Positions 1 through 63,357 of a stretch of DNA of 63,357 bases are shown here, piece by piece. The stretch is from a virus. Every line of letters starts with the position of its first letter. Within the stretch, counting starts at the first letter, position 1. The stretch covers positions 1 to 63,357 of the IMG/VR virus record IMGVR_UViG_3300017917_000669; one strand, written 5' to 3'. Made by a program: the position numbers and the translations under genes. Below the pieces are notes generated by a model. The model was not told the DNA's origin and did no database searches. It saw only the letters and a program-made list of their open reading frames with translations.

Positions 1-219
1 AAATGGTTCTTTGTTGTCCTTGTCCCATAGTTTGATGACAAAATCACCGCCGTCTTTGGTTATGGAATACAATAGACCACTGCCGCCTGGCAATTTCTGA
101 ACAGACTTTTCTCTACCGTAGTTATCTAAGTAGTCCTTGCCGCCTTCGAATCCGCTTTTGCTTAGTCGTTCAATTTCTTGAACGACTTCTGACTCAATTA
201 AAAACTCACACGCTCTCAT
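1..219 (-). CDS. Hypothetical protein, truncated by window edge, LxE-type N-terminus
   Basis: The frame is open from an ATG at 219 to the window edge (73 codons, no stop seen). The start codon lies 1 bp from the stop of the upstream 490-aa gene, so the two are probably co-transcribed. The N-terminus MRACEFLIESE resembles the capsid-targeting leaders of T4 internal proteins and contains an L-I-E site of the T4 gp21 protease type (L/I-x-E). The rest is not recognised. Virion packaging is inference. Confidence 0.7.
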   Translation of the reverse strand, partial: MRACEFLIESEVVQEIERLSKSGFEGGKDYLDNYGREKSVQKLPGGSGLLYSITKDGGDFVIKLWDKDNKEPF

Positions 220-220
220 T

Positions 221-1693
221 TTAATGCTTCAATAACAATGTGCTTAGTACACCGTGGCTCTTGGCAGTGATATCTGGCTCGCCAGGAGTGATGATAACGT
301 TATACTTGACAGGAGTTTCTTTCTTACCACCGTCAGTCTTTTGATCCCATTCATCATAAGACAATATGGAGCTGGCGCTGATGCCATACTGTTTAGCTAG
401 TCGTTGTTTTAGTTCAGGTAACTTATCAGGTATCACTTGCCATTGGCCTTCAGGACCCTTAACTAAGTTCTTCTTTTCATCCTTAACTAACAAGTCATAG
501 AATAGATTGCTTGGAACAATACGACTATTCTTTGTTTGCTCTAAGTCTGGATCAGCTGCCTTAACTTTCTTCTCTTGTGAAGTGTGAGCACCTTCACTCC
601 AGTTAATCATGAAGTTAGCAGGCTTCTGCGCTAGAGCAACGTCAGCCATCTTTGTGTATGCGTAGAACATTACACCTGGGTTAGATTGTGCTAGCTTAAA
701 CGCCATGTCAACGTACTCAGGACTAAAGAAGTCACCTGCATCGTGCCAACGAATCGTTACAGTATAACCACCTTTGTCACCTGCTTTTTCTTCTTTCTTG
801 ATTTCTCTATCTAGTTGGTTGAAGAAGCCCTCCGGGTCATTCAACAAGAACGTAAGAATACGACCGTCACTTAACCAAGGACCTTCAAACTGAACTTTAC
901 CGCCCTTCATAGCAAAGCAATCTACTTTACATGAACCAGCACCTGGGCATGTGTTAACGATAACTAGACTGTCATCAGATTCATTAACTGCAACACCAAC
1001 TAAAGCGGCAAACCCAATATTGAAGAACTGTTCTAGTTCACCGTTGCTATGCTTCATTTTTTCGTTTTGCTTTAGAAGCTTCTTTGGACGTATTTTTAAT
1101 GCTTCAACGATTTGCTTTTCATCATAGCGTTGACCTTGCTCATTGTAATACTTGATTACGCTTGAACGGTGAATGTATGGCAGTTTATACTTGTCGGTCT
1201 TTTGTTTCTCACGATTGGCGATACGACCCATGTAGTCCTGGAATTCTTGTCCACCTAATGGGCGAGTTTGAGCACCTAGTAGGTCACCTTGTGCTTCCGC
1301 CACACCTTGTGCTTTGCGTATCCACGTATCGCCGTCTTGGATTCCTAAATATCTCGCAAGTTTTTTTGGTTCCATACCAAGTCTCAGATATTTGCGATCT
1401 TGGTTAGCCATTGCCTTTTTATATGATTGAACAAATCTATTATATTCATCCGTTCCTTGTTGATACGGAATATTAATGTCATTTAGGCTTTTTGTTAATG
1501 CGTTGTAAAGAAACTTTCCAACAGTTTCTGGAGCAGCCGGTGAACCAGAGCTTTCTTCTACATCTTGTTCTGGTCCAGGCTCTTCCCCTGCATCGCTATT
1601 AGCAACGAATTGCTGAGGTGTCATAACTTGTACTCCGGCGAATGCTCCGGGTAGTTTTGGCTCTGCGCCTTCCATTAAATGTCTGATTTTCAT
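221..1693 (-). CDS. Gp88-like phage protein, possible virion-internal
   Basis: This 490-aa protein has a central cysteine cluster (CPGAGSCKVDCFAMKGG, near residue 248) followed by RWHDAGDFFSPEYVD about 70 residues later. Both resemble the phage 'gene product 88' family, whose biochemical role I do not know; the cysteines suggest a metal or Fe-S site. Residues 35-60 are acidic and low-complexity. The N-terminus MKIRHLMEGAE carries an L-M-E site like T4 capsid-targeting leaders. A T4-type late site (1746-1753, minus) lies 53 bp upstream. Family assignment is by motif memory only. Confidence 0.6.
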   Translation of the reverse strand: MKIRHLMEGAEPKLPGAFAGVQVMTPQQFVANSDAGEEPGPEQDVEESSGSPAAPETVGKFLYNALTKSLNDINIPYQQGTDEYNRFVQSYKKAMANQDRKYLRLGMEPKKLARYLGIQDGDTWIRKAQGVAEAQGDLLGAQTRPLGGQEFQDYMGRIANREKQKTDKYKLPYIHRSSVIKYYNEQGQRYDEKQIVEALKIRPKKLLKQNEKMKHSNGELEQFFNIGFAALVGVAVNESDDSLVIVNTCPGAGSCKVDCFAMKGGKVQFEGPWLSDGRILTFLLNDPEGFFNQLDREIKKEEKAGDKGGYTVTIRWHDAGDFFSPEYVDMAFKLAQSNPGVMFYAYTKMADVALAQKPANFMINWSEGAHTSQEKKVKAADPDLEQTKNSRIVPSNLFYDLLVKDEKKNLVKGPEGQWQVIPDKLPELKQRLAKQYGISASSILSYDEWDQKTDGGKKETPVKYNVIITPGEPDITAKSHGVLSTLLLKH

Positions 1694-1709
1694 GATGGTT
1701 TCCGTAAAT

Positions 1710-1739
1710 TTGACAATAAATACTGACTTATTGTATACT
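1710..1739 (+). promoter_or_regulatory. Early-type sigma70 promoter for uvdE
   Basis: TTGACA at 1710-1715 and TATACT at 1734-1739 are separated by 18 bp. The uvdE start is 27 bp downstream. Confidence 0.75.
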
Positions 1740-1745
1740 ATCTAA

Positions 1746-1753
1746 TATTTATC
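1746..1753 (-). promoter_or_regulatory. Possible T4-type late promoter (GATAAATA)
   Basis: On the minus strand the site reads GATAAATA, one base from the T4 late -10 element TATAAATA. It points at the 490-aa gene that starts at 1693. Confidence 0.4.
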
Positions 1754-1766
1754 ATTCTGGACTACT

Positions 1767-2801
1767 ATGCACTCTTTTGACACTACCACCAAACGCATCG
1801 GTTTTGCTTGCAAATTTGCCGAGATTAACAAGAAAGGCGAGATTGCGTCCGTCGAAGGTCTTAACACTGGGGGCACGACATTAGCTTGGGCAAAGCGTAA
1901 TAGTCGCGCCAGTGTCGAGGAAAAAATCATCGATGTGGCTAAGACTAACATTGTCAATACCCACAATCTTATCAAGAAGGTAGCAACTCTACCCGAGCCA
2001 CTGCGTATGCTACGCATCACTAGCGACATGCTCAGTTTCTACACACATGAGGATTACACTGACTTCTGGCAGTCTACTAATACACAGGATCAACTTGCAC
2101 GATGGTTTGCCCCTCTGGGCGAAACTGCACGTGCTAACAACGTTCGTCTGTCATTTCACCCTGACCAATTCGTAGTTCTTGCAAGTGACCGTGAAGAGGT
2201 AGTAAATAAGAGTATCGAGGAATTCGAATATCATTGTGACATGGCACGTATGCTAGGTTATGGTAAGACTTTTCAGGACATGAAGATCAACGTTCACATC
2301 AGTGGTCGTCAAGGTCCCGAAGGTATTCGTAAGGCGTATCAGCGTCTAAGCCCCGAAGCACGTAACACTATTACTATCGAGAACGAAGAAAATGCCTGGG
2401 GACTTGACGATTGCCTTACTCTATCTGATTTGCTTCCAATTGTTCTGGACATTCATCATCACTGGGTCAATTGCGGAGAATACTTGGCTGTCACCGACGA
2501 GCGTGTTCAGCGGGTTATTGATTCTTGGCGCCATGTTCGCCCTACTCTACATTATTCTGTGTCACGTGAAGATATCCTTGTTGGTCATTGCAGTAATACT
2601 CTACCATGCCGCGACAGCTTGATTGCCCAAAAAATCAACAAGCAAAAGCTCCGCGCTCATAGCGATTACTTCTGGAATGATGCAGTCAACGATTGGGCAT
2701 TGACTTACGTTGACAAATTTGATATCATGTGTGAGGCTAAAGGTAAGAATCTGGCAAGCACTAAACTATACGAGAAAGCGAAAGAAAATGGGACTATTTG
2801 A
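1767..2801 (+). CDS. uvdE: UV damage endonuclease (UvdE/UvsE family)
   Basis: The 344-aa protein is full length for the family. UvdE is a TIM-barrel, metal-dependent enzyme that nicks DNA 5' of UV photoproducts and other lesions. Visible family blocks are RITSDMLSFYTHEDY (about 92-106), SFHPDQF (about 130), INVHISGRQG, TIENEENAWGLDD (about 208) and LDIHHHW (about 228), which supply the metal-binding His, Asp and Glu residues. A strong early promoter lies directly upstream. The 3' end overlaps the next gene by 14 bp. The likely role is repair of sunlight damage to phage DNA. Confidence 0.93.
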   Translation: MHSFDTTTKRIGFACKFAEINKKGEIASVEGLNTGGTTLAWAKRNSRASVEEKIIDVAKTNIVNTHNLIKKVATLPEPLRMLRITSDMLSFYTHEDYTDFWQSTNTQDQLARWFAPLGETARANNVRLSFHPDQFVVLASDREEVVNKSIEEFEYHCDMARMLGYGKTFQDMKINVHISGRQGPEGIRKAYQRLSPEARNTITIENEENAWGLDDCLTLSDLLPIVLDIHHHWVNCGEYLAVTDERVQRVIDSWRHVRPTLHYSVSREDILVGHCSNTLPCRDSLIAQKINKQKLRAHSDYFWNDAVNDWALTYVDKFDIMCEAKGKNLASTKLYEKAKENGTI

Positions 2802-3225
2802 TAAATTATTTGGAAAGGCGCCCGAGCCTGTAAAAGCAGAGGAACCTAAGCCTAAGAAGGAAAGAAAACCTCGCAAGCCTAAAGAGAAAAAAGCAGAACC
2901 TGCAGTTTCTGAAAAGGAAAAGGCTACTGCGGCAGGGGAACCCTACGTGTCCATCATACGTATGGAGCTTGATCCTAATGATGTTAACAACGGTGCCTTC
3001 GAACTAGACTGGAATGAAAAGTTCATTGCTAATCTTGTACGTGCTGGCTATCAAATCAAACCCAATGAACCAGAATCTTCTATTGTGGATCGATGGTTTC
3101 AGACAGTCTGCCGCAATGTTGCGCTAGAAGTCTATGAACAGGAACAGGCAGACCCCACCAAGCGTGACGATGTTCGGGTAATTAGAACCAGAGATTTAGG
3201 AAATGGTAGAACTGAAGTAAGCTAA
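2788..3225 (+). CDS. Conserved hypothetical, Lys/Pro/Glu-rich N-terminus
   Basis: The 145-aa product starts at the ATG at 2788 (MGLFDKLFGK), inside the end of uvdE. Residues 10-50 are a charged KPKKERKPRKPKEK-type linker, followed by a compact domain. It resembles a small protein I recall from T4-like cyanophages, with no known function. It is probably translationally coupled to uvdE. Confidence 0.75.
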   Translation: MGLFDKLFGKAPEPVKAEEPKPKKERKPRKPKEKKAEPAVSEKEKATAAGEPYVSIIRMELDPNDVNNGAFELDWNEKFIANLVRAGYQIKPNEPESSIVDRWFQTVCRNVALEVYEQEQADPTKRDDVRVIRTRDLGNGRTEVS

Positions 3226-3231
3226 TTTAGG

Positions 3232-3259
3232 TTGACAACTATCGTCAATCAGCTATAAT
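3232..3259 (+). promoter_or_regulatory. Early-type sigma70 promoter
   Basis: TTGACA at 3232-3237, a 16-bp spacer and TATAAT at 3254-3259. The predicted start site (about 3266) coincides with the foot of the hairpin at 3264-3303. Confidence 0.8.
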
Positions 3260-3263
3260 AAGG

Positions 3264-3303
3264 GCTATTGTTAAGCATGGTGCTTGGCAATAGCTCTTTT
3301 TTT
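3264..3303 (+). terminator. Terminator-like hairpin at the 5' end of a leader
   Basis: Outer stem GCTATTG/CAATAGC (3264-3270 with 3288-3294), inner stem AAGCA/TGCTT with loop TGG, then a seven-T run at 3297-3303. It lies between a strong promoter and the start codon at 3316. It could be an attenuator, an mRNA 5' stabiliser, or a barrier to read-through from uvdE. Confidence 0.6.
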
Positions 3304-3315
3304 AAGGAAACCAAA

Positions 3316-4524
3316 ATGGCAAAATTATCGCCAACCCAAAAATCCTTTCCATGGACTGACGTTCCGAAAGGTCAAGTGATTGATATCACAAAGATCAAGA
3401 ATGCTCTTGATAGCAAACGACTCAAATCAGCAAAGCCAAAGACACTGGCACAATCAGTTGCTGAACTTGAGAAAAATCCCATCATTCAAAACATGCTGGC
3501 TGATTTGAAGCAAAAGAAAAAGAAGTTCGATCCATCTAAGATCGGCTCTGTCAAAAAGCAAAAGATCGGTCGTGCAACCATCCTCGAAGAAACTCAGCGT
3601 TTGGTCATTGTCAAACACATTGCTGACATTGGTGCAAACTGTCAAGAGGAACTACTGAGCCCTGCATTCGCTACTATCAGTGCAGACGGCAAAACTAACC
3701 CACTGTTTGACACTCAACACGGTATGAACCTTGTTGGTTTGTTTGCAAAGCATGGTCTGTGGCAAGGTGTTGACCCTGCTAAGTGGGAAGACTTCGAATT
3801 CCCTTTCTTTGTGATTAACAACAGTGACGTTGCCTTCGCTAACGAGGCTGCTTATCATCGCAACGGTAAAGGTCAAAAGAAGTGGACAGCGTTTGACTTC
3901 CACCGAATCAAAGTTGCAGGTGTTCGTCAACATGGCTCTAAAGAAAAAGACTATGTTGATGCTGAAAAGCGTCAGAAGATTTGCGAAAAGCACGAAGCTA
4001 TTCCTGTACCAGCAAGTGATAACGCACAAAAAGGCAAAGCAGGTACATTGGATCGTATTGACGCAGTTTACAAGTGGAGTCACAAGACACTGGACTTCAT
4101 TCTTGCGACACACAAAAAGTACTGGCATGGTACAAAGATTGACAGTGCCGCATTCGGTTTGTATGGTCACTTGTATGACAACTTGAAGAACAAGAACATC
4201 ACCATGTCGGGCAAAGAGTGGGATGAATTCTTGGATAACTTCCATGCTATCATCAAAAAGTGTTTTACTGATTTGGCTACGTTGCGTACTGAAACAGAAA
4301 AAGCACACCTTGCATGGCATAGCATTGCATATCCAAACGTCAAGGATCACAAGCTGAAATCTACTAACTGTGCTTTGGCTATCGTTCTGAAAATCTATCA
4401 GCGTTTGGATACTACTAACAGCCCATTCATCACTAACGATGTGAATGACTTTAAGTATGTCAACGAGGACATCTATGACTACCTCGATCCAGTGGACGTT
4501 CTTGAGGAAGTGAAGAATGCCTAA
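3316..4524 (+). CDS. Phage protein, possible ParB/DGQHR-like N-terminal domain
   Basis: A 402-aa protein is predicted from the ATG at 3316, preceded by AAGGAAACC; a longer frame would begin inside the leader hairpin. The block NPLFDTQHGMNLVGLFAKHG with later VAGVRQHG recalls the DGQHR/ParB-like nuclease fold, but the match is loose. The N-terminal 80 residues are Lys-rich. The C-terminal half is helical and unrecognised. Function is uncertain. It overlaps the next gene by 8 bp. Confidence 0.65.
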   Translation: MAKLSPTQKSFPWTDVPKGQVIDITKIKNALDSKRLKSAKPKTLAQSVAELEKNPIIQNMLADLKQKKKKFDPSKIGSVKKQKIGRATILEETQRLVIVKHIADIGANCQEELLSPAFATISADGKTNPLFDTQHGMNLVGLFAKHGLWQGVDPAKWEDFEFPFFVINNSDVAFANEAAYHRNGKGQKKWTAFDFHRIKVAGVRQHGSKEKDYVDAEKRQKICEKHEAIPVPASDNAQKGKAGTLDRIDAVYKWSHKTLDFILATHKKYWHGTKIDSAAFGLYGHLYDNLKNKNITMSGKEWDEFLDNFHAIIKKCFTDLATLRTETEKAHLAWHSIAYPNVKDHKLKSTNCALAIVLKIYQRLDTTNSPFITNDVNDFKYVNEDIYDYLDPVDVLEEVKNA

Positions 4525-4960
4525 AATTAAACTACCCGAGAAGTGCGGGTGGTTTTATGTTCTCCGTTTACGCCATAACAACATTCTGGGGTTTGGCATA
4601 ACGGAGAATCAGAACATCAAGAACTACCTAATCAAACGATACATCAACCCGGGTGCAAACAAAGGTCAAGTCTTTGACTATTTGTACTATGGAAAAATGT
4701 CACAGATTCGTGCCTTGGAAAATCATATCAAGAATGAATGGGGTGAGCATTTACTAATCATTCACAATGACAAATTGGAATGGTTTGAACCCAGCGCAAA
4801 CATCACTGACAAGCAAACGGTGGAGTTTTTAGAAGCAAGGTGCAAGAACAACTATCCTGAGATTTACAAGGTCAAAAAGGAATTCTTGCCCTTCGGTGCT
4901 GATAACACTTTTGAGAAGATTCGGGAAAATCCGGATGCCTTCTTAGAAGTGATCGGTTGA
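4517..4960 (+). CDS. GIY-YIG-like small protein
   Basis: A 147-aa protein. The N-terminus CGWFYVLRLRHNNILGFGIT has the spacing of a GIY-YIG nuclease first strand pair (GWFYV and LGFGIT replacing GIYKI and YIG). Conserved catalytic Arg and Glu residues cannot be placed with confidence, so it may be a degenerate or divergent member. Its stop overlaps the promoter of the next gene. Confidence 0.55.
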   Translation: MPKIKLPEKCGWFYVLRLRHNNILGFGITENQNIKNYLIKRYINPGANKGQVFDYLYYGKMSQIRALENHIKNEWGEHLLIIHNDKLEWFEPSANITDKQTVEFLEARCKNNYPEIYKVKKEFLPFGADNTFEKIRENPDAFLEVIG

Positions 4961-4985
4961 CAAAAAATGATAATATGCGTATAAT
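4957..4985 (+). promoter_or_regulatory. Early-type sigma70 promoter for the RNase H-like gene
   Basis: TTGACA at 4957-4962, a 17-bp spacer, TATAAT at 4980-4985. The TTG and A of the -35 box are also the stop region of the upstream gene. Confidence 0.85.
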
Positions 4986-5019
4986 ATACGCATATTACTC
5001 AACTATATACATTCCCCAC

Positions 5020-6024
5020 ATGGCAAAATACGCACTCATTGACACCGCTAACACTTTCTTCCGTGCTAGGCACGTTGCATCACGTAACAGTGATCCTGAG
5101 GAAAAAGCAGCCTTCGCATTGCATCTTACACTTGCGTCAATCAATCAGGCTGTGCGACTGTACGGCATTGACCACGTTGTGGTTATGCTAGAGGGTCGTA
5201 GCTTCCGCAAAGATTTCTATGAGCCGTATAAGAAGAATCGCATTGTCGATAGTCTTTCTCAGACTCAGGAAGAAGTGGATGAGAATGCAATGTTCTGGTC
5301 TACATACGAAGCACTGACTACTTTCTTCAAGGAAAAAACTAACGTCTCGGTGTTGCGTCATGAAGAGGCTGAGGCTGATGACATGATTGCCCGTTTCATT
5401 CACTTGCACCCAAATGACACCCACTACATAATTTCCACGGACTCAGACTACGTCCAGTTGATTGCAGAAAATGTCATGCAGTACAATGGCGTAGAGGGTC
5501 ATCTAATCACACTTAAGGGATACTTCAAGGACAACGGCAAGCCCGTACTTGACAAAGAAAAGAATCCTAAACTACTTGAAGATACGCCCGAATATTTGCT
5601 ATTCCGCAAGATTATTAGGGGTGACGCGGGCGACAACGTTTTCACCGCATATCCCCGCGCCCCCGAAAAAGGTTCTAAGAATCGTGTAGGCATTCGTGAG
5701 GCTTTCGAGGATCGTAATGCTCAGGGCTTCAAGTGGAATAATTTTATGTTGCAACGCTGGGTAGATCACAACGGCGTGGAACAACGTGTGCGTGATTGTT
5801 ACGAACGTAACAAGACATTGATTGACCTCAACGCACAACCGCAAGAAATCAAAGATAAGGTCGATCAACGTATTAAGGAATCTGTCAGAGTAACTACTAC
5901 TCCGCAGGTTGGTGTTCATTTTATGCGATTCTGTGGAAAATATGCATTGGAAAAAATCTCTCAAAATGCTGAAACTTATGCTAAGTGGCTTAATGCACCG
6001 TATCAAGGGAACGTACATGAATGA
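5020..6024 (+). CDS. rnh: T4 RNase H-like 5'-3' nuclease (FEN family)
   Basis: The 334-aa protein starts at 5020 (MAKYALIDTANTFFR), the first ATG after the promoter; an upstream TTG in frame falls inside the promoter. FEN/5'-nuclease metal-site motifs are in order: LIDTAN (Asp 8), EEAEADDMI, STDSDYVQL and IIRGDAGDNV, then VGIREAFED. T4 RNase H removes RNA primers and flap DNA during lagging-strand maturation, and this protein likely does the same. It overlaps the next gene by 8 bp. Confidence 0.9.
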   Translation: MAKYALIDTANTFFRARHVASRNSDPEEKAAFALHLTLASINQAVRLYGIDHVVVMLEGRSFRKDFYEPYKKNRIVDSLSQTQEEVDENAMFWSTYEALTTFFKEKTNVSVLRHEEAEADDMIARFIHLHPNDTHYIISTDSDYVQLIAENVMQYNGVEGHLITLKGYFKDNGKPVLDKEKNPKLLEDTPEYLLFRKIIRGDAGDNVFTAYPRAPEKGSKNRVGIREAFEDRNAQGFKWNNFMLQRWVDHNGVEQRVRDCYERNKTLIDLNAQPQEIKDKVDQRIKESVRVTTTPQVGVHFMRFCGKYALEKISQNAETYAKWLNAPYQGNVHE

Positions 6025-6253
6025 CTTAATCGAAAAGCAATTGTACTTGGGCATTGTTGCAGTGCTTAAGGATGACAAACTCTACTATGAGTCTAGTGTA
6101 GGTAAGAAAGGTGAATACAACCATTTCCGTGAAAATGGTGAGCAAGCGTTACTTACCTACATCGAAGCAATGGCTCCCTTGATTTTGAAGAATGAACGTG
6201 AGAAACTTGACAAACGTGCTAAAGAATTGGTCATGGAAGAGTTAAAGCGATGA
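6017..6253 (+). CDS. Hypothetical protein (78 aa)
   Basis: The start at 6017 (MNDLIEKQLYLG) overlaps rnh by 8 bp. The protein is mixed alpha/beta with a charged C-terminal helix (REKLDKRAKELVMEELKR). Not recognised. Confidence 0.75.
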   Translation: MNDLIEKQLYLGIVAVLKDDKLYYESSVGKKGEYNHFRENGEQALLTYIEAMAPLILKNEREKLDKRAKELVMEELKR

Positions 6254-6477
6254 CATTCAAAGTAGAACAATCAAGTATTAGGACTATTCGCAAAGGCGAA
6301 AAGGGCTTTATGCTAACTGACGGGTTTGTTTCGGCACCTAGAGCAGGATTCGAAATGAGTCGTAGTATCCCTAATCAGTACAGAGAAATTATTACACAAT
6401 GTATTGATTGTGGTTGGCTCAAGCCTGTTGCGTATGTCAAAGATAGTCAATTGTTCTGGGAAGAATTTCAGAAATGA
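6250..6477 (+). CDS. Hypothetical protein (75 aa)
   Basis: ATGA overlap with the previous gene and a 4-bp overlap with the next. One pair of cysteines (QCIDCG) is visible. Not recognised. Confidence 0.7.
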   Translation: MTFKVEQSSIRTIRKGEKGFMLTDGFVSAPRAGFEMSRSIPNQYREIITQCIDCGWLKPVAYVKDSQLFWEEFQK

Positions 6478-6953
6478 AGAAACTGTTCTACATCAAAGAA
6501 GGTCGCAAGTATGTTCCTGTCAGTGAATATGACAGTGACCTGCTTGACGCCATGCCTAAAGGCACTCATATCATTATGAGCTACCCCGGGGGCAAGAGTA
6601 CTCGCTACAACATCGACCCCAACTATGCGGCAATGATTGCGGCTGGTCGTGTAGCAGAGGATGCAATTACTACTGCCATGCATAAAGCAAATGAATTGCG
6701 TCCAGCGACACGGAATAATATCACACCAGAACAACGCAAGTTGTTTGATGCGTTTTTAAATTCTATGCCAGAAGACGATCCACAGCGCAATATGATGACC
6801 TATGGTTCCATTCGTGACTGTGCCGAAGCAGGTATCAAGGCTATGCAGGAAGAAGCAATGAAACTAATGAATAATCCTGCAGTTAAAAAGGCATACGAAC
6901 ATTTCTTGCTTGTGTGTGAACTAACAAAAGAAAATGATGAAAACAAGGGATGA
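6474..6953 (+). CDS. Conserved hypothetical protein (159 aa)
   Basis: Part of the overlapping run 5020-8745. The N-terminus KKLFYIKEGRKYVPVSEYD is a beta-rich motif I associate with small T4-like cyanophage proteins. The C-terminal two thirds are helical. No catalytic motif seen. Confidence 0.75.
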   Translation: MKKLFYIKEGRKYVPVSEYDSDLLDAMPKGTHIIMSYPGGKSTRYNIDPNYAAMIAAGRVAEDAITTAMHKANELRPATRNNITPEQRKLFDAFLNSMPEDDPQRNMMTYGSIRDCAEAGIKAMQEEAMKLMNNPAVKKAYEHFLLVCELTKENDENKG

Positions 6954-7230
6954 AATAATATCGTCAATGTGCTATACGTATCGTCATGACTATGGGTTAA
7001 ACCGTAGGGATGACGATCCGCCTTGGGTATCCGGCATGACAGACTTTGAACGTCAAGGATTATGGAGAACTATGGCTCAAATCTTTGACAATGATATTGC
7101 ACCTTTACTCAAGGAAATGAAAGACCTGTACGAGGGCAATAGCGTAGTAGTACCAAAAGACAAAGAACATGCAGAAGCATTGATTCGAATGGGTATGTTC
7201 TACATAGACACAAACAAGGAGAACAAATGA
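6934..7230 (+). CDS. Hypothetical protein (98 aa)
   Basis: Two adjacent ATGs (6934 and 6937) are both possible starts. It overlaps the previous gene by about 20 bp and the next by 4. The motif DDDPPWVSGMTDFERQGLWR is distinctive, but I cannot assign it. Confidence 0.7.
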   Translation: MMKTRDEIISSMCYTYRHDYGLNRRDDDPPWVSGMTDFERQGLWRTMAQIFDNDIAPLLKEMKDLYEGNSVVVPKDKEHAEALIRMGMFYIDTNKENK

Positions 7231-7685
7231 CAAATCTAATCGCAAAACCTATTATCAAAGATCAATATTGGGTAGTTACTGATGGTGAACAGAAGGTGGG
7301 TAACGTAGTTGCAGAGGGTTCAGGGTTCAATCTGAAAATCAATGGGGTCAGTAAACACTTTGAGACTTCTACGGAACTCAAGCGCAAGACACGAATACAG
7401 TTCCAAACACTAAAGACTGATAGATCCAAAGCAGATTTACCTTTTGCTACTTATCCTACAACAGGTAAAGTCTATAACTCAATGTTGGATATCAAGCGAA
7501 AGCTACATCTTTTTACAAAGACAACTAAAAGCAAGTGCTACTATGCCGCAGGATGGTTTGCCATCAATCAAAACGGCGAATTTGAGAAGGTTTTATGTCC
7601 TAAGTATATCTTTGTACAGCGATACCCCTATCATGGGCCCTATAAAACAGAAGCCGAAGCGGAAAACGTGATAAATAGTCTATGA
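7227..7685 (+). CDS. Conserved phage hypothetical (152 aa)
   Basis: The sequence includes DIKRKLHLFTKTTKSKCYY and PKYIFVQRYPYHGPYK, blocks I recall from T4-like cyanophage hypotheticals. Function is unknown. It is coupled to both neighbours by 4-bp overlaps. Confidence 0.8.
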   Translation: MTNLIAKPIIKDQYWVVTDGEQKVGNVVAEGSGFNLKINGVSKHFETSTELKRKTRIQFQTLKTDRSKADLPFATYPTTGKVYNSMLDIKRKLHLFTKTTKSKCYYAAGWFAINQNGEFEKVLCPKYIFVQRYPYHGPYKTEAEAENVINSL

Positions 7686-7888
7686 TATATATCAAGCGTT
7701 TTATAGATAGGGTTTCTATGATAGAAAGTAGACAAGGTAAAGATTTCGTTATGCCAATCATCGAAGCACGTGGATTGCGTGATGAATTGGCCAAGCTCCT
7801 TGCCGACCAATATCAAGTCAACAGTGACAAGAAACCTGACGAAGAACCAGTTATCAAGGTAGAAATAAAAGGTGGAAGTTTTAAATGA
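7682..7888 (+). CDS. Conserved phage hypothetical (68 aa)
   Basis: Small protein with FIDRVSMIESRQGKDFVMPI, a pattern I recall from T4-like cyanophages. Predicted to be helical. It is embedded in a coupled gene string. Confidence 0.75.
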   Translation: MIYIKRFIDRVSMIESRQGKDFVMPIIEARGLRDELAKLLADQYQVNSDKKPDEEPVIKVEIKGGSFK

Positions 7889-8184
7889 GTAGATCACAAC
7901 CCAAAGTCTTGTTAGAGATAGTTGACAAGAAAACATACAAATGCGACCAGGTCGTTGAAGCGGCCGGCATCTGGGCTGTATTCTATGACAGTCAACCTAT
8001 CAACTTAAAGAGTCAACATTACCTTGACAACCAAACCACACCCAAGTACAAGAAAACCAGTTTCAGTAATCCGGGTCATGCACGTAACTTGTGCCGTAAG
8101 TTAAATGCACAATTCAAAACGGACAAGTTCACCGTTGTCTTTATGAACTCGGGGTCCGTAGTATATCCCGATGAGCAATCGTAA
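7885..8184 (+). CDS. Conserved hypothetical (99 aa)
   Basis: Beta-rich basic protein with no recognised domain. It overlaps the next gene by 14 bp and the previous by 4. Confidence 0.75.
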   Translation: MSRSQPKVLLEIVDKKTYKCDQVVEAAGIWAVFYDSQPINLKSQHYLDNQTTPKYKKTSFSNPGHARNLCRKLNAQFKTDKFTVVFMNSGSVVYPDEQS

Positions 8185-8572
8185 ATCAATCAAACAGCAA
8201 ATCACAGAAGCCGTATTGGCTGAAATCCCAAAGTCACATAGGATCTACCATGAGTTGCCCATTGAGGACGTAATGTTCAAATGGTGGCAGACAGGTAGAC
8301 AAGAGGGCCTTCGTTTAACAGACGAAGGCGTTACCGGTTTTCATTTAGCGAACATTGAATTCTACGATTACGAATTCAAACAAGACGGACAAAGCTATCA
8401 CAGTTTCGTAATGGAGCTGACCAAGAAAATCAAATGTCCCTACTACATCGGCGTAAATAAAACTAGCAAGAACAAGATGTTCTACATTAGAATATACGAC
8501 AGTAAGGTCGCAATGATGTTAGGACTCTATGGAAACTTGCAAGACTATCTATCTTCTATAAAGGTAAAATGA
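8171..8572 (+). CDS. Conserved phage hypothetical (133 aa)
   Basis: It contains LRLTDEGVTGFHLANIEFYDY and a C-terminal KNKMFYIRIYDSKVAMMLGLYG block, typical of a widely shared T4-like phage hypothetical. No function known to me. Confidence 0.8.
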   Translation: MSNRKSIKQQITEAVLAEIPKSHRIYHELPIEDVMFKWWQTGRQEGLRLTDEGVTGFHLANIEFYDYEFKQDGQSYHSFVMELTKKIKCPYYIGVNKTSKNKMFYIRIYDSKVAMMLGLYGNLQDYLSSIKVK

Positions 8573-8745
8573 TGACTGACAAGAAAAACCCAAACCCATT
8601 CATTAGAATGGCACAAGAAGCCAAAGCACGTGATACTAAACTGTCACCTGAGAAAGCTACTCAAATCCATCAAGCCAAGAAAGCCCCTAAGCCTAGTAAA
8701 GGTTTTGGGTCAACAGTTATGAGAAAAACGGGCAGGGGCGGCTAA
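8569..8745 (+). CDS. Small basic protein (58 aa)
   Basis: The frame runs from the ATG at 8569 (or 8572) to TAA at 8743-8745, with an ATGA overlap. The sequence is Lys/Pro/Gly-rich and begins MMTDKKNPNPFIRMAQEAKA. It is the last gene of the overlapping run that began at 5020. Possibly nucleic-acid binding by charge only. Confidence 0.7.
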   Translation: MMTDKKNPNPFIRMAQEAKARDTKLSPEKATQIHQAKKAPKPSKGFGSTVMRKTGRGG

Positions 8746-8830
8746 ATAGTTGTCAACGAGGTCTGTCTCAGAGGCGTTATATATGTACACAGCAACAATT
8801 TCGTTCTGTGCTTTTAAAAGGAAACTTAAT

Positions 8831-9109
8831 ATGAAATCAGTCGCAACACTTATCGCTACACTAGTAGCCGCATCAGCATTCGCCGCAGAACCTGCAAAGG
8901 CTCCGGCTGCACCAGCAACACCAGCACCGGCTGCATCTGCCCCAGCACCCGCTAAAGCAGAAGCTCCTAAAGCTGAAATGAAGTTGGCTAAGAAGAAGGA
9001 AGACAAGGCTGCCCCCAAGGCAGACGCCACTAAAAGCGCACCTGTCAAGGACGAAAAGGCTGCAACACCAGCTGCTCCAAAAGCAGAAGCAAAACCAGCA
9101 GGCAAGTGA
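8831..9109 (+). CDS. Exported Ala/Pro/Lys-rich protein
   Basis: The 92-aa product starts at 8831 after AAAAGGAAAC. A Sec signal peptide (MKSVATLIATLVAASAFAA, cleavage after AFA or AFAA) is followed by a low-complexity Ala/Pro/Lys region. The composition resembles bacterial acid-shock (Asr-like) or histone-like tails. Likely periplasmic. A second open frame without its own start continues past the stop (see 9105-9293). Confidence 0.75.
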   Translation: MKSVATLIATLVAASAFAAEPAKAPAAPATPAPAASAPAPAKAEAPKAEMKLAKKKEDKAAPKADATKSAPVKDEKAATPAAPKAEAKPAGK

Positions 9110-9293
9110 ACTAGAGGATAGCGATGACTACGATGTAGCCGATATAGACTTACATCGTAGTTACGCAAGACCTAGGCTAGTCAAAACTAAAAATCTTTGG
9201 GATGATGACGCTGAATTACCAGAGCACATCACAAAGAGGTTAGCTGAGATTAGAGCTAAGGCTCTAGAAAAATACAGAGAAACATGGGGCTAA
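9105..9293 (+). other. Orphan coding segment in +1 frame, possible frameshift extension
   Basis: In the +1 frame relative to the exported protein, an open reading frame runs to TAA at 9291-9293. It encodes a sensible acidic then helical sequence (SELEDSDDYDVADIDLHRSY, later WDDDAELPEHITKRLAEIRA). No ATG, GTG or TTG start exists in this frame after the TGA at 8979. Either a +1 frameshift at AAG-TGA-A joins it to the upstream gene, or a one-base change broke the gene. Confidence 0.5.
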
Positions 9294-9311
9294 TTGCCCC
9301 ATTTCTCTTTT
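9286..9311 (+). terminator. Intrinsic terminator
   Basis: GGGGC-TAATT-GCCCC stem-loop followed by a T-rich tract. It overlaps the end of the orphan frame, which supports that frame as the true gene end. Confidence 0.6.
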
Positions 9312-9413
9312 ATAGACAAATATTTTGCGCTATCATATTAGTGTAAATACTAATAGACAGTTGTAGGATCTGTTCAAAATCTACAATTAAACACACTTAC
9401 ACAGGAGAAAATT

Positions 9414-9692
9414 ATGTTTAATCAATTCGCATTCCAAGCCGTCGACGGCATTCAATCTGCTAAAAAGCAATTCGTAAACACATTCGTTCAACACGAAGGT
9501 TTCCAAAAGGTTCTGAACAACTTTGTTGATGCACAAACTGCATACACCAAAGAAGCTATTACTGCTGGCTCTGCTGCCGCAACTGGCGTCCAAGAAATCT
9601 TGACAGACCGTACTCCATTCGTGAACTTCACTAAGAAGGTCGCTGAGTACTTCCCTACTGCGGCTTGCGCTACAAGTAAGAAGGCTAAGTAA
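9414..9692 (+). CDS. Small helical protein, phasin-like composition
   Basis: The 92-aa protein starts at 9414 after ACACAGGAGA. It is an amphipathic Ala/Thr/Phe-rich helical sequence (FVDAQTAYTKEAITAGSAAA) loosely recalling short phasins, the coat proteins of polyhydroxyalkanoate granules. The match is compositional and I do not claim the family. The leader has a TTGTAG/CTACAA hairpin (9361-9386). Confidence 0.6.
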   Translation: MFNQFAFQAVDGIQSAKKQFVNTFVQHEGFQKVLNNFVDAQTAYTKEAITAGSAAATGVQEILTDRTPFVNFTKKVAEYFPTAACATSKKAK

Positions 9693-9694
9693 TC

Positions 9695-9886
9695 ATGTTT
9701 GGTGTATTACTATCAGGATTGGTATTGCTAATCATCAGCGCAGTAATACCCGCATTCGCTAAAGACACATCTACATATGGCTCTGAGTTGGAAGAATACA
9801 TCACCAGTCACAATCCACGTGACACTGCTGACGTTGAGCGTCTAACAAAAGAGTACGATCAAAAAGCACAGAGGAACTTTCTATGA
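9695..9886 (+). CDS. Small exported or membrane protein (63 aa)
   Basis: An N-terminal hydrophobic segment ending AVIPAFA, a plausible signal peptide or TM anchor, is followed by a charged helical tail. It lies 2 bp after the previous stop and overlaps the next ORF by 4 bp. Confidence 0.65.
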   Translation: MFGVLLSGLVLLIISAVIPAFAKDTSTYGSELEEYITSHNPRDTADVERLTKEYDQKAQRNFL

Positions 9887-9966
9887 AATACCTTAAACAG
9901 CTTTTTCTTTCTATCCTTGAGTCGATTCAATCTATCAAGGCTTACAAAGCAAGTAAGATGAAATGA
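9883..9966 (+). CDS. 27-aa amphipathic small protein
   Basis: ATG at 9883, TGA at 9964, with GAGGA upstream. The product MKYLKQLFLSILESIQSIKA plus KASKMK is a basic amphipathic helix. ATGA overlaps on both sides support translation. Function unknown. Confidence 0.55.
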   Translation: MKYLKQLFLSILESIQSIKAYKASKMK

Positions 9967-10547
9967 CTTACATCAAGCACACCAACATATATAGAATCAC
10001 TGATTACAGTAAGCACTTAAAGAGCTTGCCAACCGAGGACCGTTACTCACGTTTTGGTCATTCGGCTAGTGATTACAACATTGACCAGTTGATTCTTAAT
10101 ATGTGTTATCACCCTGACGAACACGAACTGTGGTACGCCAGCACTGGTGATAGGCGTGTTGGCTGGGGTCACATGGCCAAGAATCAAGATGGTTCTTGGG
10201 AGTTAGCTGTCAGTGTTGACCATGACCATCAACGACAGGGCATAGGTGATAAACTGATTTCTGAAATGCTAGCATGGGCCAAGTTCCATGCTATCCCAGA
10301 AGTTTATATGCACTGCATTGAAGATAACAAAGTGATTCAACACTTGGCAGTTAAACATGATTTGAAAACACGAACAAAGGGAGACGGTGAGCGCACAGCG
10401 GCTCTTGAAGTCCCCAATGCAAATGTCTTTGAATCCAATGCACAATTGTGGAAAGAACACAATGAGATTATGGCTGAGTTCGCAAAACTGCGTAAACGCT
10501 ATAACGAGTTATGGGCCCACACAATAATGCCAAAACCTTTGCTGTAA
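9963..10547 (+). CDS. GNAT-family N-acetyltransferase
   Basis: The 194-aa protein has the acetyl-CoA binding motif DHDHQRQGIGDKLISEML (about residue 83), matching R/Q-x-x-G-x-G/A, then a beta-alpha unit ending HLAVKHDLKTRTKG. The C-terminal 45 residues are an added helical extension. The substrate is unknown; it could modify host proteins, small molecules or toxins. Confidence 0.8.
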   Translation: MTYIKHTNIYRITDYSKHLKSLPTEDRYSRFGHSASDYNIDQLILNMCYHPDEHELWYASTGDRRVGWGHMAKNQDGSWELAVSVDHDHQRQGIGDKLISEMLAWAKFHAIPEVYMHCIEDNKVIQHLAVKHDLKTRTKGDGERTAALEVPNANVFESNAQLWKEHNEIMAEFAKLRKRYNELWAHTIMPKPLL

Positions 10548-10565
10548 CAGAATAGGTCTGTTACA
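10543..10565 (+). repeat. Inverted repeat between genes
   Basis: TGTAACAG and CTGTTACA form a perfect 8-bp stem with a 7-nt loop, starting in the last codons of the GNAT gene. No T run follows, so it may be an RNA-processing or stability hairpin. Confidence 0.5.
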
Positions 10566-10595
10566 CTTAACACACATTAACACAGGAGACATACA

Positions 10596-10868
10596 ATGTC
10601 ACAATTCGAAACCCCAAAACTACCCGAAGTAAAATTCAACAAAAACGGATATGAGATCCGTGCAGATATCTTGGCTATGGCTAAGGATATGGTTCAATCA
10701 GAATACTCTATGAAGTTTCATGGTTGGGAAATGTCTGCCCAACGTGACGAAAAGACAGGTCAGATCGTCAACACTGTAACGATGCCTGAGTTTCCTGGAC
10801 TAGACAAGATCCTTGAGACTGCTGAAAAGATGTATGGTTTCGTAAACCAAGCATCACAGAAAAAGTAA
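10596..10868 (+). CDS. Conserved T4-like phage hypothetical (90 aa)
   Basis: The sequence ETPKLPEVKFNKNGYEIRAD then ILAMAKDMVQ is a pattern I recall from cyanophage hypotheticals. SD ACACAGGAGA precedes the start, the same leader style as other early genes here. It is followed by a strong terminator. Function unknown. Confidence 0.8.
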   Translation: MSQFETPKLPEVKFNKNGYEIRADILAMAKDMVQSEYSMKFHGWEMSAQRDEKTGQIVNTVTMPEFPGLDKILETAEKMYGFVNQASQKK

Positions 10869-10888
10869 TACTGTAGTATTAAAACAAC

Positions 10889-10911
10889 AGCCCCTATCAC
10901 AGGGGCTTTTT
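10889..10911 (+). terminator. Intrinsic terminator
   Basis: AGCCCC-TATCACA-GGGGCT stem-loop followed by TTTTT. Confidence 0.9.
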
Positions 10912-10921
10912 CACCTAGCAC

Positions 10922-11230
10922 ATGATTGGCATCGATATTACACGTATCTCTAGATTTCGGTCGATGAACCACTTTGGACGCTTTTTAGACAAGTTCAACG
11001 TTGATGGCTCTACTCCTGTTGCGGCCGCAAAGACCTGGGCTTGTCTTGAGGCTATTGTCAAAGCTAGAGGAACATCCTTCAAATTCAGTCAAGTTAGAAT
11101 AGAGTTTCCTGCGAATGCTGCTCCAAAAGTTGTCGATCCTGATAATATTCTCGGGGGCACCTACCACTTGTCTCTTAGCCACGAAGATGACTTGGTTGTA
11201 GCAGTGGCAATGTTGTTGCCCAAAATTTGA
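10922..11230 (+). CDS. acpS: AcpS-type phosphopantetheinyl transferase
   Basis: A 102-aa protein, against about 120-126 in bacteria. AcpS transfers 4'-phosphopantetheine from CoA to acyl carrier protein. The signature MIGIDITRISRF holds the Mg2+-binding Asp 5. KTWACLEAIVKARG retains Glu 43 and Lys 47, although the usual Lys before Glu is Leu here. The C-terminal HLSLSHEDDLVVAVAM is the family's last strand pair. Mid-region deletions explain the short length. No ACP gene is seen in this window, so the partner may be a host carrier or one encoded elsewhere. It sits just after a terminator with no clear promoter. Confidence 0.8.
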   Translation: MIGIDITRISRFRSMNHFGRFLDKFNVDGSTPVAAAKTWACLEAIVKARGTSFKFSQVRIEFPANAAPKVVDPDNILGGTYHLSLSHEDDLVVAVAMLLPKI

Positions 11231-11255
11231 CAATAAATGGGCATGGTGATATACT
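11227..11255 (+). promoter_or_regulatory. Early-type promoter, shared-cassette type
   Basis: TTGACA (11227-11232), 17-bp spacer beginning ATAAATGGG, TATACT (11250-11255). It overlaps the acpS stop. Confidence 0.85.
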
Positions 11256-11285
11256 ATGTCTACAGATTGATTAAAGGAGTTCGCA

Positions 11286-11528
11286 ATGAAAGTTCTGTAC
11301 ACTAGCCCCGTTTTCAAGAACGCTGATGGTTCTGGTCGTCAATTCATGATTCCCCTGACTGCATTCAAGACCTACGCAAAGCGTGACGCCGCTCTGTTGG
11401 CGATGACTGCTCTGGGTGGTATCTACGCAAAGCCGACCCCCGAGTTCATGGCTCACCGCAAGACTATGATGTCCGCAAAGCGCAAGATTGAGCGTGAGGG
11501 CTGGTTCTGTGAAATGGTGTCGGCCTAA
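11286..11528 (+). CDS. Early hypothetical protein (80 aa)
   Basis: Strong SD AAAGGAG 6 bp before the ATG and its own early promoter. A basic protein with no recognised domain. GC-richer codon choice than its neighbours suggests high expression. Likely a host-takeover factor by position only. Confidence 0.75.
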   Translation: MKVLYTSPVFKNADGSGRQFMIPLTAFKTYAKRDAALLAMTALGGIYAKPTPEFMAHRKTMMSAKRKIEREGWFCEMVSA

Positions 11529-11530
11529 GG

Positions 11531-11559
11531 TTGACAATAAATGGGTTTGGGCATATAAT
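11531..11559 (+). promoter_or_regulatory. Early-type promoter with start-site palindrome
   Basis: TTGACA, spacer ATAAATGGGTTTGGGCA, TATAAT (11554-11559), then palindrome AATACATGTATT (11557-11568) over the predicted start site. Confidence 0.9.
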
Positions 11560-11588
11560 ACATGTATTGATTGATTAAAGGAGCTGTG

Positions 11589-11828
11589 ATGACTGAATTC
11601 GAATCCAAGTGCTATGGTATGTCTGAGTCTGATATCCGTACTCAGTACATGGAAAGTATTACCGCTCGATTCTCGGGTCTGGAAATGGTCGTCATGTCCA
11701 TCATGTCTGACTGTCAGGAGATGCTTGCGATGGGTGCTGGTCCTCGCTCGGTTGAGTTCGTTCGCAAGCAAATGAACATCGCTAAGTTCATCCTGAGCGA
11801 AATGCAGGAAGCCAAACAAGTGGCTTGA
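11589..11828 (+). CDS. Early hypothetical protein (79 aa)
   Basis: The start at 11589 (MTEFESKCYGM) is set by AAAGGAG; an upstream in-frame ATG lies before the SD. The protein is helical and Met-rich. Its stop overlaps the next promoter. Not recognised. Confidence 0.75.
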   Translation: MTEFESKCYGMSESDIRTQYMESITARFSGLEMVVMSIMSDCQEMLAMGAGPRSVEFVRKQMNIAKFILSEMQEAKQVA

Positions 11829-11853
11829 CAATAAATGGGTTTGGGTGTATAAT
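11825..11853 (+). promoter_or_regulatory. Early-type promoter
   Basis: TTGACA, spacer ATAAATGGGTTTGGGTG, TATAAT (11848-11853), followed by AATACATAGTATT, a variant of the start-site palindrome. Confidence 0.9.
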
Positions 11854-11888
11854 ACATAGTATTGAAGCTGACGACACAGGAGAAACAA

Positions 11889-12146
11889 ATGGATCAACTT
11901 GAGCGTGACATTCAGGAAGTTTTCAGTACTACACCTCGCTATGCAATGTACACCCGTAATGGTGACAAGATGGTTGCCGAAATTGTCAAGGTCGCTGAGG
12001 CTCAACGTTGGAACTGGCCCGAGACTTATCAGGCTCTGAAAAATCTTGCCCGTGCTTTCCCTGATGTTGCTGGTGAGGCAACTGACACTGCGGTGCGTGA
12101 AGTAGTGTACGACAAACTGGGTTTCACTTCTCCTTTCTATATCTAA
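11889..12146 (+). CDS. Early hypothetical protein (85 aa)
   Basis: The start at 11889 follows CACAGGAGA. The protein is mostly helical, with a WNWPETYQALKNLARAFPD segment. Not recognised. Confidence 0.75.
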   Translation: MDQLERDIQEVFSTTPRYAMYTRNGDKMVAEIVKVAEAQRWNWPETYQALKNLARAFPDVAGEATDTAVREVVYDKLGFTSPFYI

Positions 12147-12161
12147 TAGGACAATCGAAAA

Positions 12162-12809
12162 ATGGCTCGCTTTCAACGTGCTCCTCTGCTGAACTTCCAA
12201 GCTGATGATGTTTGGGCGGCAGCTTGTGCGGCTCAACGTATCAACGGCTCCTATGTCAAGCAAGTCCCTGCCGATCAAAAAGGTGACACCAATCGTCAAA
12301 TCGTTGACATGTTCCTGGGTCAGCCCGATCTGATTCAACAATGTGACCGCGACCTCGGTGAGAAGGTTCGCAACTATTACAAGGGCTTTACCTTCAAGAT
12401 TCTGAAGGGTATCAAGCTGAGTGACTTTGACAATACTGCAATGACTATCGCCAACCGCGATACTATTTCCTCTAACTATGATCTAGCAGTTATTTGTTCT
12501 CTGCCTGGAAGTTATGAGCGTGGTGCAAAGCGTGACCAACTCAACCAACGACTTGCGTTTGCTAATGGTGGCAACATCGGAGTGCCCGGCAACAAGATTC
12601 GCATCGAGGGTGCTGAGGTCATCAAGTGCAATTGGTCACCACAATACAATACTTTCTTTGTGACTTGTATCACGAAGGAAGAACAGGTTGTGTTCTTTGC
12701 ACTGCGTAAAGAAGTACCTACAGGTCAAGTCGTTAACATCGAGGGCACCGTCAAGATGCACCGCGATAGCAACACCACTCAACTCAACCGTGCAAAGGTG
12801 TATTTCTGA
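12162..12809 (+). CDS. Conserved hypothetical protein (215 aa)
   Basis: It lies 15 bp downstream of the previous gene in the same early operon. The C-terminal third is beta-rich (NTFFVTCITKEEQVVFFALR, then GQVVNIEGTVKMHR) and could be an OB-like fold, but I cannot assign it. It overlaps the next start by 1 bp (TGATG). Confidence 0.75.
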   Translation: MARFQRAPLLNFQADDVWAAACAAQRINGSYVKQVPADQKGDTNRQIVDMFLGQPDLIQQCDRDLGEKVRNYYKGFTFKILKGIKLSDFDNTAMTIANRDTISSNYDLAVICSLPGSYERGAKRDQLNQRLAFANGGNIGVPGNKIRIEGAEVIKCNWSPQYNTFFVTCITKEEQVVFFALRKEVPTGQVVNIEGTVKMHRDSNTTQLNRAKVYF

Positions 12810-13012
12810 TGGAACTCTATCTTCAAAACGAGCGCCAAGTTAAGATCGCTGACCTTCTGTGGGAGGCACAGGATCAGGCGTCGGTCAATCTGATTCTCAA
12901 AACGTTTGGTCACGATGCTCAGGTCGTCTACAACATGATGATTGCGGCTACCGTGGATCAAGTATCTGAAACTAACCTCGCCGAACAAGTGTTGGCAAAG
13001 TACAGGAGCTAA
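12809..13012 (+). CDS. Hypothetical protein (67 aa)
   Basis: TGATG coupling to the upstream gene. A small, acidic, helical protein of unknown function. Confidence 0.7.
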   Translation: MELYLQNERQVKIADLLWEAQDQASVNLILKTFGHDAQVVYNMMIAATVDQVSETNLAEQVLAKYRS

Positions 13013-13013
13013 T

Positions 13014-13166
13014 ATGGAAATGAAATGGGCAATGATTACTATGTGTGTGTTGTTTGGTGGTATGTTTACAGGCATCGGGGTTGAAAAATATCAACAAAAC
13101 CAATGCCGAATCGCAAGCGTCCAGGCAGGCAAGTCTGCTGATGATATCGCAAAAATTTGTAAGTAA
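13014..13166 (+). CDS. Small membrane protein (50 aa)
   Basis: ATG at 13014 with AGGAG 5 bp upstream. One hydrophobic segment (AMITMCVLFGGMFTGIGV) is followed by a basic tail with two Cys. Probably a single-pass inner-membrane peptide. Confidence 0.65.
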   Translation: MEMKWAMITMCVLFGGMFTGIGVEKYQQNQCRIASVQAGKSADDIAKICK

Positions 13167-13176
13167 GGAGTAAATC

Positions 13177-13614
13177 ATGGGTCTTGATATGTATCTGAGT
13201 GCCAAGCGTTTTCTGTGGTACAGTGAAGATGAACTGAGCAACAAGATTGCTGAGAACTTTCCCGGGCTTGCTGACAAGCGAATCAAGGAAGTAACTGCCG
13301 AAGCCGCATACTGGCGCAAGGCTAATGCTATTCACAAGTGGTTTGTGGAAAATGTGCAAGATAACACTGATGACTGCGGTAATTATGCAGTGTCCCGTGA
13401 GCAACTGCAAGAGCTACTAGACCTCATTGAGAAGGTTCTTGCTGACCGAGGTACTGCAAAGGATGCATTGCCTACTGCTAGCGGTTTCTTCTTTGGCAAC
13501 ACTGATTACGATGATTGGTATTTCGGTGATCTGGAACACACCCGTGATATGCTGAAAGACTGCCTTGACGATAAGTGGAAGGGCTGGGACTTTGAATATC
13601 ACGCAAGCTGGTAA
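13177..13614 (+). CDS. MGLDMYL-family phage protein
   Basis: A 145-aa protein beginning MGLDMYLSAKRF, a start shared by a widespread phage and bacterial family of unknown function. It has conserved aromatic and acidic blocks (YWRKANAIHKWFVENVQ, and TDYDDWYFGDLEHT). SD AAGGAG. Confidence 0.8.
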   Translation: MGLDMYLSAKRFLWYSEDELSNKIAENFPGLADKRIKEVTAEAAYWRKANAIHKWFVENVQDNTDDCGNYAVSREQLQELLDLIEKVLADRGTAKDALPTASGFFFGNTDYDDWYFGDLEHTRDMLKDCLDDKWKGWDFEYHASW

Positions 13615-13619
13615 ATAAC

Positions 13620-13973
13620 ATGAGTGGATACAATACTATTCTGAAAGTTCGTCAACTGGAGAAAGAGTGTGACGAACTCGGTTTCATGATGTGCCATCCT
13701 CGTCACTACAACAGCGGCGATTGGGGGCAACTAATTGCAATCAAACCCAAGGACAGTGATTCGCTACCTATCTACAATCGTGATGCTGAATTGTTTATCG
13801 GCACATTGGAGCAACTTGAAGTTTGGATGAGGGGTATCGAATGGGCCCGTCAGTACGATGAAATGCTCAAGCTGTCCAATACGAAAAAGCGTGAACGTAA
13901 AGAACAGGATCAGCGTAATCGAAACCTGATTGAAATCCTCAAACAGGAAGCCCGAGTAAAGGTTGACAAATAA
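13620..13973 (+). CDS. Conserved hypothetical protein (117 aa)
   Basis: It lies 5 bp after the previous gene. A C-terminal coiled-coil-like charged helix (RERKEQDQRNRNLIEILKQE) follows a mixed N-terminal domain. Its end overlaps the ligase promoter. Confidence 0.75.
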   Translation: MSGYNTILKVRQLEKECDELGFMMCHPRHYNSGDWGQLIAIKPKDSDSLPIYNRDAELFIGTLEQLEVWMRGIEWARQYDEMLKLSNTKKRERKEQDQRNRNLIEILKQEARVKVDK

Positions 13974-13991
13974 TCCAACACCTGCTATAAT
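13963..13991 (+). promoter_or_regulatory. Early-type promoter for DNA ligase
   Basis: TTGACA (13963-13968), 17-bp spacer, TATAAT (13986-13991), then AATACTTGTATA close to the shared palindrome. Confidence 0.88.
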
Positions 13992-14018
13992 ACTTGTATA
14001 AATTGATAGAGGAATCAC

Positions 14019-15359
14019 ATGTCTGCATCTTGGATTAACAAGCTAAACGAATCTGACAGCCGCCTGCACAAGGAGGATGTACTCAAGCAAGCCCTCGAGG
14101 CAGCTACTCTGGGTAGCATCAATGCACAAATCTTTCTGGGACTGCTCAAGGCTTGTTACAATCCCTATGTGACATTTGGTGTCAAGCAAATCCCCGATAC
14201 CCTCGCTATCACTGGTGCAGAAAACCCCTGGGGTGAATTCAACGAACTATTGAACAAACTCCGCAACCGTGAACTGACTGGTCACGCCGCACGTGATGCT
14301 ATTCAAGACATGGCAGAACGTTTTGACAGTGACGAATGGAATACATTCCTTGCTCCTGTCATGCGCCGCGACATGCGCGCCGGCATTTCTGACAAGACCA
14401 TCAACAAAATCTGTAAAAAGACTGACTACGAAATTCCTGTGTTCGGTTGTCAACTTGCAACCAACAGCGAAGGTCGCCCTGAAATGAAGGGTATCAAACG
14501 ACTTGAGCCTAAGTTGGATGGTGTTCGTTCATTGTTCGTGGTCACCCCCAGTGACGTAGGTGTCAGTGTTATCAGCTACAGCCGCAACGGTAAAATCTTT
14601 GAGAACTTTACTCACATCGAAAAACAAATTGCTGACAAGTATGACCAACTGCGCCGTAAATGCACAGTCATGGGTCACAGTCTGATGAACGGATTTGTGC
14701 TTGACGGTGAAGTGATCGGCAATAGCTTCCAAGAACTCATGCGCCAAGCACGCCGCAAAGAAAATGCACAAGCTGAGGACAGTGTGTTCAATGTCTTTGA
14801 CGTTATTCCACTGAGCGACTTCCGTGCAGGTTTCTGGAATGCCCCACTGTCTAAGCGTGTGCAAACATTGGAAGCAATGCGTCCTATCATTGACAGCATG
14901 CCTAACGTTGAACTGCTCCCTCACCTTATGGTTGATCTTGATACTGCCGCAGGCAAGGATCAACTTGAGCGTTATGCCAAGGATCAAGTGAACGCAGGCT
15001 TTGAAGGTATCATGATTAAGGACATGACTGCTCCTTATGAGTGCAAACGCAATACTTCTTGGATGAAGTGGAAGCCTGTTATCACTGTTGATCTGGAGGT
15101 GATCGGTGTTGAAGAAGGTACTGGTCGAAATAAAGGACGACTTGGAGCTCTGGTTTGCTCCGGATTTGATGACGGGAAAGAGATTTCCGTCAATGTTGGT
15201 AGTGGCTTTAGCGATGGTGATCGAGATAGCCTTTGGGCTGACCGTAATCTGGTCGTTGGTCGCACTGTTGAAATCTTGTGTGACGTAATCACACAGAACC
15301 AAGATGGTACCTACAGTCTGCGCTTCCCTCGCTTTGTTCGTTTTCGTGATGACAAATGA
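14019..15359 (+). CDS. ATP-dependent DNA ligase
   Basis: A 446-aa enzyme related to T4 gp30-type ligases (487 aa). The nucleotidyl-transferase motif I is EPKLDGVR, with Lys 165 the predicted AMP-accepting residue. Further blocks are FVLDGEVIG (motif III), GFEGIMIKDMTAPYE (motif IV) and SWMKWKP (motif V), followed by a C-terminal OB domain (VIGVEEGTGRNKGRLGALVC). It seals nicks in phage replication and repair, matching the RNase H gene upstream. It has its own early promoter and overlaps the next ORF by 4 bp. Confidence 0.95.
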   Translation: MSASWINKLNESDSRLHKEDVLKQALEAATLGSINAQIFLGLLKACYNPYVTFGVKQIPDTLAITGAENPWGEFNELLNKLRNRELTGHAARDAIQDMAERFDSDEWNTFLAPVMRRDMRAGISDKTINKICKKTDYEIPVFGCQLATNSEGRPEMKGIKRLEPKLDGVRSLFVVTPSDVGVSVISYSRNGKIFENFTHIEKQIADKYDQLRRKCTVMGHSLMNGFVLDGEVIGNSFQELMRQARRKENAQAEDSVFNVFDVIPLSDFRAGFWNAPLSKRVQTLEAMRPIIDSMPNVELLPHLMVDLDTAAGKDQLERYAKDQVNAGFEGIMIKDMTAPYECKRNTSWMKWKPVITVDLEVIGVEEGTGRNKGRLGALVCSGFDDGKEISVNVGSGFSDGDRDSLWADRNLVVGRTVEILCDVITQNQDGTYSLRFPRFVRFRDDK

Positions 15360-15481
15360 TGTTGACTAAAATTCTGTTAGATAAAGACAACCGTATGCTA
15401 CGCATCGGATTCGGCAAGAACAATGGCAACTGGTTCTTTCGTGTCGATCTGTGGTCTACTGGTTATAGGATCACAAAATGA
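15356..15481 (+). CDS. Small conserved phage protein (41 aa)
   Basis: ATG at 15356 (or 15359), stop at 15479-15481, with ATGA overlaps at both ends. The block RIGFGKNNGNWFFRVDLWST is one I recall in small phage proteins. Beta-rich, function unknown. Confidence 0.65.
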   Translation: MMLTKILLDKDNRMLRIGFGKNNGNWFFRVDLWSTGYRITK

Positions 15482-15678
15482 GTTGCACACATCAAAGAAC
15501 TGTTGATCGTTGGGTAGAAGACGAGGATTGGCATGAGCAACACAGTGCGATGGGCCATTGGGAACGTGAAACAGTGTCAACTACAGTGGATATTGACATT
15601 GGTCGTTACAAGTGTACGCAATGTGGTGAGGTAATGTACTACACTGGCACCTGGCGCAAACACTGGGAGGGCGTATGA
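15478..15678 (+). CDS. Small zinc-ribbon-like protein (66 aa)
   Basis: CTHQ near the N-terminus and YKCTQCGEVMYY near the C-terminus suggest a Cys/His zinc site. It has ATGA couplings on both sides. Confidence 0.65.
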   Translation: MSCTHQRTVDRWVEDEDWHEQHSAMGHWERETVSTTVDIDIGRYKCTQCGEVMYYTGTWRKHWEGV

Positions 15679-15827
15679 ACTGGACTGCAGGTATCCTAGC
15701 ATTCATTCTGTTCTGGGTCCCGATGGCAATTATCTTTGTTAGGTTCCATAAACAAGACAAAGAGATTGACCGTAAGTATGAAGAAAAGATGCGTGACATT
15801 GAAAAGCGTTATGGAGTCAAGCTATGA
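15675..15827 (+). CDS. Small single-pass membrane protein (50 aa)
   Basis: The frame runs from ATG at 15675 to TGA at 15825. One TM helix (ILAFILFWVPMAIIFV) is followed by a charged cytoplasmic helix (DKEIDRKYEEKMRDIEKRYG). Confidence 0.65.
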   Translation: MNWTAGILAFILFWVPMAIIFVRFHKQDKEIDRKYEEKMRDIEKRYGVKL

Positions 15828-16132
15828 ATAAGTTTCGTCCAAGTTCAAGCATGGACAAAAAGTCCATTATCAAGATGCGCCTCAAGTATGGACGCACTGA
15901 TAACTACAACTGGCAAAGCCGTGTTGAATGGTATCCTGTTGGATTCAAGCTGAATCATAAAACGATCTTCAAGCAATTTGGCAAACTACACTATCTTGCT
16001 TGTCATGCTCCTGAGCGTGTTACTAAGCGCTGGCAGAAAGCATACAGCAATTATTACAAACAGCACTTTGGTGCATACAAAGGCGCAAGTGTCCGATACC
16101 TCAACAATTGGTCTTGTCACAGTTGGCTATAA
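15824..16132 (+). CDS. Hypothetical basic protein (102 aa)
   Basis: ATGA overlap with the previous gene. Rich in Lys, Tyr and Trp, with no recognised domain. Confidence 0.7.
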   Translation: MNKFRPSSSMDKKSIIKMRLKYGRTDNYNWQSRVEWYPVGFKLNHKTIFKQFGKLHYLACHAPERVTKRWQKAYSNYYKQHFGAYKGASVRYLNNWSCHSWL

Positions 16133-16139
16133 AGAAAGG

Positions 16140-16168
16140 TTGACATGAATAAGGAAACGTTGTATACT
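16140..16168 (+). promoter_or_regulatory. Early-type promoter, possibly inside a gene start
   Basis: TTGACA (16140-16145), 17 bp, TATACT (16163-16168). It overlaps the upstream start option of the next small gene. Confidence 0.8.
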
Positions 16169-16291
16169 ATCAGTTGGTCTCAGTCATATCCAGAGTTAGA
16201 GGAAATGATTGAGGTGTACAGAGAGTACTTGGTTGAACATTCCGAGTACAAGGAAGCAAACGAATTGATTGAAAGGATCAAGAGTTTATGA
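16145..16291 (+). CDS. Small acidic protein, start ambiguous (48 or 28 aa)
   Basis: The frame is open from the ATG at 16145, which lies within the promoter, giving 48 aa. An internal ATG at 16205 after AGAGGAA gives 28 aa and fits transcription from 16140-16168. Glu-rich and helical. ATGA overlap with the next gene. Confidence 0.55.
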   Translation: MNKETLYTISWSQSYPELEEMIEVYREYLVEHSEYKEANELIERIKSL

Positions 16292-16464
16292 TTAGATTAG
16301 TATTCATTTTCGCACTGTTGTTCTCTGGGTTCTTTTTGGGCATTCAGGCACTAAGAACTCTGAACGGAAAAGAAGCCTGGGTATTGACAAAAACTATAGG
16401 TTATAGTATACTGTGTTCACTGTTGACGATTGCAGTGTTGGTTTCAATCGTTGTCATATTTTAA
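16288..16464 (+). CDS. Two-TM membrane protein (58 aa)
   Basis: ATG at 16288, TAA at 16462. Two hydrophobic helices (LVFIFALLFSGFFLG and ILCSLLTIAVLVSIVVIF) are joined by a short basic loop. An early promoter for the downstream SPFH gene is embedded in it. Confidence 0.65.
   Translation: MIRLVFIFALLFSGFFLGIQALRTLNGKEAWVLTKTIGYSILCSLLTIAVLVSIVVIF
16384..16412 (+). promoter_or_regulatory. Early-type promoter inside a small gene
   Basis: TTGACA (16384-16389), 17 bp, TATACT (16407-16412). It drives the 28-aa ORF and the SPFH lipoprotein gene. Confidence 0.78.
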
Positions 16465-16472
16465 GGACTTAC

Positions 16473-16559
16473 ATGATCCCTGATGTTTTTCTGAGACCGT
16501 TGTATTTCGTACTTGGTTTCGCTTTCTGTTTTGTTCTCTTTGTGAAAGGTATTTTTTAA
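16473..16559 (+). CDS. 28-aa hydrophobic small protein
   Basis: ATG at 16473 after AAGGAC, stop at 16557. A single predicted TM helix. It directly precedes the SPFH gene and could be a leader peptide or membrane partner. Confidence 0.5.
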   Translation: MIPDVFLRPLYFVLGFAFCFVLFVKGIF

Positions 16560-16560
16560 A

Positions 16561-17373
16561 ATGATGCGCTCTATTAAAGTTGGTTTGGTTCTCGCCGCAG
16601 TTGCATTGACCTCTGCATGTACTCGTATTGAAACTGGTGAGGTTGGTCTTCGCCGAGATATCAACAAACAGGTCAGTACTACTGAACTGTTGCCCGGTTC
16701 TTGGAATCAGACTCTGATCGGTGAGGTTATGACCTTCCCTGTCAAGGACGTTAACGTCAAACTGGATGACATGACACCCCTTGCCAAAGACAACTCCACC
16801 ATGAAAGACTTTGATGCTGTGGTCATCTATAACCTGAATCAAAGTCAGGTTGCAGAACTGTATAACAGTAAGTCAAAAGCGTTCCATGTTGAACATAAGG
16901 GCGACACTTACCTGATGTATAACTATGTTATGCAATTGGCACGTAACGCTATTTACAAGGCTGCACGTGACTATGAGGCACTTGACATGAACGACAACCG
17001 TCAAGCGATTGAGGTTAAGGTCAAGGAATTGATGCAACGATCTTTGGCTGAGGAAAAGCTCGATGGTGCGATTCAAGTTAGTCAGGTTCTAGTTCGTACT
17101 GTTCTCCCTGCTGATAGCATTGTTGCAAGTGCAAACGAACTGGTTCGTGCTAAGAACGAATTGAAGCAAAAGGAAGTTGAAGTTAAGACTGCCGAAGCAG
17201 AAGCCCGTCGTATTGCGGCACTGAATGCGAACGCTGGTGCAATTCAGTACATGGATGCTCAGGCTCGTATGAAGCAAGCTGATGCGGCTCTTAAGGTTGC
17301 TGATGCAATTGCTAGTTTCAAGGGTCAGACTCTTGTGATTGGTGCAGGTGCTAACGTCAACGTAGGCAAGTAA
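16561..17373 (+). CDS. SPFH/prohibitin-like lipoprotein
   Basis: A 270-aa protein. The signal peptide ends ALTSAC at residue 20, a near-lipobox, so lipid anchoring is likely. Residues 25-160 resemble an SPFH (prohibitin/stomatin) domain, with ETGEVGLRRDINKQ and VKELMQRSLAEEKLDGAIQV. Residues 190-245 form an Ala/Glu/Lys coiled coil (KNELKQKEVEVKTAEAEARR) typical of prohibitin oligomers. Such proteins make membrane rings and restrain FtsH-type proteases in bacteria; the phage role is unknown. A perfect hairpin follows. Confidence 0.82.
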   Translation: MMRSIKVGLVLAAVALTSACTRIETGEVGLRRDINKQVSTTELLPGSWNQTLIGEVMTFPVKDVNVKLDDMTPLAKDNSTMKDFDAVVIYNLNQSQVAELYNSKSKAFHVEHKGDTYLMYNYVMQLARNAIYKAARDYEALDMNDNRQAIEVKVKELMQRSLAEEKLDGAIQVSQVLVRTVLPADSIVASANELVRAKNELKQKEVEVKTAEAEARRIAALNANAGAIQYMDAQARMKQADAALKVADAIASFKGQTLVIGAGANVNVGK

Positions 17374-17378
17374 TTAAC

Positions 17379-17403
17379 GCAATAGGCTCATTGAGCCTAT
17401 TGC
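17379..17403 (+). repeat. Perfect 11-bp hairpin after the SPFH gene
   Basis: GCAATAGGCTC and GAGCCTATTGC with loop ATT. No T run follows. It may be a Rho-independent-like pause, a processing site or a 3' stabiliser. Confidence 0.6.
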
Positions 17404-17421
17404 CATTTATAGGGTAATGTA

Positions 17422-17691
17422 ATGGTAAGTCTAGCCGAATACTTTGCAAACAACCGATACAAGCCCAAGTGGCATATCGGTGATCGTGTTTATGGCACAT
17501 GGAATAAAATCATGTTCGTTGGTACTGTCGGCAATGACACAGTGATTAATGAAACAGAGGGACCAAGAGTAAGTGTATTCTTGGATCTTCCGCTTAAATA
17601 CAAAGATACAATTCACAACATTTTGTTCGTGAAGCCAAATACGTTGAAACAACTTAAGGAGATTACAGATGGTAACAATCGTAAAGCATGA
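17422..17691 (+). CDS. Conserved phage hypothetical (89 aa)
   Basis: The N-terminus has KPKWHIGDRVYGTWNKIMFV, a beta-barrel-like segment I recall from T4-like phages. It overlaps the next gene by 23 bp. Confidence 0.72.
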   Translation: MVSLAEYFANNRYKPKWHIGDRVYGTWNKIMFVGTVGNDTVINETEGPRVSVFLDLPLKYKDTIHNILFVKPNTLKQLKEITDGNNRKA

Positions 17692-18202
17692 ATGGCATAG
17701 CCATGATCGTCAATATGCAATTGAATTGGACGAAGAACTGTTGTCTGAGATTTATCCAGACAAGGATGAGGGTGAGATTGAAGACCTACTAATTCAAATC
17801 GAAACTGGTTATGTATCCGTTGATGACGTTATCAATGATGCATATGAGAATGGCGTAGAGATTGAATGGGATTTCCAATACGATGATTGTTGGACTGACC
17901 GTAAAGGTGGATATGATGTTACCTACGAACTAGGTGACGAGAATAGTTGGGTAGACAACACGCCTGAACCCGATACACACAAGTGTACAAAGTGCAAGTG
18001 GACTGGTGGCGCATATGATGGCACATGGGTATGGGAAGATAAAGACGGTAAAGAACTTGAAGAAGGCAAACAAGTCTGTCCTATGTGCGATAGTGACCTT
18101 GAGTTAACACCCGAAGGTGTTATTGCCGAACAAGATCGCAAGCAACGTATGGCTGAACTTGACGCTATGTTTCCTGAGGATGACGAAGATGATGAATCCT
18201 AA
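17669..18202 (+). CDS. Acidic zinc-ribbon protein (177 aa)
   Basis: HKCTKCKWTGG and VCPMCDSDL give a two-CxxC zinc ribbon near residues 107-145, and the C-terminus is very acidic (MFPEDDEDDES). The N-terminal acidic domain is not recognised. It could be a DNA-mimic or RNA-polymerase-binding factor, but that is speculation. Confidence 0.7.
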   Translation: MVTIVKHEWHSHDRQYAIELDEELLSEIYPDKDEGEIEDLLIQIETGYVSVDDVINDAYENGVEIEWDFQYDDCWTDRKGGYDVTYELGDENSWVDNTPEPDTHKCTKCKWTGGAYDGTWVWEDKDGKELEEGKQVCPMCDSDLELTPEGVIAEQDRKQRMAELDAMFPEDDEDDES

Positions 18203-18419
18203 TGACATTGTAGGCAAGACACACGTATTTCAAGACGGTGACAGCATTACAATTACACAAATCAAGGTACGTGATGGTAATGAACATTGGGTAACTTATC
18301 AAATACAGCAGGGCCCGGGCATCCCTAGGCGTTTAGTTATGTCATTACATGAGTTTTCAAACACTTATGGGCATCTGTTTGGTATAAGTGAAGATAATTT
18401 ACCACCAGATTCCGACTAA
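18189..18419 (+). CDS. Hypothetical protein (76 aa)
   Basis: The start is at 18189 or 18192 (MMNPNDIVGKTHVFQD). Beta-rich, and overlaps the upstream gene by 14 bp. Not recognised. Confidence 0.7.
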   Translation: MMNPNDIVGKTHVFQDGDSITITQIKVRDGNEHWVTYQIQQGPGIPRRLVMSLHEFSNTYGHLFGISEDNLPPDSD

Positions 18420-18429
18420 ATACTTACTT

Positions 18430-20016
18430 ATGAAGAAATTTTTAAGCCTTCCCTACCTAACATTAATGGTTGCACTGTCATTGAGTACAGTAGCGGCCTA
18501 CTATAGTATCATTGGTTTAACTGCTATCTTTGCTGGAGCAGTAATACCTGTTATTGTAATGGGTTCTATCCTCGAAGTAGGAAAGATCACTACGACTGTT
18601 TGGCTACGAAAGTACTGGCATCGTGCTAGCTGGATGCTAAAGATGTATCTAGTACCAGCAGTTGTTGCGTTAGCGTTGTTGACTTCTATGGGTATCTTTG
18701 GATTCTTGTCCAAAGCACACATGGATCAAGGCATAACATCAGGTGATGTACAGGCAAAATTATCATTATATGACGAAAAAATCAAGACTCAGCGTGATAA
18801 CATCGCATTGGCGCGTAAGGCACTTGAGCAGATGGATGCTCAGGTGGACCAACGACTTTCACGTTCTGATAGTGAGCAGGCTGCTGAACGTGCTGTTGCA
18901 ATTCGTAGACAGCAGGCTGGTGAGCGTAGCAAGTTACAGCAAGAGATTGCCACAGCACAAGCGGCAATCGCTAAACTAAACGAGGAACGTGCTCCTATCG
19001 CCGCAGAAAATCGTAAGGTAGAAGCAGAAGTAGGTCCTATCAAGTACATTGCTGCCTTGATATACGGTGACACTGCCGATCAAAACACATTAGAAGCTGC
19101 TGTACGCTGGGTTATTATCTTGTTGGTGATTGTGTTTGACCCATTAGCTATCGCACTTGTACTTGCGGCTAACCAAAGTAAAGAATGGGACAAAGAAGAA
19201 CCCGAAGAAGTAATCGAAGACGAACCGAAAAATGATTCTGATGAAGAAGCTAGACTAGTCGATGAAGCTAATGCCAAGATCGCAGAGATTGAACCAGAAG
19301 AACCACTAGACCCTGTAATCAACAAACCTATACTATTTGTGGATCACGGTGAGCACCCAAAAGATCATGATGAAAAGGCAGTAGAAGAACCTATTGTCGA
19401 AGAATCATTGCCCGAACCTGATCCAGTGAAGAAACCTGAACCAGAAAAGACACTCGCTGAATTACATCCTTATTTGAATCAACCATTCGACCACTTCAAG
19501 AACTTGCAACCAATGGTGTACAAGCCAGAGTCTGTAGTCGAAGAACCTATTAACACAGTTGAACCTCAAATTACAGCCGATGAACTAGAAGCAACTACCT
19601 CGTCAGATGCTAGAATTCCGGCTGCTCCTGCATACACAGAGACAGAAGGTGGATACGTCATCTATGATGGAAAAATGTTCTCTAAGGATGCTCTAAAAGA
19701 GATTAAGCCAGAATTGTTTAGACTAGCGGTAGACAAGCCGGCGCAGACAACAACTAAGTTTGGTACTCAATTTCCCAAAGTAGCAACAAAGGGTGACACC
19801 TTCATCCGTGTAGATGTATTACCTAATCGTGTGTTCAAGTTTGATGGCAAGCGTTGGTATGAAGTAAACAAAGAAACTGTCGAAACATATTTGTATGACG
19901 ATAGCTACATTCAATATTTGATAACCAAGATTGATAGCGGCGAGTACGACATTGAATTGCTCTCTGATAAGGAAAAAGAACAGATCGAATCTTACCTTAA
20001 CGCTAGTAAGAAATAA
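18430..20016 (+). CDS. Large membrane protein with coiled coil (528 aa)
   Basis: The start at 18430 (MKKFLSLPYLTL) is chosen because the upstream in-frame ATG overlaps the previous gene. About three N-terminal TM helices (10-105), a coiled coil (about 120-210), one more TM helix (about 235-258), then a long acidic Glu/Pro/Asp linker and a small C-terminal domain. The architecture matches large membrane proteins I recall in T4-like cyanophages. No enzyme motif. Confidence 0.75.
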   Translation: MKKFLSLPYLTLMVALSLSTVAAYYSIIGLTAIFAGAVIPVIVMGSILEVGKITTTVWLRKYWHRASWMLKMYLVPAVVALALLTSMGIFGFLSKAHMDQGITSGDVQAKLSLYDEKIKTQRDNIALARKALEQMDAQVDQRLSRSDSEQAAERAVAIRRQQAGERSKLQQEIATAQAAIAKLNEERAPIAAENRKVEAEVGPIKYIAALIYGDTADQNTLEAAVRWVIILLVIVFDPLAIALVLAANQSKEWDKEEPEEVIEDEPKNDSDEEARLVDEANAKIAEIEPEEPLDPVINKPILFVDHGEHPKDHDEKAVEEPIVEESLPEPDPVKKPEPEKTLAELHPYLNQPFDHFKNLQPMVYKPESVVEEPINTVEPQITADELEATTSSDARIPAAPAYTETEGGYVIYDGKMFSKDALKEIKPELFRLAVDKPAQTTTKFGTQFPKVATKGDTFIRVDVLPNRVFKFDGKRWYEVNKETVETYLYDDSYIQYLITKIDSGEYDIELLSDKEKEQIESYLNASKK

Positions 20017-20022
20017 AGATCG

Positions 20023-20041
20023 GCAGTATAATTTATACTGC
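20023..20041 (+). promoter_or_regulatory. Palindrome with TATAAT ahead of clpX
   Basis: GCAGTATAA and TTATACTGC surround a single central T, and the left arm includes a TATAAT -10 hexamer. The T-rich tail (CTAACTTTTT) means it could also act as a terminator for the upstream gene. No good -35 box is seen. Confidence 0.5.
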
Positions 20042-20052
20042 TAACTTTTTCT

Positions 20053-21273
20053 ATGATATATAAAAGCATGACCCAAGAAAATAAAATTGACCATTGTTCG
20101 TTTTGTGGCAACCACAAAGATGTAGTTAAGAAATTGATTGTCAGCGAGGGTGTTGCTATCTGTAGCGATTGTATAGACCTTTGCACTCAGTTGATTCAAG
20201 ATGATACTACAATCGAAGGTGCTGAAAAGACTATCACAAACTATGATCCAGTTGAGATTAAGGCTTACTTAGATAAGCACGTTATTGGTCAAGATAGTGC
20301 TAAGATGGTTCTCAGTGTTGCTATCGCTAATCACTATAAGCGTATTGAAAACCCACCAAAAGACTTAGAAATCAGCAAAGGGAACATCTTGTTTGTTGGG
20401 CCTACTGGTTCTGGTAAGACATTACTTGCCAAAACAGTTGCTAAGTATCTAAACGTTCCCTTTGTAGTTGCTGATGCTACAAGCTTGACAGAAGCTGGTT
20501 ACGTGGGTGATGACGTTGAATCTATGATTAGTATGCTAGTCAATGCCGCAGGTGGTGATACTAAACTAGCAGAACGTGGTATTGTGTTTGTTGACGAAAT
20601 CGACAAGATTGCACGTAAGGGTGAATCATCAAGTATCACACGTGACGTATCAGGTGAAGGTGTTCAACAAGCATTGTTGAAACTAGTAGAAGGTACAGTA
20701 TGTCGTATTCCTGCAGGTGGTGGTCGTAAACACCCAGGTGGCGAAATGTTAGAAGTCAACACAAAGAACATTCTGTTTGTTGCTGGTGGCGCATTCGTTG
20801 GCTTGAAAGACATTCTACGTTCACGTACAAAAGGAACTAACATTGGTTTCGGTGCAGAAGTAAAAGCAAACGATGATTCAATCAAGTTGGATCAAGTAAC
20901 ACCTGATGATCTTACACGATTCGGTATGATTCCAGAATTCATCGGTCGATTCACTACAACAGTCACACTTGAAGATTTGGATAAAGAACAGTTGTTGAAG
21001 GTTCTTACCGAAATCAAAAACAACTATATCAGTCAGTACCAATATCTATTCGGTGTCGATGAAGTACAACTTACATTTGACCCAAAAGCACTTGAACAAA
21101 TTGCTGATAACTGCTTGAAGCTAAAGACCGGTGCACGTGGATTGCATACTGAGATTGAAAAGGTCTTAATGCCTCACATGTATCAACTAAAGACTTATGC
21201 CAAAAAAGGTATCAAAGAGGTAACTATCACGCATGAAATGGTGTTAGAACCCAAAGCTATCAGCTTGACCTAA
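20053..21273 (+). CDS. clpX: ClpX AAA+ unfoldase
   Basis: 406 aa from 20053, or 401 aa from 20068. All main ClpX features are visible: the N-terminal Cys4 zinc-binding domain (CSFCGNH and ICSDCIDLC), Walker A GPTGSGKT (about 116), the pore-loop motif GYVG, Walker B IVFVDEIDKI, the RKH loop GGRKHPG, the ClpP-docking IGF tripeptide (about 264) and the sensor region TGARGLHTEIE. It should therefore unfold substrates and dock on ClpP. hsp20 and clpS follow it; clpP is 4 kb downstream. Its divergence from hosts is unknown without alignment. Confidence 0.96.
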   Translation: MIYKSMTQENKIDHCSFCGNHKDVVKKLIVSEGVAICSDCIDLCTQLIQDDTTIEGAEKTITNYDPVEIKAYLDKHVIGQDSAKMVLSVAIANHYKRIENPPKDLEISKGNILFVGPTGSGKTLLAKTVAKYLNVPFVVADATSLTEAGYVGDDVESMISMLVNAAGGDTKLAERGIVFVDEIDKIARKGESSSITRDVSGEGVQQALLKLVEGTVCRIPAGGGRKHPGGEMLEVNTKNILFVAGGAFVGLKDILRSRTKGTNIGFGAEVKANDDSIKLDQVTPDDLTRFGMIPEFIGRFTTTVTLEDLDKEQLLKVLTEIKNNYISQYQYLFGVDEVQLTFDPKALEQIADNCLKLKTGARGLHTEIEKVLMPHMYQLKTYAKKGIKEVTITHEMVLEPKAISLT

Positions 21274-21315
21274 ATAGTAGAATTTTTTACGTGTTTTGTG
21301 TATAATAAATACGTC

Positions 21316-21341
21316 TGTAGATGCTCATGGTGAGGTCTACA
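21316..21341 (+). repeat. Leader hairpin upstream of hsp20
   Basis: Stem TGTAGA/TCTACA (21316-21321 with 21336-21341) and inner stem CTCA/TGAG with loop TGG. It lies just after a TATAAT at 21301-21306 and about 18 nt before the SD, so it does not sequester the SD directly. Confidence 0.5.
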
Positions 21342-21372
21342 TTAGTCATCTTGCTTAATAAGGAGAAAACAA

Positions 21373-21807
21373 ATGACAAACCTATCCCTTCGTTCCCTAG
21401 ACATTCCGTCTATTCACAAATTCGCAGTTGGATTCGATAGTATCTTTGACGATCTAATCATGCGTACCGCACAATCTACTAACTATCCGCCCTACAATGT
21501 TGTGAAATACTCTGATGATGTATTCAGCATTGAATTGGCTATAGCTGGTTTCAAAGACGGAGAGGTTACAATCACTACAGAGCGTAACCAACTAACTGTC
21601 AAAGGTGAACAGAACCCAGAACTTTATGAGCGTGAATACCTACATCGTGGTATCAGTGCCCGTAATTTCGTTCGTACATGGACTCTTGCAGACCATGTTG
21701 AAGTGGTTGGTGCAAATTCAGAGAATGGTATTTTGACTATTTCGTTAGAACGTAAAGTTCCGGAAGAGCAAAAGCCCAAGTCTATTGCAATTAACTACGC
21801 TAAATAA
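21373..21807 (+). CDS. Small heat-shock protein (Hsp20/IbpA type)
   Basis: A 144-aa protein. The alpha-crystallin domain spans about 38-130 (VFSIELAIAGFKDGEVTITT, AWNFVRTW-like ARNFVRTWTLADHVEV, and GILTISLERKVPEE), and the C-terminus carries an I-A-I tail motif (SIAINYAK). sHsps hold unfolded proteins for refolding or degradation. The SD is AAGGAG. It is flanked by clpX and clpS and followed by a terminator. Confidence 0.93.
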   Translation: MTNLSLRSLDIPSIHKFAVGFDSIFDDLIMRTAQSTNYPPYNVVKYSDDVFSIELAIAGFKDGEVTITTERNQLTVKGEQNPELYEREYLHRGISARNFVRTWTLADHVEVVGANSENGILTISLERKVPEEQKPKSIAINYAK

Positions 21808-21817
21808 TATAATAGCA

Positions 21818-21846
21818 GTGTGCGGTACTTACGCCGCACACTTTTT
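21818..21846 (+). terminator. Intrinsic terminator after hsp20
   Basis: GTGTGCGG/CCGCACAC 8-bp stem, 8-nt loop, then TTTTT. Confidence 0.9.
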
Positions 21847-21860
21847 GAAAGAGAATAACC

Positions 21861-22166
21861 ATGTCAAAGACTGATGCAAAAGTAAAGATTAAACCTAACC
21901 TCGCATTGCAGGAGCCCCCACTGTTCAAAATCATCTACATCAACGATGATGTAACTACAATGGAGTTTGTGGTTAGTTCTCTCATTGATTACTTTGATTA
22001 CACTACAGATACCGCAATGTCAATCACTACTGACATTCATGAGTCAGGTAGTGCAGTGGTAGCAATTTTGCCCTACGAAATCGCAGAGCAAAAGGGCATT
22101 GAAGTCACTTTGGAAGCTAGAACTCAGGGCTATCCGTTGCAGATCAAAGTAGAAGCCGAAGCTTAA
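21861..22166 (+). CDS. clpS: ClpS N-degron adaptor
   Basis: A 101-aa protein. The ClpS core is clear: EPPLFKIIYINDDVTTMEFV, then DIHESGSAVVAILPYEIAEQ, with the NDD and His of the N-degron pocket present. In bacteria ClpS docks on the ClpA N-domain and delivers substrates with N-terminal Leu, Phe, Tyr or Trp. No clpA is seen here, so it must act with host ClpA or divert it. The start follows GAGAATAACC. Its stop overlaps the convergent gene by 4 bp. Confidence 0.93.
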   Translation: MSKTDAKVKIKPNLALQEPPLFKIIYINDDVTTMEFVVSSLIDYFDYTTDTAMSITTDIHESGSAVVAILPYEIAEQKGIEVTLEARTQGYPLQIKVEAEA

Positions 22167-22855
22167 ACCTCAACGTCTACACGTTTAGCCCAATAGGGTT
22201 TTCTGTTGTAGTACGGATTACAAACATAGTTGATGCCATCTTTATTGGTATCAACTATTTTTCCATATGAGCCGTACACCCAATGCGAGACTTTTGATTC
22301 TAAGTCCGCTATCAACGTCATTGTCAACTCCGGCAATGTAGACAATTCAGCGGGTTGTTCCCCGAAGTATAGATCCGGGCTAGGAACAGCATTCGTGAGA
22401 ACCAGTATCTTCTTTACATCCAAATGTTTTTGTAGCTTGTCTATAGAATGTTTGAGATATGCTAGGTCTTCGTATCTACCTATGCCATGAAGCTCCTCAA
22501 ACTCATCTAACTGTTCTCCACCATATCTACCAGGACAACCCAATACGGCAACACCATCAATGATAACAACATGATGGTGTAACAATGCAACGTTTCTGAT
22601 TTTCTTGCAGATGCGTGTGATTTCTTTAATTCTGATATCATAATTTTCCACACCCTCGAACTCTAATGAGCCCGGGGTATAGAAAACACCTTGATAAAAT
22701 TTAGCCAAGTGATTCAAAGTCTGGGCTACTGTTCGTAGATCGGTACTTATATTCCCTGCTACTAAACAGTATAGACTAGTTGCCTTATTCTCCCAATTGA
22801 AGCTAGCTTCAGGTGAGAGATTCAAATCGCTTATTAAATCGAACCCAATTTTCAT
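22163..22855 (-). CDS. Metallophosphoesterase-like protein lacking metal ligands
   Basis: A 230-aa protein that follows the calcineurin-like phosphoesterase layout but with its ligands replaced: SDLH is SDLN (Asp 10 kept, Asn 12), GD is GN (Asn 35), GNHE is GSLE (62-65), the GH before APS is TN (154-155 before AVPS), and GHTH is GSYG (195-198). The NP-x-Y end (CNPYYNRKPYWAKR) remains. The intact phosphoesterase at 46304-47152 has the same order of blocks. It is probably a non-catalytic binding protein. The late-like site GCTAAATAA just upstream is weak. Confidence 0.7.
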   Translation of the reverse strand: MKIGFDLISDLNLSPEASFNWENKATSLYCLVAGNISTDLRTVAQTLNHLAKFYQGVFYTPGSLEFEGVENYDIRIKEITRICKKIRNVALLHHHVVIIDGVAVLGCPGRYGGEQLDEFEELHGIGRYEDLAYLKHSIDKLQKHLDVKKILVLTNAVPSPDLYFGEQPAELSTLPELTMTLIADLESKVSHWVYGSYGKIVDTNKDGINYVCNPYYNRKPYWAKRVDVEV

Positions 22856-22858
22856 CTA

Positions 22859-23152
22859 TTATTTAGCGACGGTCATTTTGGGCTTTTTAGCTTTTGACTT
22901 AGCAGGGGCCTTAGGCTTATCTGTAGCTTTGATAGCTGCCGGCTTCTTAGCACGTGGCTTTTTAGCTGGCGCCGCAACGGGGGCAGCTTCGACTGCTGTA
23001 ACAGCCGGTTCAGCAACGGGCGCAGGAACTACGACCGGTTCAGGTACCTTGTACGGTGCAGGTGCAACTGCTTCTTCCACTTCCTTCTTATTGCGGAACA
23101 CGAAGAACCAGACTGCGGCCGCTACTGCGGCCAATATAATAGCTAATTCCAT
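22859..23152 (-). CDS. Membrane-anchored Lys/Ala/Pro-rich protein
   Basis: A 97-aa protein. One N-terminal TM (MELAIILAAVAAAVWFFVF), a Pro/Val/Ala/Glu linker, then a basic histone H1-like tail (AKKPRAKKPAAIKATDKPKA). It could tether DNA or polyanions to the membrane. The SD is AGGAGATC. The upstream minus-strand site TTAAATAC resembles a late promoter. Confidence 0.7.
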   Translation of the reverse strand: MELAIILAAVAAAVWFFVFRNKKEVEEAVAPAPYKVPEPVVVPAPVAEPAVTAVEAAPVAAPAKKPRAKKPAAIKATDKPKAPAKSKAKKPKMTVAK

Positions 23153-23223
23153 TGTTTGATCTCCTAAAAATAGTTAGCATAGTATTTAACGAAAAAATGC
23201 GTATACATCATTTTTTCCCGGTC

Positions 23224-23231
23224 TATAAATA
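23224..23231 (+). promoter_or_regulatory. T4-type late promoter (TATAAATA)
   Basis: An exact TATAAATA lies 8 bp before the ATG of the SprT-like gene. It implies a very short leader. Confidence 0.6.
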
Positions 23232-23239
23232 ATAGTACT

Positions 23240-23737
23240 ATGGCCAAGTACAGTCAACTACAGTGTTTGATGTCCGAGGGTCTTCCTAACAGAACTTCTC
23301 AAAAGAGGTTGATGTACAGGACGACTCCCAAAGAGGTATTGGAGCTATTTCATATCATAAACCGAGAGGTTTTCAATGATAAACTACCCGTCCCCCATAT
23401 AGAAATCATGCCAAACTGTAGGAAGTATTGGGGATTGTGCCAAGCACATTCTTTCACATTGCACCCCAATCCAAAGAAATCTAACTGTACTATCAGACTA
23501 ATGGACAAGTGGTTCTGCAAACAATGGCTTATATCTACACTAGCGCATGAAATGTGTCATCAGTATCAGTGGGATGTAATAGGACACAAGCGAGTTAAAG
23601 AGGGTAAGGCCCCTCTTATGAGCCATGGTCCTAGCTTCTATATATTCAGAGATAAACTAGCAAAGCACGGAATCCCATTGAAACGTGCTATGGGAATGCG
23701 TAGATGGTTCCGTCATCAAAACTTGTTTAAGTGTTAA
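23240..23737 (+). CDS. SprT-like zinc metalloprotease
   Basis: A 165-aa protein with the zinc-binding HEMCHQYQW (HExxH) near residue 110, in the SprT layout of beta-sheet then helix (LFHIINREVFNDKLPVPHIE, RLMDKWFCKQWLISTLAHEM). The eukaryotic member Spartan degrades DNA-protein crosslinks; bacterial and phage SprT roles are poorly known. Preceded by a consensus late promoter, so probably a late protein. Confidence 0.83.
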   Translation: MAKYSQLQCLMSEGLPNRTSQKRLMYRTTPKEVLELFHIINREVFNDKLPVPHIEIMPNCRKYWGLCQAHSFTLHPNPKKSNCTIRLMDKWFCKQWLISTLAHEMCHQYQWDVIGHKRVKEGKAPLMSHGPSFYIFRDKLAKHGIPLKRAMGMRRWFRHQNLFKC

Positions 23738-23741
23738 AACG

Positions 23742-23749
23742 CATAAATA
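23742..23749 (+). promoter_or_regulatory. T4-type late promoter (CATAAATA)
   Basis: CATAAATACT lies just before the start at 23756. It extends past the core with CT, as many T4 late promoters do. Confidence 0.5.
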
Positions 23750-23755
23750 CTAATT

Positions 23756-25303
23756 ATGCGTGAATACATCAATCTAATCCAAAATCTCAGCGAAGACCGA
23801 ACTCTAAGTGCTAGCACAATCTTAAAGAGACCCGGTCGTTTTCAAGCCTTCGTATCAATGATACAGAACGGCACAGCCTTCTACACAACAGACAAAGAAC
23901 CTGTTATCGTTGATCCTGCAGAAGCAGACAGAATGCTTGAACTATTCGATAAAGGCGAGTTCAAGGGAACAATCAAGTTAAACACAGATCAAGGTGTATT
24001 ATCACTTAATCAACTACTCAAATCCAAAGAACTAGGCGGACAAGCTTCCACCGGTGAAGAAGGGGAAGAGTTAAGCAAAGAAGCAGCATTGTTAAAACCA
24101 AGTCAGATTGGTATCACTGACAAAGATATTCCTGCAAGTCAGCTAGGTGAAGAAATCATCAACAACTCTGTACTTCAATCAACTGAATACGGACGAGCAG
24201 TTATCTCTATGGCTGAAGCTATTATGAATGGTCAACCTGCTGTTATGCCAGAAGAACTACGCAAAACTAAGATTGGCGTTAGTATCAATGACTATGCAGG
24301 TGAATATCTAGGTGTTCTCGCTCTAGTATACGGTCAATCACGTTTCCCTAGAAAGAAGGGTTTCACAGAATGGTTGGGTGCTGATGTAAGCGAACTAACA
24401 TTGTTCTTCCCTGTAGAAGCAAACACACAACTTGCTGATAGCTTTGCTAGTATCAGCAACGACAAAACAAACCACAAAGTTAATATCTCTAGTAAAGGTG
24501 GTGGCGGTGGCGCTCCCCCAAGTATCAGTGGTCTAAAAATTCCTGAAGATATCAGAAATAACCCTGACTATGCAGCCGCTGTTGCATTCATTGACTTAGC
24601 AGATGCCGGCGATGCCAAGAAGGGCATTCCACCTAAGTATCCATTACCCTCACCGAGAACATTGAGTATTGTATTCCAAGCAATGAACTTGATTAATGAA
24701 TATGTTCCGGAAGCTATCCCGGAAGAATTCGCACCGTTTCTGCCATGGAAATCTGACATTGTAAAACAGTGTAGAGATAGCATCGAGGGTTACAAGAAAG
24801 GCAAACCTATTGAAATGCCAGAGTACAAAGCAATCACTGACACTGTTAAGTCTGACAAGGCAAGTGATGGTGGCAAGTTAGCGTACGCCGTTAAGAAAGC
24901 AGTCATGCAGGCTGTTAACGAGAATGATGCTATTCCTGGATTCCAAGACGTTGTTCTAAACATTCTAGATATGAACTTTGTTCAGCAATATGCTGACTAT
25001 AACAAGAAAACAGGTGTTATGAGTTTTGCTACACAATGGCCTGCAAAGCTAGATGGTTATATCTCATTAGAAAGCAAGTCTGGTGCTACTGATCCAACTA
25101 AGGGTGGATTCAGCTTTAAACTATCCAATAGCAAGCCCAAAACAGAATTGCCCGAACCTGATGAAACTGCTTCTAGCGGTGATAAGGTCGTTACGGATAA
25201 AGGGTTTGCGAAGGCCGCAAGTGCATTAGCAGGCGAACCCTCTCGCAAAGCAACTAGCGTCAAGAAGCCAGAAGTGGGCAATGTAGGGCGCAAAAAGCGT
25301 TGA
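23756..25303 (+). CDS. Large probable virion-internal protein (515 aa)
   Basis: The N-terminus MREYINLIQNLSEDRTLSAS carries an L-S-E site like T4 gp21 cleavage sites in capsid-targeting leaders. The next block (LKRPGRFQAFVSMIQNGTAF) recurs, as I recall, in large T4-like phage hypotheticals. A glycine run (SSKGGGGGAPPSISGLKIPE, about 247) separates two halves. The C-terminus is basic and low-complexity. Late-type promoter directly upstream. Function unknown; packaging is inference. Confidence 0.65.
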   Translation: MREYINLIQNLSEDRTLSASTILKRPGRFQAFVSMIQNGTAFYTTDKEPVIVDPAEADRMLELFDKGEFKGTIKLNTDQGVLSLNQLLKSKELGGQASTGEEGEELSKEAALLKPSQIGITDKDIPASQLGEEIINNSVLQSTEYGRAVISMAEAIMNGQPAVMPEELRKTKIGVSINDYAGEYLGVLALVYGQSRFPRKKGFTEWLGADVSELTLFFPVEANTQLADSFASISNDKTNHKVNISSKGGGGGAPPSISGLKIPEDIRNNPDYAAAVAFIDLADAGDAKKGIPPKYPLPSPRTLSIVFQAMNLINEYVPEAIPEEFAPFLPWKSDIVKQCRDSIEGYKKGKPIEMPEYKAITDTVKSDKASDGGKLAYAVKKAVMQAVNENDAIPGFQDVVLNILDMNFVQQYADYNKKTGVMSFATQWPAKLDGYISLESKSGATDPTKGGFSFKLSNSKPKTELPEPDETASSGDKVVTDKGFAKAASALAGEPSRKATSVKKPEVGNVGRKKR

Positions 25304-25328
25304 CATTTACTAGACTTCCCTGTATAAT
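25300..25328 (+). promoter_or_regulatory. Early-type promoter for clpP
   Basis: TTGACA (25300-25305), 17 bp, TATAAT (25323-25328). It overlaps the stop of the preceding late-type gene, so clpP is timed separately. Confidence 0.88.
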
Positions 25329-25352
25329 AAATTTTATTTTACAAGGAAGTTT

Positions 25353-25943
25353 ATGTCTCTAGTCCCTATCGTTTTGGAACAAACAGCACGTGGTGAGCGT
25401 AGCTATGATATCTATAGCCGTTTACTGCGTGATCGTGTTATTTTGCTTGAGGGCGAAGTTCATGACCAAATGGCAAACTTGATTGTTGCCCAACTATTGT
25501 TCCTTGAGTCTGAGAACCCAGACAAGGACATTTCTATGTATATCAATAGCCCGGGCGGCTCAGTAACTGCAGGTATGGCTATCTATGATACTATGCAATT
25601 CATCAAACCTGACATTCAAACAATTGTCATGGGACAGGCGTGCAGTATGGGTTCACTGTTAGCGCAAGCAGGTTCTAAGGGCAAACGTATGATGTTGCCC
25701 AATGCACGACACATGATTCACCAACCCAGTGGCGGTGCTCGAGGTATGCAAAGTGATATCGAAATCTCTTACAAAGAAATCACCTACTTGAAAAAGCGTT
25801 TGACTCAAATCTACGTTGACCACAATAGCAAAGGTAAGACGTTTGAAGAATTTGAACGTGATATGGATCGTGACAAGTTCATGAGTGCTGAGGAAGCATT
25901 GGAATACGGTCTGATCGACACAATCTTGAAAAATCGCGGTTGA
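25353..25943 (+). CDS. clpP: ClpP serine protease
   Basis: A 196-aa protein, full length without a long propeptide. The catalytic triad is present: Ser 98 in GQACSMGS, His 123 in [10 protein letters not shown], and Asp 174 in [10 protein letters not shown]. The axial-loop N-terminus ([20 protein letters not shown]) and the oligomer-sensor region are standard. It can form a 14-mer chamber with the phage ClpX, which keeps the IGF docking loop. Expressed from its own early promoter. Confidence 0.97.
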
Positions 25944-25968
25944 CAATAAATCCAGGGTGTAGTATACT
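25940..25968 (+). promoter_or_regulatory. Early-type promoter
   Basis: TTGACA, spacer beginning ATAAATCCAGGG (17 bp), TATACT (25963-25968). It overlaps the clpP stop. Confidence 0.86.
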
Positions 25969-25987
25969 CTTAATTATTGGAGATATT

Positions 25988-26503
25988 ATGCCTTGGATTC
26001 AAAACATCAGCTTGGGTGACGTTCGTAAGGGGTTGCACATTAACCCCGGCGTCAATGCCATGCTCATTCAAATCGTTGACCCACCCGGTGACTTCCCTAC
26101 TCCCAAGTACGAGTTTAAGGAAGTCCACCAATTCCAGTTCCTTGACGTTGAAGAAGGTGACTTTGTCCTTGACGAGGAAATGCGTTGCAGTCAAGAGCAA
26201 GCAAACGAACTGGTTCGACTATTGCAACATGCATTGGCTAACCGAATGAACGTGATTGTTCACTGTGTTGCCGGTGTCTGCCGTAGTGGAGCTGTCTGTG
26301 AGGTCGGCGTCATGCTTGGATTTGACGACACCGAAGTCTTCCGTAGCCCTAATCTGTTAGTCAAACATCGCATGATGAAGGCTCTGGGTTGGACCTATGA
26401 TGCTGACGAACCACACACTATCAATGGGGTTCCGTTTGAGTATGATGAACTTGGTAACAAGAAAATTTGGGTCCCTCCTCAAAAAGAGGATAATTGGGAT
26501 TGA
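25988..26503 (+). CDS. Dual-specificity / tyrosine phosphatase-like protein
   Basis: 171 aa from 25988 (MPWIQNISLGDV), chosen because the upstream frame runs through the promoter. The P-loop HCVAGVCRS matches HCx5R, with nucleophile Cys 93 and Arg 99. It could dephosphorylate host proteins, RNA 5' ends or nucleotides; the substrate is unknown. The SD is GGAG. Confidence 0.82.
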   Translation: MPWIQNISLGDVRKGLHINPGVNAMLIQIVDPPGDFPTPKYEFKEVHQFQFLDVEEGDFVLDEEMRCSQEQANELVRLLQHALANRMNVIVHCVAGVCRSGAVCEVGVMLGFDDTEVFRSPNLLVKHRMMKALGWTYDADEPHTINGVPFEYDELGNKKIWVPPQKEDNWD

Positions 26504-26528
26504 CAATAAATCAATTTGGGCATATAAT
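26500..26528 (+). promoter_or_regulatory. Early-type promoter with start-site palindrome
   Basis: TTGACA, spacer ATAAATCAATTTGGGCA, TATAAT, then AATACATGTATT and a leader identical in style to that at 11560-11588. Confidence 0.9.
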
Positions 26529-26558
26529 ACATGTATTGATTGATTAAAGGAGTCAAGA

Positions 26559-26801
26559 ATGGTCTCGAAATCTACCCAAATTGTTCGTCAACTAGCAGGT
26601 AAAAATGCTACCATCTTCAACGACAAGTTGGCAGATGGTCGCCGTAGCTATAAAGTTTGGGGTTGGGACTATCTTGACTATGAGAAAGCATGGGCTTATC
26701 TGTTGCAAGGCGGTTTTAAGTCAGAAGTAGTATATGCCCGGGCATACTACTGTACCCGTCGTGCTAAGACGGTCCAAAACGTCCGAATCCACGTAGGTTG
26801 A
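26559..26801 (+). CDS. Early hypothetical protein (80 aa)
   Basis: SD AAAGGAG. A basic protein with several Tyr and Trp (KVWGWDYLDYEKAWAYLLQG). Not recognised. Its stop overlaps the next promoter. Confidence 0.75.
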   Translation: MVSKSTQIVRQLAGKNATIFNDKLADGRRSYKVWGWDYLDYEKAWAYLLQGGFKSEVVYARAYYCTRRAKTVQNVRIHVG

Positions 26802-26826
26802 CAATAAATGGATTTGGGTTTACAAT
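26798..26826 (+). promoter_or_regulatory. Early-type promoter with start-site palindrome
   Basis: TTGACA, spacer ATAAATGGATTTGGGTT, TACAAT (26821-26826), then AATACTTGTATT. Confidence 0.88.
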
Positions 26827-26858
26827 ACTTGTATTGACACTGAAACACAGGAGAAAAC

Positions 26859-27134
26859 ATGTCAACGATTCAGCAAATCAATTCGACCATCATCAGTGGT
26901 GCTTTCACGAACGAACAACTGGATTCGATTGCCACAGCGATCAAATTTGCCCGTAACCAACTTGCTACCCAAGCAAAGTTTACCCTAGTCAAGGGCACCC
27001 GTGTCAAGTTTACAAACAGCCGCACTGGTCAATTGATGATCGGTGATGTTACTGATGTAAAACGAAAGTTCATCCATGTGCGAGTGGGCATGTCCAATTG
27101 GCGTGTTCCGGCTAACATGCTGTCTGCTGCCTAA
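26859..27134 (+). CDS. Early hypothetical protein, SH3/KOW-like end (91 aa)
   Basis: SD ACACAGGAGA. The helical N-terminal half is followed by KGTRVKFTNSRTGQLMIGDV then KRKFIHVRV, a small beta-barrel-like segment seen in KOW or SH3-like proteins. The match is by pattern only. Confidence 0.7.
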   Translation: MSTIQQINSTIISGAFTNEQLDSIATAIKFARNQLATQAKFTLVKGTRVKFTNSRTGQLMIGDVTDVKRKFIHVRVGMSNWRVPANMLSAA

Positions 27135-27145
27135 TTGTCCAAAGG

Positions 27146-27174
27146 TTGACAATAAATGGATTTGGGTATATAAT
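27146..27174 (+). promoter_or_regulatory. Early-type promoter
   Basis: TTGACA, spacer ATAAATGGATTTGGGTA, TATAAT (27169-27174). Confidence 0.9.
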
Positions 27175-27207
27175 ACATACATAGACAGTTAAGAAAAGGA
27201 CTCACAA

Positions 27208-27633
27208 ATGGCTTATATGAATCAAGTACGCAAAGAATCTCTGGCCCCTGCTATCAAGGCTGTGCTGAAAAAGTACGGTATCAAGGGTTCTATTGCTGTG
27301 CGTAACCACAGTACTCTGGTTCTGAACATCAAGTCCGGTTCGATTGACTTCATTGAAAACTTCATCAAAACTGACAAGGAAAAGCCCTACGCAAAGTACA
27401 TGTCGGACGACCAAGTTGCTTACATTCGCAAGAACCAAAGTCTGGATGTGAATGTCTACTGGTATAAGGAACACTTCTCCGGTAAGGCTCTGGACTTTCT
27501 GTCCGAAGTGATTCCCCTCATGAACAACGGCAATCACGACAATTCGGACATCCAAACTGACTACTTTGATGTGGGTTGGTACGTGGATGTGAACATCGGC
27601 AAATGGAACAAACCCTACACTGTTTCTATCTAA
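27208..27633 (+). CDS. Early conserved hypothetical (141 aa)
   Basis: It contains MNQVRKESLAPAIKAVLKKY and GIKGSIAVRNHSTLVLNIKS, a layout I associate with phage and bacterial proteins of unknown function. The C-terminal block DYFDVGWYVDVNIGKWNKPY is distinctive. High-expression leader. Confidence 0.78.
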   Translation: MAYMNQVRKESLAPAIKAVLKKYGIKGSIAVRNHSTLVLNIKSGSIDFIENFIKTDKEKPYAKYMSDDQVAYIRKNQSLDVNVYWYKEHFSGKALDFLSEVIPLMNNGNHDNSDIQTDYFDVGWYVDVNIGKWNKPYTVSI

Positions 27634-27643
27634 GGAGATCAAA

Positions 27644-27799
27644 ATGAATACTTACAAGGTTATGGTTCGCTACTCTGACACCCCTGGTTCGGCTTTTGGT
27701 TGGACTACTGTATGTGCTGACAACCCTTTTCAAGCAATTTCTATGGCACGGTCCATGTACGGAAATCTGCTAATCTCTGGTTCTGCGGTTCCTTGCTAA
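27644..27799 (+). CDS. Small conserved protein (51 aa)
   Basis: ATG at 27644 after AAGGAGATC, TAA at 27797. The sequence starts MNTYKVMVRYSDTPGSAFGW, beta-rich, and ends VPC. It is in the same operon as the previous gene. Unrecognised. Confidence 0.65.
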   Translation: MNTYKVMVRYSDTPGSAFGWTTVCADNPFQAISMARSMYGNLLISGSAVPC

Positions 27800-27820
27800 C
27801 AATTTCGGGCAAATTTACGG

Positions 27821-27849
27821 TTGACATTTACTACGCCCGGATGTATAAT
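27821..27849 (+). promoter_or_regulatory. Early-type promoter
   Basis: TTGACA (27821-27826), 17 bp, TATAAT (27844-27849). TTTACTA and TAGTAAA flank the spacer and -10 as an inverted repeat. Confidence 0.85.
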
Positions 27850-27906
27850 AGTAAATGTCGAATGACAAACTTTATCAACCCTAGTCCAATAGTAAAGGAA
27901 ACTAAA

Positions 27907-28284
27907 ATGACTAAACAAACTTTCAAAGTTGTCGGTATTACTGTTCACGGTGATTCTACTAAAATTCGCTTCACGGACGACATGGTTCGCCGTATCAAGC
28001 AATTCTCTAAAGGCGGTGCGAGTCGTGTTGACTTCATCGAGCTACCGAATGAGATGACCAAGCTTGAAGCACTCAAGTATATGGCAACTCAACCTGAATT
28101 CGCAAGTGCTGGCGATCAGGCAACTATCGCCGACTGTATCGCTGACCGCGAGAAAGAAGCAAATAAAGGCACTGTCAAAGTCAAGGCTACCAAAGCTAAG
28201 CCTAGCGTTGAAGCTATCAAAGCCCGCGCCAAGAAGGCGAAAACTGAAACCCAGGAATCTACCGAAGCAACTTCCGCTGAATAA
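27907..28284 (+). CDS. Hypothetical protein with basic Ala/Lys tail (125 aa)
   Basis: The start at 27907 (MTKQTFKVVGITV) follows AAAGGAAAC. A beta-rich N-terminal half is followed by a Lys/Ala-rich tail (VKVKATKAKPSVEAIKARAK). Possibly nucleic-acid binding by charge. Confidence 0.72.
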   Translation: MTKQTFKVVGITVHGDSTKIRFTDDMVRRIKQFSKGGASRVDFIELPNEMTKLEALKYMATQPEFASAGDQATIADCIADREKEANKGTVKVKATKAKPSVEAIKARAKKAKTETQESTEATSAE

Positions 28285-28290
28285 TCAGTG

Positions 28291-28306
28291 GGCAGGGTAA
28301 CCTGCC
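28291..28306 (+). repeat. Small hairpin with GTAA tetraloop
   Basis: GGCAGG-GTAA-CCTGCC directly after the preceding stop. The tail is pyrimidine-rich but not a clear T run, so it is a weak terminator candidate. Confidence 0.4.
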
Positions 28307-28318
28307 TGCTTCCATTTC

Positions 28319-28522
28319 ATGAGGTACACTAAACTTACCGGCATCAATGATCGAAGGCTTTTTGATCCTACTCAAAAGTCTGACTTACTTGAACTCAAGT
28401 ATTTCATGGATACTGGCAAATGGTATAGGGGTTGTCCATTCTATCTTGAAGAACCCTGGGAAGATATTCCGGCAATGTGTAAGGACAAATACACTGCACA
28501 TCAGTTAGCGAAGCTAAAATAA
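28319..28522 (+). CDS. Hypothetical protein (67 aa)
   Basis: ATG at 28319 without a strong SD. It carries paired acidic and aromatic residues (FYLEEPWEDIPAM). Ends at the bidirectional terminator. Confidence 0.65.
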   Translation: MRYTKLTGINDRRLFDPTQKSDLLELKYFMDTGKWYRGCPFYLEEPWEDIPAMCKDKYTAHQLAKLK

Positions 28523-28547
28523 AAAAGCCCCTTTCAAGGGGCTTTTT
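28521..28547. terminator. Bidirectional terminator between convergent genes
   Basis: AAAAGCCCC-TTTCAA-GGGGCTTTT with A and T runs on both sides serves both the plus-strand early block and the minus-strand fibre gene. Confidence 0.92.
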
Positions 28548-28556
28548 GTTGGGATG

Positions 28557-30992
28557 TTATCCTATGTACCAATTAGTACCATCTGACCAGACTGGGCAAA
28601 TGTTTGAGCCGCCACCACTGACTTGTGCGCCAAAACTTCCTCCTCCGGCTGAAACTAAATTACCATCATTGATAAATGCACGTGCTCCAGCTACAGCAAC
28701 TAACGTAGAATAAGGGACTGGTGTTGTCACAACATTAATTCCAAATGTTGCGGTACCAAAACCACTTAAATACGGAGCAGGGCTTGCTGACTCTGCTATT
28801 AGATTACCCGGAATAGTTGTGTTACCGCTGTTATCAAGTGTCCAAGTACTTGCTCCTGCACTAATATTTACATTACCATATTCTGATAGACCGTTACCTG
28901 ATTGTCCGGCATTAAGATTAATATTGCCGCCCGGGCCAGCACTACCATAGCCGCCGGTAACAGTAGCGTCACCGCCACTAACACCATAACCACCGACGAT
29001 TTGAGCATATGCACCCTGACCGTTACTGCTTTGTCCGGCAGTCATACGTACATAACCACCTTGGTCAAAGCCACGACCACCCTCAATGTTTACGTAACCA
29101 CCGTAGCCTGCTGATACATTGTCTGCATCACCTGCATAGATTTTGATATCGCCGCCGTAAAGATCAGCGTCGCCGGCCCAGAAGTAAACATCACCGCCTT
29201 CGCCTGTTCCACTAGCACGTTGACCTTGAATGATTAATCGTTGTGCGTTTATATTAGCACTAGGCGTTGGACCAGTTATGATTGCTTGCTGTGTACTATC
29301 ACCAAACTGTAATGTTTGTGCAGTTTGATTACCACCATTGTGTAAATCTACAGTTAGTGTTGGGAATGTTGTTGTACCATCGTTAGCAAAGGTCCAATAG
29401 TTAACAGTAGTTGAGTTATTGCCGACTCCCATGACTAGATTACTAGCGCCATTAGCCAATGGATTATTGAACGCAATAGCCACTACATCTTCTGGTCCAC
29501 TACTATTTGCTGTCCAGCCCACTATCACTGCGCTGTTAGCACCTTCTCCTATAACTTGAAGAGGTGCATCAAATTGATAAATGCTTGAGCCTCCACCAAT
29601 GTTCGCACCAATCACTAAGTTGCTTGGAGTTGTTAAGTTGCCGTCACTACCAAATTTCCATTCACTATTGCCGGCATTTGCTAAAATGCCAAAGCCAACG
29701 TTGGCTGGCATCTCAAATCCAAAGTTGCCTGTACCCTCAATATTATCTTGTGCAAATGTTCCATCCGCAAATTCTAATGATGACCCTGCACGTGTCAACT
29801 TTAACGAATTCTCAGCATGAGAAATTTTACCGAACTCATTTGCTGTGGTAAAGCCACCGGTGGCAAATATAATATCTTTTACGTTACCATTCTCTCCGGT
29901 TGCTAAAACTAAACTAGAATTTCCATGACCGTTCGCATACCCCTGAACAAATACATAGCCATCACCTTCACCGGTGATAGTATAGTTAGGATCATCAAAG
30001 TCATGACCAGTAAATCCAAAGTCAGTCCAAGCTCCGGCGTCACTACCATTAGCACCGTATGCTACCCAGTCACTGGATCCAATTGGGTTTTGATTAATTA
30101 ATCCAGCTTGAACATATGTATTGCTACTAGCACTGATAACCAGTGTCGGATCCGTTAGTTCAAAATTCCCTGAATCAGGTCCGATATTAACCCTAGTACC
30201 TTGGAAGTTCGCATTTGCAGGGCAATATATTTGACCGTCGGTTGCAAAAGTAAAATGCAAATCGGCATTAGCAATGTCAGTAGAAATCACCAAACCTTGA
30301 TTAGACTTTAATTCGAACTCACCTTCTTGATTTGATTCTAAAAGGTGTCCACCTGGTATTTCTAATGCACCGCCAATAGTAAATATGAACGCCGGGCCCG
30401 GTGTGCCTGCTGTTATTGTTACATTAGAGCCATCAGGACTTTGAATAGATTCAGTAATAACGTTACCTGCAACAGCAAGATCATTAGAAGCTTTGTTAAA
30501 AGTTAGTCCGGCATCTCCACCAAATGCGCCGCTGTCATTGAATTGTACTTGACCGTCAGATCCACCCGGAGTTCCTCCACCGCCTGATTGATTAACCCAA
30601 CTTAATGTACCAGTGCCGTTTGTTGACAGAACTTGCCCACTAGAACCACCCGTGATACGAATGTTCCCTACTGGACCTAATGCTACGTTACTTGCCCCAG
30701 TAAAGTTGGCGACCCCGGTGCTTGTTATACCAGTTAACGTCCCTACACTAGTGATATTAGGCTGGGCTGCATTTGATACTACTCCTGCAAGACCAGCAAC
30801 GTTTGCAATGTTTGCTTTGGCTGCATATGCATATGTGTTGCCTGCTTCTGAAAGAATAGCATTTGCAATATTTGCAATTGTTGCTTTCTTTGTAGTAGGT
30901 GTCCCTGCCATGTCAACGACAGGAGTTAAAGTAGATGCAGGGATGTTTGTCCCTATCTGACTAAGTGCTGTTATTTTTATTGTGTCAGTCAT
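28557..30992 (-). CDS. Tail fibre-like repetitive structural protein (811 aa)
   Basis: A long Gly/Asn/Thr/Ser-rich protein with repeated short beta units and phrases such as GSSGQVLSTNGTGTLSWVNQ and GSDGQVQFNDSGAFGGDAGL, typical of phage tail fibre or adhesin shafts. A Gly-rich repeat zone (about 600-720, GGYVNIEGGRGFDQGGYV) suggests a beta-helix or collagen-like rod. The C-terminus (SGGGSNICPVWSDGTNWYIG) looks like a capping or trimer unit. It lies 15 bp downstream of a second fibre-like gene. No chaperone or lyase motif seen. Confidence 0.78.
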   Translation of the reverse strand: MTDTIKITALSQIGTNIPASTLTPVVDMAGTPTTKKATIANIANAILSEAGNTYAYAAKANIANVAGLAGVVSNAAQPNITSVGTLTGITSTGVANFTGASNVALGPVGNIRITGGSSGQVLSTNGTGTLSWVNQSGGGGTPGGSDGQVQFNDSGAFGGDAGLTFNKASNDLAVAGNVITESIQSPDGSNVTITAGTPGPAFIFTIGGALEIPGGHLLESNQEGEFELKSNQGLVISTDIANADLHFTFATDGQIYCPANANFQGTRVNIGPDSGNFELTDPTLVISASSNTYVQAGLINQNPIGSSDWVAYGANGSDAGAWTDFGFTGHDFDDPNYTITGEGDGYVFVQGYANGHGNSSLVLATGENGNVKDIIFATGGFTTANEFGKISHAENSLKLTRAGSSLEFADGTFAQDNIEGTGNFGFEMPANVGFGILANAGNSEWKFGSDGNLTTPSNLVIGANIGGGSSIYQFDAPLQVIGEGANSAVIVGWTANSSGPEDVVAIAFNNPLANGASNLVMGVGNNSTTVNYWTFANDGTTTFPTLTVDLHNGGNQTAQTLQFGDSTQQAIITGPTPSANINAQRLIIQGQRASGTGEGGDVYFWAGDADLYGGDIKIYAGDADNVSAGYGGYVNIEGGRGFDQGGYVRMTAGQSSNGQGAYAQIVGGYGVSGGDATVTGGYGSAGPGGNINLNAGQSGNGLSEYGNVNISAGASTWTLDNSGNTTIPGNLIAESASPAPYLSGFGTATFGINVVTTPVPYSTLVAVAGARAFINDGNLVSAGGGSFGAQVSGGGSNICPVWSDGTNWYIG

Positions 30993-31007
30993 GTTATTTC
31001 CAATTGA

Positions 31008-32144
31008 TTATGCGGCTACGCTTTTGATTACAGCAAAGTTGAATACTGGCTGTTCAGTAGTAGTTCCCGATACATCTGAGAACGTGATGTTGAAGCTGCC
31101 GGCTGCTACGTTGCTTATCCATGTTTCGTACTTGTCAGTGCCTGACTTTTGATTAACAATAATAACGTCAGTTGCTGCAACTGTGCTGTTTGTGACAGTA
31201 AACGTAGTATATGATGATGTGCCTGCGGCTGAAACTAATGTAATAGATCCACTAGGTTTGTTTATAGTAACACCGGTTGTACGTGATGTAGTTTGTGTAA
31301 CTGTGCCGCCGGCACCTGTTGCATAACCAATACCGCCGGTGCTGTTAGCAGTGATGTTACCTACTGCAATGTTAGCCGGCAAATCTACAGTGATAGTACC
31401 TGCAGCAACGATAGGGCTACCTGAGACTGTCAATGTTGAACTGTTAACTGCAATACTAGTTACTGTGCCGGCCCCTGCTGCGGTGGAAACAGTAATATTA
31501 CCATTGCTGCCACTCAGTGTAATACCTGTGCCCGCGCTCAAACGAGTAACACCGGTATTTAATATTGTTATGTTTCCTGATGTAGTTACAGGGCTTCCTG
31601 TAACTTGAATGCCAAATCCGGGAGTTATACCGACGCTAGTTACAGTACCGACGCTAGATGCGTTAGAAATACTTGTCACACGACCATATGCATCAACAGT
31701 CAGCGTAGGATAGGTATATGTTGCTGGAGTAACTCCAGTGGTTGCAAGATCAAGAGTAATGTTACCTGAACTAATGATCGGGCCACCGGTGGATGTTAGT
31801 CGAGAACTAGATGCAGTAAGAACACCTACGGACGAAACCCCGCCTCCTCCTCCGCCACCTGCTGCTGTAATAGTGATGGCACCATTACTAGCAGACAACG
31901 TTACACTGCTATCACCCGCAGTTAAACTAGTAACACCTGTGTTTGTGATATCAACTGTTCCGAGCGTAGAGTTCGCATGTACTGTTATACCGGTATTTCC
32001 AGTAAAAGTATTGAAGGGGCTCGAATTTCCGAATAGAGTAGCGAAGTTAGTTTTTGCTTTATTGAAGGCGGTATAGAGCGAATCGCTACCGATTGACTCA
32101 TTTTGTACGCCTATATTTATGACTTGTAGCCCTGAAATTGCCAT
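31008..32144 (-). CDS. Fibre-like structural protein (378 aa)
   Basis: The N-terminus (VGVQNESIGSDSLYTAFNKA-type) is a conserved virion-attachment-like domain. The rest is Thr/Gly/Val-rich beta repeats (GVTSLTAGDSSVTLSASNGA, VTRLSAGTGITLSGSNGNIT). It precedes the 811-aa fibre gene in the same operon. SD AAGGA and a late-type site upstream fit a structural gene. Confidence 0.75.
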   Translation of the reverse strand: MAISGLQVINIGVQNESIGSDSLYTAFNKAKTNFATLFGNSSPFNTFTGNTGITVHANSTLGTVDITNTGVTSLTAGDSSVTLSASNGAITITAAGGGGGGGVSSVGVLTASSSRLTSTGGPIISSGNITLDLATTGVTPATYTYPTLTVDAYGRVTSISNASSVGTVTSVGITPGFGIQVTGSPVTTSGNITILNTGVTRLSAGTGITLSGSNGNITVSTAAGAGTVTSIAVNSSTLTVSGSPIVAAGTITVDLPANIAVGNITANSTGGIGYATGAGGTVTQTTSRTTGVTINKPSGSITLVSAAGTSSYTTFTVTNSTVAATDVIIVNQKSGTDKYETWISNVAAGSFNITFSDVSGTTTEQPVFNFAVIKSVAA

Positions 32145-32161
32145 AGAAAATCCTTATTCTG

Positions 32162-32169
32162 TATTTATC
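32162..32169 (-). promoter_or_regulatory. T4-type late promoter (GATAAATA)
   Basis: GATAAATAC on the minus strand, 17 bp before the fibre-like gene start and overlapping the end of the IscA-like gene. Confidence 0.6.
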
Positions 32170-32488
32170 AAATACCGAAGGAACTTCCACAACCGCAGGT
32201 ACTTGAAGCTTGGGGGTTTGTAATCGCAAAACGTGATCCATCTAGATCATCTTTATAGTCAACTATGGCTCCCTGCAGATATTGAATGCTCATACTGTCA
32301 ACTAGGACACTTGACGAACCTGCAGGAATCTCAAAGTCATCCTCATTTTGTTCATCGTCAATCGTAAACCCGTAAGAAAATCCTGCACATCCACCACCTT
32401 GTACGTACATTCGTAATCTAGCGTTAGAATCTTCCTCAGCTAGAACTTCTTTAATCTTCTCTTGTGCTGCTTCTGTTAATGTAATCAT
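32168..32488 (-). CDS. IscA/ErpA-type Fe-S carrier
   Basis: A 106-aa A-type iron-sulfur carrier. Three conserved cysteines, Cys 34 (GGGCAGFSYGF), Cys 98 and Cys 100 (STCGCGSSF), form the cluster site. Such proteins pass Fe-S clusters to apo-enzymes. The phage ferredoxin at 42676-43002 is an obvious potential client. It lies 1 bp after the upstream gene on the minus strand. Confidence 0.92.
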   Translation of the reverse strand: MITLTEAAQEKIKEVLAEEDSNARLRMYVQGGGCAGFSYGFTIDDEQNEDDFEIPAGSSSVLVDSMSIQYLQGAIVDYKDDLDGSRFAITNPQASSTCGCGSSFGI

Positions 32489-32489
32489 G

Positions 32490-33035
32490 TTAGTCCTTTA
32501 ATGTTGGGTGACCAAAAACGGTCTCTTGTACGACTTGTCCTGTCGTTAGTTTTCGCTGATATGTGTCTTTGTCAATCATACGTAAATTTGCGTCCTTAAA
32601 CAGTCTCTGTAGGAATTCCTGGTCTGTTACTACCGGTGCGCTCAATTTCTTTAGAATATGTTGCATTGCATCACTAGATTCTATCCACACTCCGTTCTTT
32701 TGTATAAGAGTCTGAACTTTAGCGATAGCTTTGTCTTTGCTAGTGCGTGTTCCGTCATGACCAATACCCTGTATCTTGTATCCTACCCATGATTCTCCTG
32801 GGCGATTCTTGCGATAGAATACACAACTATCAACGTCGGGGTCTTGATCCCAGTCTATCACATTCCAATCACTTGGAATTACGTCTTTAATAGAATTAAC
32901 AAAGCTACCTTGTGGGGTGTTTGTATATGCAGTTTTGACTAGGTCTACCAATTCCCCTCCTAGTTCTTCTTTGTCTGAGTTTGAAATCAATAGTTCCCAT
33001 TGATTCTTTGGAAGCTGAAATTCTTGTAATCTCAT
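32490..33035 (-). CDS. Conserved phage hypothetical (181 aa)
   Basis: The start is the ATG at 33035 (MRLQEFQLPKNQWELLIS), overlapping the SOD stop as ATGA; a slightly longer frame starts within sod. The core CVFYRKNRPGESWVGYKIQG and C-terminal VVQETVFGHPTLKD are blocks I recall in T4-like phage proteins of unknown function. The N-terminus has a weak L-Q-E site. Confidence 0.75.
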   Translation of the reverse strand: MRLQEFQLPKNQWELLISNSDKEELGGELVDLVKTAYTNTPQGSFVNSIKDVIPSDWNVIDWDQDPDVDSCVFYRKNRPGESWVGYKIQGIGHDGTRTSKDKAIAKVQTLIQKNGVWIESSDAMQHILKKLSAPVVTDQEFLQRLFKDANLRMIDKDTYQRKLTTGQVVQETVFGHPTLKD

Positions 33036-33574
33036 AGATGTTTTCCCCATCTAGTGTTGATATGACTCCAGTTCATAATCTTCCAGATGTTTTCTAAATA
33101 TTGTTTTTTGTCTGCTTGATAGTCTAATGCCCAGGCGTGTTCCCACCAGTCTACAAGGATGAGAATGTCATCACGTACTTCATGATTCACTATCGTCTTT
33201 ATATCACCCTCATAGTCCATGTAAATCCAGCCTGAACCCTGGATCTTCATTGCTTCTTCTTTGAACTGCTCTTTGAAGTCTTTCCACCAACCATACTTGC
33301 GTTTGATTAGATTGAGTACGGGACCGTTAGGTGTACCTGAATTTTGTGGGCTATGAAACTGCTGGAAGTATATCTCATGCAGAAACCATCCTGCATAGTT
33401 GAAATCATCATCCCCCTCTTTTTCATTATAGCGTTTGGCATAGGTTTTCGCCAGACTATCATAGTGATAGTCCAGCGTAGCTTTGCTTAGAACGGGATTT
33501 AGGTCGGTATGGGAGTAAGGTAACTTTTCGGTTACTAACTTTTTTCTGCGGGATTCTGATAAAAACTCAAACAT
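33032..33574 (-). CDS. Fe/Mn superoxide dismutase with possible capsid-targeting leader
   Basis: A 180-aa protein. All four metal ligands of the Fe/Mn SOD family are present: His 37 (DYHYDS), His 66 (GWFLHEIYF), Asp 142 and His 146 (VDWWEHAWALDY). SOD converts superoxide to oxygen and hydrogen peroxide. The ORF starts [12 protein letters not shown], absent from cellular SODs, which fits a T4 internal-protein leader with an L-S-E cleavage site after Glu 7. The core begins at about residue 18 (KLPYSHTDLNPVLSKATLDY). A GATAAATACT late site lies just upstream. Catalysis is well supported; packaging is inference. Confidence 0.92.
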   Translation of the reverse strand: MFEFLSESRRKKLVTEKLPYSHTDLNPVLSKATLDYHYDSLAKTYAKRYNEKEGDDDFNYAGWFLHEIYFQQFHSPQNSGTPNGPVLNLIKRKYGWWKDFKEQFKEEAMKIQGSGWIYMDYEGDIKTIVNHEVRDDILILVDWWEHAWALDYQADKKQYLENIWKIMNWSHINTRWGKHL

Positions 33575-34308
33575 TCAGTATTTATCAGGTGTTCGTGTAT
33601 CGAATCAGCAAATAATTGATGTGACTTTATGCCAGGATGGCCCAAGTCTCTAGCCTTGTCGATCATAGGTTCAATGATAGTTTCGTCATTGAAAGGTATC
33701 ACTTTTTGCAAGCCAAAGTATACAATAGGTACTTTGATGGTTGCGTTGATTACGTTATGTGTTAATAGTTTCCTAGCTTCAAAATACTCTAGGTCTATAC
33801 CAAGATTCACAAAATTGTTATAGTTATCGTTGTTATACCACAATCCTCGAGGTTGCAGATTGTTAGGACTACCACCTGTTATCATTCTAGTAAAATCAGG
33901 CCACTGAATAACTACTAGTTTGGGTTTCTTGGGAACTACTGCAAACCAGATCAATAGATTGTGCAATACCACATCTATACCAGTGGAACATAACGCAAGA
34001 TTGTAGCAGTCTGTGTTGAGTTTCTTTGCTAACAGGTGCGGGTAGATTTTGTCATTCTCCATCCCTATACCCTCTGTGTGACTGCATCCGGTACACAGGA
34101 TATAGTTGTCCAAATCAATATCTTGTATCTCTTTGGATCGATGACCTAACGAATTGTATTGATAGGTTATGTCTACATCACGAAAGTACCAATTGGCTGG
34201 CATTCCCTGTGCATTTTTTTGATGTTGGGCAAATGAAGAACCTGGCTCCCAATGGAGAACAGTATTAGCTTCATCTTGTCCAATGAACCCGTGTTCGTAG
34301 AGTTTCAT
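33535..34308 (-). CDS. SGNH/GDSL hydrolase-like protein (257 aa)
   Basis: The motif [14 protein letters not shown] resembles block I of SGNH enzymes (GDS) with Cys in place of Asp. [12 protein letters not shown] suits block II, and a late [17 protein letters not shown] looks like the D-x-x-H block. The catalytic Ser is plausible in GCSHT. The substrate could be acylated carbohydrate on virion or host surface, unproven. It overlaps sod by 40 bp and infA by 4 bp. Confidence 0.6.
33579..33586 (-). promoter_or_regulatory. T4-type late promoter (GATAAATA) at sod
   Basis: GATAAATACT is only 4 bp before the sod ATG, so a transcript from it would be almost leaderless. It lies inside the upstream SGNH-like gene. 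Confidence 0.4.
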
Positions 34309-34520
34309 TTCCTACGAACGATTCTGCCCTTAGTCAAGTCGTATGGACTGAACTCTATTTCAACTGCATCTCCTAGCAAGATTTTAATATCGTGCTTACG
34401 CATCTTGCCTGAGATATACCCAGTTACTGTTTGACCGCTATCTAGTGATACTCTAAAGACTGCATTGGGTAATACATCAATTACCTTACCGTCTACTCTA
34501 AAACCTTCTTCTTTAGCCAT
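34305..34520 (-). CDS. infA: Translation initiation factor IF-1
   Basis: 71 aa from the ATG at 34520 ([20 protein letters not shown]), matching the usual 72-aa length. The S1/OB-fold core is clear: [16 protein letters not shown] and [14 protein letters not shown] align with bacterial IF-1. IF-1 binds the 30S A site during initiation. The upstream in-frame extension is rejected. It is coupled by ATGA to the SGNH-like gene. A phage-encoded IF-1 is unusual. Confidence 0.93.
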
Positions 34521-34531
34521 ATATATTTGCT

Positions 34532-34816
34532 TTACGCTCCTTCGTTGTATGGTTGGGCCTGAAGTTTGACCCACATGAACTCTTTCATTGCCTCTTCATT
34601 TTTTGTGACATACATTTCACCGTATGACTTAACATTATCATAAAAGTGTAGATTCTCTTTTATAATCTTGACTCCGCCCCTGGATCCTTGTCGCCACACT
34701 CTAGTAGCAAGGTTGTACATTCTGAAACCCATTCTGTGCCCTACATTAGTGTACACACCGGGGCTGTACTGATTTCCGGGCTCTTTGAACTCGTAATAGA
34801 ATGTCTTTTCAGCCAT
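34532..34816 (-). CDS. Hypothetical, paralogue of neighbour (94 aa)
   Basis: Begins [14 protein letters not shown] and ends [20 protein letters not shown]. The C-terminal KEFMWVKL block is shared with the upstream gene (34809-35060), which suggests tandem duplication. It overlaps that gene by 8 bp. Function unknown. Confidence 0.72.
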
Positions 34817-35060
34817 GCACCGTCTCCGCTTTAAGTTTGACCCACATGAATTCTTTCATGTCTACTTCGGCAGTAGGATCCTGTCGGTGCTTTAGGAACC
34901 AGACAGTACCTTTATCTTCGCACCATGCTCTGTCACTGTACATTAATAGTCGGTGAGATTGCATCGCAAACTTATAGGTACTGTTTTTACTTGCGGTAAA
35001 ATACTTACCACCAACTCGGTCTGCTACGCTATCATTAAGTTCAAAATAAATATCAGCCAC
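34809..35060 (-). CDS. Hypothetical, GTG start, paralogue of neighbour (83 aa)
   Basis: GTG at 35060 gives MADIYFELNDSVADRVGG and an end [17 protein letters not shown]. The longer in-frame reading to 35405 is rejected because it overlaps a better gene (35053-35442) in another frame. It shares start and end patterns with 34532-34816. Confidence 0.68.
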   Translation of the reverse strand: MADIYFELNDSVADRVGGKYFTASKNSTYKFAMQSHRLLMYSDRAWCEDKGTVWFLKHRQDPTAEVDMKEFMWVKLKAETVHG

Positions 35061-35442
35061 GGCGCATCCTTGCGATATCTTGCGCTTCCTCGTCGGAGAA
35101 GATGGGCACTGCATTGGATTTATGCATAGTACCGATACCGAGAATCTTGTTGCCAGTATAGACTTTGTGTACTGCCGCAGTTGAACCGCCTTCGGTGACA
35201 CGGCTGGGAATATGTTTGGTTGATCGGTCGGCAGGGACTTCAAGTTTGTAAGTGAGAGTGGGAGCAGACATAGCACGGTTGCGCTTTTTCTCGTCAGCTT
35301 CAACGCCCCACTTTTTCTGTAGCTCGGCCCAAGAGGCGTCAAGCTCACGTGCCTTACGTGCTTCCTCAGCATTGCGGAATTTCTGTTTGCCTTTGCGTTT
35401 GCCACCCATAGTTAGGGAGGGATGTGCGAGGTGCATGGTCAT
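35053..35442 (-). CDS. Conserved phage hypothetical (129 aa)
   Basis: Basic N-terminus (GGKRKGKQKFRNAEEARKAR), then PADRSTKHIPSRVTEGGSTA and the block VYTGNKILGIGTMHKSNAVP, which I recall in many phage proteins of unknown function. Start at 35442; 35409 (MGGKRKGK) is an alternative. It has its own early promoter. Confidence 0.8.
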   Translation of the reverse strand: MTMHLAHPSLTMGGKRKGKQKFRNAEEARKARELDASWAELQKKWGVEADEKKRNRAMSAPTLTYKLEVPADRSTKHIPSRVTEGGSTAAVHKVYTGNKILGIGTMHKSNAVPIFSDEEAQDIARMRRG

Positions 35443-35475
35443 AGATAACAGTCCATAGTTGTCAATGTAGCTGAT

Positions 35476-35504
35476 AGTATATCACGACCCATAATTATTG
35501 TCAA
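35476..35504 (-). promoter_or_regulatory. Early-type promoter (minus strand)
   Basis: TTGACA (35499-35504), 17 bp, TATACT (35476-35481). It drives the 129-aa gene. Confidence 0.85.
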
Positions 35505-35517
35505 GTAGTACTAAAGT

Positions 35518-35901
35518 TTACTTCTTTAGTATGCCCCACATCTTTTCTTTTTCGATGATTTCAGCCTCAAGTTCCATGTAGGCTTTGCGTAGACCACGTA
35601 AGTTTTCCCACTTTTCTTCTAGCTCCTCATTGGGGCGTAAGATAGCTAGTCTTGCTTCAATGCTGTCTAATGATTCTTTGAGGCTCTTACCTTGTATCTT
35701 GAGGTCACCGTCAAAGTTAGCGTCACCTTTAACTTCTAACGTATCACTTTTTAAATTATTATCGATACTGAACGAGCCCCAGTCTAATCCGTTTGTGCCT
35801 ACTGTTAAATAATCACCGGATGAACCAGTAGTGGTTATATAATCGTCTACGTTGATTGTAATCTGCTGACTATTTAGCCATGGATCTAGTTGTGATGACA
35901 T
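35518..35901 (-). CDS. Virion-like protein with C-terminal helix (127 aa)
   Basis: The N-terminal half is beta-rich (GDYLTVGTNGLDWGSFSIDN) like fibre or baseplate fragments. The C-terminal half is a charged helix (SLDSIEARLAILRPNEELEE, then KWENLRGLRKAYMELEAEII) of a type I recall near the ends of T4-like tail proteins. Role unproven. Confidence 0.68.
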   Translation of the reverse strand: MSSQLDPWLNSQQITINVDDYITTTGSSGDYLTVGTNGLDWGSFSIDNNLKSDTLEVKGDANFDGDLKIQGKSLKESLDSIEARLAILRPNEELEEKWENLRGLRKAYMELEAEIIEKEKMWGILKK

Positions 35902-35903
35902 GT

Positions 35904-36089
35904 TTATATTTTCTTAACGTAAATTTTACCGTCTTGACCTACTTGAAAGTCAATTTCATCTCCTTCTTTCCACCCCAATTGTTTAAGTACTTGGGGAGGT
36001 ATGGGGATGATAAGATCGCCGGTCTCTGGATCTTCTTGCGTTATGACTTCATAACGGATATTAGTTTGTGCAGGATCTTTCTTGGGCAT
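35904..36089 (-). CDS. AbrB/MazE-type DNA-binding protein (61 aa)
   Basis: LIIPIPPQVLKQLGWKEGDE followed by IDFQVGQDGKIYVKKI is the SpoVT/AbrB swapped-hairpin fold used by AbrB regulators and MazE antitoxins. No toxin partner is beside it, so it may be a transcription regulator or an antitoxin against a host toxin. It lies 7 bp after the upstream nucleotidase gene. Confidence 0.82.
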   Translation of the reverse strand: MPKKDPAQTNIRYEVITQEDPETGDLIIPIPPQVLKQLGWKEGDEIDFQVGQDGKIYVKKI

Positions 36090-36096
36090 GTACTAT

Positions 36097-36657
36097 TTAC
36101 TTGTTTAAGAAAGGCGCATAAATCTTTTCTAATTGTGCGATTGTGTCTGCTGCCGCAGTTGCAACTTCGGATTCATCTTCGTGCTTAACTACAATACCAC
36201 CTGCGTTTTTGAACTTCTCACAGTATGGCCCGAAATCATCAACTAGAACGTTTTGCACACCGTCATTTACAGCATATTTATGTTTTTGACTAGTAAAGAT
36301 AGCATTGTCACTAGAACCGGGATGAAACTCATCTAGCCAATCCTTCTTAGCCTGTTTGCTCACATCAGCATATGGGCCGCGCAATGGGGCAGATAGAACG
36401 GTATATGGGATTTTGTTTGCTTGTAGCCAATTGATGATCTTCATACCACCGGGCAATGGTCGTAGTTTGCGGAAGAATTCGTAAACTTGTTCAGGGGTAC
36501 TGTTGGCTAGTTCTTCGATCTCACCTTCTTTGTCTTGGATTGCTTTCCAATGATTGACGTTATGCTTATCAGCCCATGCACCAAAGAAGTCTGCTTGGAC
36601 CCCATCCATATCAAGATACAGATGGGGCATTTTGTTTTCTAGTTCGTCTATTTTCAT
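36097..36657 (-). CDS. HAD-family 5'(3')-deoxyribonucleotidase-like protein
   Basis: A 186-aa protein. HAD motif I LYLDMDGVQADF (nucleophile Asp and second Asp) is at about 14-24, followed by motif II (TVLSAP), motif III Lys (TSQKHKYA) and the acidic motif IV VLVDDFG. This resembles NT5C-type enzymes that dephosphorylate dNMPs. It could tune dNTP pools or recycle host nucleotides. The N-terminus MKIDELEN has a weak leader-like look. Confidence 0.85.
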   Translation of the reverse strand: MKIDELENKMPHLYLDMDGVQADFFGAWADKHNVNHWKAIQDKEGEIEELANSTPEQVYEFFRKLRPLPGGMKIINWLQANKIPYTVLSAPLRGPYADVSKQAKKDWLDEFHPGSSDNAIFTSQKHKYAVNDGVQNVLVDDFGPYCEKFKNAGGIVVKHEDESEVATAAADTIAQLEKIYAPFLNK

Positions 36658-36666
36658 TCAATCATT

Positions 36667-37254
36667 TTACTTGTTAGCAAGAGGATTGTCAATAGCTTTC
36701 TGGATCTTGTTATCCACTTCTTTCTTCAATTGGACAACTTCACGCTCTATTTCTCTGCGTGCATCAGCCATTTCTCTACGAATAGTGTTGGCTTCGTTAC
36801 GTGCTTTTTCCAAATCTTCACGAACTGCTTTACGCATTTCACGCATTTCGGCTTCCGTTTCACGTTGGGCTTGCTTTACGCTACGCTCAACTTGCTCGGT
36901 CACAGACTCATTACGGCGCAAGTCATTCTTCAAATCCGTTTTGATATCACGTGTGTAATCACTAGTTTTGGCACTGTTTTCCTCGATCACTGCTAGTCGC
37001 TTATCGAACCCACTTAAGTCCGGTGCAGAGTATTCAGCAATCTTTTTCTTCATTCCCACATAGTCTTTGTAGACTTCAAACGCACCGTAGAGTCCACCGA
37101 GTGTGGAACTAACCAACGTTAGTGCTACCATTAGTTTTGCAGGAGTGAACTCGTAGCCACCGATACTGATAACTGTATCTTTGCTGGCATACTTCTTCAT
37201 CGCTGCTTCTGCTTCGTCAATCTTTGCGTTAACGTTTTTTATTTCTTCTGTCAT
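36667..37254 (-). CDS. Single-TM protein with long coiled coil (195 aa)
   Basis: A hydrophobic segment (KLMVALTLVSSTLGGLYGAF, about 40-60) is followed by an Arg/Glu-rich coiled coil to the C-terminus (REMRKAVREDLEKARNEANT). Two tiny TM genes lie directly upstream in the same direction. A membrane scaffold or spanin-like role is possible but unproven. Confidence 0.72.
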   Translation of the reverse strand: MTEEIKNVNAKIDEAEAAMKKYASKDTVISIGGYEFTPAKLMVALTLVSSTLGGLYGAFEVYKDYVGMKKKIAEYSAPDLSGFDKRLAVIEENSAKTSDYTRDIKTDLKNDLRRNESVTEQVERSVKQAQRETEAEMREMRKAVREDLEKARNEANTIRREMADARREIEREVVQLKKEVDNKIQKAIDNPLANK

Positions 37255-37256
37255 TA

Positions 37257-37391
37257 TTATCTCCCAATCAATGCCGAGTTAATTTGTTCGGCTCGCTTGC
37301 TGATGATCTTATCAGCGACTTTTACAGTGTTATAGATGCTGTAGCCTAAAAAGACTGCGAGGGCAACTATTATAATGTAACCATATTTCAT
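37257..37391 (-). CDS. Small single-TM protein (44 aa)
   Basis: ATG at 37391, stop TAA at 37257-37259. One TM helix (GYIIIVALAVFLGYSIY) plus a charged tail. SD AAGGGAG. Next to two other TM genes. Confidence 0.62.
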   Translation of the reverse strand: MKYGYIIIVALAVFLGYSIYNTVKVADKIISKRAEQINSALIGR

Positions 37392-37406
37392 ATCCTACTC
37401 CCTTCC

Positions 37407-37535
37407 TTAAAACAACGAGTTCTTTTTCTTAGGTTTCTCGAAAACCCTATCAATGAATCTGATTCCGGCGTACAACACAAGTACCAAAACTACAACCATC
37501 GATACAGTGTTCCAACTAATTAAATTATCTAACAT
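37407..37535 (-). CDS. Small single-TM protein (42 aa)
   Basis: ATG at 37535, overlapping the end of the 610-aa exported protein by 11 bp. One TM helix (SMVVVLVLVLYAGIRFI) and a basic tail (EKPKKKNSLF). Confidence 0.62.
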   Translation of the reverse strand: MLDNLISWNTVSMVVVLVLVLYAGIRFIDRVFEKPKKKNSLF

Positions 37536-39357
37536 ATTGCATCTCAATCATTTCTCTGTGCTTAGAATCATTGGTCATCTGACGCAATGCTCTAGCGTTG
37601 TCAACGTTACGTTGATTCTTGTAAACTTCTTTGGGTGCGTAGAATGCCGCATCCTTCAATGTGAAGTTCATGTAGTCACCGTACCCGATTGGTGCAAGTG
37701 CCATTTTGTTAATGTCTACCCCACCTGCAACTTCATTGTTACCGGCGTTCTTGTTAACGCTAGGACCAGTTGTTGCTATAGTATTGTTTTGAGGAACGCT
37801 CTGTTTAGCCTCAATGATATCAGTAAGTGGGTTAGTTCTATCAGTCAAGAAGTTAGTAGGTACTATAGAGTAAGTCTCTGAGGTTTGAGTTACTGACTTA
37901 TTTTGTGTAATGGGTTGCACTTGTTGAATAGCTTCTGTCTGAATGTACGCATTCATAGGAGCCACGATAGATTGCTGTGGTTGTAGTAATGGTAGAGCAT
38001 ACGTAGCTGCTGTGTTAGATGTTAGTTGTTGCGACACTGTATTAGCTGTTGATACTGGTTGATTGATAGACGCACTCATTGCAGTAGAGCCAGCATTTTG
38101 TTGTGCTGACGTTGAGCTAGAAGTTTGTGGTCCCAACATACTAGTTAAATTAGTGATACCGGGTTGCAACGAAAAGTTTGTGCTAGCGGTAGTATTCAAT
38201 TTGATACCATTTCCGCTAGTTTGCTGATTGCTACCTGACACTGCATTTACAGTTAAGCTGTTTGCTACCGCATTACTTGCTACGCTTGCTGCTTCCTGTT
38301 GGGCTTGTTGTGCAGCTTGTTGTGCTTGAGATACTGCTGATTGTGCGACTGCTGCGCCTGTGGCATCACGCTCACTGTTTTTACTAATGATGCTCAATGC
38401 CAAACTAGTGTTGCTGGAATTTGATTGTGTTTCTTTCGTAGCGGTAACAGTTGAGGTAGTTGATGTTGTAGTCGTAGTGGGGGCGACAATTGGCTGTGCA
38501 ATAGTACTTGTACTAGTAACACTAACAGTAGATGCGATTGGATCAGTCACTATTGTTGTTGTAGTTGTAGGGGATGTTGAAGTGGTTGTGATTGGTTCGC
38601 TAGTAACAGTAGTAGGCGCCGGCGCAAGTTTTGCTAACGCCTCTAGATAACCCGGACATGTTGGACTGCTCAGTACGTTCATAGAACATTGATCTACGCT
38701 ATACTTCAAACTGAAACTTACATTATAAATTTCCGGTCCGTAGGGGCCGGCCCAGTAGTTATTGTCTCCACCGACAAAACCATAAGTAACTGTTTTCAAA
38801 TCTTTACTCGCATAAGGTGTATCAAACGTTTCACTAAAATTAAATGTCGTCCAATCAAACTTATAGTTCAAATCATAACTTTTACTATAGGCTAGCTTGT
38901 TGGATTTGTCTTCAAAGTTCACATATGCTGTTAAGTAGTCAACGCGGCCATCGTCCCAACCATTGCCATTCTTAGCAGTAAACCCAAAATTATACCCGTT
39001 TACTTGTAGGCCACTGCCTATACTAGACAATGCATTATTGATATTCACTGTTTGATGTACATCCGTGATTCCATAGCTAAAGTTAAAAGAACCGTTATTG
39101 TAGTAAGGTTGTGGCCCGCAGTATACAGGACCACCTGGCCCCCAACACGGTAATCCTTGATTCACTAATCCTAGATTTTGCCATGTGCCGGTTGTGTTAG
39201 TAGGGCTCATGGTATTATTGACTAGGTTAACTGTATTGTATACTTGCGATGGATCAAGGGTAGACCCTGCAGGTAGCCCACTAGTGGTGCCGGCAGTCTG
39301 CTGGGCTGACACCCCACTACATACTAGTGCAATGGCTAATGCTATCTTCTTTAGCAT
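37525..39357 (-). CDS. Exported Thr/Ser/Gln-rich protein (610 aa)
   Basis: The Sec signal peptide MLKKIALAIALVCSGVSAQ is followed by a folded N-terminal domain with paired Cys and many aromatics (about 60-240), a Thr/Ser/Val low-complexity stretch (about 245-310), a Gln/Ala/Ser region, and a conserved-looking C-terminus (DAAFYAPKEVYKNQRNVDNA, then RALRQMTNDSKHREMI) that I recall in T4-like phages beside proteins like its neighbour. Likely periplasmic or outer surface. It lies 1 bp after the Asn-repeat gene. Confidence 0.75.
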   Translation of the reverse strand: MLKKIALAIALVCSGVSAQQTAGTTSGLPAGSTLDPSQVYNTVNLVNNTMSPTNTTGTWQNLGLVNQGLPCWGPGGPVYCGPQPYYNNGSFNFSYGITDVHQTVNINNALSSIGSGLQVNGYNFGFTAKNGNGWDDGRVDYLTAYVNFEDKSNKLAYSKSYDLNYKFDWTTFNFSETFDTPYASKDLKTVTYGFVGGDNNYWAGPYGPEIYNVSFSLKYSVDQCSMNVLSSPTCPGYLEALAKLAPAPTTVTSEPITTTSTSPTTTTTIVTDPIASTVSVTSTSTIAQPIVAPTTTTTSTTSTVTATKETQSNSSNTSLALSIISKNSERDATGAAVAQSAVSQAQQAAQQAQQEAASVASNAVANSLTVNAVSGSNQQTSGNGIKLNTTASTNFSLQPGITNLTSMLGPQTSSSTSAQQNAGSTAMSASINQPVSTANTVSQQLTSNTAATYALPLLQPQQSIVAPMNAYIQTEAIQQVQPITQNKSVTQTSETYSIVPTNFLTDRTNPLTDIIEAKQSVPQNNTIATTGPSVNKNAGNNEVAGGVDINKMALAPIGYGDYMNFTLKDAAFYAPKEVYKNQRNVDNARALRQMTNDSKHREMIEMQYVR

Positions 39358-39358
39358 C

Positions 39359-40531
39359 TTATTCCTTTAGACCGATTGTAGGAATCTTGTCTGGATTTGC
39401 TGCCCATGCTGTTGCAGCCTGTTCACCGATCTTACCTTCGTATGGGCAAGGTGTACCTGCTTGCATCATAGCATCGAACACACGACGGTCTTGACACATT
39501 GTAGCAACTGCGGCAACTTTCATGCCCATGTCGTACAATGTCTTAGATAACTTTAGTCGTTCACAATTTGCGTCACGCATTGTTGAACCGAAACTCAAAC
39601 CAAAGATTTGAGTCTGAGTTGCGGCACTAACACCTGTCACGCACAAGTCTGTACCCACGCTCATCATTGGAGGTGCGATAGCAGTTGGTGGTGGTTGAAT
39701 CAACTTCTGAGTAATCGTTGTTTCGTTGATGTTACGATTAGTCATTTCACCACTTTGAATGTTTTGATTCACATTCGTAGCAGTGCTAGTATTGACGTTG
39801 TTGTTTGTGTTAAGGTTTGTGTTAGCACTAGTAGTAGCATTGTTATTGTTATACGTCATAGTACCACTGTTAATGTTGTTATTGGTATTAACATTAGAAC
39901 TGGTACTTGTGCTGGTATTGACATTGTTGTTGTTGTTAGTCAATGTACCACTCTGTATATTATTATTTGTATTCACGTTGGTACTGACGTTATTGTTGTT
40001 ATACGTCATCGTACCAGTGTTGATGTTGTTGTTTGTACTAGTGGAGCTACTGACGTTGTTATTGTTAAACGTCTGTGTGCCGCTATTGATATTGTTGTTC
40101 GTGTTAACGGTCGTAGCAGTGCTTGTATTGACGTTATTGTTATTGTTCGTCAATGTGCCACTTTGCACGTTGTTGTTTGTGTAAGTGACGCTACCACTCA
40201 TAGCGTTATTATTGTTATACGTCATAGTACCAGTGTTGGTATTCTGATTAATATTCGTCACAGTTCCGCTACTTACGTTATTGTTATTGTATGTAATGGT
40301 TCCTGAGTTAATATTGTTGTTAGTGTTCGTGCTGGTACTATTAACCGTACTGGTGCTAGTATTTGTGCTGGTACTAGTGCTAGTGTTATTAGTGGTTACT
40401 GTACTAGCACTGTTGCTAGTACTGTTCGTATCAACCAATGTCTTACTGTCGTAAGTTCCTTGATTAATCAAGGTTTGGGCCGACACCCCAAAGCCGGCGG
40501 CTAGAGCCAGCGCCAAAATCGTCTTTTTCAT
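39359..40531 (-). CDS. Exported Asn/Thr/Ser ladder protein with Cys-rich C-terminal domain
   Basis: 390 aa from the ATG at 40531. Signal peptide MKKTILALALAAGFGVSAQ, then about 230 residues of imperfect repeats built from NNNNVSSGT- and INSGTMTYNNNN-type units, the composition of a beta-solenoid with an Asn ladder. The C-terminal domain (about 275-390) has four Cys (DLCV, ANCERL, TMCQD, TPCPYE) likely forming disulfides after export. Its late-type promoter (40588-40595) and the exported partner downstream suggest an envelope function late in infection. Confidence 0.78.
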   Translation of the reverse strand: MKKTILALALAAGFGVSAQTLINQGTYDSKTLVDTNSTSNSASTVTTNNTSTSTSTNTSTSTVNSTSTNTNNNINSGTITYNNNNVSSGTVTNINQNTNTGTMTYNNNNAMSGSVTYTNNNVQSGTLTNNNNNVNTSTATTVNTNNNINSGTQTFNNNNVSSSTSTNNNINTGTMTYNNNNVSTNVNTNNNIQSGTLTNNNNNVNTSTSTSSNVNTNNNINSGTMTYNNNNATTSANTNLNTNNNVNTSTATNVNQNIQSGEMTNRNINETTITQKLIQPPPTAIAPPMMSVGTDLCVTGVSAATQTQIFGLSFGSTMRDANCERLKLSKTLYDMGMKVAAVATMCQDRRVFDAMMQAGTPCPYEGKIGEQAATAWAANPDKIPTIGLKE

Positions 40532-40587
40532 TCTTCTTTCCCTTTTTATTATTTTTATCGAAAGATGAGGATCTTTGTCCTCTTTGA

Positions 40588-40595
40588 TATTTATC
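40588..40595 (-). promoter_or_regulatory. T4-type late promoter (GATAAATA)
   Basis: GATAAATA on the minus strand, 56 bp before the exported Asn-repeat gene, back-to-back with a plus-strand late site. Confidence 0.6.
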
Positions 40596-40605
40596 AACTT
40601 TTGGG

Positions 40606-40613
40606 TATAAATA
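40606..40613 (+). promoter_or_regulatory. T4-type late promoter (TATAAATA)
   Basis: An exact TATAAATA, 33 bp before the ATG at 40647, with SD AAGGAG in between. Divergent from 40588-40595. Confidence 0.68.
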
Positions 40614-40646
40614 ATGTAGAACTATAATAACTATAAGGAGAAGTTC

Positions 40647-41189
40647 ATGGCTGAAGAGAAAAAACCTCTTTCTAGGAGTGAGAGAGAAGCAAAAATTAAG
40701 GACAAAGCAGGATGGGTCATCACTGTTTTGGCAGCATTGTTAGCTGTAAACACGTATGTTGCTAACGGGTTAAGCAGTAAAGTATTGAAGAATACAATTT
40801 CCGCTAATAACATGTATAGCTTCTATCAAGCCAAGTCTATCAAGCAAACCCTAGCAGAACAGAGTCTAGAGGATGCTATCATGCGTGGTGAGAAGGCCAA
40901 AGCCGAAAAGCTACAGGCTAAGATCGACCGTTATGAGTCCGATCCTGAATCAGGTGAGGGTAAAAAAGAACTACTAGCAAAAGCACGTAAACTAGAAGCT
41001 GACCGTGATGAGGCTGCAAAGCATAGCCCATGGCTAACTTTTGCTGGTACAGCATTCCAATTGGCTATCGTTCTATTGTCTGCTAGCATCTTAGCTGTTA
41101 GCATGCCAATGTATTGGGGAAGTATCGGGGTCGGTGCGATTGCCAGCTTATTGCTAAGCCAAGGTATTTGGCTATGGTTGCCGATCTAA
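40647..41189 (+). CDS. DUF4337-like membrane protein (180 aa)
   Basis: The N-terminal TM (WVITVLAALLAVNTYVANGL), then NMYSFYQAKSIKQTLAEQSL, a charged coiled coil, and two C-terminal TM helices match the layout of DUF4337 proteins. Function unknown. It is the only plus-strand gene between two minus blocks. Confidence 0.75.
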   Translation: MAEEKKPLSRSEREAKIKDKAGWVITVLAALLAVNTYVANGLSSKVLKNTISANNMYSFYQAKSIKQTLAEQSLEDAIMRGEKAKAEKLQAKIDRYESDPESGEGKKELLAKARKLEADRDEAAKHSPWLTFAGTAFQLAIVLLSASILAVSMPMYWGSIGVGAIASLLLSQGIWLWLPI

Positions 41190-41435
41190 TTATCGCTTAG
41201 GCTTATAGTCTACATTGGGTACGGGTGTGTAGTCCTTATTAATAGGATTAGTGATATCATCCCCGTACTTCAACACAAGATATCCAAGGGTAGATTCGTC
41301 TACCTTTTGACCTAATGAAATCATCAAGTGGTAGCTCCACTTGATCTTGGTCTTGATGTGCTTCTTCAATGAAATGTCATTGAGAATGTCATCAAAGTTA
41401 TTGGACTCACGTTTGAATGTATAAAACTTGGTCAT
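41190..41435 (-). CDS. Hypothetical protein (81 aa)
   Basis: The start at 41435 (MTKFYTFKRESNN) is in ATGA overlap with the upstream gene. Basic, with IKTKIKWSYHLMISLGQKVD. Not recognised. Its stop abuts the convergent gene's stop. Confidence 0.7.
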   Translation of the reverse strand: MTKFYTFKRESNNFDDILNDISLKKHIKTKIKWSYHLMISLGQKVDESTLGYLVLKYGDDITNPINKDYTPVPNVDYKPKR

Positions 41436-41632
41436 TTTTTCCACATAGAGAATGCAACATAGTCTCTTTCTGAATCAAAGAAAAAGACATATCCACCCCA
41501 TTGATTGTCGGGGTCTTCCATAAATTTCCACTCACCGGTGCAATTTCTCTCACACCATTCGATGACTGGCTTCAACTCACCATAAGATAACGAAATTTCA
41601 GTCTTGTGCGCTGTTGGGATGTTGATGGACAT
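41432..41632 (-). CDS. Hypothetical protein (66 aa)
   Basis: It contains VIEWCERNCTGEWKFMED and many aromatics. It overlaps the dCMP deaminase gene by 35 bp. Not recognised. Confidence 0.68.
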   Translation of the reverse strand: MSINIPTAHKTEISLSYGELKPVIEWCERNCTGEWKFMEDPDNQWGGYVFFFDSERDYVAFSMWKK

Positions 41633-42065
41633 TTACGTCACTTTGTTTTAGAAATTTGAGGCCATCATCGTTGCGATATGATTCACGATAATAGACGCTC
41701 TTGATGCCTGACTGATAAATCAGTTTGGCACATTCTATGCAAGGGGCAGTTGTACAGAACAATGTTGCACCCTCGCTAGACTCGGTAGATTTTGCAACCT
41801 TAGCGATTGCGTTACTCTCTGCGTGTAGGACTTCTTGCTTTGTTTTCAGTTCGTAACATCCTTCGTCATCAACAAGGAATCCGTCGATCTTGTAATGCTT
41901 TTCTTCACAGTTGTTCTCCCAACCACTAGGCATACCGTTGTATCCAGTTGCAAGAATCTGATTGTCACGAACGATTACTGCACCAACTTGCCGGCGCTTT
42001 GCATACGACAATTCTGCGGTCGTATCAGCAATCTTCATATAGTAGTCAATAAATTTTGGTTTCAT
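41598..42065 (-). CDS. dCMP deaminase
   Basis: A 155-aa zinc enzyme. The HAES block (catalytic His and Glu) and TAPCIECAKLI (two zinc Cys) define the deoxycytidylate deaminase family, with a typical N-terminal YMKIADTTAELSYAKRRQVG. It makes dUMP from dCMP for dTTP synthesis. The insert between the motifs is similar in length to T4-type enzymes. Confidence 0.93.
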   Translation of the reverse strand: MKPKFIDYYMKIADTTAELSYAKRRQVGAVIVRDNQILATGYNGMPSGWENNCEEKHYKIDGFLVDDEGCYELKTKQEVLHAESNAIAKVAKSTESSEGATLFCTTAPCIECAKLIYQSGIKSVYYRESYRNDDGLKFLKQSDVNVHQHPNSAQD

Positions 42066-42676
42066 AGTGTATAATGCATCAGTACTGCATCGGGGTTACT
42101 GTCTTTGATTAATGCAGGAGCTGGATATGAACCTACGAATTTCAAACCGTTATCTTTTGCGGCGCGAAGGTGTTCAGAGAAACGTGATATTTCTGACAAG
42201 AACACATCAGCACCTGGATTCAGATAGCCTTTGATGTTAGTGAAGAATTCATTGTGTATATCCCAATACGTATCTATAGTAAGTCTATGACTATGTTCAC
42301 CTGAGATATCTGATGGATCAGGTGAATGTGGTGGATTAGCTACAACCAGATCAAACTTTACGTTGGGTAATTTTTTTATAGCGTCATAGTGGTAGAAGTT
42401 TACTTTTTCTTCTACATTATTTGTGATTGCATTAATGATGATGCAATCTTTTGCAGGTTCGTACATATCCATAAACGACACCCGATTGCACAATCCTGCA
42501 TCAAGAATACTATATCCAATGGCACCCAATCCAGAACACCACTCAAGGCAATGGTCGTAGCGTTTACCTTTGCTCAATAGTAGATCAAGAAAGTCGGTGT
42601 ATTGAGTAGAACCTCCACCATCTAGTCCCTCAGACCACTTCAAGCAGAATCCGTTGTCAAATGTCAGTTCTTCCAT
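42062..42676 (-). CDS. SAM-dependent methyltransferase, NPPH motif (204 aa)
   Basis: The start at 42676 gives TAATG coupling with the ferredoxin gene. Motif I is LEWCSGLGAIGYSI, and the catalytic-type motif is LVVANPPHSPDP, as in HemK/RsmC-like N-methyltransferases (NPPY). Substrates could be rRNA, protein Gln or DNA bases. Confidence 0.83.
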   Translation of the reverse strand: MEELTFDNGFCLKWSEGLDGGGSTQYTDFLDLLLSKGKRYDHCLEWCSGLGAIGYSILDAGLCNRVSFMDMYEPAKDCIIINAITNNVEEKVNFYHYDAIKKLPNVKFDLVVANPPHSPDPSDISGEHSHRLTIDTYWDIHNEFFTNIKGYLNPGADVFLSEISRFSEHLRAAKDNGLKFVGSYPAPALIKDSNPDAVLMHYTL

Positions 42677-43002
42677 TACTCTTCCAACAAGTCGAGCTTG
42701 TTTGGCTTGTCTTTCCATTCTTCTGCATCAGGTGGTGCATCCTTCTTCTTAGTGATGTTCTTCCACTTTTTAGATAGTCGTTCGTTGAGGTCGAACCAGA
42801 TTTTATGTTGATCGTCAGGTAGATCGCCTTCTTCCACAATAGCGTTAACTGGACACTCGGGAATACATACACCACAGTCGATACATTCGTCTGGATTGAT
42901 TGCCAAGAAGTTAGGTCCTTCATAGAAGCAATCAACTGGACAAACAACAACGCAATCAGTATGCTTACATTTAATACAATTCTCTGTTACTAGGTGTGTC
43001 AT
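42676..43002 (-). CDS. fdxA: FdxA-type 7Fe ferredoxin
   Basis: A 108-aa protein. Cys at 9, 12, 17, 21, 25, 40, 43, 46 and 50 reproduces the spacing of the 3Fe-4S plus 4Fe-4S ferredoxins of the Azotobacter FdI/proteobacterial FdxA type. The C-terminal helix ([20 protein letters not shown]) is also FdxA-like. It is a low-potential electron carrier; the phage partner is unknown. The strong similarity to proteobacterial FdxA suggests transfer from a proteobacterium. Confidence 0.95.
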
Positions 43003-43241
43003 TTTAAATATGTGCTCTCAATTAGTTCTTCTGCTAAGTCAGTGTCAATCAGTCGGCTAACGACTGGATCTTGAATGTTAAATCTTTCGCAAAAAGCCTT
43101 CCCGTAGTTTAGACCTTTTAGTTTATCAAAAACATACTCTTTGCGAAAGAGTTCATAATCTGACTTACTTATTGTTTTGTCGTCGGTATGATTAATTTTA
43201 CCAAGCATACCGACCATTAGTTCAAACGAGTTCAATCCCAA
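42999..43241 (-). CDS. Hypothetical protein (80 aa)
   Basis: A helical, charged protein with ATGA overlap with fdxA. It contains [20 protein letters not shown], which I associate with T4-like phage hypotheticals. Confidence 0.68.
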
Positions 43242-43768
43242 AGATTCCTATAGTACTTACCGAATAATTCAAACCCTTCTTGCATACGTGCTTCATGCAG
43301 TTGATGACCTACATGATCGTACCAGTGCTCGTCGGGATTCTTATCAACCATCTGATAAGTCTTTTCCATCTTCCCGGTAATTGGATTGGGATACAACTTG
43401 TCTGTTTCTACCCAATCCATCTCCATCTTACCATGATGATATTGGTCTCCATAGTCGTCTTTTACGAGTTGTTCAAAAGACCAAATCATCTTGTCAAGTA
43501 CTTCGTCCCATTCTTTGATTCGTTCTTCAAAAGCCCAATCATTGACCTCACTGTAGAATTCAAAGCACTGTTGATTATGATAATCTTCACCACCGTGTTC
43601 TGCAAACTCGCTAGGTACTCCGTGCTTAACTTCCTTGAGTTGAATCAACGCAGGCAAAATCATTAGTGCCAACGTATGATCCAACGACCAAGTATCAAAC
43701 TTCTCGATTTCAACGTCAATCTTTCGATCACCGCTTCCTCGAGGATATTTTCTGATATTAACTTTCAT
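43232..43768 (-). CDS. Conserved phage hypothetical (178 aa)
   Basis: The start at 43768 (MKVNIRKYPRGSG) is preferred over the longer frame. WSLDHTLALMILPALIQLKE followed by HGVPSEF is a block I recall in T4-like cyanophages. Many His and acidic residues in the second half could bind metal, unproven. Confidence 0.76.
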   Translation of the reverse strand: MKVNIRKYPRGSGDRKIDVEIEKFDTWSLDHTLALMILPALIQLKEVKHGVPSEFAEHGGEDYHNQQCFEFYSEVNDWAFEERIKEWDEVLDKMIWSFEQLVKDDYGDQYHHGKMEMDWVETDKLYPNPITGKMEKTYQMVDKNPDEHWYDHVGHQLHEARMQEGFELFGKYYRNLWD

Positions 43769-44153
43769 GCGTTTTTGCCAACAAATCTGTTTTAACTTCA
43801 CCGTCTACGAATGCAACAACATCGTCTGTATGTTGATCCATTACTGCGGCGTATCTGATATTCTTGTATTGCTTTGCAAGCTTCGCCAGTTCCTCCATCG
43901 TAGAACCCTGACACACAAATGTGCCATGTTCTTTGTCATATAGATACAACACATTGTTTGCACGTTCAACAAATAGTTGAAATACATTAGGCTTCTGTTC
44001 CTTTTCTTCGATGATGTTGTATTCATCATCAACGTGGATGCCTTCTTTTCTGGCCTCTTTGAGAATGATATCACGCAGTCTCCAAGACAGAACCATCTGA
44101 CCCAAATGATAGCCTACAAACAAACCAATGATAAGGAGGAATAGTTCGAACAT
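43758..44153 (-). CDS. Membrane-anchored hypothetical (131 aa)
   Basis: An N-terminal TM (FLLIIGLFVGYHLGQMVL) is followed by a soluble alpha/beta domain with VFQLFVERANNVLYLYDKEH, resembling small phage membrane proteins. Overlaps the next gene by 11 bp. Confidence 0.72.
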   Translation of the reverse strand: MFELFLLIIGLFVGYHLGQMVLSWRLRDIILKEARKEGIHVDDEYNIIEEKEQKPNVFQLFVERANNVLYLYDKEHGTFVCQGSTMEELAKLAKQYKNIRYAAVMDQHTDDVVAFVDGEVKTDLLAKTHES

Positions 44154-44161
44154 GATGTTAT

Positions 44162-44440
44162 TTATTTGATAGGAATGTTAGACCATTGTTTCAGTTTTTC
44201 GAACTTAGCTTTCTTCGCTTCGTTCAATCCTTGGGTAGTTACGCCCACTTTCTGTTTCACAAGCAAGTCAACCATAGCAAGCAAGTCGCCCAGTTCTTCT
44301 TGTAGTACTTGGATGTTTGTTTTCTCTTTGCCGGGTTTGATTTGATCGGGACCAAAGCGCATAATCTTTGATACTTCTTTTGCAACCTCGGCGCATTCTT
44401 CTGATAGAATCAGGATAATTTCTCTTGTCGTTTCATTCAT
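44162..44440 (-). CDS. MazG-like nucleotide pyrophosphohydrolase (92 aa)
   Basis: The EECAEVAKEVSKIM and EELGDLLAMVD blocks are the metal-binding ExxE and ExxD motifs of all-alpha NTP pyrophosphatases. Phage MazG proteins hydrolyse non-standard or host nucleotides and may touch ppGpp signalling. ATGA coupling with the upstream gene. Confidence 0.85.
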   Translation of the reverse strand: MNETTREIILILSEECAEVAKEVSKIMRFGPDQIKPGKEKTNIQVLQEELGDLLAMVDLLVKQKVGVTTQGLNEAKKAKFEKLKQWSNIPIK

Positions 44441-44751
44441 TTTACTACTCTCAATTTAGGTTTTCCGTCACCGGATACGTCTCCGTCGTTGTTATAACAA
44501 TCGTCTACCAATGTGATAGGGAACACATAACTGTTTTCTTTGGACGCTTTGTTAAAGAATCGTGCAAGTAAACGCTGTCCTAGTCTGGGTCTATTACGGA
44601 TCGGACTAACAATCATTCTACTGAGTAATTCCTCAGTATCTTCTTTACTCAAGTAACCATTGCGATTCAACCAATACAATGTTTGGTGACTTTGTTGTGT
44701 CAATTCACTGCCATATTCATCAACACTGAAATTAAAGGATTCGTAATTCAT
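44437..44751 (-). CDS. Hypothetical protein (104 aa)
   Basis: The start at 44751 (MNYESFNFSVDEYG) is ATGA-coupled to the DUF3307-like gene. A helical first half is followed by a basic segment (IRNRPRLGQRLLARFFNKAS). Not recognised. Confidence 0.7.
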   Translation of the reverse strand: MNYESFNFSVDEYGSELTQQSHQTLYWLNRNGYLSKEDTEELLSRMIVSPIRNRPRLGQRLLARFFNKASKENSYVFPITLVDDCYNNDGDVSGDGKPKLRVVK

Positions 44752-45113
44752 GTTGTCACCAGGTAAATAAGACCAATGTAAGTTAGTGCGTGTAGAAACT
44801 GATCCAGACCAAGCAACCACCAGAATTGTTCATGTGTAGTAGGCCCCCAACCAAGTTTCTTATTGAGGTTCATCTTTGCCCAGTCAATGTGATAGTGCAA
44901 GATGTAATCAATCGTTGCAAGATATGCCGCTGCCTGAGGAGCGTACCAAATAAAACATGCACCTGTACCAATACCATGTAAGAATGAATGCAGTACACCA
45001 CCCCAATGACCGTACGTTCCCTTGTTACTCCATTGATATTTGTTTTGCAAAGGGAAGTCGATAATGAAATGCTTTGTGAAAAGCAACAGTACAAGCAAGA
45101 GGGTATCGTTCAT
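44748..45113 (-). CDS. DUF3307-like membrane protein (121 aa)
   Basis: About three TM helices, with an N-terminal FTKHFIIDFPLQNKYQ and the buried His pairs GGVLHSFLHG and YILHYHIDWAKMN, match the DUF3307 family. The function of that family is unknown. Found in several T4-like phages from memory. Confidence 0.82.
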   Translation of the reverse strand: MNDTLLLVLLLFTKHFIIDFPLQNKYQWSNKGTYGHWGGVLHSFLHGIGTGACFIWYAPQAAAYLATIDYILHYHIDWAKMNLNKKLGWGPTTHEQFWWLLGLDQFLHALTYIGLIYLVTT

Positions 45114-45115
45114 GA

Positions 45116-45634
45116 TTAGTCTTTCTTTCTGCTAGCAGCTTTGGGTGCGATATACTTGTCGTGATAGTCTTTCCAACCTTCAAGATAATGATCGTTTTTG
45201 ATCCAACGATGTTTACCTTTTTTCGCTTCGACTAAGAAACCCCAATCACGTTGTTGAGGACCCATGAAGAAAAGGGTAGTAGCAGGACGTTCTGCGTCAA
45301 GTTCAAGCCAATGATATTCGTGAGCCTTACGCATAATGATTGAGCCAGGACCACACCACTTGCTAAGTTCACCGATCTTGTTACCTTTGCCATCAGTCAG
45401 TGGGATGTGTTCGTAGTAACCACCCTTGAGAACAATCGTCATGTAAGGCCAAGGGTGGTCATGAAAGATAGGATCATCACTTCGCACAATCTTATGTAGT
45501 GTGACGTTGAACGGGAACCACTTACGATCCTTCAAGAAAAGATAGTAGCGATGCAAGTAATCAGCGCCAGTTCTGCGATCAGGAATCAAACGATAACGAC
45601 CCAGCTTGTTCATAAGATTGTGAAGGAAGCCCAT
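45116..45634 (-). CDS. Cupin-like protein (172 aa)
   Basis: A beta-barrel motif DDPIFHDHPWPYMTIVLKGG with a second His (KAHEYHWLEL) fits a metal-binding cupin. The substrate is unknown. An N-terminal helical extension (MGFLHNLMNKLGRYRLIPDR) precedes it. Confidence 0.78.
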   Translation of the reverse strand: MGFLHNLMNKLGRYRLIPDRRTGADYLHRYYLFLKDRKWFPFNVTLHKIVRSDDPIFHDHPWPYMTIVLKGGYYEHIPLTDGKGNKIGELSKWCGPGSIIMRKAHEYHWLELDAERPATTLFFMGPQQRDWGFLVEAKKGKHRWIKNDHYLEGWKDYHDKYIAPKAASRKKD

Positions 45635-45635
45635 A

Positions 45636-45860
45636 TTACTCTTTCATTTTATCAACAACGTTTACACACATGTCCATCCAATACGCTACATCACCCATAT
45701 CAGGACCGAACATTGCACCATAAGACAATTGTACATCTTCATCCAATAAAAGTCTACTGTTTTGGTTATCCAAAACAGTGAGGTGACCAGTACGTTCACC
45801 GGTCCGTTCTACTTTGCATTCATAAACTTCATCTAACATTGATTCCCACACTGTATCCAT
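45636..45860 (-). CDS. Hypothetical protein (74 aa)
   Basis: The start at 45860 (MDTVWESMLDEVYEC) is chosen because the longer frame runs into the terminator. An acidic protein. Not recognised. Confidence 0.68.
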   Translation of the reverse strand: MDTVWESMLDEVYECKVERTGERTGHLTVLDNQNSRLLLDEDVQLSYGAMFGPDMGDVAYWMDMCVNVVDKMKE

Positions 45861-45871
45861 TTTTGTCACCC

Positions 45872-45899
45872 AAATAAAAAACGGGCTTAAGGTGCCCGT
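45872..45899 (-). terminator. Intrinsic terminator after the HTH gene
   Basis: On the minus strand, ACGGGC-ACCTTAA-GCCCGT followed by TTTTTATTT. It separates the HTH gene from the downstream string. Confidence 0.88.
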
Positions 45900-45939
45900 C
45901 AAACCTTTTTGCTAGTCTCTCCCGAGACTAGACTTCATA

Positions 45940-46197
45940 TCACTCGCCTTGTTCAGCAAGGGCACGATAACCTGCCGCAACAACTGCACGGCTAGGACGA
46001 CCCAAGCGATACTTAGTGAAGGTATCACCACGCTTATTTGTACGCTTGTTAGCGTAGATTGCATAGCCCTGGAAGCGCAAAGCACTAACGCTTGCAGTAG
46101 GATTAGCAATATCAAAACGGTAAGTGATTTGCTTTGCTGTGAGTTCTTCACCGCGCTGTAGTGCCTCGATCAGGCGAGTTTGTTTAGTTTCAGTCAT
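45940..46197 (-). CDS. Winged-helix/HTH transcription regulator (85 aa)
   Basis: It contains RLIEALQRGEELTAKQITYR followed by FDIANPTASVSALRFQGY, an HTH with a basic wing (NKRTNKRGDTFTKYRLG). Promoter and two palindromes lie directly upstream, suggesting autoregulation. It could be a repressor of early genes. Confidence 0.78.
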   Translation of the reverse strand: MTETKQTRLIEALQRGEELTAKQITYRFDIANPTASVSALRFQGYAIYANKRTNKRGDTFTKYRLGRPSRAVVAAGYRALAEQGE

Positions 46198-46215
46198 AAT
46201 TTCCTCTTAAAGATT

Positions 46216-46232
46216 CGTTGTGATTAACAACG
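46216..46232 (-). promoter_or_regulatory. Palindrome at HTH-gene start site (possible operator)
   Basis: CGTTGT-GATTA-ACAACG lies at the predicted start site, between the -10 box and the SD. Confidence 0.5.
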
Positions 46233-46239
46233 TATAATG

Positions 46240-46268
46240 ATTATAGAGGAAACAGATACGAATTGCAA
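46240..46268 (-). promoter_or_regulatory. Sigma70 promoter for the HTH gene
   Basis: TTGCAA (46263-46268), 17 bp, TATAAT (46240-46245), on the minus strand. Confidence 0.78.
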
Positions 46269-46270
46269 CA

Positions 46271-46296
46271 GTATCGGGAATGTACTTACCCGATAC
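46271..46296 (-). repeat. Inverted repeat upstream of HTH promoter
   Basis: GTATCGGG and CCCGATAC, 10-nt spacer, just upstream of the -35 and 8 bp after the phosphoesterase stop. It is either a weak terminator or an operator. Confidence 0.5.
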
Positions 46297-46303
46297 CGTT
46301 GAC

Positions 46304-47152
46304 TCAAACTTCCAAATACTGGAGTTGAAAGTTGTCGGCTGATTCCTCGTAACCAATGTAACCACGAGGGTTGCATACAATTCGGGTTTCACCAATCATG
46401 TAGTCAAACTTGTGATGGGTATGACCGTGAGTCCATAGCTTGATTTGAGGGTGATCCATAATGAATTCGCTCAGGTCGCTAGCATACGCACCGTTCATCA
46501 GAGTATCGTTTTGGTACTTGGGATGAACAGATAATTTGCTAGGTGCCATGTGGCCAACTACCACAAACTTTTCGTCAAACTGACCTTCAATCACAGTGCG
46601 GATGTATTCCACACTTTTACGATGACGGCTAGCAGTATGAGCAGGACGCAGTTTGGTGTACCCCAATTCGTCATGGCGAATGATTCTGTAGTCGTTCATC
46701 ATGTCCGAAACCGCATGCAGTGTCAGTGGATCGCCTTTGTTCATGTCAGTCCACAATGTGCAACCGATGAAGGTTACGTCATTGATGGTACGCATGTCGT
46801 TTTCCATAAAGTACACGTTAGGGTACTTCCCGCATTCATTACGCAGGTCTTGCAAGCTACCAACAAACTTACCGTGATAGAATTCATGGTTACCTGCAAT
46901 GTAGACCACGTGAGGGAATTGGAAACTGCAACGCTTCAAAAAGTCACGGAAGCGAAGGGCAGTAGCTTGACGGCGACCAAGATCAGCAAGAGCACCACTG
47001 GAATATGGGTTGTAGTCCATATGAGGGTGGTCGTGCAAGTCTTGGGCGATCATGATATCGCCGGAGAGAACTAGGACATCAGCGCCTTCATCGTTAGTGA
47101 GGTTGATATCGCCAAATTCTAAGTGTAGATCGGATGCTAGTGCAATTTTCAT
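46304..47152 (-). CDS. Calcineurin-like metallophosphoesterase
   Basis: A 282-aa protein with the full ligand set: ASDLH (Asp 8, His 10), SGDI (Asp 32), AGNHE (Asn 88, His 89), VVGHMAPS (His 201) and THGHTHH (His 244, His 246), ending in CNPRGY. It hydrolyses a phosphate mono- or diester; substrates of phage members include RNA ends and cyclic or dinucleotides in other systems. It is the intact counterpart of 22163-22855. Its own early-type promoter sits at 47162-47190. Confidence 0.9.
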   Translation of the reverse strand: MKIALASDLHLEFGDINLTNDEGADVLVLSGDIMIAQDLHDHPHMDYNPYSSGALADLGRRQATALRFRDFLKRCSFQFPHVVYIAGNHEFYHGKFVGSLQDLRNECGKYPNVYFMENDMRTINDVTFIGCTLWTDMNKGDPLTLHAVSDMMNDYRIIRHDELGYTKLRPAHTASRHRKSVEYIRTVIEGQFDEKFVVVGHMAPSKLSVHPKYQNDTLMNGAYASDLSEFIMDHPQIKLWTHGHTHHKFDYMIGETRIVCNPRGYIGYEESADNFQLQYLEV

Positions 47153-47161
47153 AGTATTAGT

Positions 47162-47190
47162 ATTGTAACATACTATTTAATATTTGTCAA
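47162..47190 (-). promoter_or_regulatory. Early-type promoter for the phosphoesterase gene
   Basis: TTGACA (47185-47190), 17 bp, TACAAT (47162-47167). It overlaps the end of the upstream gene. Confidence 0.8.
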
Positions 47191-47370
47191 CCTTGCATCC
47201 CGGCATGCCTTTCTCATTTCAGGAGTGAAGTCTGGGCTGAATTCTGCTATAGAACAATCGATCCTACGTTCACCGTAAGATGGGAAGTAATGCAATAAGG
47301 TTCTGCTAATAGCAAAGCCCAGTAATAGACAAATGACAACGATTAGTAATTCTCTATACGCTGATTTCAT
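47173..47370 (-). CDS. Single-TM phage protein (65 aa)
   Basis: An N-terminal TM (LLIVVICLLLGFAIS), then RIDCSIAEFSPDFTPEMRKA and a second Cys. This is a family of small membrane proteins I recall in T4-like phages. ATGA coupled to the upstream gene. Confidence 0.7.
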   Translation of the reverse strand: MKSAYRELLIVVICLLLGFAISRTLLHYFPSYGERRIDCSIAEFSPDFTPEMRKACRDARLTNIK

Positions 47371-47915
47371 CGTGCATGTTCCTCACAAGTAGTTCTGATC
47401 CAACCTTTGCCACCAGTCTTGCCAGGTGCGCCACAAGTTTCACAGGTGACTCCTGACATTGCCTCTGCCATACGAATCACACCATCAGTGTATTCGTCAC
47501 CACCTTTGGCATAGAATCGCAATGTACCAAACTTCTCTTTAATTTGTTCAGCAACGACCTGATCGACTACCTCGGACACTTTGCGTCCTTCGCCGTTTAG
47601 TGCTTCGTCAATCTGTTCTTGTTGCCAAGAGTTAATATCATTCGCATCTTTCACAAACATCACATCATAGAGGTCAGTCATGTCACCTTGTTTTGCTTTG
47701 TCCACAGCAAGGTTGAATTTGATATCACGCTCACGCTGTTCGTTCTTCCATTTGATGTGGCTCTGAATCAATGAACATGCATTGTCAATAATATGAAACC
47801 AACCGTCGTTAATTTCAAAGCCCCAAGCCATGCAGGACTCTTTAATGTCACTGTTACGATTGACAAAAATCTCAGGGTACTTCTCGCATAGGTATGCATC
47901 TTTTTCTGGACTCAT
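47367..47915 (-). CDS. Phage zinc-ribbon protein (182 aa)
   Basis: The C-terminal block EKFGTLRFYAKGGDEYTDG followed by VTCETCGAPGKTGG and TCEEHAR is a zinc-binding unit widespread in phages. The N-terminus is helical with many acidic residues. Function unknown. Confidence 0.8.
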   Translation of the reverse strand: MSPEKDAYLCEKYPEIFVNRNSDIKESCMAWGFEINDGWFHIIDNACSLIQSHIKWKNEQRERDIKFNLAVDKAKQGDMTDLYDVMFVKDANDINSWQQEQIDEALNGEGRKVSEVVDQVVAEQIKEKFGTLRFYAKGGDEYTDGVIRMAEAMSGVTCETCGAPGKTGGKGWIRTTCEEHAR

Positions 47916-47925
47916 TTTATTTCCT

Positions 47926-48123
47926 TTATGTACTTTGCCACTTTTTAGTTTCTACGGTGTTACAGTGTATGCAATATCGAACTTGTTTTGTGTATGAAGA
48001 ATAGTTACTAGAAACGGGATCACTCCACTTGGTCCAAGTATGCCAGTTAAACCGACACCAAAAACTCGTCACAGCCGGTGGCAGGTCTTGTAATGATCTC
48101 CAAGTGTTGGTCTTCTCATTCAT
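47926..48123 (-). CDS. Hypothetical protein (65 aa)
   Basis: Trp- and Ser-rich, with CIHCNTVETKKWQ near the C-terminus suggesting a half zinc site. TGATG-type coupling with its upstream neighbour. Confidence 0.65.
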   Translation of the reverse strand: MNEKTNTWRSLQDLPPAVTSFWCRFNWHTWTKWSDPVSSNYSSYTKQVRYCIHCNTVETKKWQST

Positions 48124-48443
48124 AGCTTCAATGTGGCCCAGATCGCAGTCTTTTCTAAATCACTTTCAAACTCAGGATAGACTTCATCTAGTCCGTGCTT
48201 GTCTACTTCTTCATAGCCCTTGTTCAGTTTCTTACGGAACATTTCGCTAACTTTGTATGCAGAATCCTCAACCAGTTTGGTTTGAAGTTTTGCACCACGG
48301 CGCCCCCAGAAGGTAACATACTTGTTAATGCCACCCCAGCCCCAGAATTGTTTTTCGCTGTCTACGTTTTCTTGCAACAGAATTACACCCCACACTTTAT
48401 CATGTGAGCCTTCTTTGCACCAACCAATGTGTTCGTATTTCAT
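48120..48443 (-). CDS. WGR-domain-like protein (107 aa)
   Basis: The core KYVTFWGRRGAKLQTKLVED then FRKKLNKGYEEVDKHGLDEV matches the WGR fold (WGRxG and K-x-x-K-G-Y). WGR domains in PARPs and other proteins contact nucleic acid. Next to many small regulators. Confidence 0.75.
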   Translation of the reverse strand: MKYEHIGWCKEGSHDKVWGVILLQENVDSEKQFWGWGGINKYVTFWGRRGAKLQTKLVEDSAYKVSEMFRKKLNKGYEEVDKHGLDEVYPEFESDLEKTAIWATLKL

Positions 48444-48730
48444 TTCATTATCAATTCTTTAAGTTTCTTAGCAGTGATAACTTCGTGGACACCCTTCACA
48501 TCTTTGACGACCATTTCAAGTTCAACGACTTCCCAATCTGCTACACTGTTACGCGGAGCCTCGCCTTTTCGTGCGTACCATTCATCGTTATTCATCACCC
48601 CTGTGAGAAAGGTTCTAAGTTGACCGAGTTTCTGAAAGATGCGACCAGTCTTATCATAGCTGTGATAAGTAGGCGTACCCTTCACAAACATTTCAGGATC
48701 ATCCTTCTTTCTAATCTTGTACATTATCAT
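48440..48730 (-). CDS. Hypothetical protein (96 aa)
   Basis: The start is at 48730 or 48724 (MYKIRKKDDPEMF). The block TGRIFQKLGQLRTFLTGVMN is a pattern I recall in phage hypotheticals. Not assigned. Confidence 0.7.
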   Translation of the reverse strand: MIMYKIRKKDDPEMFVKGTPTYHSYDKTGRIFQKLGQLRTFLTGVMNNDEWYARKGEAPRNSVADWEVVELEMVVKDVKGVHEVITAKKLKELIMK

Positions 48731-48870
48731 AGGAAGTGATCCAATACAACTGCGGCGTTGAATGCGCTGAATACAAGGTTAATCCAACCTAGCTTATCAA
48801 AGCCACGCTCGAAATCTCGTTTGGCCCAATACGCTAAGAGTATAGCAAAGAAAAGGTTTAAAAAGATCAT
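48727..48870 (-). CDS. Small membrane protein (47 aa)
   Basis: ATG at 48870, TGA at 48727-48729. Two hydrophobic segments flank a charged loop (KRDFERGFDKLGW). Coupled to neighbours by 4-bp overlaps. Confidence 0.62.
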   Translation of the reverse strand: MIFLNLFFAILLAYWAKRDFERGFDKLGWINLVFSAFNAAVVLDHFL

Positions 48871-49028
48871 AGTTTGGGTTTCTTGAATCTAAGATTTGTT
48901 GGTTGAGGAATGTCTTCTACTTTTTTAGTAGGCTTCTTTTTGTCTGTGATAATCTCATAAATGAGATAGCACAGTCCTAAAATTACAAGAGTGGCAACGA
49001 AGGACAATGTAATTACAACAAACATCAT
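48867..49028 (-). CDS. Small single-TM protein (53 aa)
   Basis: ATG at 49028 overlapping the upstream stop (ATGA). TM (VITLSFVATLVILGLCYLIY) then a basic tail (TDKKKPTKKVEDIPQPTNLR). Confidence 0.62.
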   Translation of the reverse strand: MMFVVITLSFVATLVILGLCYLIYEIITDKKKPTKKVEDIPQPTNLRFKKPKL

Positions 49029-49408
49029 ATATGAAATCCTGCGTTACGCAATTCGGCAAGTGCCTCATTACGCTGTTTGGGATTGACATTGAGTTTGATA
49101 GTCTTGCCGCTGTCAAGATTATCGCTGAGGTCTTTCGCTTCTTTCAAACCGAGACCAGTAACTGACCGAATTGCTTTGATTCTCCACACGCGGTCAGAGC
49201 CTGCCTGATGACTAGAAATGGACACTACGCCATTGTAATCTCCAGTGAGCATAGCAAAGAAAATCTGACCTTTAACATCCTTGTCAAGGGTATCTGCAAT
49301 TGCATCCCACAACTTCATGCCTTCATCAGTGCCGTAGGCTTCTGTGATGCTACGCATGAAGTTGATGCCACTTTGGATAATATCTTCTTTGTGTTCTGCG
49401 GGAATCAT
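49025..49408 (-). CDS. Protein with ribosomal L7/L12 C-terminal-like domain (127 aa)
   Basis: The start at 49408 (MIPAEHKEDIIQSG) is in the correct place after the upstream stop. The last 55 residues (VWRIKAIRSVTGLGLKEAKD, then LSDNLDSGKTIKLNV) match the L7/L12 CTD, which recruits translation GTPases. The N-terminal 70 residues are helical and unlike the L7/L12 dimerisation domain. It may dock on IF2, EF-Tu or EF-G, or act as a decoy. Confidence 0.8.
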   Translation of the reverse strand: MIPAEHKEDIIQSGINFMRSITEAYGTDEGMKLWDAIADTLDKDVKGQIFFAMLTGDYNGVVSISSHQAGSDRVWRIKAIRSVTGLGLKEAKDLSDNLDSGKTIKLNVNPKQRNEALAELRNAGFHI

Positions 49409-49409
49409 T

Positions 49410-49739
49410 TTACCACCCGATAATAAAACCATAGTTTCGATGCGAAGGTCCGTTACCGTCATCATCTGCTAAACCACGAGGAACATAACTGTCACCGTAG
49501 TTTTCAATCTTAGCAGTATAACCCAATTCTTTGAGTTTAGCAATGATTGCCTTTTCAAGCGGTGTAATCTTTTGATCCACATACTCAAAGGGACCAGTAG
49601 TACCAATTAGAATCTCGACTTTTCGTTTGCCACTCTTTGCGGCAGAGACTACATTGATCTCCACAGTGTGCTTCAAAAAGTGGTCAACCTCTGCACCACT
49701 TTCGTCATACAGTTGTTTGGCTTCTTTTGCAGTAATCAT
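49410..49739 (-). CDS. Hypothetical protein (109 aa)
   Basis: Beta-rich with the end SYVPRGLADDDGNGPSHRNY. It lies between the L12-like and SWIM genes in one operon. Not recognised. Confidence 0.7.
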   Translation of the reverse strand: MITAKEAKQLYDESGAEVDHFLKHTVEINVVSAAKSGKRKVEILIGTTGPFEYVDQKITPLEKAIIAKLKELGYTAKIENYGDSYVPRGLADDDGNGPSHRNYGFIIGW

Positions 49740-50122
49740 TTTACACCACTCAATTCACTAACATGCTTGCATTGTTTACGAAACTGAAAGCCAGTACAAG
49801 TACAAGACCAACCTTGACTGTTGCGAGTAACAACATACTTGTTGCCCTTGCTACCGGGAACTTCCCAAGTCTTAATGTCAGTCTCGATTGTTTTGAAATC
49901 ACCTTTGAGGATTTGAACGTCCTCAACAAAGTCCATAGTGATAACACGAATGGGCCAATTGTCGTCACCACTCATGCAGAATTGACGATCATTCATCCAC
50001 TTGTACGAGGGCAACACCTTGCCTTCATATTCATGAAAGGCAGGCTGAGGGGGAATCATACGTGGACCTTGGTTGTAACTAGTACGAACCTTAATCAAAC
50101 TACCTACAGTTGGAACACGCAT
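49736..50122 (-). CDS. SWIM-type zinc-finger protein (128 aa)
   Basis: WSCTCTGFQFRKQCKHVSEL near the C-terminus is the CxCx(n)CxH SWIM motif that can bind DNA or protein. The N-terminal region is basic and beta-rich. First gene of the operon from the promoter at 50150-50178. Confidence 0.82.
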   Translation of the reverse strand: MRVPTVGSLIKVRTSYNQGPRMIPPQPAFHEYEGKVLPSYKWMNDRQFCMSGDDNWPIRVITMDFVEDVQILKGDFKTIETDIKTWEVPGSKGNKYVVTRNSQGWSCTCTGFQFRKQCKHVSELSGVK

Positions 50123-50149
50123 GAAACACTCCTATCAATCAATGTGAGT

Positions 50150-50178
50150 ATTGTATACCCATATTGAATTATTGTCAA
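50150..50178 (-). promoter_or_regulatory. Early-type promoter
   Basis: TTGACA (50173-50178), spacer ATAATTCAATATGGGTA, TACAAT (50150-50155), then AATACTCACATT. Confidence 0.82.
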
Positions 50179-50402
50179 CCAACAGCCTTAACAGTGATTA
50201 CTGATTCTTTGATTACGGTTTCACCGAACACAGTAGCTTCTCCATTCTCACCTTCAATAGACAACATATCCATAGCATTGATGCCACTGATAAGTTCTCG
50301 CATGAGTTTGTCTGCCGAAGCAAGATCAGAATTTGCGGCTAGAGCAATCTTGCCTTCAAATGTGCCGAATGAATTAGTAACCTTAACTTGTAAATGTGCC
50401 AT
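50175..50402 (-). CDS. Hypothetical protein (75 aa)
   Basis: Beta/alpha protein with QVKVTNSFGTFEGKIALAAN. SD AAAGGAG. Its stop overlaps the next promoter. Not recognised. Confidence 0.72.
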   Translation of the reverse strand: MAHLQVKVTNSFGTFEGKIALAANSDLASADKLMRELISGINAMDMLSIEGENGEATVFGETVIKESVITVKAVG

Positions 50403-50425
50403 TATAAATCTCCTTTAAGCAAGAT

Positions 50426-50454
50426 ATTATATAACACCTTCAATCAGTCGTCAA
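50426..50454 (-). promoter_or_regulatory. Early-type promoter
   Basis: TTGACG (50449-50454), 17 bp, TATAAT (50426-50431). It lies inside the end of the upstream gene. Confidence 0.75.
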
Positions 50455-50908
50455 CTTCTTCGGCTTCTTTCGCAAGAGCCTCGCCCAGAAGTTCGTAGTC
50501 CTCACCTTGGTTGACGTACCACTTGCCATCTGTACGGAGGATGTATTCGTATTCCTCATATTGATGGTTTTGTACGTAATCGGCAAAGTCCTTAAAGTAA
50601 CGAGCATGTGTAGAATCCTCACCGCGGTCACGACCGTAGAACTTACACATGTTACCAAACTGTTCTTTGTGAGCCTCATATGCAGGAGTACCGTAGCTAT
50701 AGGGATTATCAAAGGGATGCTTGTCACCGATCTCAGCACCCAGAGTAGACACATCACCCAGGTCGATCAGTTTTTGCAGTTTGAAGGGGTCTTGATAGTT
50801 CTCAAACAGGATCTTGCCGTTGTGTGCAAGATAGCCATCCCAGTGTGCATACACTTGACCAACAGAACCATCAGCGAATTCCAGAGCGATAGTAGAACGA
50901 GTTGCCAT
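50444..50908 (-). CDS. Conserved phage hypothetical (154 aa)
   Basis: The N-terminus MATRSTIALEFADGSVGQVY then AHWDGYLAHNGKILFENY is a pattern shared by many phage proteins of unknown function. C-terminal YEEYEYILRTDGKWYVN. Strong early promoter upstream. Confidence 0.82.
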   Translation of the reverse strand: MATRSTIALEFADGSVGQVYAHWDGYLAHNGKILFENYQDPFKLQKLIDLGDVSTLGAEIGDKHPFDNPYSYGTPAYEAHKEQFGNMCKFYGRDRGEDSTHARYFKDFADYVQNHQYEEYEYILRTDGKWYVNQGEDYELLGEALAKEAEEVDD

Positions 50909-50941
50909 TTGTTTGTCCTTTAGTTAACTGTCTAAGATTCT

Positions 50942-50970
50942 ATTATATACCCAAAGTGATTTATTGTCAA
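50942..50970 (-). promoter_or_regulatory. Early-type promoter
   Basis: TTGACA (50965-50970), spacer ATAAATCACTTTGGGTA, TATAAT (50942-50947). Confidence 0.9.
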
Positions 50971-51287
50971 GCCATTTCCACAGCCTTTGTAGCCGCGATC
51001 ATTGCATCAGCGGGCTTTGACCAAAAGAAATTCTTGGCTTTATGAGCCTCAAGGATACGATCCTGAACACGGTCACAAAACTCTTGGGGCCAAGAATTCA
51101 TGATTTTGAAAAACTTGGCAAGACTATCTTTCTTTTGTTCATCAGTGAGGTTGTGTTCGTTTCTAGTTTCCCGAGCAATCTTGGCAATGTAGACCACTAC
51201 CGCATCCAGTTGTTCCTCGTCAAAGGACAACAGATCGGTTGGGTCAGACTCGGGTTGTTTCAGTGTGTCGATAGTTTGATCGGTCAT
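50967..51287 (-). CDS. Hypothetical protein (106 aa)
   Basis: Acidic and helical, with NSWPQEFCDRVQDRILEAHK. It lies 9 bp after the preceding gene in the operon. Not recognised. Confidence 0.72.
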   Translation of the reverse strand: MTDQTIDTLKQPESDPTDLLSFDEEQLDAVVVYIAKIARETRNEHNLTDEQKKDSLAKFFKIMNSWPQEFCDRVQDRILEAHKAKNFFWSKPADAMIAATKAVEMA

Positions 51288-51296
51288 GATAACTCC

Positions 51297-51551
51297 TTAC
51301 TTGGCAACAATGTCGTATTGGTTAAAGAATGCGTCAATAGCAATATCCACGGTCACTGCTTTGGGCTTTTTGTCAAAAGGACCTTGATCCATGAAACGGA
51401 CACGCATACCACCTGAGTTCAGGTTCAGTTGCAGAACCTCAACCTCACGCTCTTGCCAAATCTGGAATTCGTTGTTGGCTTGAGACGGGTTGTTGTTGTC
51501 ATAGTTGGGGTTGTAAACACGAACCTTTGCAGTGATAACGGGCAGAGACAT
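51297..51551 (-). CDS. Hypothetical protein (84 aa)
   Basis: The start at 51551 (MSLPVITAKVRVYN) follows AAAGGAACTC. Beta-rich, with QEREVEVLQLNLNSGGMRVR. Not recognised. Confidence 0.72.
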   Translation of the reverse strand: MSLPVITAKVRVYNPNYDNNNPSQANNEFQIWQEREVEVLQLNLNSGGMRVRFMDQGPFDKKPKAVTVDIAIDAFFNQYDIVAK

Positions 51552-51580
51552 GTGAGTTCCTTTAATCAATCAATACATGT

Positions 51581-51609
51581 ATTATATGCCCAAATCCATT
51601 TATTGTCAA
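51581..51609 (-). promoter_or_regulatory. Early-type promoter with start-site palindrome
   Basis: TTGACA, spacer ATAAATGGATTTGGGCA, TATAAT, AATACATGTATT, then the same TGATTGATTAAAGGA leader seen on the plus strand near 11570 and 26540. Confidence 0.92.
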
Positions 51610-51617
51610 CCTTTGGA

Positions 51618-51641
51618 CAAAAGTCCCTTTCGGGACTTTTG
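51618..51641 (-). terminator. Intrinsic terminator, likely bidirectional
   Basis: CAAAAGTCCC/GGGACTTTTG 10-bp stem with TTTC loop, between 51649-51855 and the promoter at 51581. Confidence 0.85.
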
Positions 51642-51648
51642 TAGTACT

Positions 51649-51855
51649 TTAGACTCTACCTTCGTAGTCTGCTCTCACATACCACTCGGGGACATAATCT
51701 AGGTTGTTGTGTTCTTTGTTGTAAGAAATAGCACGTTGACGAGCCTCGTCCTCGTTGTCGTAGTATTCAGTGTCCCAATGTTTTTGACCACTGAACCGAT
51801 CATACTCGGTGAACACTACCTTGAACAGACCTTGCTGTAAAGTGACTTTTGCCAT
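51649..51855 (-). CDS. Hypothetical protein (68 aa)
   Basis: Beta-alpha, aromatic-rich protein (FTEYDRFSGQKHWDTEYYDN). Own early promoter. Not recognised. Confidence 0.72.
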   Translation of the reverse strand: MAKVTLQQGLFKVVFTEYDRFSGQKHWDTEYYDNEDEARQRAISYNKEHNNLDYVPEWYVRADYEGRV

Positions 51856-51896
51856 ATCGTCTTCCTTTCTCGGGGGTTGCTATCTACTGTACTTTC

Positions 51897-51925
51897 AGTA
51901 TACTACCGAGTGGATTATTTGTCAA
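51897..51925 (-). promoter_or_regulatory. Early-type promoter
   Basis: TTGACA (51920-51925), 17 bp, TATACT (51897-51902). An SD-like AGGAAG precedes the gene. Confidence 0.85.
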
Positions 51926-52143
51926 GCCTTAACATGTCCCTTAGAGTAATCCCAACCTTTACCACCGAGTGCCTTCCAGTTATCATACTTCTTGGCTTCA
52001 TCTTTGCAACGCTGAGGTTGACCGATAGAGCCAACTACAGCATTACAATATTCACACCGATAACTGACTCCCGATGATTCGTCAAAGTATGCAGTTGCCC
52101 CGCAGGGCAAATGCATGGGTGACAAATGTCCTTCGTACTCCAT
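51922..52143 (-). CDS. Zinc-ribbon-like protein (73 aa)
   Basis: LPCGATAYF and YRCEYCNAVVG give three or four Cys for one zinc site. TGATG coupling to the AAA ATPase gene upstream. Not further assigned. Confidence 0.72.
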   Translation of the reverse strand: MEYEGHLSPMHLPCGATAYFDESSGVSYRCEYCNAVVGSIGQPQRCKDEAKKYDNWKALGGKGWDYSKGHVKA

Positions 52144-53204
52144 CAGAATGCATCTAGGTAGTTGTAGCTCTTAGACTGAACCTTAGTCAGGATCAAACGA
52201 GTGCCTTTGTCCTCAAAGACAAACTTACCTGCTTGTGCATCAACAGAGACTAGTGCATTGGAGTTGAACTCCATGTACTCCCAATCAGCAGTGTCGTCAT
52301 CAGGATCAGTGTCAAAGGACACTTCGATACCTTTTGGTTGCAATGGGTTACCATTGAACACACTTGGGTTAATATCACCCTTGACAACTTCACCTTTGTG
52401 AACAACTTCAACCATGTACTTAGAGCCACTGTCAAACTCAGGCTTAGCGTTCAGCATACGCAGTGCTTCCTGTGGAGTTTCATCGTAACGATTCATTTCT
52501 TCACACAACGCCTTCAACATGTCAAAGTTGAATTCTGCAAACAAGCTGGAGATGTTCACAATCTTATCGATGTGTGTTTTGTTCTTCAGGTTATCTTCGC
52601 AGTATTCAGTGATGAAGTTTGCTTCCAAACCCTTGAAGTCGAGCATGTAGAAGATACGACCAGGACGGTTACGCATGTGATAGTCAACACGGTACTTGTC
52701 GTTGGTTGTCAGCAAGAACAATTTCTTAGAAGGGAACACACCATCCAACAGAGTCAGAATTGCTTCCTGCTCGTCACGGTCATACACCTTCTCAAATTCA
52801 TCAAACAAGATAGCACAAGGCTGTGTGATTGTTTGAATGAAACTGTTGAACTTGTCGCCGTGCCATGGAGCATTGATAACGATAGTAGGGATGCCTTGCT
52901 TTGCCAACTCGATAGAAACGTTCTTGGTCAACAGAGTTTTACCAGAACCCTTTTCACCAGTCAACATGACACCGGTAGCATTTGGGCGATCCAAGAAGGT
53001 GTTGATGATACGGTGTGTGTTCTTTAGAGAATCACCGTAGACCTTAGTCAGTGGCTTGAAGCTGTCGATTTGTTCAAGATACATTGGGCCGCCCATTGGC
53101 ATTTCCTTGACAGTGTAATTACCTGCAGGAAGCATGTCACGCACATCCATAGATTCTTCGGATGCGACCATGAATTGATTACCGTTTTTAATGAACCGTG
53201 TCAT
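52143..53204 (-). CDS. AAA+ ATPase (353 aa)
   Basis: Walker A GEKGSGKT (about 82), Walker B CAILFDEFEKVYD, sensor 1 LLTTND and an Arg-rich NRPGRIFY. The N-terminal 70 residues and the C-terminal beta-rich 100 residues are extra. It resembles conserved ATPases I recall in T4-like phages, role unknown. The promoter upstream is weak. Confidence 0.85.
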   Translation of the reverse strand: MTRFIKNGNQFMVASEESMDVRDMLPAGNYTVKEMPMGGPMYLEQIDSFKPLTKVYGDSLKNTHRIINTFLDRPNATGVMLTGEKGSGKTLLTKNVSIELAKQGIPTIVINAPWHGDKFNSFIQTITQPCAILFDEFEKVYDRDEQEAILTLLDGVFPSKKLFLLTTNDKYRVDYHMRNRPGRIFYMLDFKGLEANFITEYCEDNLKNKTHIDKIVNISSLFAEFNFDMLKALCEEMNRYDETPQEALRMLNAKPEFDSGSKYMVEVVHKGEVVKGDINPSVFNGNPLQPKGIEVSFDTDPDDDTADWEYMEFNSNALVSVDAQAGKFVFEDKGTRLILTKVQSKSYNYLDAF

Positions 53205-53276
53205 TTTAGTCTTTCAAGATGATTGTTGAATTTAAGAATGAATTATAAACTGAAAAGGATTTGTTGTATAGAAGAA

Positions 53277-53290
53277 AAGGGCAAGTGCCC
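53277..53290 (-). terminator. Intrinsic terminator after nadV
   Basis: Minus strand GGGGCA-CT-TGCCC followed by TTTTCTT. A short but GC-rich stem between nadV and the AAA gene. Confidence 0.68.
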
Positions 53291-53296
53291 CTTTCT

Positions 53297-54694
53297 TTAT
53301 TTGTTGCTATTTGCTCGGACAGTAGCAAAGTCAATTTCTTTGACCAGCTTACCATCGCGGTAGACTTCTTCAAGCACCTCAGTGAATGGGCCGAAGCCTT
53401 TGTCGAACCAACCTTTGGGTTGTTCCACTGCACTAACATACTCGCCGCCAGACTTCCAGAGAGTCACACGACCAGCCTTAGACTTCTTACCACTGTCAGT
53501 GATAGGGTCTTTCTGCACATCGATCCACTCGCCGTTGATTTCTGCGCTTGAGCATTTCATAGCGAACTTTTGAGTATCACGATCAACTTGTTGCAACAGA
53601 GCACCGCCCATACCGAATGCAATATTGTCAGCACTCCAGCCCATTGCCATGAAGCCTCCTAGGATGCTACGGATAGTCAATTCATTAACACCGTCACCTT
53701 GAATCAGGCGAACGTTGTTCAGAACCTTGAAGCCTTTTGCATTGACAGTGTAGCCAAATTTCTCACCGAGGATTTCAATCAGACGTTGATTAACAGTGAG
53801 AGGATCCCCAGAGTCTGGACGGATGACAACAGTAGCGCCACTATCAATAACTTTCTGGCGAAGTTCTTCGCCCCAAAGTTTCGAGGCAGCGTTGTAGATA
53901 TCATAACTATCGCTAACCACTGCAAGAATAGCTCCAGGCTTAGCAAACTGATTAACCATGTTCTCATAGGCTTTTACTTCGTTGTCACGGCCCCAGCTAG
54001 TGATTGTGCTATGCTCGGCAGCGGGAATTGAAAAACCCACGATCCCACCACTATAAAATTGACGAGCATACAGAAGGCCACTAATAGTATCAGTGCCCAT
54101 AAAATTAACGAGGTGTGCCGCGCCGCCGATACCAGCAGACTCACAGCTAGACACACCACGAGCACCGAAGTCGTGGAGTTTAAAATCAATAAGAGACGGA
54201 TCACCAGTTTTCTCCAAGTAGTCAAGAATCACACGCTTGATACTCCAACTCTGAGTTGCTACTGTAGTACCGTACCAAGTAGCACGTAGAATCGGAGTTT
54301 CCAAGTAAGTAGTTAGCCAGTAGCATTCCGGATCAGTATTTTCAATTGTAGCCAAAACGTTACGGGTAGGCACGACTGTCCCCTCGGGAACTGCACGAAT
54401 GACAACTGGGAGGTATCCATTGTGCTTGTCAAGGATGTACTGCCATCCGGCTCTGTTGAAAGGCTCACCGTGTGCGGTAAGAATTTCGTCAGCAATGTCA
54501 ATGTCTGCCTGGGTGATTGGGCTGAGTAGGTATTCTTTGATAAAAGCCTGTAATCCGAAGAATACAGTTTTATCATAACGTCCGCCCCTTGATTCGATAT
54601 AACTATATACACCGGTGGTGCCTGCGGGATATTGTTTGAACATCGACACTTTGTAGCTGTCGGTGTTAAGAATGATATTTTTACTAAGTTCCAT
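53297..54694 (-). CDS. nadV: Nicotinamide phosphoribosyltransferase (NadV/NAMPT)
   Basis: A 465-aa enzyme that makes NMN from nicotinamide and PRPP. Family blocks are clear: YSYIESRGGRYDKTVFFGLQ near the N-terminus, KLHDFGARGVSSCESAGIGG with the active-site His (about 174), VSDSYDIYNA, VIRPDSGDP and GFMAMGWSADNIAFGMGGAL. With the NMNAT gene at 55855 it completes a two-step NAD+ route. Its own early-type promoter with a leader hairpin. Confidence 0.96.
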   Translation of the reverse strand: MELSKNIILNTDSYKVSMFKQYPAGTTGVYSYIESRGGRYDKTVFFGLQAFIKEYLLSPITQADIDIADEILTAHGEPFNRAGWQYILDKHNGYLPVVIRAVPEGTVVPTRNVLATIENTDPECYWLTTYLETPILRATWYGTTVATQSWSIKRVILDYLEKTGDPSLIDFKLHDFGARGVSSCESAGIGGAAHLVNFMGTDTISGLLYARQFYSGGIVGFSIPAAEHSTITSWGRDNEVKAYENMVNQFAKPGAILAVVSDSYDIYNAASKLWGEELRQKVIDSGATVVIRPDSGDPLTVNQRLIEILGEKFGYTVNAKGFKVLNNVRLIQGDGVNELTIRSILGGFMAMGWSADNIAFGMGGALLQQVDRDTQKFAMKCSSAEINGEWIDVQKDPITDSGKKSKAGRVTLWKSGGEYVSAVEQPKGWFDKGFGPFTEVLEEVYRDGKLVKEIDFATVRANSNK

Positions 54695-54719
54695 GATAAG
54701 CTCCTTATCGCTTGTTATG

Positions 54720-54738
54720 CCTAGAGTCTATCTCTAGG
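54720..54738 (-). repeat. Leader hairpin of nadV
   Basis: CCTAGAG-TCTAT-CTCTAGG, a 7-bp stem in the transcribed leader between the -10 box (54749) and the SD. It might be a regulatory RNA structure. Confidence 0.55.
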
Positions 54739-54748
54739 ACTTGTTTAT

Positions 54749-54777
54749 AGTATAACACAACACCATTATTGTGTCAA
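54749..54777 (-). promoter_or_regulatory. Early-type promoter for nadV
   Basis: TTGACA (54772-54777), 17 bp, TATACT (54749-54754). Confidence 0.87.
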
Positions 54778-54787
54778 CTATTCCTTT

Positions 54788-55186
54788 TCACTTTGGGTAT
54801 ATCACAAAGAACGGTTTATTTTTCTTCGCCGCATAGTCATAAGTATACCAAGTGCCACCTCTTGGTTGAGGTTCCATTTGCAGAGGAACAACCAGTAAAA
54901 AGTCACAACTGTCTACGATTGTTCGGTTGCGTTTAAAGTGTGTCTGTGGTTCTTTACATTCATCGAACGGGACATATGCTCTGAGTCCGTCATTATCAGG
55001 ACCAGGGTGGCTCACAATCTTGTAACCAATCTCTTTAGCGAGTGTTGCGGCTTCTGCATCTACACCAACGCAATCACCGTGATGAAATTCTGCGCCCTCA
55101 GTATAATGCAATGACAGATATTGCTTTACCATTTCAAACTGGTGTTCTGTCATACCTTCTCTAGTTCCTGTAATTCCTATTTTCAT
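54788..55186 (-). CDS. SLOG/Rossmann-like nucleotide-binding protein (132 aa)
   Basis: GITGTREGMTEHQ at the N-terminus, then FHHGDCVGVDAEAATLAKEI and HFKRNRTIVDSCDFLLVVP, with a final GGTWYTYDYAAKKNKPFFV. This is the SLOG/DprA-like fold that binds nucleotides or NAD-derived signals in several immune proteins (for example ThsA). No effector domain is attached. It lies between nadV and the macro gene, suggesting NAD-derived ligands. Confidence 0.78.
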   Translation of the reverse strand: MKIGITGTREGMTEHQFEMVKQYLSLHYTEGAEFHHGDCVGVDAEAATLAKEIGYKIVSHPGPDNDGLRAYVPFDECKEPQTHFKRNRTIVDSCDFLLVVPLQMEPQPRGGTWYTYDYAAKKNKPFFVIYPK

Positions 55187-55671
55187 TATCCAAACTCCAC
55201 CAATGTGACAGTGCCACCTTGAGCCGAAACCTTATTGGCAAAGTCTTCAATCATTGCCAAAATTCTTTTCTTGTCACCACCAGCCAAACCCATACCAATG
55301 TAGGGCAGACCAAAACGATGACGACCATATTCATGTGCCAGTTTGCGTAGAATCACAGCAAACGATTCATACTCAAATACATCTTCACCTTGTTGGCTAG
55401 TGACATATTGTGTATAAGCATTGATAATCTTGAATGGCTTGATAGTTTCATCGTAGTAACTAGACCAAGATACTGTGTAGTTGCCTAGCTTACCGATATT
55501 GCCCTTGCGAGTTTCGCTATCCACTTCCTCAGCGTGAGGATATCGTTTAGCAATTTGAGGAGCAAGACCTGCGCCCATTGCGTTGAAACAATTACAGCCT
55601 TGAACGATAACATCAAAGTCACCGTTCTCTGCCATATCAAGTAGATTACCTTTTGTTTTGATTAGCATCAT
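55186..55671 (-). CDS. Macro-domain protein (161 aa)
   Basis: VIVQGCNCFNAMGAGLAPQI is the macro-domain ligand loop, and LPYIGMGLAGGDKKRI is the second loop. Macro domains bind ADP-ribose and some remove it from proteins or hydrolyse ADP-ribose 1''-phosphate. Start at 55671 or 55668. Coupled by TGATG with the genes on both sides. Confidence 0.88.
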   Translation of the reverse strand: MMLIKTKGNLLDMAENGDFDVIVQGCNCFNAMGAGLAPQIAKRYPHAEEVDSETRKGNIGKLGNYTVSWSSYYDETIKPFKIINAYTQYVTSQQGEDVFEYESFAVILRKLAHEYGRHRFGLPYIGMGLAGGDKKRILAMIEDFANKVSAQGGTVTLVEFG

Positions 55672-55853
55672 TCATTCTCCGGTACTTCGTTGAGGATATC
55701 CTCACACATTTTCAATCCTTGTTCCCATCGTGCCATCATGCTACGAAAGGCAGCAATGTTCTCACGATTGTGAAACATGTCACCGCTCCATACTGCGGCA
55801 TCAATTTCGTCCATCGGGCCGTTTTCTAAACGATTGTAATGTTGTGTTGTCAT
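55668..55853 (-). CDS. Small hypothetical protein in NAD operon (61 aa)
   Basis: The start at 55853 (MTTQHYNRLENGPMDE) is chosen; the longer frame is inside the NMNAT gene. Helical with several Met and Trp. Function unknown. Confidence 0.65.
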   Translation of the reverse strand: MTTQHYNRLENGPMDEIDAAVWSGDMFHNRENIAAFRSMMARWEQGLKMCEDILNEVPENE

Positions 55854-55854
55854 A

Positions 55855-56874
55855 TTACGCTCCCAAGAAGTGTTGCAAAATTTCATAGTGGTCTTCAAAG
55901 CATTCTTCACTCTTGACCTCTGCGATAGGAACCCATCGTGCCTTGTCAGCATCATCTTGACCTTTTACTTTAGGCAGTTCACCATCGGGTAGTTCAATGT
56001 GAAACGCATGTGTAATGATACGACCACGTGGGCTACGGTCAATAGCATCAAAGACTTTGCTACGCTTGATGTTACCACGCAACACGGGGGCGGGTACTTT
56101 GATACCTGTTTCTTCTCTGAGTTCGCGGATAGCGGCATCTTCTACGCTACGGTCAGTGTTTGCGTTGACATAGCCACCGGGCAATGCCCACAGACCTTTG
56201 CCGGGCTCTGCTCTACGGCGAATCATCAGTACGTGACCCGATTGGATTACAACACTATCAGCAGTACTAAAGATAGGAGGATAAGGAAGTGAAGCATATT
56301 GTTTTTTATAGTTAGCCACAAACTCACGTTCGCGGATGATTTGTTCGTATTCGGAGGTTTTACTGAAAGCATTCAAGAAGTCCAGTGTAGTCTCAGGTAC
56401 GACACTACGCAGGAAGTTGAAGTTCACTTCACGACGGAAGTAGAGGTCACGAATGTCCACAGCACTCAGTGGTTCAATTTGTTCTACGTTTTCGTAATCC
56501 CATTGAGGGAACATGTCGAGGTAGAAGCTGGATTCGTCTTTCTTGTGACCAATGACCGCGGTCTTAGTACCAATGATCTGATACTTGCTGTGGATACCTT
56601 GAACACGCACAGCCCATGCTTGGTCGTTGTAGATGGTGTCAATGTTGGGTTCAACATAAACACGCATATCGAGCCCGCGAGTAGCGTTCAAGATCATTTG
56701 CCGGCGTTCGTCAAACGTAAATGGGTTTTTGTATGTGCGCGGTTGTTTGGCACTGCCTGCAATAATGACCAGTTGATCGGTCAATGCGGTGCAACGCTTG
56801 ATAATCTCAAGGTGTGCATTGTGAAGGGGCTGAAAGCGACCAATCAGCATGATGGTTCCGTATGGCTTAGGCAT
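55855..56874 (-). CDS. nadM: Bifunctional NMN adenylyltransferase / Nudix hydrolase
   Basis: A 339-aa protein. Residues 1-175 are an NMNAT, with GRFQPLHNAHLEII (the GxFxPxHxxH type) and the C-terminal LSAVDIRDLYF (SAxxIR-like). Residues about 200-339 are a Nudix domain with AIRELREETGI. Same architecture as Synechocystis slr0787, known to make NAD+ and to hydrolyse ADP-ribose. It would turn NMN from NadV into NAD+ and could recycle ADP-ribose. Operon promoter at 57491-57519. Confidence 0.94.
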   Translation of the reverse strand: MPKPYGTIMLIGRFQPLHNAHLEIIKRCTALTDQLVIIAGSAKQPRTYKNPFTFDERRQMILNATRGLDMRVYVEPNIDTIYNDQAWAVRVQGIHSKYQIIGTKTAVIGHKKDESSFYLDMFPQWDYENVEQIEPLSAVDIRDLYFRREVNFNFLRSVVPETTLDFLNAFSKTSEYEQIIREREFVANYKKQYASLPYPPIFSTADSVVIQSGHVLMIRRRAEPGKGLWALPGGYVNANTDRSVEDAAIRELREETGIKVPAPVLRGNIKRSKVFDAIDRSPRGRIITHAFHIELPDGELPKVKGQDDADKARWVPIAEVKSEECFEDHYEILQHFLGA

Positions 56875-57052
56875 TTTCGGTCTCCTTAACTGCGTATTCT
56901 AGAATTTCATCAGCGCCGATGTTTTTGTAAGTCAACGCCATTTTAGCCCAGTCGCCAGCAATTTTGCCGGCCCATTGATCTGCGCTCATGCCCAAACTAT
57001 TGTCATCCGGTACGGTGACTCGGATCTTAACTGTGATATCAAATTGTTTCAT
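56867..57052 (-). CDS. Hypothetical protein (61 aa)
   Basis: Beta then helix, overlapping nadM by 8 bp and the upstream stop by 1. Not recognised. In the NAD operon by position. Confidence 0.7.
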   Translation of the reverse strand: MKQFDITVKIRVTVPDDNSLGMSADQWAGKIAGDWAKMALTYKNIGADEILEYAVKETENA

Positions 57053-57426
57053 TACAGTGACTCCAGTTCTTTACGTGCTTCCTTGAGTTCTGCCTCAAGT
57101 TTTGCGATTTTCTCTTGCGCGGCGATACGCTTGGCGTTTGATTCAGAATCAATCTTGATAGGTGCACCAGTCTTAGTGATATCACCACCTGCACCCCACT
57201 GCCAGAAACCAGACAGAGTTACAGCATACGCAATGATGTCCTCAAGTTTGCCTTCGAACACGCCGAGTTCTGGCATATAGTGTGCGCCACCGAAGTCGCA
57301 GTTGGAATCTTCGCCTCGCACTTTCCAAATACCGACTTCGGTAAGTTTGTGCTTGGTCAACAGTTGACGATAACTGTAAGTCTTTTTGTACCGCTCAAGG
57401 GCGGCTTTGGGATCTACTTTTGACAT
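57052..57426 (-). CDS. Hypothetical protein (124 aa)
   Basis: First gene of the operon after the promoter. The middle has NCDFGGAHYMPELGVFEGKL and the C-terminus is a coiled coil (KRIAAQEKIAKLEAELKEAR). Not recognised. Confidence 0.74.
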   Translation of the reverse strand: MSKVDPKAALERYKKTYSYRQLLTKHKLTEVGIWKVRGEDSNCDFGGAHYMPELGVFEGKLEDIIAYAVTLSGFWQWGAGGDITKTGAPIKIDSESNAKRIAAQEKIAKLEAELKEARKELESL

Positions 57427-57479
57427 TCTAAAGCTCCTTTAGAAGAATTGTCTGAGTTGCGTCTATCGCTTCTCTTACT

Positions 57480-57487
57480 TATTTATA
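57480..57487 (-). promoter_or_regulatory. T4-type late promoter next to an early promoter
   Basis: Exact TATAAATA on the minus strand, directly downstream of the -10 box at 57491-57496. Confidence 0.5.
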
Positions 57488-57490
57488 CAT

Positions 57491-57519
57491 AGTATATCAG
57501 AACCGTTATTTTTTGTCAA
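57491..57519 (-). promoter_or_regulatory. Early-type promoter for the NAD operon
   Basis: TTGACA (57514-57519), 17 bp, TATACT (57491-57496). Confidence 0.87.
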
Positions 57520-57785
57520 CCTTTTAGCATGAAAAAAGAGGCTTCGTTTCCCATTACCTCTTCGGTAACTTCCTCAACTTCAACGGTTTTTGTGATTCTG
57601 AATTTGACATTGGATGTTAAGTGTTCTATGCCAATTCTGTCCATTTCTCTCCGGACACGATCACGTGCTTCCTCGATGGACTTCCCACCCGGACCTTTGC
57701 CACAGGCAGTCCAATAAGCCTCTGAATCAGGAAACTTACGCAATGCAAAAGTTTCCACTGTATAGTACGTGCGAGTGTTAGACAT
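57516..57785 (-). CDS. Hypothetical protein (89 aa)
   Basis: The start at 57785 (MSNTRTYYTVETFALRK) is chosen over the longer frame, which overlaps two other genes. It contains ARDRVRREMDRIGIEHLTSN. Not recognised. Confidence 0.68.
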   Translation of the reverse strand: MSNTRTYYTVETFALRKFPDSEAYWTACGKGPGGKSIEEARDRVRREMDRIGIEHLTSNVKFRITKTVEVEEVTEEVMGNEASFFMLKG

Positions 57786-58002
57786 GGTCTTTATTACATT
57801 CCCAATAAACTTCGTTGATACCGCACTTTTTGCAATGTCCACCTTCATGCTCATAGCCGGGGAATGCCGGAGCAAAGTCGTGACTGCATTCAAAGCGCCG
57901 GGCTTTGAGTTCAGCGATCCTAACATCTTGTTCGACTAACTGTTTGGCAATTACCCGGCGTTCTTTTTCAGCATCTTCAATTTGGTCAAGTAATGTATAC
58001 AT
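57778..58002 (-). CDS. Zinc-binding coiled-coil protein (74 aa)
   Basis: The start at 58002 (MYTLLDQIEDAEKE) follows GGAGCATATT. A coiled coil is followed by FECSHDF and HCKKCGINEVYWECN, a Cys/His zinc site. Overlaps neighbours. Confidence 0.7.
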   Translation of the reverse strand: MYTLLDQIEDAEKERRVIAKQLVEQDVRIAELKARRFECSHDFAPAFPGYEHEGGHCKKCGINEVYWECNKDHV

Positions 58003-58012
58003 AATATGCTCC

Positions 58013-58390
58013 TTACAGCCCCAAGAGTTCACGTTCCTCGTCGGTGAAGAGTTCACGTGCCTTACGTTCGGCTTCCTTCCTGACTTCAGCCAGGCGCCTC
58101 TGTTCAGCTAGTTCCGCTTCGTGACGATCCAAAGCCCATTCCAATTCTTCCAATTGTTCTTGGCTATTAGGACTGTGTGCGTATGCTAAGGTGTGAACCT
58201 GAGGTTCATACTTGTTGCGGTCACGAACCAAAAACTTGTTGTCATTGACAGACAACTCAAAGTATGCGTCGGTGGCGCGGGTAAGAGCAACCATCAAACG
58301 AGTTGGATACTCGGCAACTTGCTTTGCCAGGTAAGCCTCACGCTCTTGTGCGTATCGTGCATTTCGTTGTGCAACAGTTTCACGTGCCAT
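58013..58390 (-). CDS. Helical hypothetical protein (125 aa)
   Basis: Arg/Glu-rich coiled coil (DRHEAELAEQRRLAEVRKEA) with a basic N-terminus. First gene after the promoter at 58422-58450. Not recognised. Confidence 0.75.
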   Translation of the reverse strand: MARETVAQRNARYAQEREAYLAKQVAEYPTRLMVALTRATDAYFELSVNDNKFLVRDRNKYEPQVHTLAYAHSPNSQEQLEELEWALDRHEAELAEQRRLAEVRKEAERKARELFTDEERELLGL

Positions 58391-58421
58391 TTCTTACTCC
58401 GTTTTCTGATTCAATACAAGT

Positions 58422-58450
58422 ATTGTATCACCGAATCCATTTATTGTCAA
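58422..58450 (-). promoter_or_regulatory. Early-type promoter with start-site palindrome
   Basis: TTGACA (58445-58450), spacer ATAAATGGATTCGGTGA, TACAAT (58422-58427), then AATACTTGTATT. Confidence 0.9.
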
Positions 58451-58459
58451 CAAATGGTT

Positions 58460-58575
58460 AAAATCGCTAGAAGTGTATCAAGATACGATCCTGAATCCTC
58501 TAGCGATTTTGAAGCCCCTACGGGGTGAAAATGAATACTATAGTTTACCTTTTCTAGAAACGTAAGTATTCATTT
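58460..58575 (-). ncRNA. Multi-hairpin RNA-like region downstream of the Tim44-like gene
   Basis: Three successive inverted repeats: AAATGAATACT/AGTATTCATTT (58529-58539 with 58565-58575), CCCC-TAC-GGGG (58515-58525), and AAAATCGCTAGA/TCTAGCGATTTT (58460-58471 with 58499-58510). On the minus strand the last ends in a T run, so it can terminate. The extra folds suggest a structured 3' UTR or small RNA. Confidence 0.5.
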
Positions 58576-58582
58576 ATGAATG

Positions 58583-59620
58583 TCAAACGTTCTCAATTCC
58601 GTTTAGCAACCATTCTTTACCAAACTTTTCGTAGTGCCAGACTTGGTTGACTTCTGCGCCCTCGTCCTCAAACTTGTACCAAATACTAAACTCGGTGTTG
58701 TTAGCCAGACGAACCTCATGACTTACATTATGCAGGGTGATAGTGCTAGGTTGCAAGTTGTTAGTCATTTCATCGACAATATCAGGACCAAGCAAAGTTT
58801 TCAGCACATCAACATCCGCGAGTGAAAACGCATTTTGAATTTTCCAGAATTGCTGGGTAGGGTTGAAAGGTTGAGTACTCACACCACGCTCTTTGTTAAC
58901 ATAGTTACGAACCATTTGAAAGCCTTTATAAAACAACCAAGCAATACCTAGAAGAATTGCAACAACAAACACAAAGCCAATTAGATCAGCGATAAAACTC
59001 CACACAGTATATTCCTTTTTAGGTTGAGAGAAACTAGAGCCACCGGGGCCATTATCAAATCCACTGACAGGACCTGACGTTACTGCCCCATTACTTACAG
59101 TACCAGCACTTGGCGTGCCGTTGTTAATCACAGTAGTGCCACCACCATGAGAACCATGATTACCGAACAATGCATTACCAAGCACAGTACCGGCAAATGA
59201 ACCTCCCAGCGAACTCATGAATGTGCTACCATTCGTGACCTGGGGAGCAGGTGGGGTTGCATACCCATAGCTTGGGGTAGGAGTGTAGTGAGGTCCTGAC
59301 GTAGAACCAAAGCTGCCTGCCTTACCGGGGGTAGGGCTACTATGAGTAATGTCACCCCTTACGCCATTGGTGACTTCGCTTTTGCGAACACCCACTGATG
59401 CAGTCGTACCTCCGATGCCACCGGGACGGGGTGTAGCGACGGGTGCGGGTGCTACTGACGGCTTTGAAGGTGCCGAAAAAGAACTTGATCGGCTTGCACT
59501 AGAGCCAGAACTAAAACTAGAATGTCCACCACCTCCACCTGATCGACCGATAGAGCCGGCGTCAGCAACGGTAGCAAACAATGCACTAGCAACAACCAGT
59601 GCAGGAAACACCTTTTTCAT
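58583..59620 (-). CDS. Exported membrane protein with Tim44-like C-terminal domain
   Basis: A 345-aa protein. Signal peptide (MKKVFPALVVASALFATVADA), a long Gly/Ser/Pro-rich region (22-200) with a GGGGGHSSFSSGSSASRSSS start, one TM helix (WSFIADLIGFVFVVAILLGI, about 215), and a C-terminal domain (about 250-345) ending VWHYEKFGKEWLLNGIENV, typical of bacterial Tim44-like proteins. Their bacterial role is poorly known; mitochondrial Tim44 tethers Hsp70 to the import channel. Confidence 0.78.
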   Translation of the reverse strand: MKKVFPALVVASALFATVADAGSIGRSGGGGGHSSFSSGSSASRSSSFSAPSKPSVAPAPVATPRPGGIGGTTASVGVRKSEVTNGVRGDITHSSPTPGKAGSFGSTSGPHYTPTPSYGYATPPAPQVTNGSTFMSSLGGSFAGTVLGNALFGNHGSHGGGTTVINNGTPSAGTVSNGAVTSGPVSGFDNGPGGSSFSQPKKEYTVWSFIADLIGFVFVVAILLGIAWLFYKGFQMVRNYVNKERGVSTQPFNPTQQFWKIQNAFSLADVDVLKTLLGPDIVDEMTNNLQPSTITLHNVSHEVRLANNTEFSIWYKFEDEGAEVNQVWHYEKFGKEWLLNGIENV

Positions 59621-59653
59621 TGAGAACTCCTAAAGTTAAGTGTCAATACAAGC

Positions 59654-59682
59654 ATTGTATCACTTCGATGATTATTTGTCAA
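59654..59682 (-). promoter_or_regulatory. Early-type promoter for the Tim44-like gene
   Basis: TTGACA (59677-59682), 17 bp, TACAAT (59654-59659), then AATGCTTGTATT. It abuts the terminator of rIIB. Confidence 0.87.
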
Positions 59683-59712
59683 TTAAAAAGCCCCTTTCGG
59701 GGCCTTTTAATT
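59683..59712 (-). terminator. Intrinsic terminator after rIIB
   Basis: Stem AAAGCCCC-type with TTTC loop and GGGGCCTTT, flanked by A and T runs. Confidence 0.92.
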
Positions 59713-60706
59713 AGCGATTAGGAAAGGGCCAAACACCGTTTGCAGTAGTCACCTTAGTAGGGGCAACATACTGATAGCGAGGATCATATCCATCTTCGCG
59801 GGCACATTGACCCTTTTCAAAGCCTTCGTCATAATCTTTATTATAACGAGTACCAGAAGTATAATCCCTACCTTCATAACCATCAGTGTAACCACGATAG
59901 AATTCAGTAGAACCAGTCTTGGGTTCACGCACAACAGGCTTTGCAATGTTGTTACTTGCGTTAGATTGAACAGGCTTGCTGAAAGCATTATCAATCTTTT
60001 CGCCGTCGTTGCCGATTTCACCGACAACTTCATAACGACATGCACGACCCTTAGCGTTGTTGTAATCGCTAGGAATGGACACTACGTCACGAGGGTTGAT
60101 TTTCAGAATCACAACTCGGTTGTCACCACCATTGCCAAAGTGAGGCAGATAGTCTTGACTACAGAAGTGCAGACCTGCACTGCAAGTACGATCCTTGTCA
60201 TCGTCAACTTGGTTGCGTTCCATTTCAACAACAGTACCAACTGCATTCAGCATAGTGCCACTGTAGATGTCCATGTAGTCTCCACGGACTTTCTTGTAAG
60301 CCAAGAAGCAACCATCAGGAGTGATCGGCAGACTGTTCTTTTCCAAGAAGCCATACAGTTCATCGACGGCTCGCTTAGAAGGGTTAGTCATGAGGTTCTC
60401 CATGAAGTTAACCAGAGGCTCGATGGGGAACTCATCCTGGAGCATGGAGATCATGCGAGTTGCCAATGCATTGTGCATGGGCTTGCCCTTCCAGAACAGT
60501 TGTTCACCTTGGACACTGACATTACCCTTGCCGTAGCTCAGTACGACTTTCTTGGGTTCAACCAGATCCTGAACCTTTGCCCAATCACCAGCCTTGATAG
60601 CGTCAACTACCTTGCCATAAGTGATATGAGACTTAGCGATTGTATGCGGCTTGTTGCCGATAACGATAGTGATATTGCTACCTTGAACGATAAACGGGAA
60701 ACTCAT
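59711..60706 (-). CDS. rIIB: rIIB-like protein
   Basis: 331 aa from the ATG at 60706 (MSFPFIVQGSNITIV), 1 bp after the rIIA stop, similar in length to T4 rIIB (312 aa). The N-terminal half has the rIIB block ITYGKVVDAIKAGDW; the middle FLAYKKVRGDYMDIYSGTML and CSAGLHFCSQDYL is also seen in phage rIIB proteins. The C-terminus carries a Tyr/Gly repeat (YRGYTDGYEGRDYTSGTRY). Role unknown; in T4 it protects against prophage exclusion. Confidence 0.88.
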   Translation of the reverse strand: MSFPFIVQGSNITIVIGNKPHTIAKSHITYGKVVDAIKAGDWAKVQDLVEPKKVVLSYGKGNVSVQGEQLFWKGKPMHNALATRMISMLQDEFPIEPLVNFMENLMTNPSKRAVDELYGFLEKNSLPITPDGCFLAYKKVRGDYMDIYSGTMLNAVGTVVEMERNQVDDDKDRTCSAGLHFCSQDYLPHFGNGGDNRVVILKINPRDVVSIPSDYNNAKGRACRYEVVGEIGNDGEKIDNAFSKPVQSNASNNIAKPVVREPKTGSTEFYRGYTDGYEGRDYTSGTRYNKDYDEGFEKGQCAREDGYDPRYQYVAPTKVTTANGVWPFPNR

Positions 60707-60707
60707 T

Positions 60708-62870
60708 TTAAACACCTTTCTTTTCATCAACCAAATTAATGTACTCAGCAACTTCGATACCTTCAGTACCATATTTGCTCAGACGTTTCAACAGTGGGTA
60801 GCGTACATAGATGCTTTCCACTTCCTTAGTGTACTTATCAATCAGTGCTGAGGGGTCAGCATTTGTTTGAGTTTGTACACTGTATTTGCGACACAGCCAT
60901 TCAAGTTGTGTCTTACGGTTACTATCCTCAACTTTCACATCCTTGAAAGTATTGAACAGTTTGACGTACGGGCTGTTAGCATTAACTACATGCTTGACAG
61001 CATTGTACTGGAAAAGTTCTTTCCAGTCAATAGCTTGTTTGACCAAACCAAGAACATCAGCCTGACCCAGTTTGCTGAGTTTATCCTTGAGGTGTTCATC
61101 AAGGTTGACCCAGTTCTTTTGAGTTTTCACCCATTCCATATCAGTCTTGCGAACGCCATAGATGGTGCTAGTAAAGATACCAGACTTTTGCAGATTATAG
61201 TGCAGTTCCTTAACATCAGGAACAACACCTAGACACTGATAACCGCTCAGAGGCAGATAGTAGTAAGTGGTCTTTTTGTCAAAGTCACCTGCCTTACCAG
61301 CATCATGCCACACCATAGGAGCATTGCTGTTCCAACGACCGCGGCGTGCTCCTTCAACCAGATGCATGATAGTGACGTTCTTACCGATACCACCTGCACG
61401 TTCCTTCTCAAGCAGGTCACTTGCCTTGAAGATTTTACCTTCGGGAGGAGTAGACAATTCCTTGAAGAAAGGGTTAGTCAACACTGGCTTGTTCTTGTCA
61501 GCAGCCTCGATCACGTACACGTTACTGTAGTGAGTGGGCATCTTCATGTTACGCCAGTGATGCTTGGCTCGCTCAGTAGCACCGATCTTAGTGTCGTTGA
61601 CAACAAAGTAAGTATCGGAGCTGACCTTGAATTGCCATTCAGGAGAAATAACCTGCTGACCAGCAACTTGAGTGTACGCCTGATGCGGTTTGATAGTAGA
61701 ACAAGTTTGGTAGCTTTGTGTCTTACTGAATGCCTTGATAGCAATATTATACTTGGACGCAAGAACGTCAACACCCAGCTTAAATTCCTTCATCGCATTC
61801 CAGCGATTCAATGTAGGATCAAACAGTTCAAACTTAGTATCCTGCACGTACTTGACCACAGCCGCAGTGAACAGATAGTCCTCATGACGCTTGCTGAGGT
61901 ACAATGCACGTTCCCACAGATTGTCAATCTTGTCGGCTTCTGCCGCAATATGAATTGCCAGTTGACCATTCAGTGCTACCAGTTTGGTCTTGATAGCTTC
62001 AATCGTAGCAGGAATGTAAGACAGACCTTCACGGCTTGCTTGGAAGTCAAGTTCACCGATACCAAATTCCATCACAAGACCGCAGTGCAACAGACCATGT
62101 AGACCACCAAGCGCCTTGTCAGCGTTGGGCACTTCGATAGGGTACTTGATGTTACCCATGATAGCGTAAGAATTACGGCTATGACCTTCACCTGCATAGT
62201 GAACACCAGGGATGATGTCCTTTTCTTTGTAAGTGGGATCCTTGAATTCAAATTGTGCGTTACCTGAAATTACAGGGCGCAGTTTGAAGTATTCGTACAC
62301 ATAGCGGGCTTCGCTACGGAACTTGTCAAAGTCATAGCGATCTTCCACAGCAAAACGAACCTCGACACCAGCAGGGTCAGTGGTTTGTTCGTCCATCATT
62401 TTAGCGATTGACGGGACACCTTGTTCGTTGATGAAGGCTGTGTAAATACCTTTAACACCATCTTTAACCGCAGTAACAGTAAAGTTGTCGGTGTAACTGA
62501 AAGGACTCTTGGATCCCAGACCAAGCGCACCGATGAATTCGTTGGACGCCGTTTTAGTACTTTCAAAGTAAGTGGTGTAGATGTTTGTGACTTGCTCATG
62601 GCTCAGACCCGTACCATAGTCACGGATAGAGAAGAAGGGTTCGAGGGCATTGGGGAGGTGAACATCGAAGGGAGTATCTTGCTTGCCTGCCGCGACATGA
62701 GAGTCCACAGCGTTGCAAGAGAGTTCACGGATGATAGCGCGGATCTTGTTAGCATACAGACCCGAGGACAGAATGTTGAAAGCCTTAGCAGAATTGCGAA
62801 TTCGGAATTCGCCGACCTCGCCCACGTTGGACAAGATTGCTTCGTTTTGGACTGCGCTGTGAAGTTTCAT
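60708..62870 (-). CDS. rIIA: rIIA-like GHKL ATPase protein
   Basis: 720 aa, close to T4 rIIA (725 aa). GHKL ATP-binding motifs in the N-terminal third: IIRELSCNAVDSHVAAGK (N box), SIRDYGTGLSHEQ (G1) and FIGALGLGSKSPFSY (G2). The C-terminal part is family-specific. Membrane-associated in T4 and needed for resistance to lambda RexAB exclusion. Promoter at 62903-62931, and SD ACACAGGA leader. Confidence 0.93.
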   Translation of the reverse strand: MKLHSAVQNEAILSNVGEVGEFRIRNSAKAFNILSSGLYANKIRAIIRELSCNAVDSHVAAGKQDTPFDVHLPNALEPFFSIRDYGTGLSHEQVTNIYTTYFESTKTASNEFIGALGLGSKSPFSYTDNFTVTAVKDGVKGIYTAFINEQGVPSIAKMMDEQTTDPAGVEVRFAVEDRYDFDKFRSEARYVYEYFKLRPVISGNAQFEFKDPTYKEKDIIPGVHYAGEGHSRNSYAIMGNIKYPIEVPNADKALGGLHGLLHCGLVMEFGIGELDFQASREGLSYIPATIEAIKTKLVALNGQLAIHIAAEADKIDNLWERALYLSKRHEDYLFTAAVVKYVQDTKFELFDPTLNRWNAMKEFKLGVDVLASKYNIAIKAFSKTQSYQTCSTIKPHQAYTQVAGQQVISPEWQFKVSSDTYFVVNDTKIGATERAKHHWRNMKMPTHYSNVYVIEAADKNKPVLTNPFFKELSTPPEGKIFKASDLLEKERAGGIGKNVTIMHLVEGARRGRWNSNAPMVWHDAGKAGDFDKKTTYYYLPLSGYQCLGVVPDVKELHYNLQKSGIFTSTIYGVRKTDMEWVKTQKNWVNLDEHLKDKLSKLGQADVLGLVKQAIDWKELFQYNAVKHVVNANSPYVKLFNTFKDVKVEDSNRKTQLEWLCRKYSVQTQTNADPSALIDKYTKEVESIYVRYPLLKRLSKYGTEGIEVAEYINLVDEKKGV

Positions 62871-62902
62871 GTGTGTTCCTGTGTTTCAGTGTCAATACAA
62901 GT

Positions 62903-62931
62903 ATTGTATCAGGGTTTGGATTTATTGTCAA
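62903..62931 (-). promoter_or_regulatory. Early-type promoter for rIIA-rIIB
   Basis: TTGACA (62926-62931), spacer ATAAATCCAAACCCTGA, TACAAT (62903-62908), then AATACTTGTATT. Confidence 0.9.
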
Positions 62932-63158
62932 TCCTTTTTAGCGATTTCCTTGAGTTTTTCCTGATACTCAAGGCGGCTGAGAGAGACCGTATAGAGAACA
63001 TTCAGTGCCAGACCAAGTAGACCTGCACATGCAATATATGGAACTGCCTCAATAGGGACATACATAATTGCCAAAGATGCCAGGGCACCACATGCGCCTG
63101 CAAAAATCAGGGTACCAAGAGCCTGAATGAATGCTTTTTGTTTAAGCGACAGTTTCAT
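62928..63158 (-). CDS. Small two-TM protein (76 aa)
   Basis: Two hydrophobic helices (LGTLIFAGACGALASLAIMY and VPYIACAGLLGLALNVLY) then a charged tail (SRLEYQEKLKEIAKKD). It may be a membrane factor. Its stop overlaps the rIIA promoter. Confidence 0.72.
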   Translation of the reverse strand: MKLSLKQKAFIQALGTLIFAGACGALASLAIMYVPIEAVPYIACAGLLGLALNVLYTVSLSRLEYQEKLKEIAKKD

Positions 63159-63315
63159 TTTGAGTTTCCTTTTCAGTCAAAAATTCAGCATAGATTTCGG
63201 AATAGAACTTATCGGTAATCAACTCACCACCGTAAGCCTGTTGAAAGATTTCGGCGCAAGCCAGAACGTTGAAAACGAATACTTTACCGTTACGTGCAAT
63301 CAGAGTGTACTTCAT
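63142..63315 (-). CDS. Hypothetical protein (57 aa)
   Basis: ATG at 63315, TAA at 63142-63144, overlapping the next start by 17 bp. MKYTLIARNGKVFVFNVLAC is a beta-like start. Not recognised. Confidence 0.65.
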   Translation of the reverse strand: MKYTLIARNGKVFVFNVLACAEIFQQAYGGELITDKFYSEIYAEFLTEKETQNETVA

Positions 63316-63344
63316 GTCCAATTCCTTATCGTTTCAATACATGT

Positions 63345-63357
63345 ATTGTATCAGGAA
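63345..63357 (-). promoter_or_regulatory. Partial early-type promoter at window edge
   Basis: TACAAT (63345-63350) and AATACATGTATT follow the cassette pattern. The -35 box lies outside the window. Confidence 0.6.

Follow-up and report, generated by a model that had tools for sequence, protein, structure and literature searches.

Three adjacent genes on the minus strand of the window, the whole stretch of DNA analysed here (a 63,357-base linear virus record from IMG/VR), form an obligate module, A-B-C, in which the genes are linked in 71/71 loci starting from A and in 71/71 starting from C, among the matches listed. It is highly likely that this is an exported module of the envelope. That it makes a late envelope complex whose variable lectin domain changes or masks the surface sugars of the infected cell is possible, though short of probable. 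With similar reserve, A-B-C may represent an unnamed class of phage envelope machine, i.e. a Sec-exported lectin on a membrane-anchored complex, made late in otherwise unrelated small and jumbo aquatic phages and carrying a head fitted to the host. So far A, B, and C have been listed as hypothetical or under unsupported names. Their function would reveal how aquatic phages guard the surface of the infected cell, or a new layer of lysis control.

Gene A (39359..40531) encodes a 390-residue protein, predicted to be exported, with a signal peptide, an Asn/Thr/Ser repeat rod, and a four-Cys C-terminal domain. Gene B (37525..39357) encodes a second predicted exported protein of 610 residues, consisting of a signal peptide, a lectin-like jelly roll, a helix, a disordered T/S/A/Q-rich part, and a conserved C-terminus. 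Their obligate partner, gene C (36667..37254), encodes 195 residues with one transmembrane (TM) segment followed by a coiled coil that ends in DNPLANK. An earlier note on this DNA had described A and B as an adjacent pair with Sec signal peptides; both open reading frames (ORFs) lie where it placed them, but they account for only two of the three genes of the module, C having been missed. A small optional TM gene that ends in KKKNSLF (37407..37547, minus strand) overlaps the end of B, and a second small TM ORF of 44 residues lies between B and C (37257..37391, minus strand). The KKKNSLF tail recurs in loci L029, L115, L116, L126, L139, and L165 (two of which are the same contig), and the gene sits between B and C wherever its position in other loci was checked. 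Extra exported-looking genes are located between B and C in L062, L064, L070, and L086, one of them pilin-like (ITGTV..RCVI); a pilin identity found no Pfam support in those scanned.

The phage records were searched with A by tblastn and the gene order was then read in the matching records. The A Cys domain is found in 11 phage records, including those of six cultured Pelagibacter and two Roseobacter phages. Downstream of A in these records comes a larger protein, which is exported in most of them, and then C; the two roseophages and L012 have another kind of protein in this second place. In IMG/VR, the A Cys domain has at least 597 matches and C at least 593. Among the matches listed, and with the named phages included, 71 A-seeded loci have a complete B and room behind it; C lies downstream in 70 of these by an automatic rule and in the last (L006) by eye. 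Likewise, among the 71 C-seeded loci with room upstream in the matches listed, A lies upstream in 70 and is frameshifted in the remaining one (L122). The distribution in related phages, proposed earlier as a check, is thus that of three genes recurring together in hundreds of aquatic phages.

The carriers include marine podoviruses (from 32 kb), an autographivirus, and T4-like records above 300 kb, and the C-bearing IMG/VR records reach 525 kb among the matches listed. A T4-type gp23 is present in module-bearing records of 141, 200, 300, 332, and 352 kb. Since A-B-C has stayed linked in unrelated groups of phages, whose sizes run from 32 kb in podoviruses to above 300 kb in T4-like records, it must serve a need of these phages, and its presence in cultured Pelagibacter and Roseobacter phages, HTVC023P and CRP-207 among them, makes its function testable now. 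Among 84,980 bacterial and archaeal genomes there are 20 matches, all titled metagenome-assembled genome or uncultured isolate, and the module was not found in the host chromosomes of isolates. As the genome matches occur only in uncultured assemblies, the module is very probably phage-borne. The region has no DNA-level match in the phage records, and neither Pfam, PHROG, and PADLOC (searched with A, B, and C) nor NCBIfam (searched with B) holds a model that explains the proteins; PHROG 20531, which matches A, is a family with no function assigned. The literature searched holds no description of an A-B-C module. The deposited names "lysozyme" for C and "OmpA family protein" for A (L005 6300-6722; L011 3292-3873; L005 4914-5669) are unsupported here.

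Sec signals were sought by a uniform rule-based scan of the A and B relatives and of the other ORFs of the same loci. The rule is positive for 76/82 A and 68/78 B proteins vs 127/797 of the other ORFs, and none of the 82 A and 78 B proteins has a lipobox. The best start of the window A is the ATG at 40531, giving a type I signal peptide at residues 1-18 (40478..40531), without a lipobox, with predicted cleavage between MKKTILALALAAGFGVSA and QT. In B, the type I signal peptide, likewise from sequence and scan, also spans residues 1-18 (39304..39357), with predicted cleavage between MLKKIALAIALVCSGVSA and QQ.

Motif searching locates a T4-late-type promoter element, GATAAATA, upstream of A (40588..40595, minus strand) and a second, TATAAATA, belonging to a divergent DUF4337 gene (40606..40613, plus strand). 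The leader of A contains a hairpin, GAGGAC-AAAG-ATCCTC (40567..40582, minus strand), after the promoter element and ahead of the start codon. The heptamer ATAAATA is the core of T4-type late promoters, and it occurs within 120 bp upstream of A in 25/81 relatives vs 6.0 in shuffles (largest 13). The proposed divergent late promoter pair is present as motifs, and the core is enriched upstream of A in the relatives, but in the window alone late-promoter motifs are in no excess (TATAAATA: 3 seen vs 2.3 expected). Signal peptides across the family, the invariant cysteines of A, the late-type motif in the relatives, and an obligate membrane partner together support the earlier suggestion that A and B are expressed late and exported to the envelope, where they may stay periplasmic rather than cross the outer membrane.

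The Asn-ladder repeats reported earlier in A occupy residues 67-270 (39722..40333), i.e. about 200 residues of Asn, Thr, and Ser with a 12-residue period. Low-complexity sequence of this kind invites the doubt that the repeats are products of chance or assembly. That doubt is refuted by the period test (lag-12 identity of 0.391 vs a maximum of 0.326 at any lag in 2000 shuffles), the mixed codons, and the conservation in the family, and an artefact has almost no probability left. The Asn residues are coded by both AAC and AAT, so the repeat is kept at the protein level. In the AlphaFold2 model of A (68 sequences, mean pLDDT 62), the repeats form a row of 10-residue strands (pLDDT about 50-78). 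Because these strands align by VIA on beta-helices such as SufB (Z 12.1), a match that says only "beta-solenoid", such a structure is plausible for the repeats, not proven; the structure prediction proposed earlier as a check builds a beta-solenoid, but with modest confidence. Foldseek gave no significant match with the whole A model.

The four-Cys domain (residues 295-366, 39434..39649) is the most conserved part of the module and, as the earlier note had it, is C-terminal; Cys 297, 323, 346, and 362 are invariant in 68/68 aligned relatives. AlphaFold2 models it as helical, with pLDDT of about 80-96 across the helices. Against PDB sequences, up to E 5, it gave a single match, which is unrelated, and no homology to T4 Spackle was seen at the sequence level. 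Since the shortest A has just 53 residues ahead of this domain, the repeats are dispensable. The A repeat length correlates with B length (rho 0.35, confounded by kinship), and the other length pairs among A, B, and C are not significant. A hydrophobic C-terminal tail, lacking in the window A, is present in 33/87 relatives and is often encoded where A overlaps the B signal peptide. In L014-L040, about 64 bases encode both the A tail and codons of the B signal peptide, a hydrophobic stretch used in two frames.

An exported repeat-rich protein recalls the phage-borne curli proposed for pelagiphages (PMC9599517, PMC9004378), and on that analogy the module could build a matrix or fibre outside the cell by which infected cells clump. 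Of the published systems in these phages, phage curli (type VIII secretion) is the nearest parallel: it too is a phage-borne exported module with a repeat protein, found in podo- and myoviruses of aquatic bacteria. Its proteins are, however, unrelated to A, B, and C. CsgG (PF03783) has no match in the window and 16 module-bearing records, IMG/VR contigs, the window included, being possibly incomplete, and no Pfam family, curlin repeats among them, matched A up to E 1. A curli identity was rejected on these grounds, and with dispensable repeats as well, a matrix of this kind is a long shot.

The head of B, residues 32-222 (38692..39264), is a jelly roll. The AlphaFold2 model of B has a mean pLDDT of 65, with the N-terminal domain mostly above 90, and includes a long helix at residues 317-372 (38242..38409). 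Among solved structures, the head comes closest to the domains by which the ubiquitin ligases Fbs1 and Fbs2 bind glycans (Foldseek 7e-7), and VIA aligns B residues 34-219 with Fbs1 over 155 residues (Z 13.3, rmsd 2.9, identity 13-14%). At the sequence level the two agree at one place only, a WAG-x-YGP loop, where phmmer pairs NYWAGPYGPEIYN of B with QFWAGWYGPRVTN of FBXO6 and with the corresponding segment of FBXO44; a profile search gave E 0.017. The aligned ends, 219 in B and 297 in Fbs1, give an offset of 78, so W202 of B (38752-38754) would fall on Fbs1 W280, a correspondence drawn from the alignment ends and the pairwise alignment and not from superposition. Trp280 of Fbs1 takes part in chitobiose binding by stacking on the glycan. 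The Trp motif is present in 32/78 B proteins (two chance matches removed); in lineages that lack it, the N-terminal sequences differ or are without assignment.

B thus shares with the FBA domain of Fbs1/Fbs2 (FBXO2/FBXO6) the jelly-roll fold, the WAG-x-YGP loop, and a Trp that probably occupies the W280 place. Unlike these proteins, B has no F-box and no Pfam match, and it is a phage protein that is apparently exported, with the domain carried on a stalk. The B of L010 scores 16.8 bits against CBM_4_9 (PF02018), where the cut-off is 25.9. Single-linkage clustering places 70/73 B heads in one cluster, and full-length B, from either the window or L014, has no tblastn match in the phage records.

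After Fbs1/Fbs2, the next structural matches of the head are tailspike domains and carbohydrate-binding modules. A fold so common in tail fibres and tailspikes, in a module on the same strand as the fibre-like genes of the window (28557-32144), would suit a virion part, A and B waiting in the periplasm and attaching to virions at lysis as an adhesive decoration. Phage heads and tails are, however, built in the cytoplasm; a membrane anchor and signal peptides on two of the proteins sit badly with this reading, and the literature searched gave no proteomic support for A or B in virions. We consider this reading improbable.

The low-complexity centre attributed to B by the earlier note is present, and the conserved-looking C-terminus is real, residues 547-610 (37528..37719) keeping the pattern FY.P.EIY.NQ..VDN.R.LR...SD..H..M...QY. 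Among 23 window-like modules, the median identity is 82% for the A Cys domain, 61% for C, and 53% for the B C-terminus (final 60 residues), vs 32% for the B head and 22% for the B centre. Of the folded parts, the head is therefore the one least conserved; the core is kept while the head drifts. A variable head on a conserved core fits a target that differs between hosts, such as surface glycans, unlike peptidoglycan, and the fast-diverging lectin-like head leans towards an action on surface glycans. A beta-sandwich may, however, diverge fast without glycans having driven the change, and a shared fold does not show function.

C has a single TM segment, a coiled coil, and, among the named-phage loci, an invariant C-terminal NPL (NPM in one). 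The Lys and Arg residues around the TM segment average 1.3 before vs 2.9 after it, a positive-inside count that leaves open a cytoplasmic coiled coil. The matches of C to spanin PHROGs are weak and of coiled-coil type, and the defence-system search of the module by PADLOC returned only coiled-coil matches to C. A tandem pair of C-type genes is present in L034 (8812-9914).

The main rival to an action on surface sugars is a lysis or egress module, in which C would be i-spanin-like or releasin-like and the exported A and B would take hold of the outer membrane or peptidoglycan and contribute to rupturing the envelope as infection ends; we regard this as rather unlikely. The late motif upstream of A in the relatives is compatible with it. 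Fbs-type domains bind GlcNAc-GlcNAc, and peptidoglycan contains GlcNAc, which would give the B head a target in the wall. With lysis genes identified by matches to five Pfam families or from the record annotations, an endolysin or holin lies within 2.5 kb of the module in 5/11 complete genomes (1.8 expected by random placement, P 0.02). On the other hand, the nearest known lysis gene is more than 10 kb away in the other 6/11, and likewise in the jumbo records checked; the closeness is real but weak. The module of L010, a marine autographivirus, sits between the tail-fibre genes and the terminase gene, the place of the lysis genes in T7, and in L014 a GH19 gene ends directly ahead of A. Among the genes neighbouring the module in IMG/VR, a secreted-type nuclease occurs in 11 loci, a D-Ala-D-Ala carboxypeptidase in 7, and a GH19 enzyme in 6.

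C resembles a component of the two-component spanins (Rz/Rz1) in having one TM segment and a coiled coil, in its probable late expression, and in lying at times beside lysis genes. Unlike Rz/Rz1, the module has no lipoprotein partner, none of the 82 A and 78 B proteins being one, and C was not assigned to the spanins. An Rz-like spanin gene follows A-B-C in L068, and good Rz-like matches are present in the records of L067, L087, and L043; since genuine Rz-like genes coexist with the module in these carriers, A-B-C is not simply the spanin. The releasin of Mu, gp25 (DUF2730), is a small protein with an N-terminal TM segment encoded near lysis genes (PMC9239132), and the L010 copy of C is annotated as DUF2730 in its record. 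No PF10805 match was found in C, however; the window C is longer than gp25, and C is always accompanied by A and B, so a releasin assignment was dropped.

The preferred reading, masking or change of the surface sugars, follows from the sugar-binding type of fold in B, by which the module would probably act late in infection on the host cell coat. A and B would leave the cytoplasm by the host Sec system, with C residing in the inner membrane. A would serve as a variable-length rod bearing a disulfide-type head. B would carry, on a flexible stalk, an exchangeable jelly roll of sugar-binding type and would dock by its conserved C-terminus, and C would be the membrane anchor of what we infer to be a single complex. 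This complex would present the B lectin domain to glycans of the infected cell; with the receptor sugars masked or rearranged, other phages would be excluded and released progeny would be kept from adhering to the dying host or to its debris. T5 Llp and T1 Cor are small superinfection-exclusion lipoproteins, each acting on one outer-membrane receptor (PMC9586334), and A and B may resemble them as exported phage proteins that act on the envelope of the infected cell. Unlike Llp and Cor, A and B are large and non-lipidated, and combine a lectin-type head with a membrane partner. The four functions offered by the earlier note (envelope remodelling, a block to superinfection, lysis, and a matrix) are not separable by sequence; the B head tips the choice towards surface glycans, and a curli-type matrix is not supported.

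Several other genes of the window were observed alongside the module. An SPFH/Band 7 protein (PHROG 200) whose start is of the lipoprotein type is encoded at 16561-17373 (plus strand). ClpX-, Hsp20-, ClpS-, and ClpP-like genes, recognised by eye at 20053-25943 (plus strand), make up a phage-borne proteolysis set. Nicotinamide phosphoribosyltransferase-like and NMN adenylyltransferase-Nudix-like genes at 53297-56874 (minus strand), also by eye, point to NAD salvage. A further exported protein, with a weak Tim44-like match, is encoded at 58583-59620 (minus strand).
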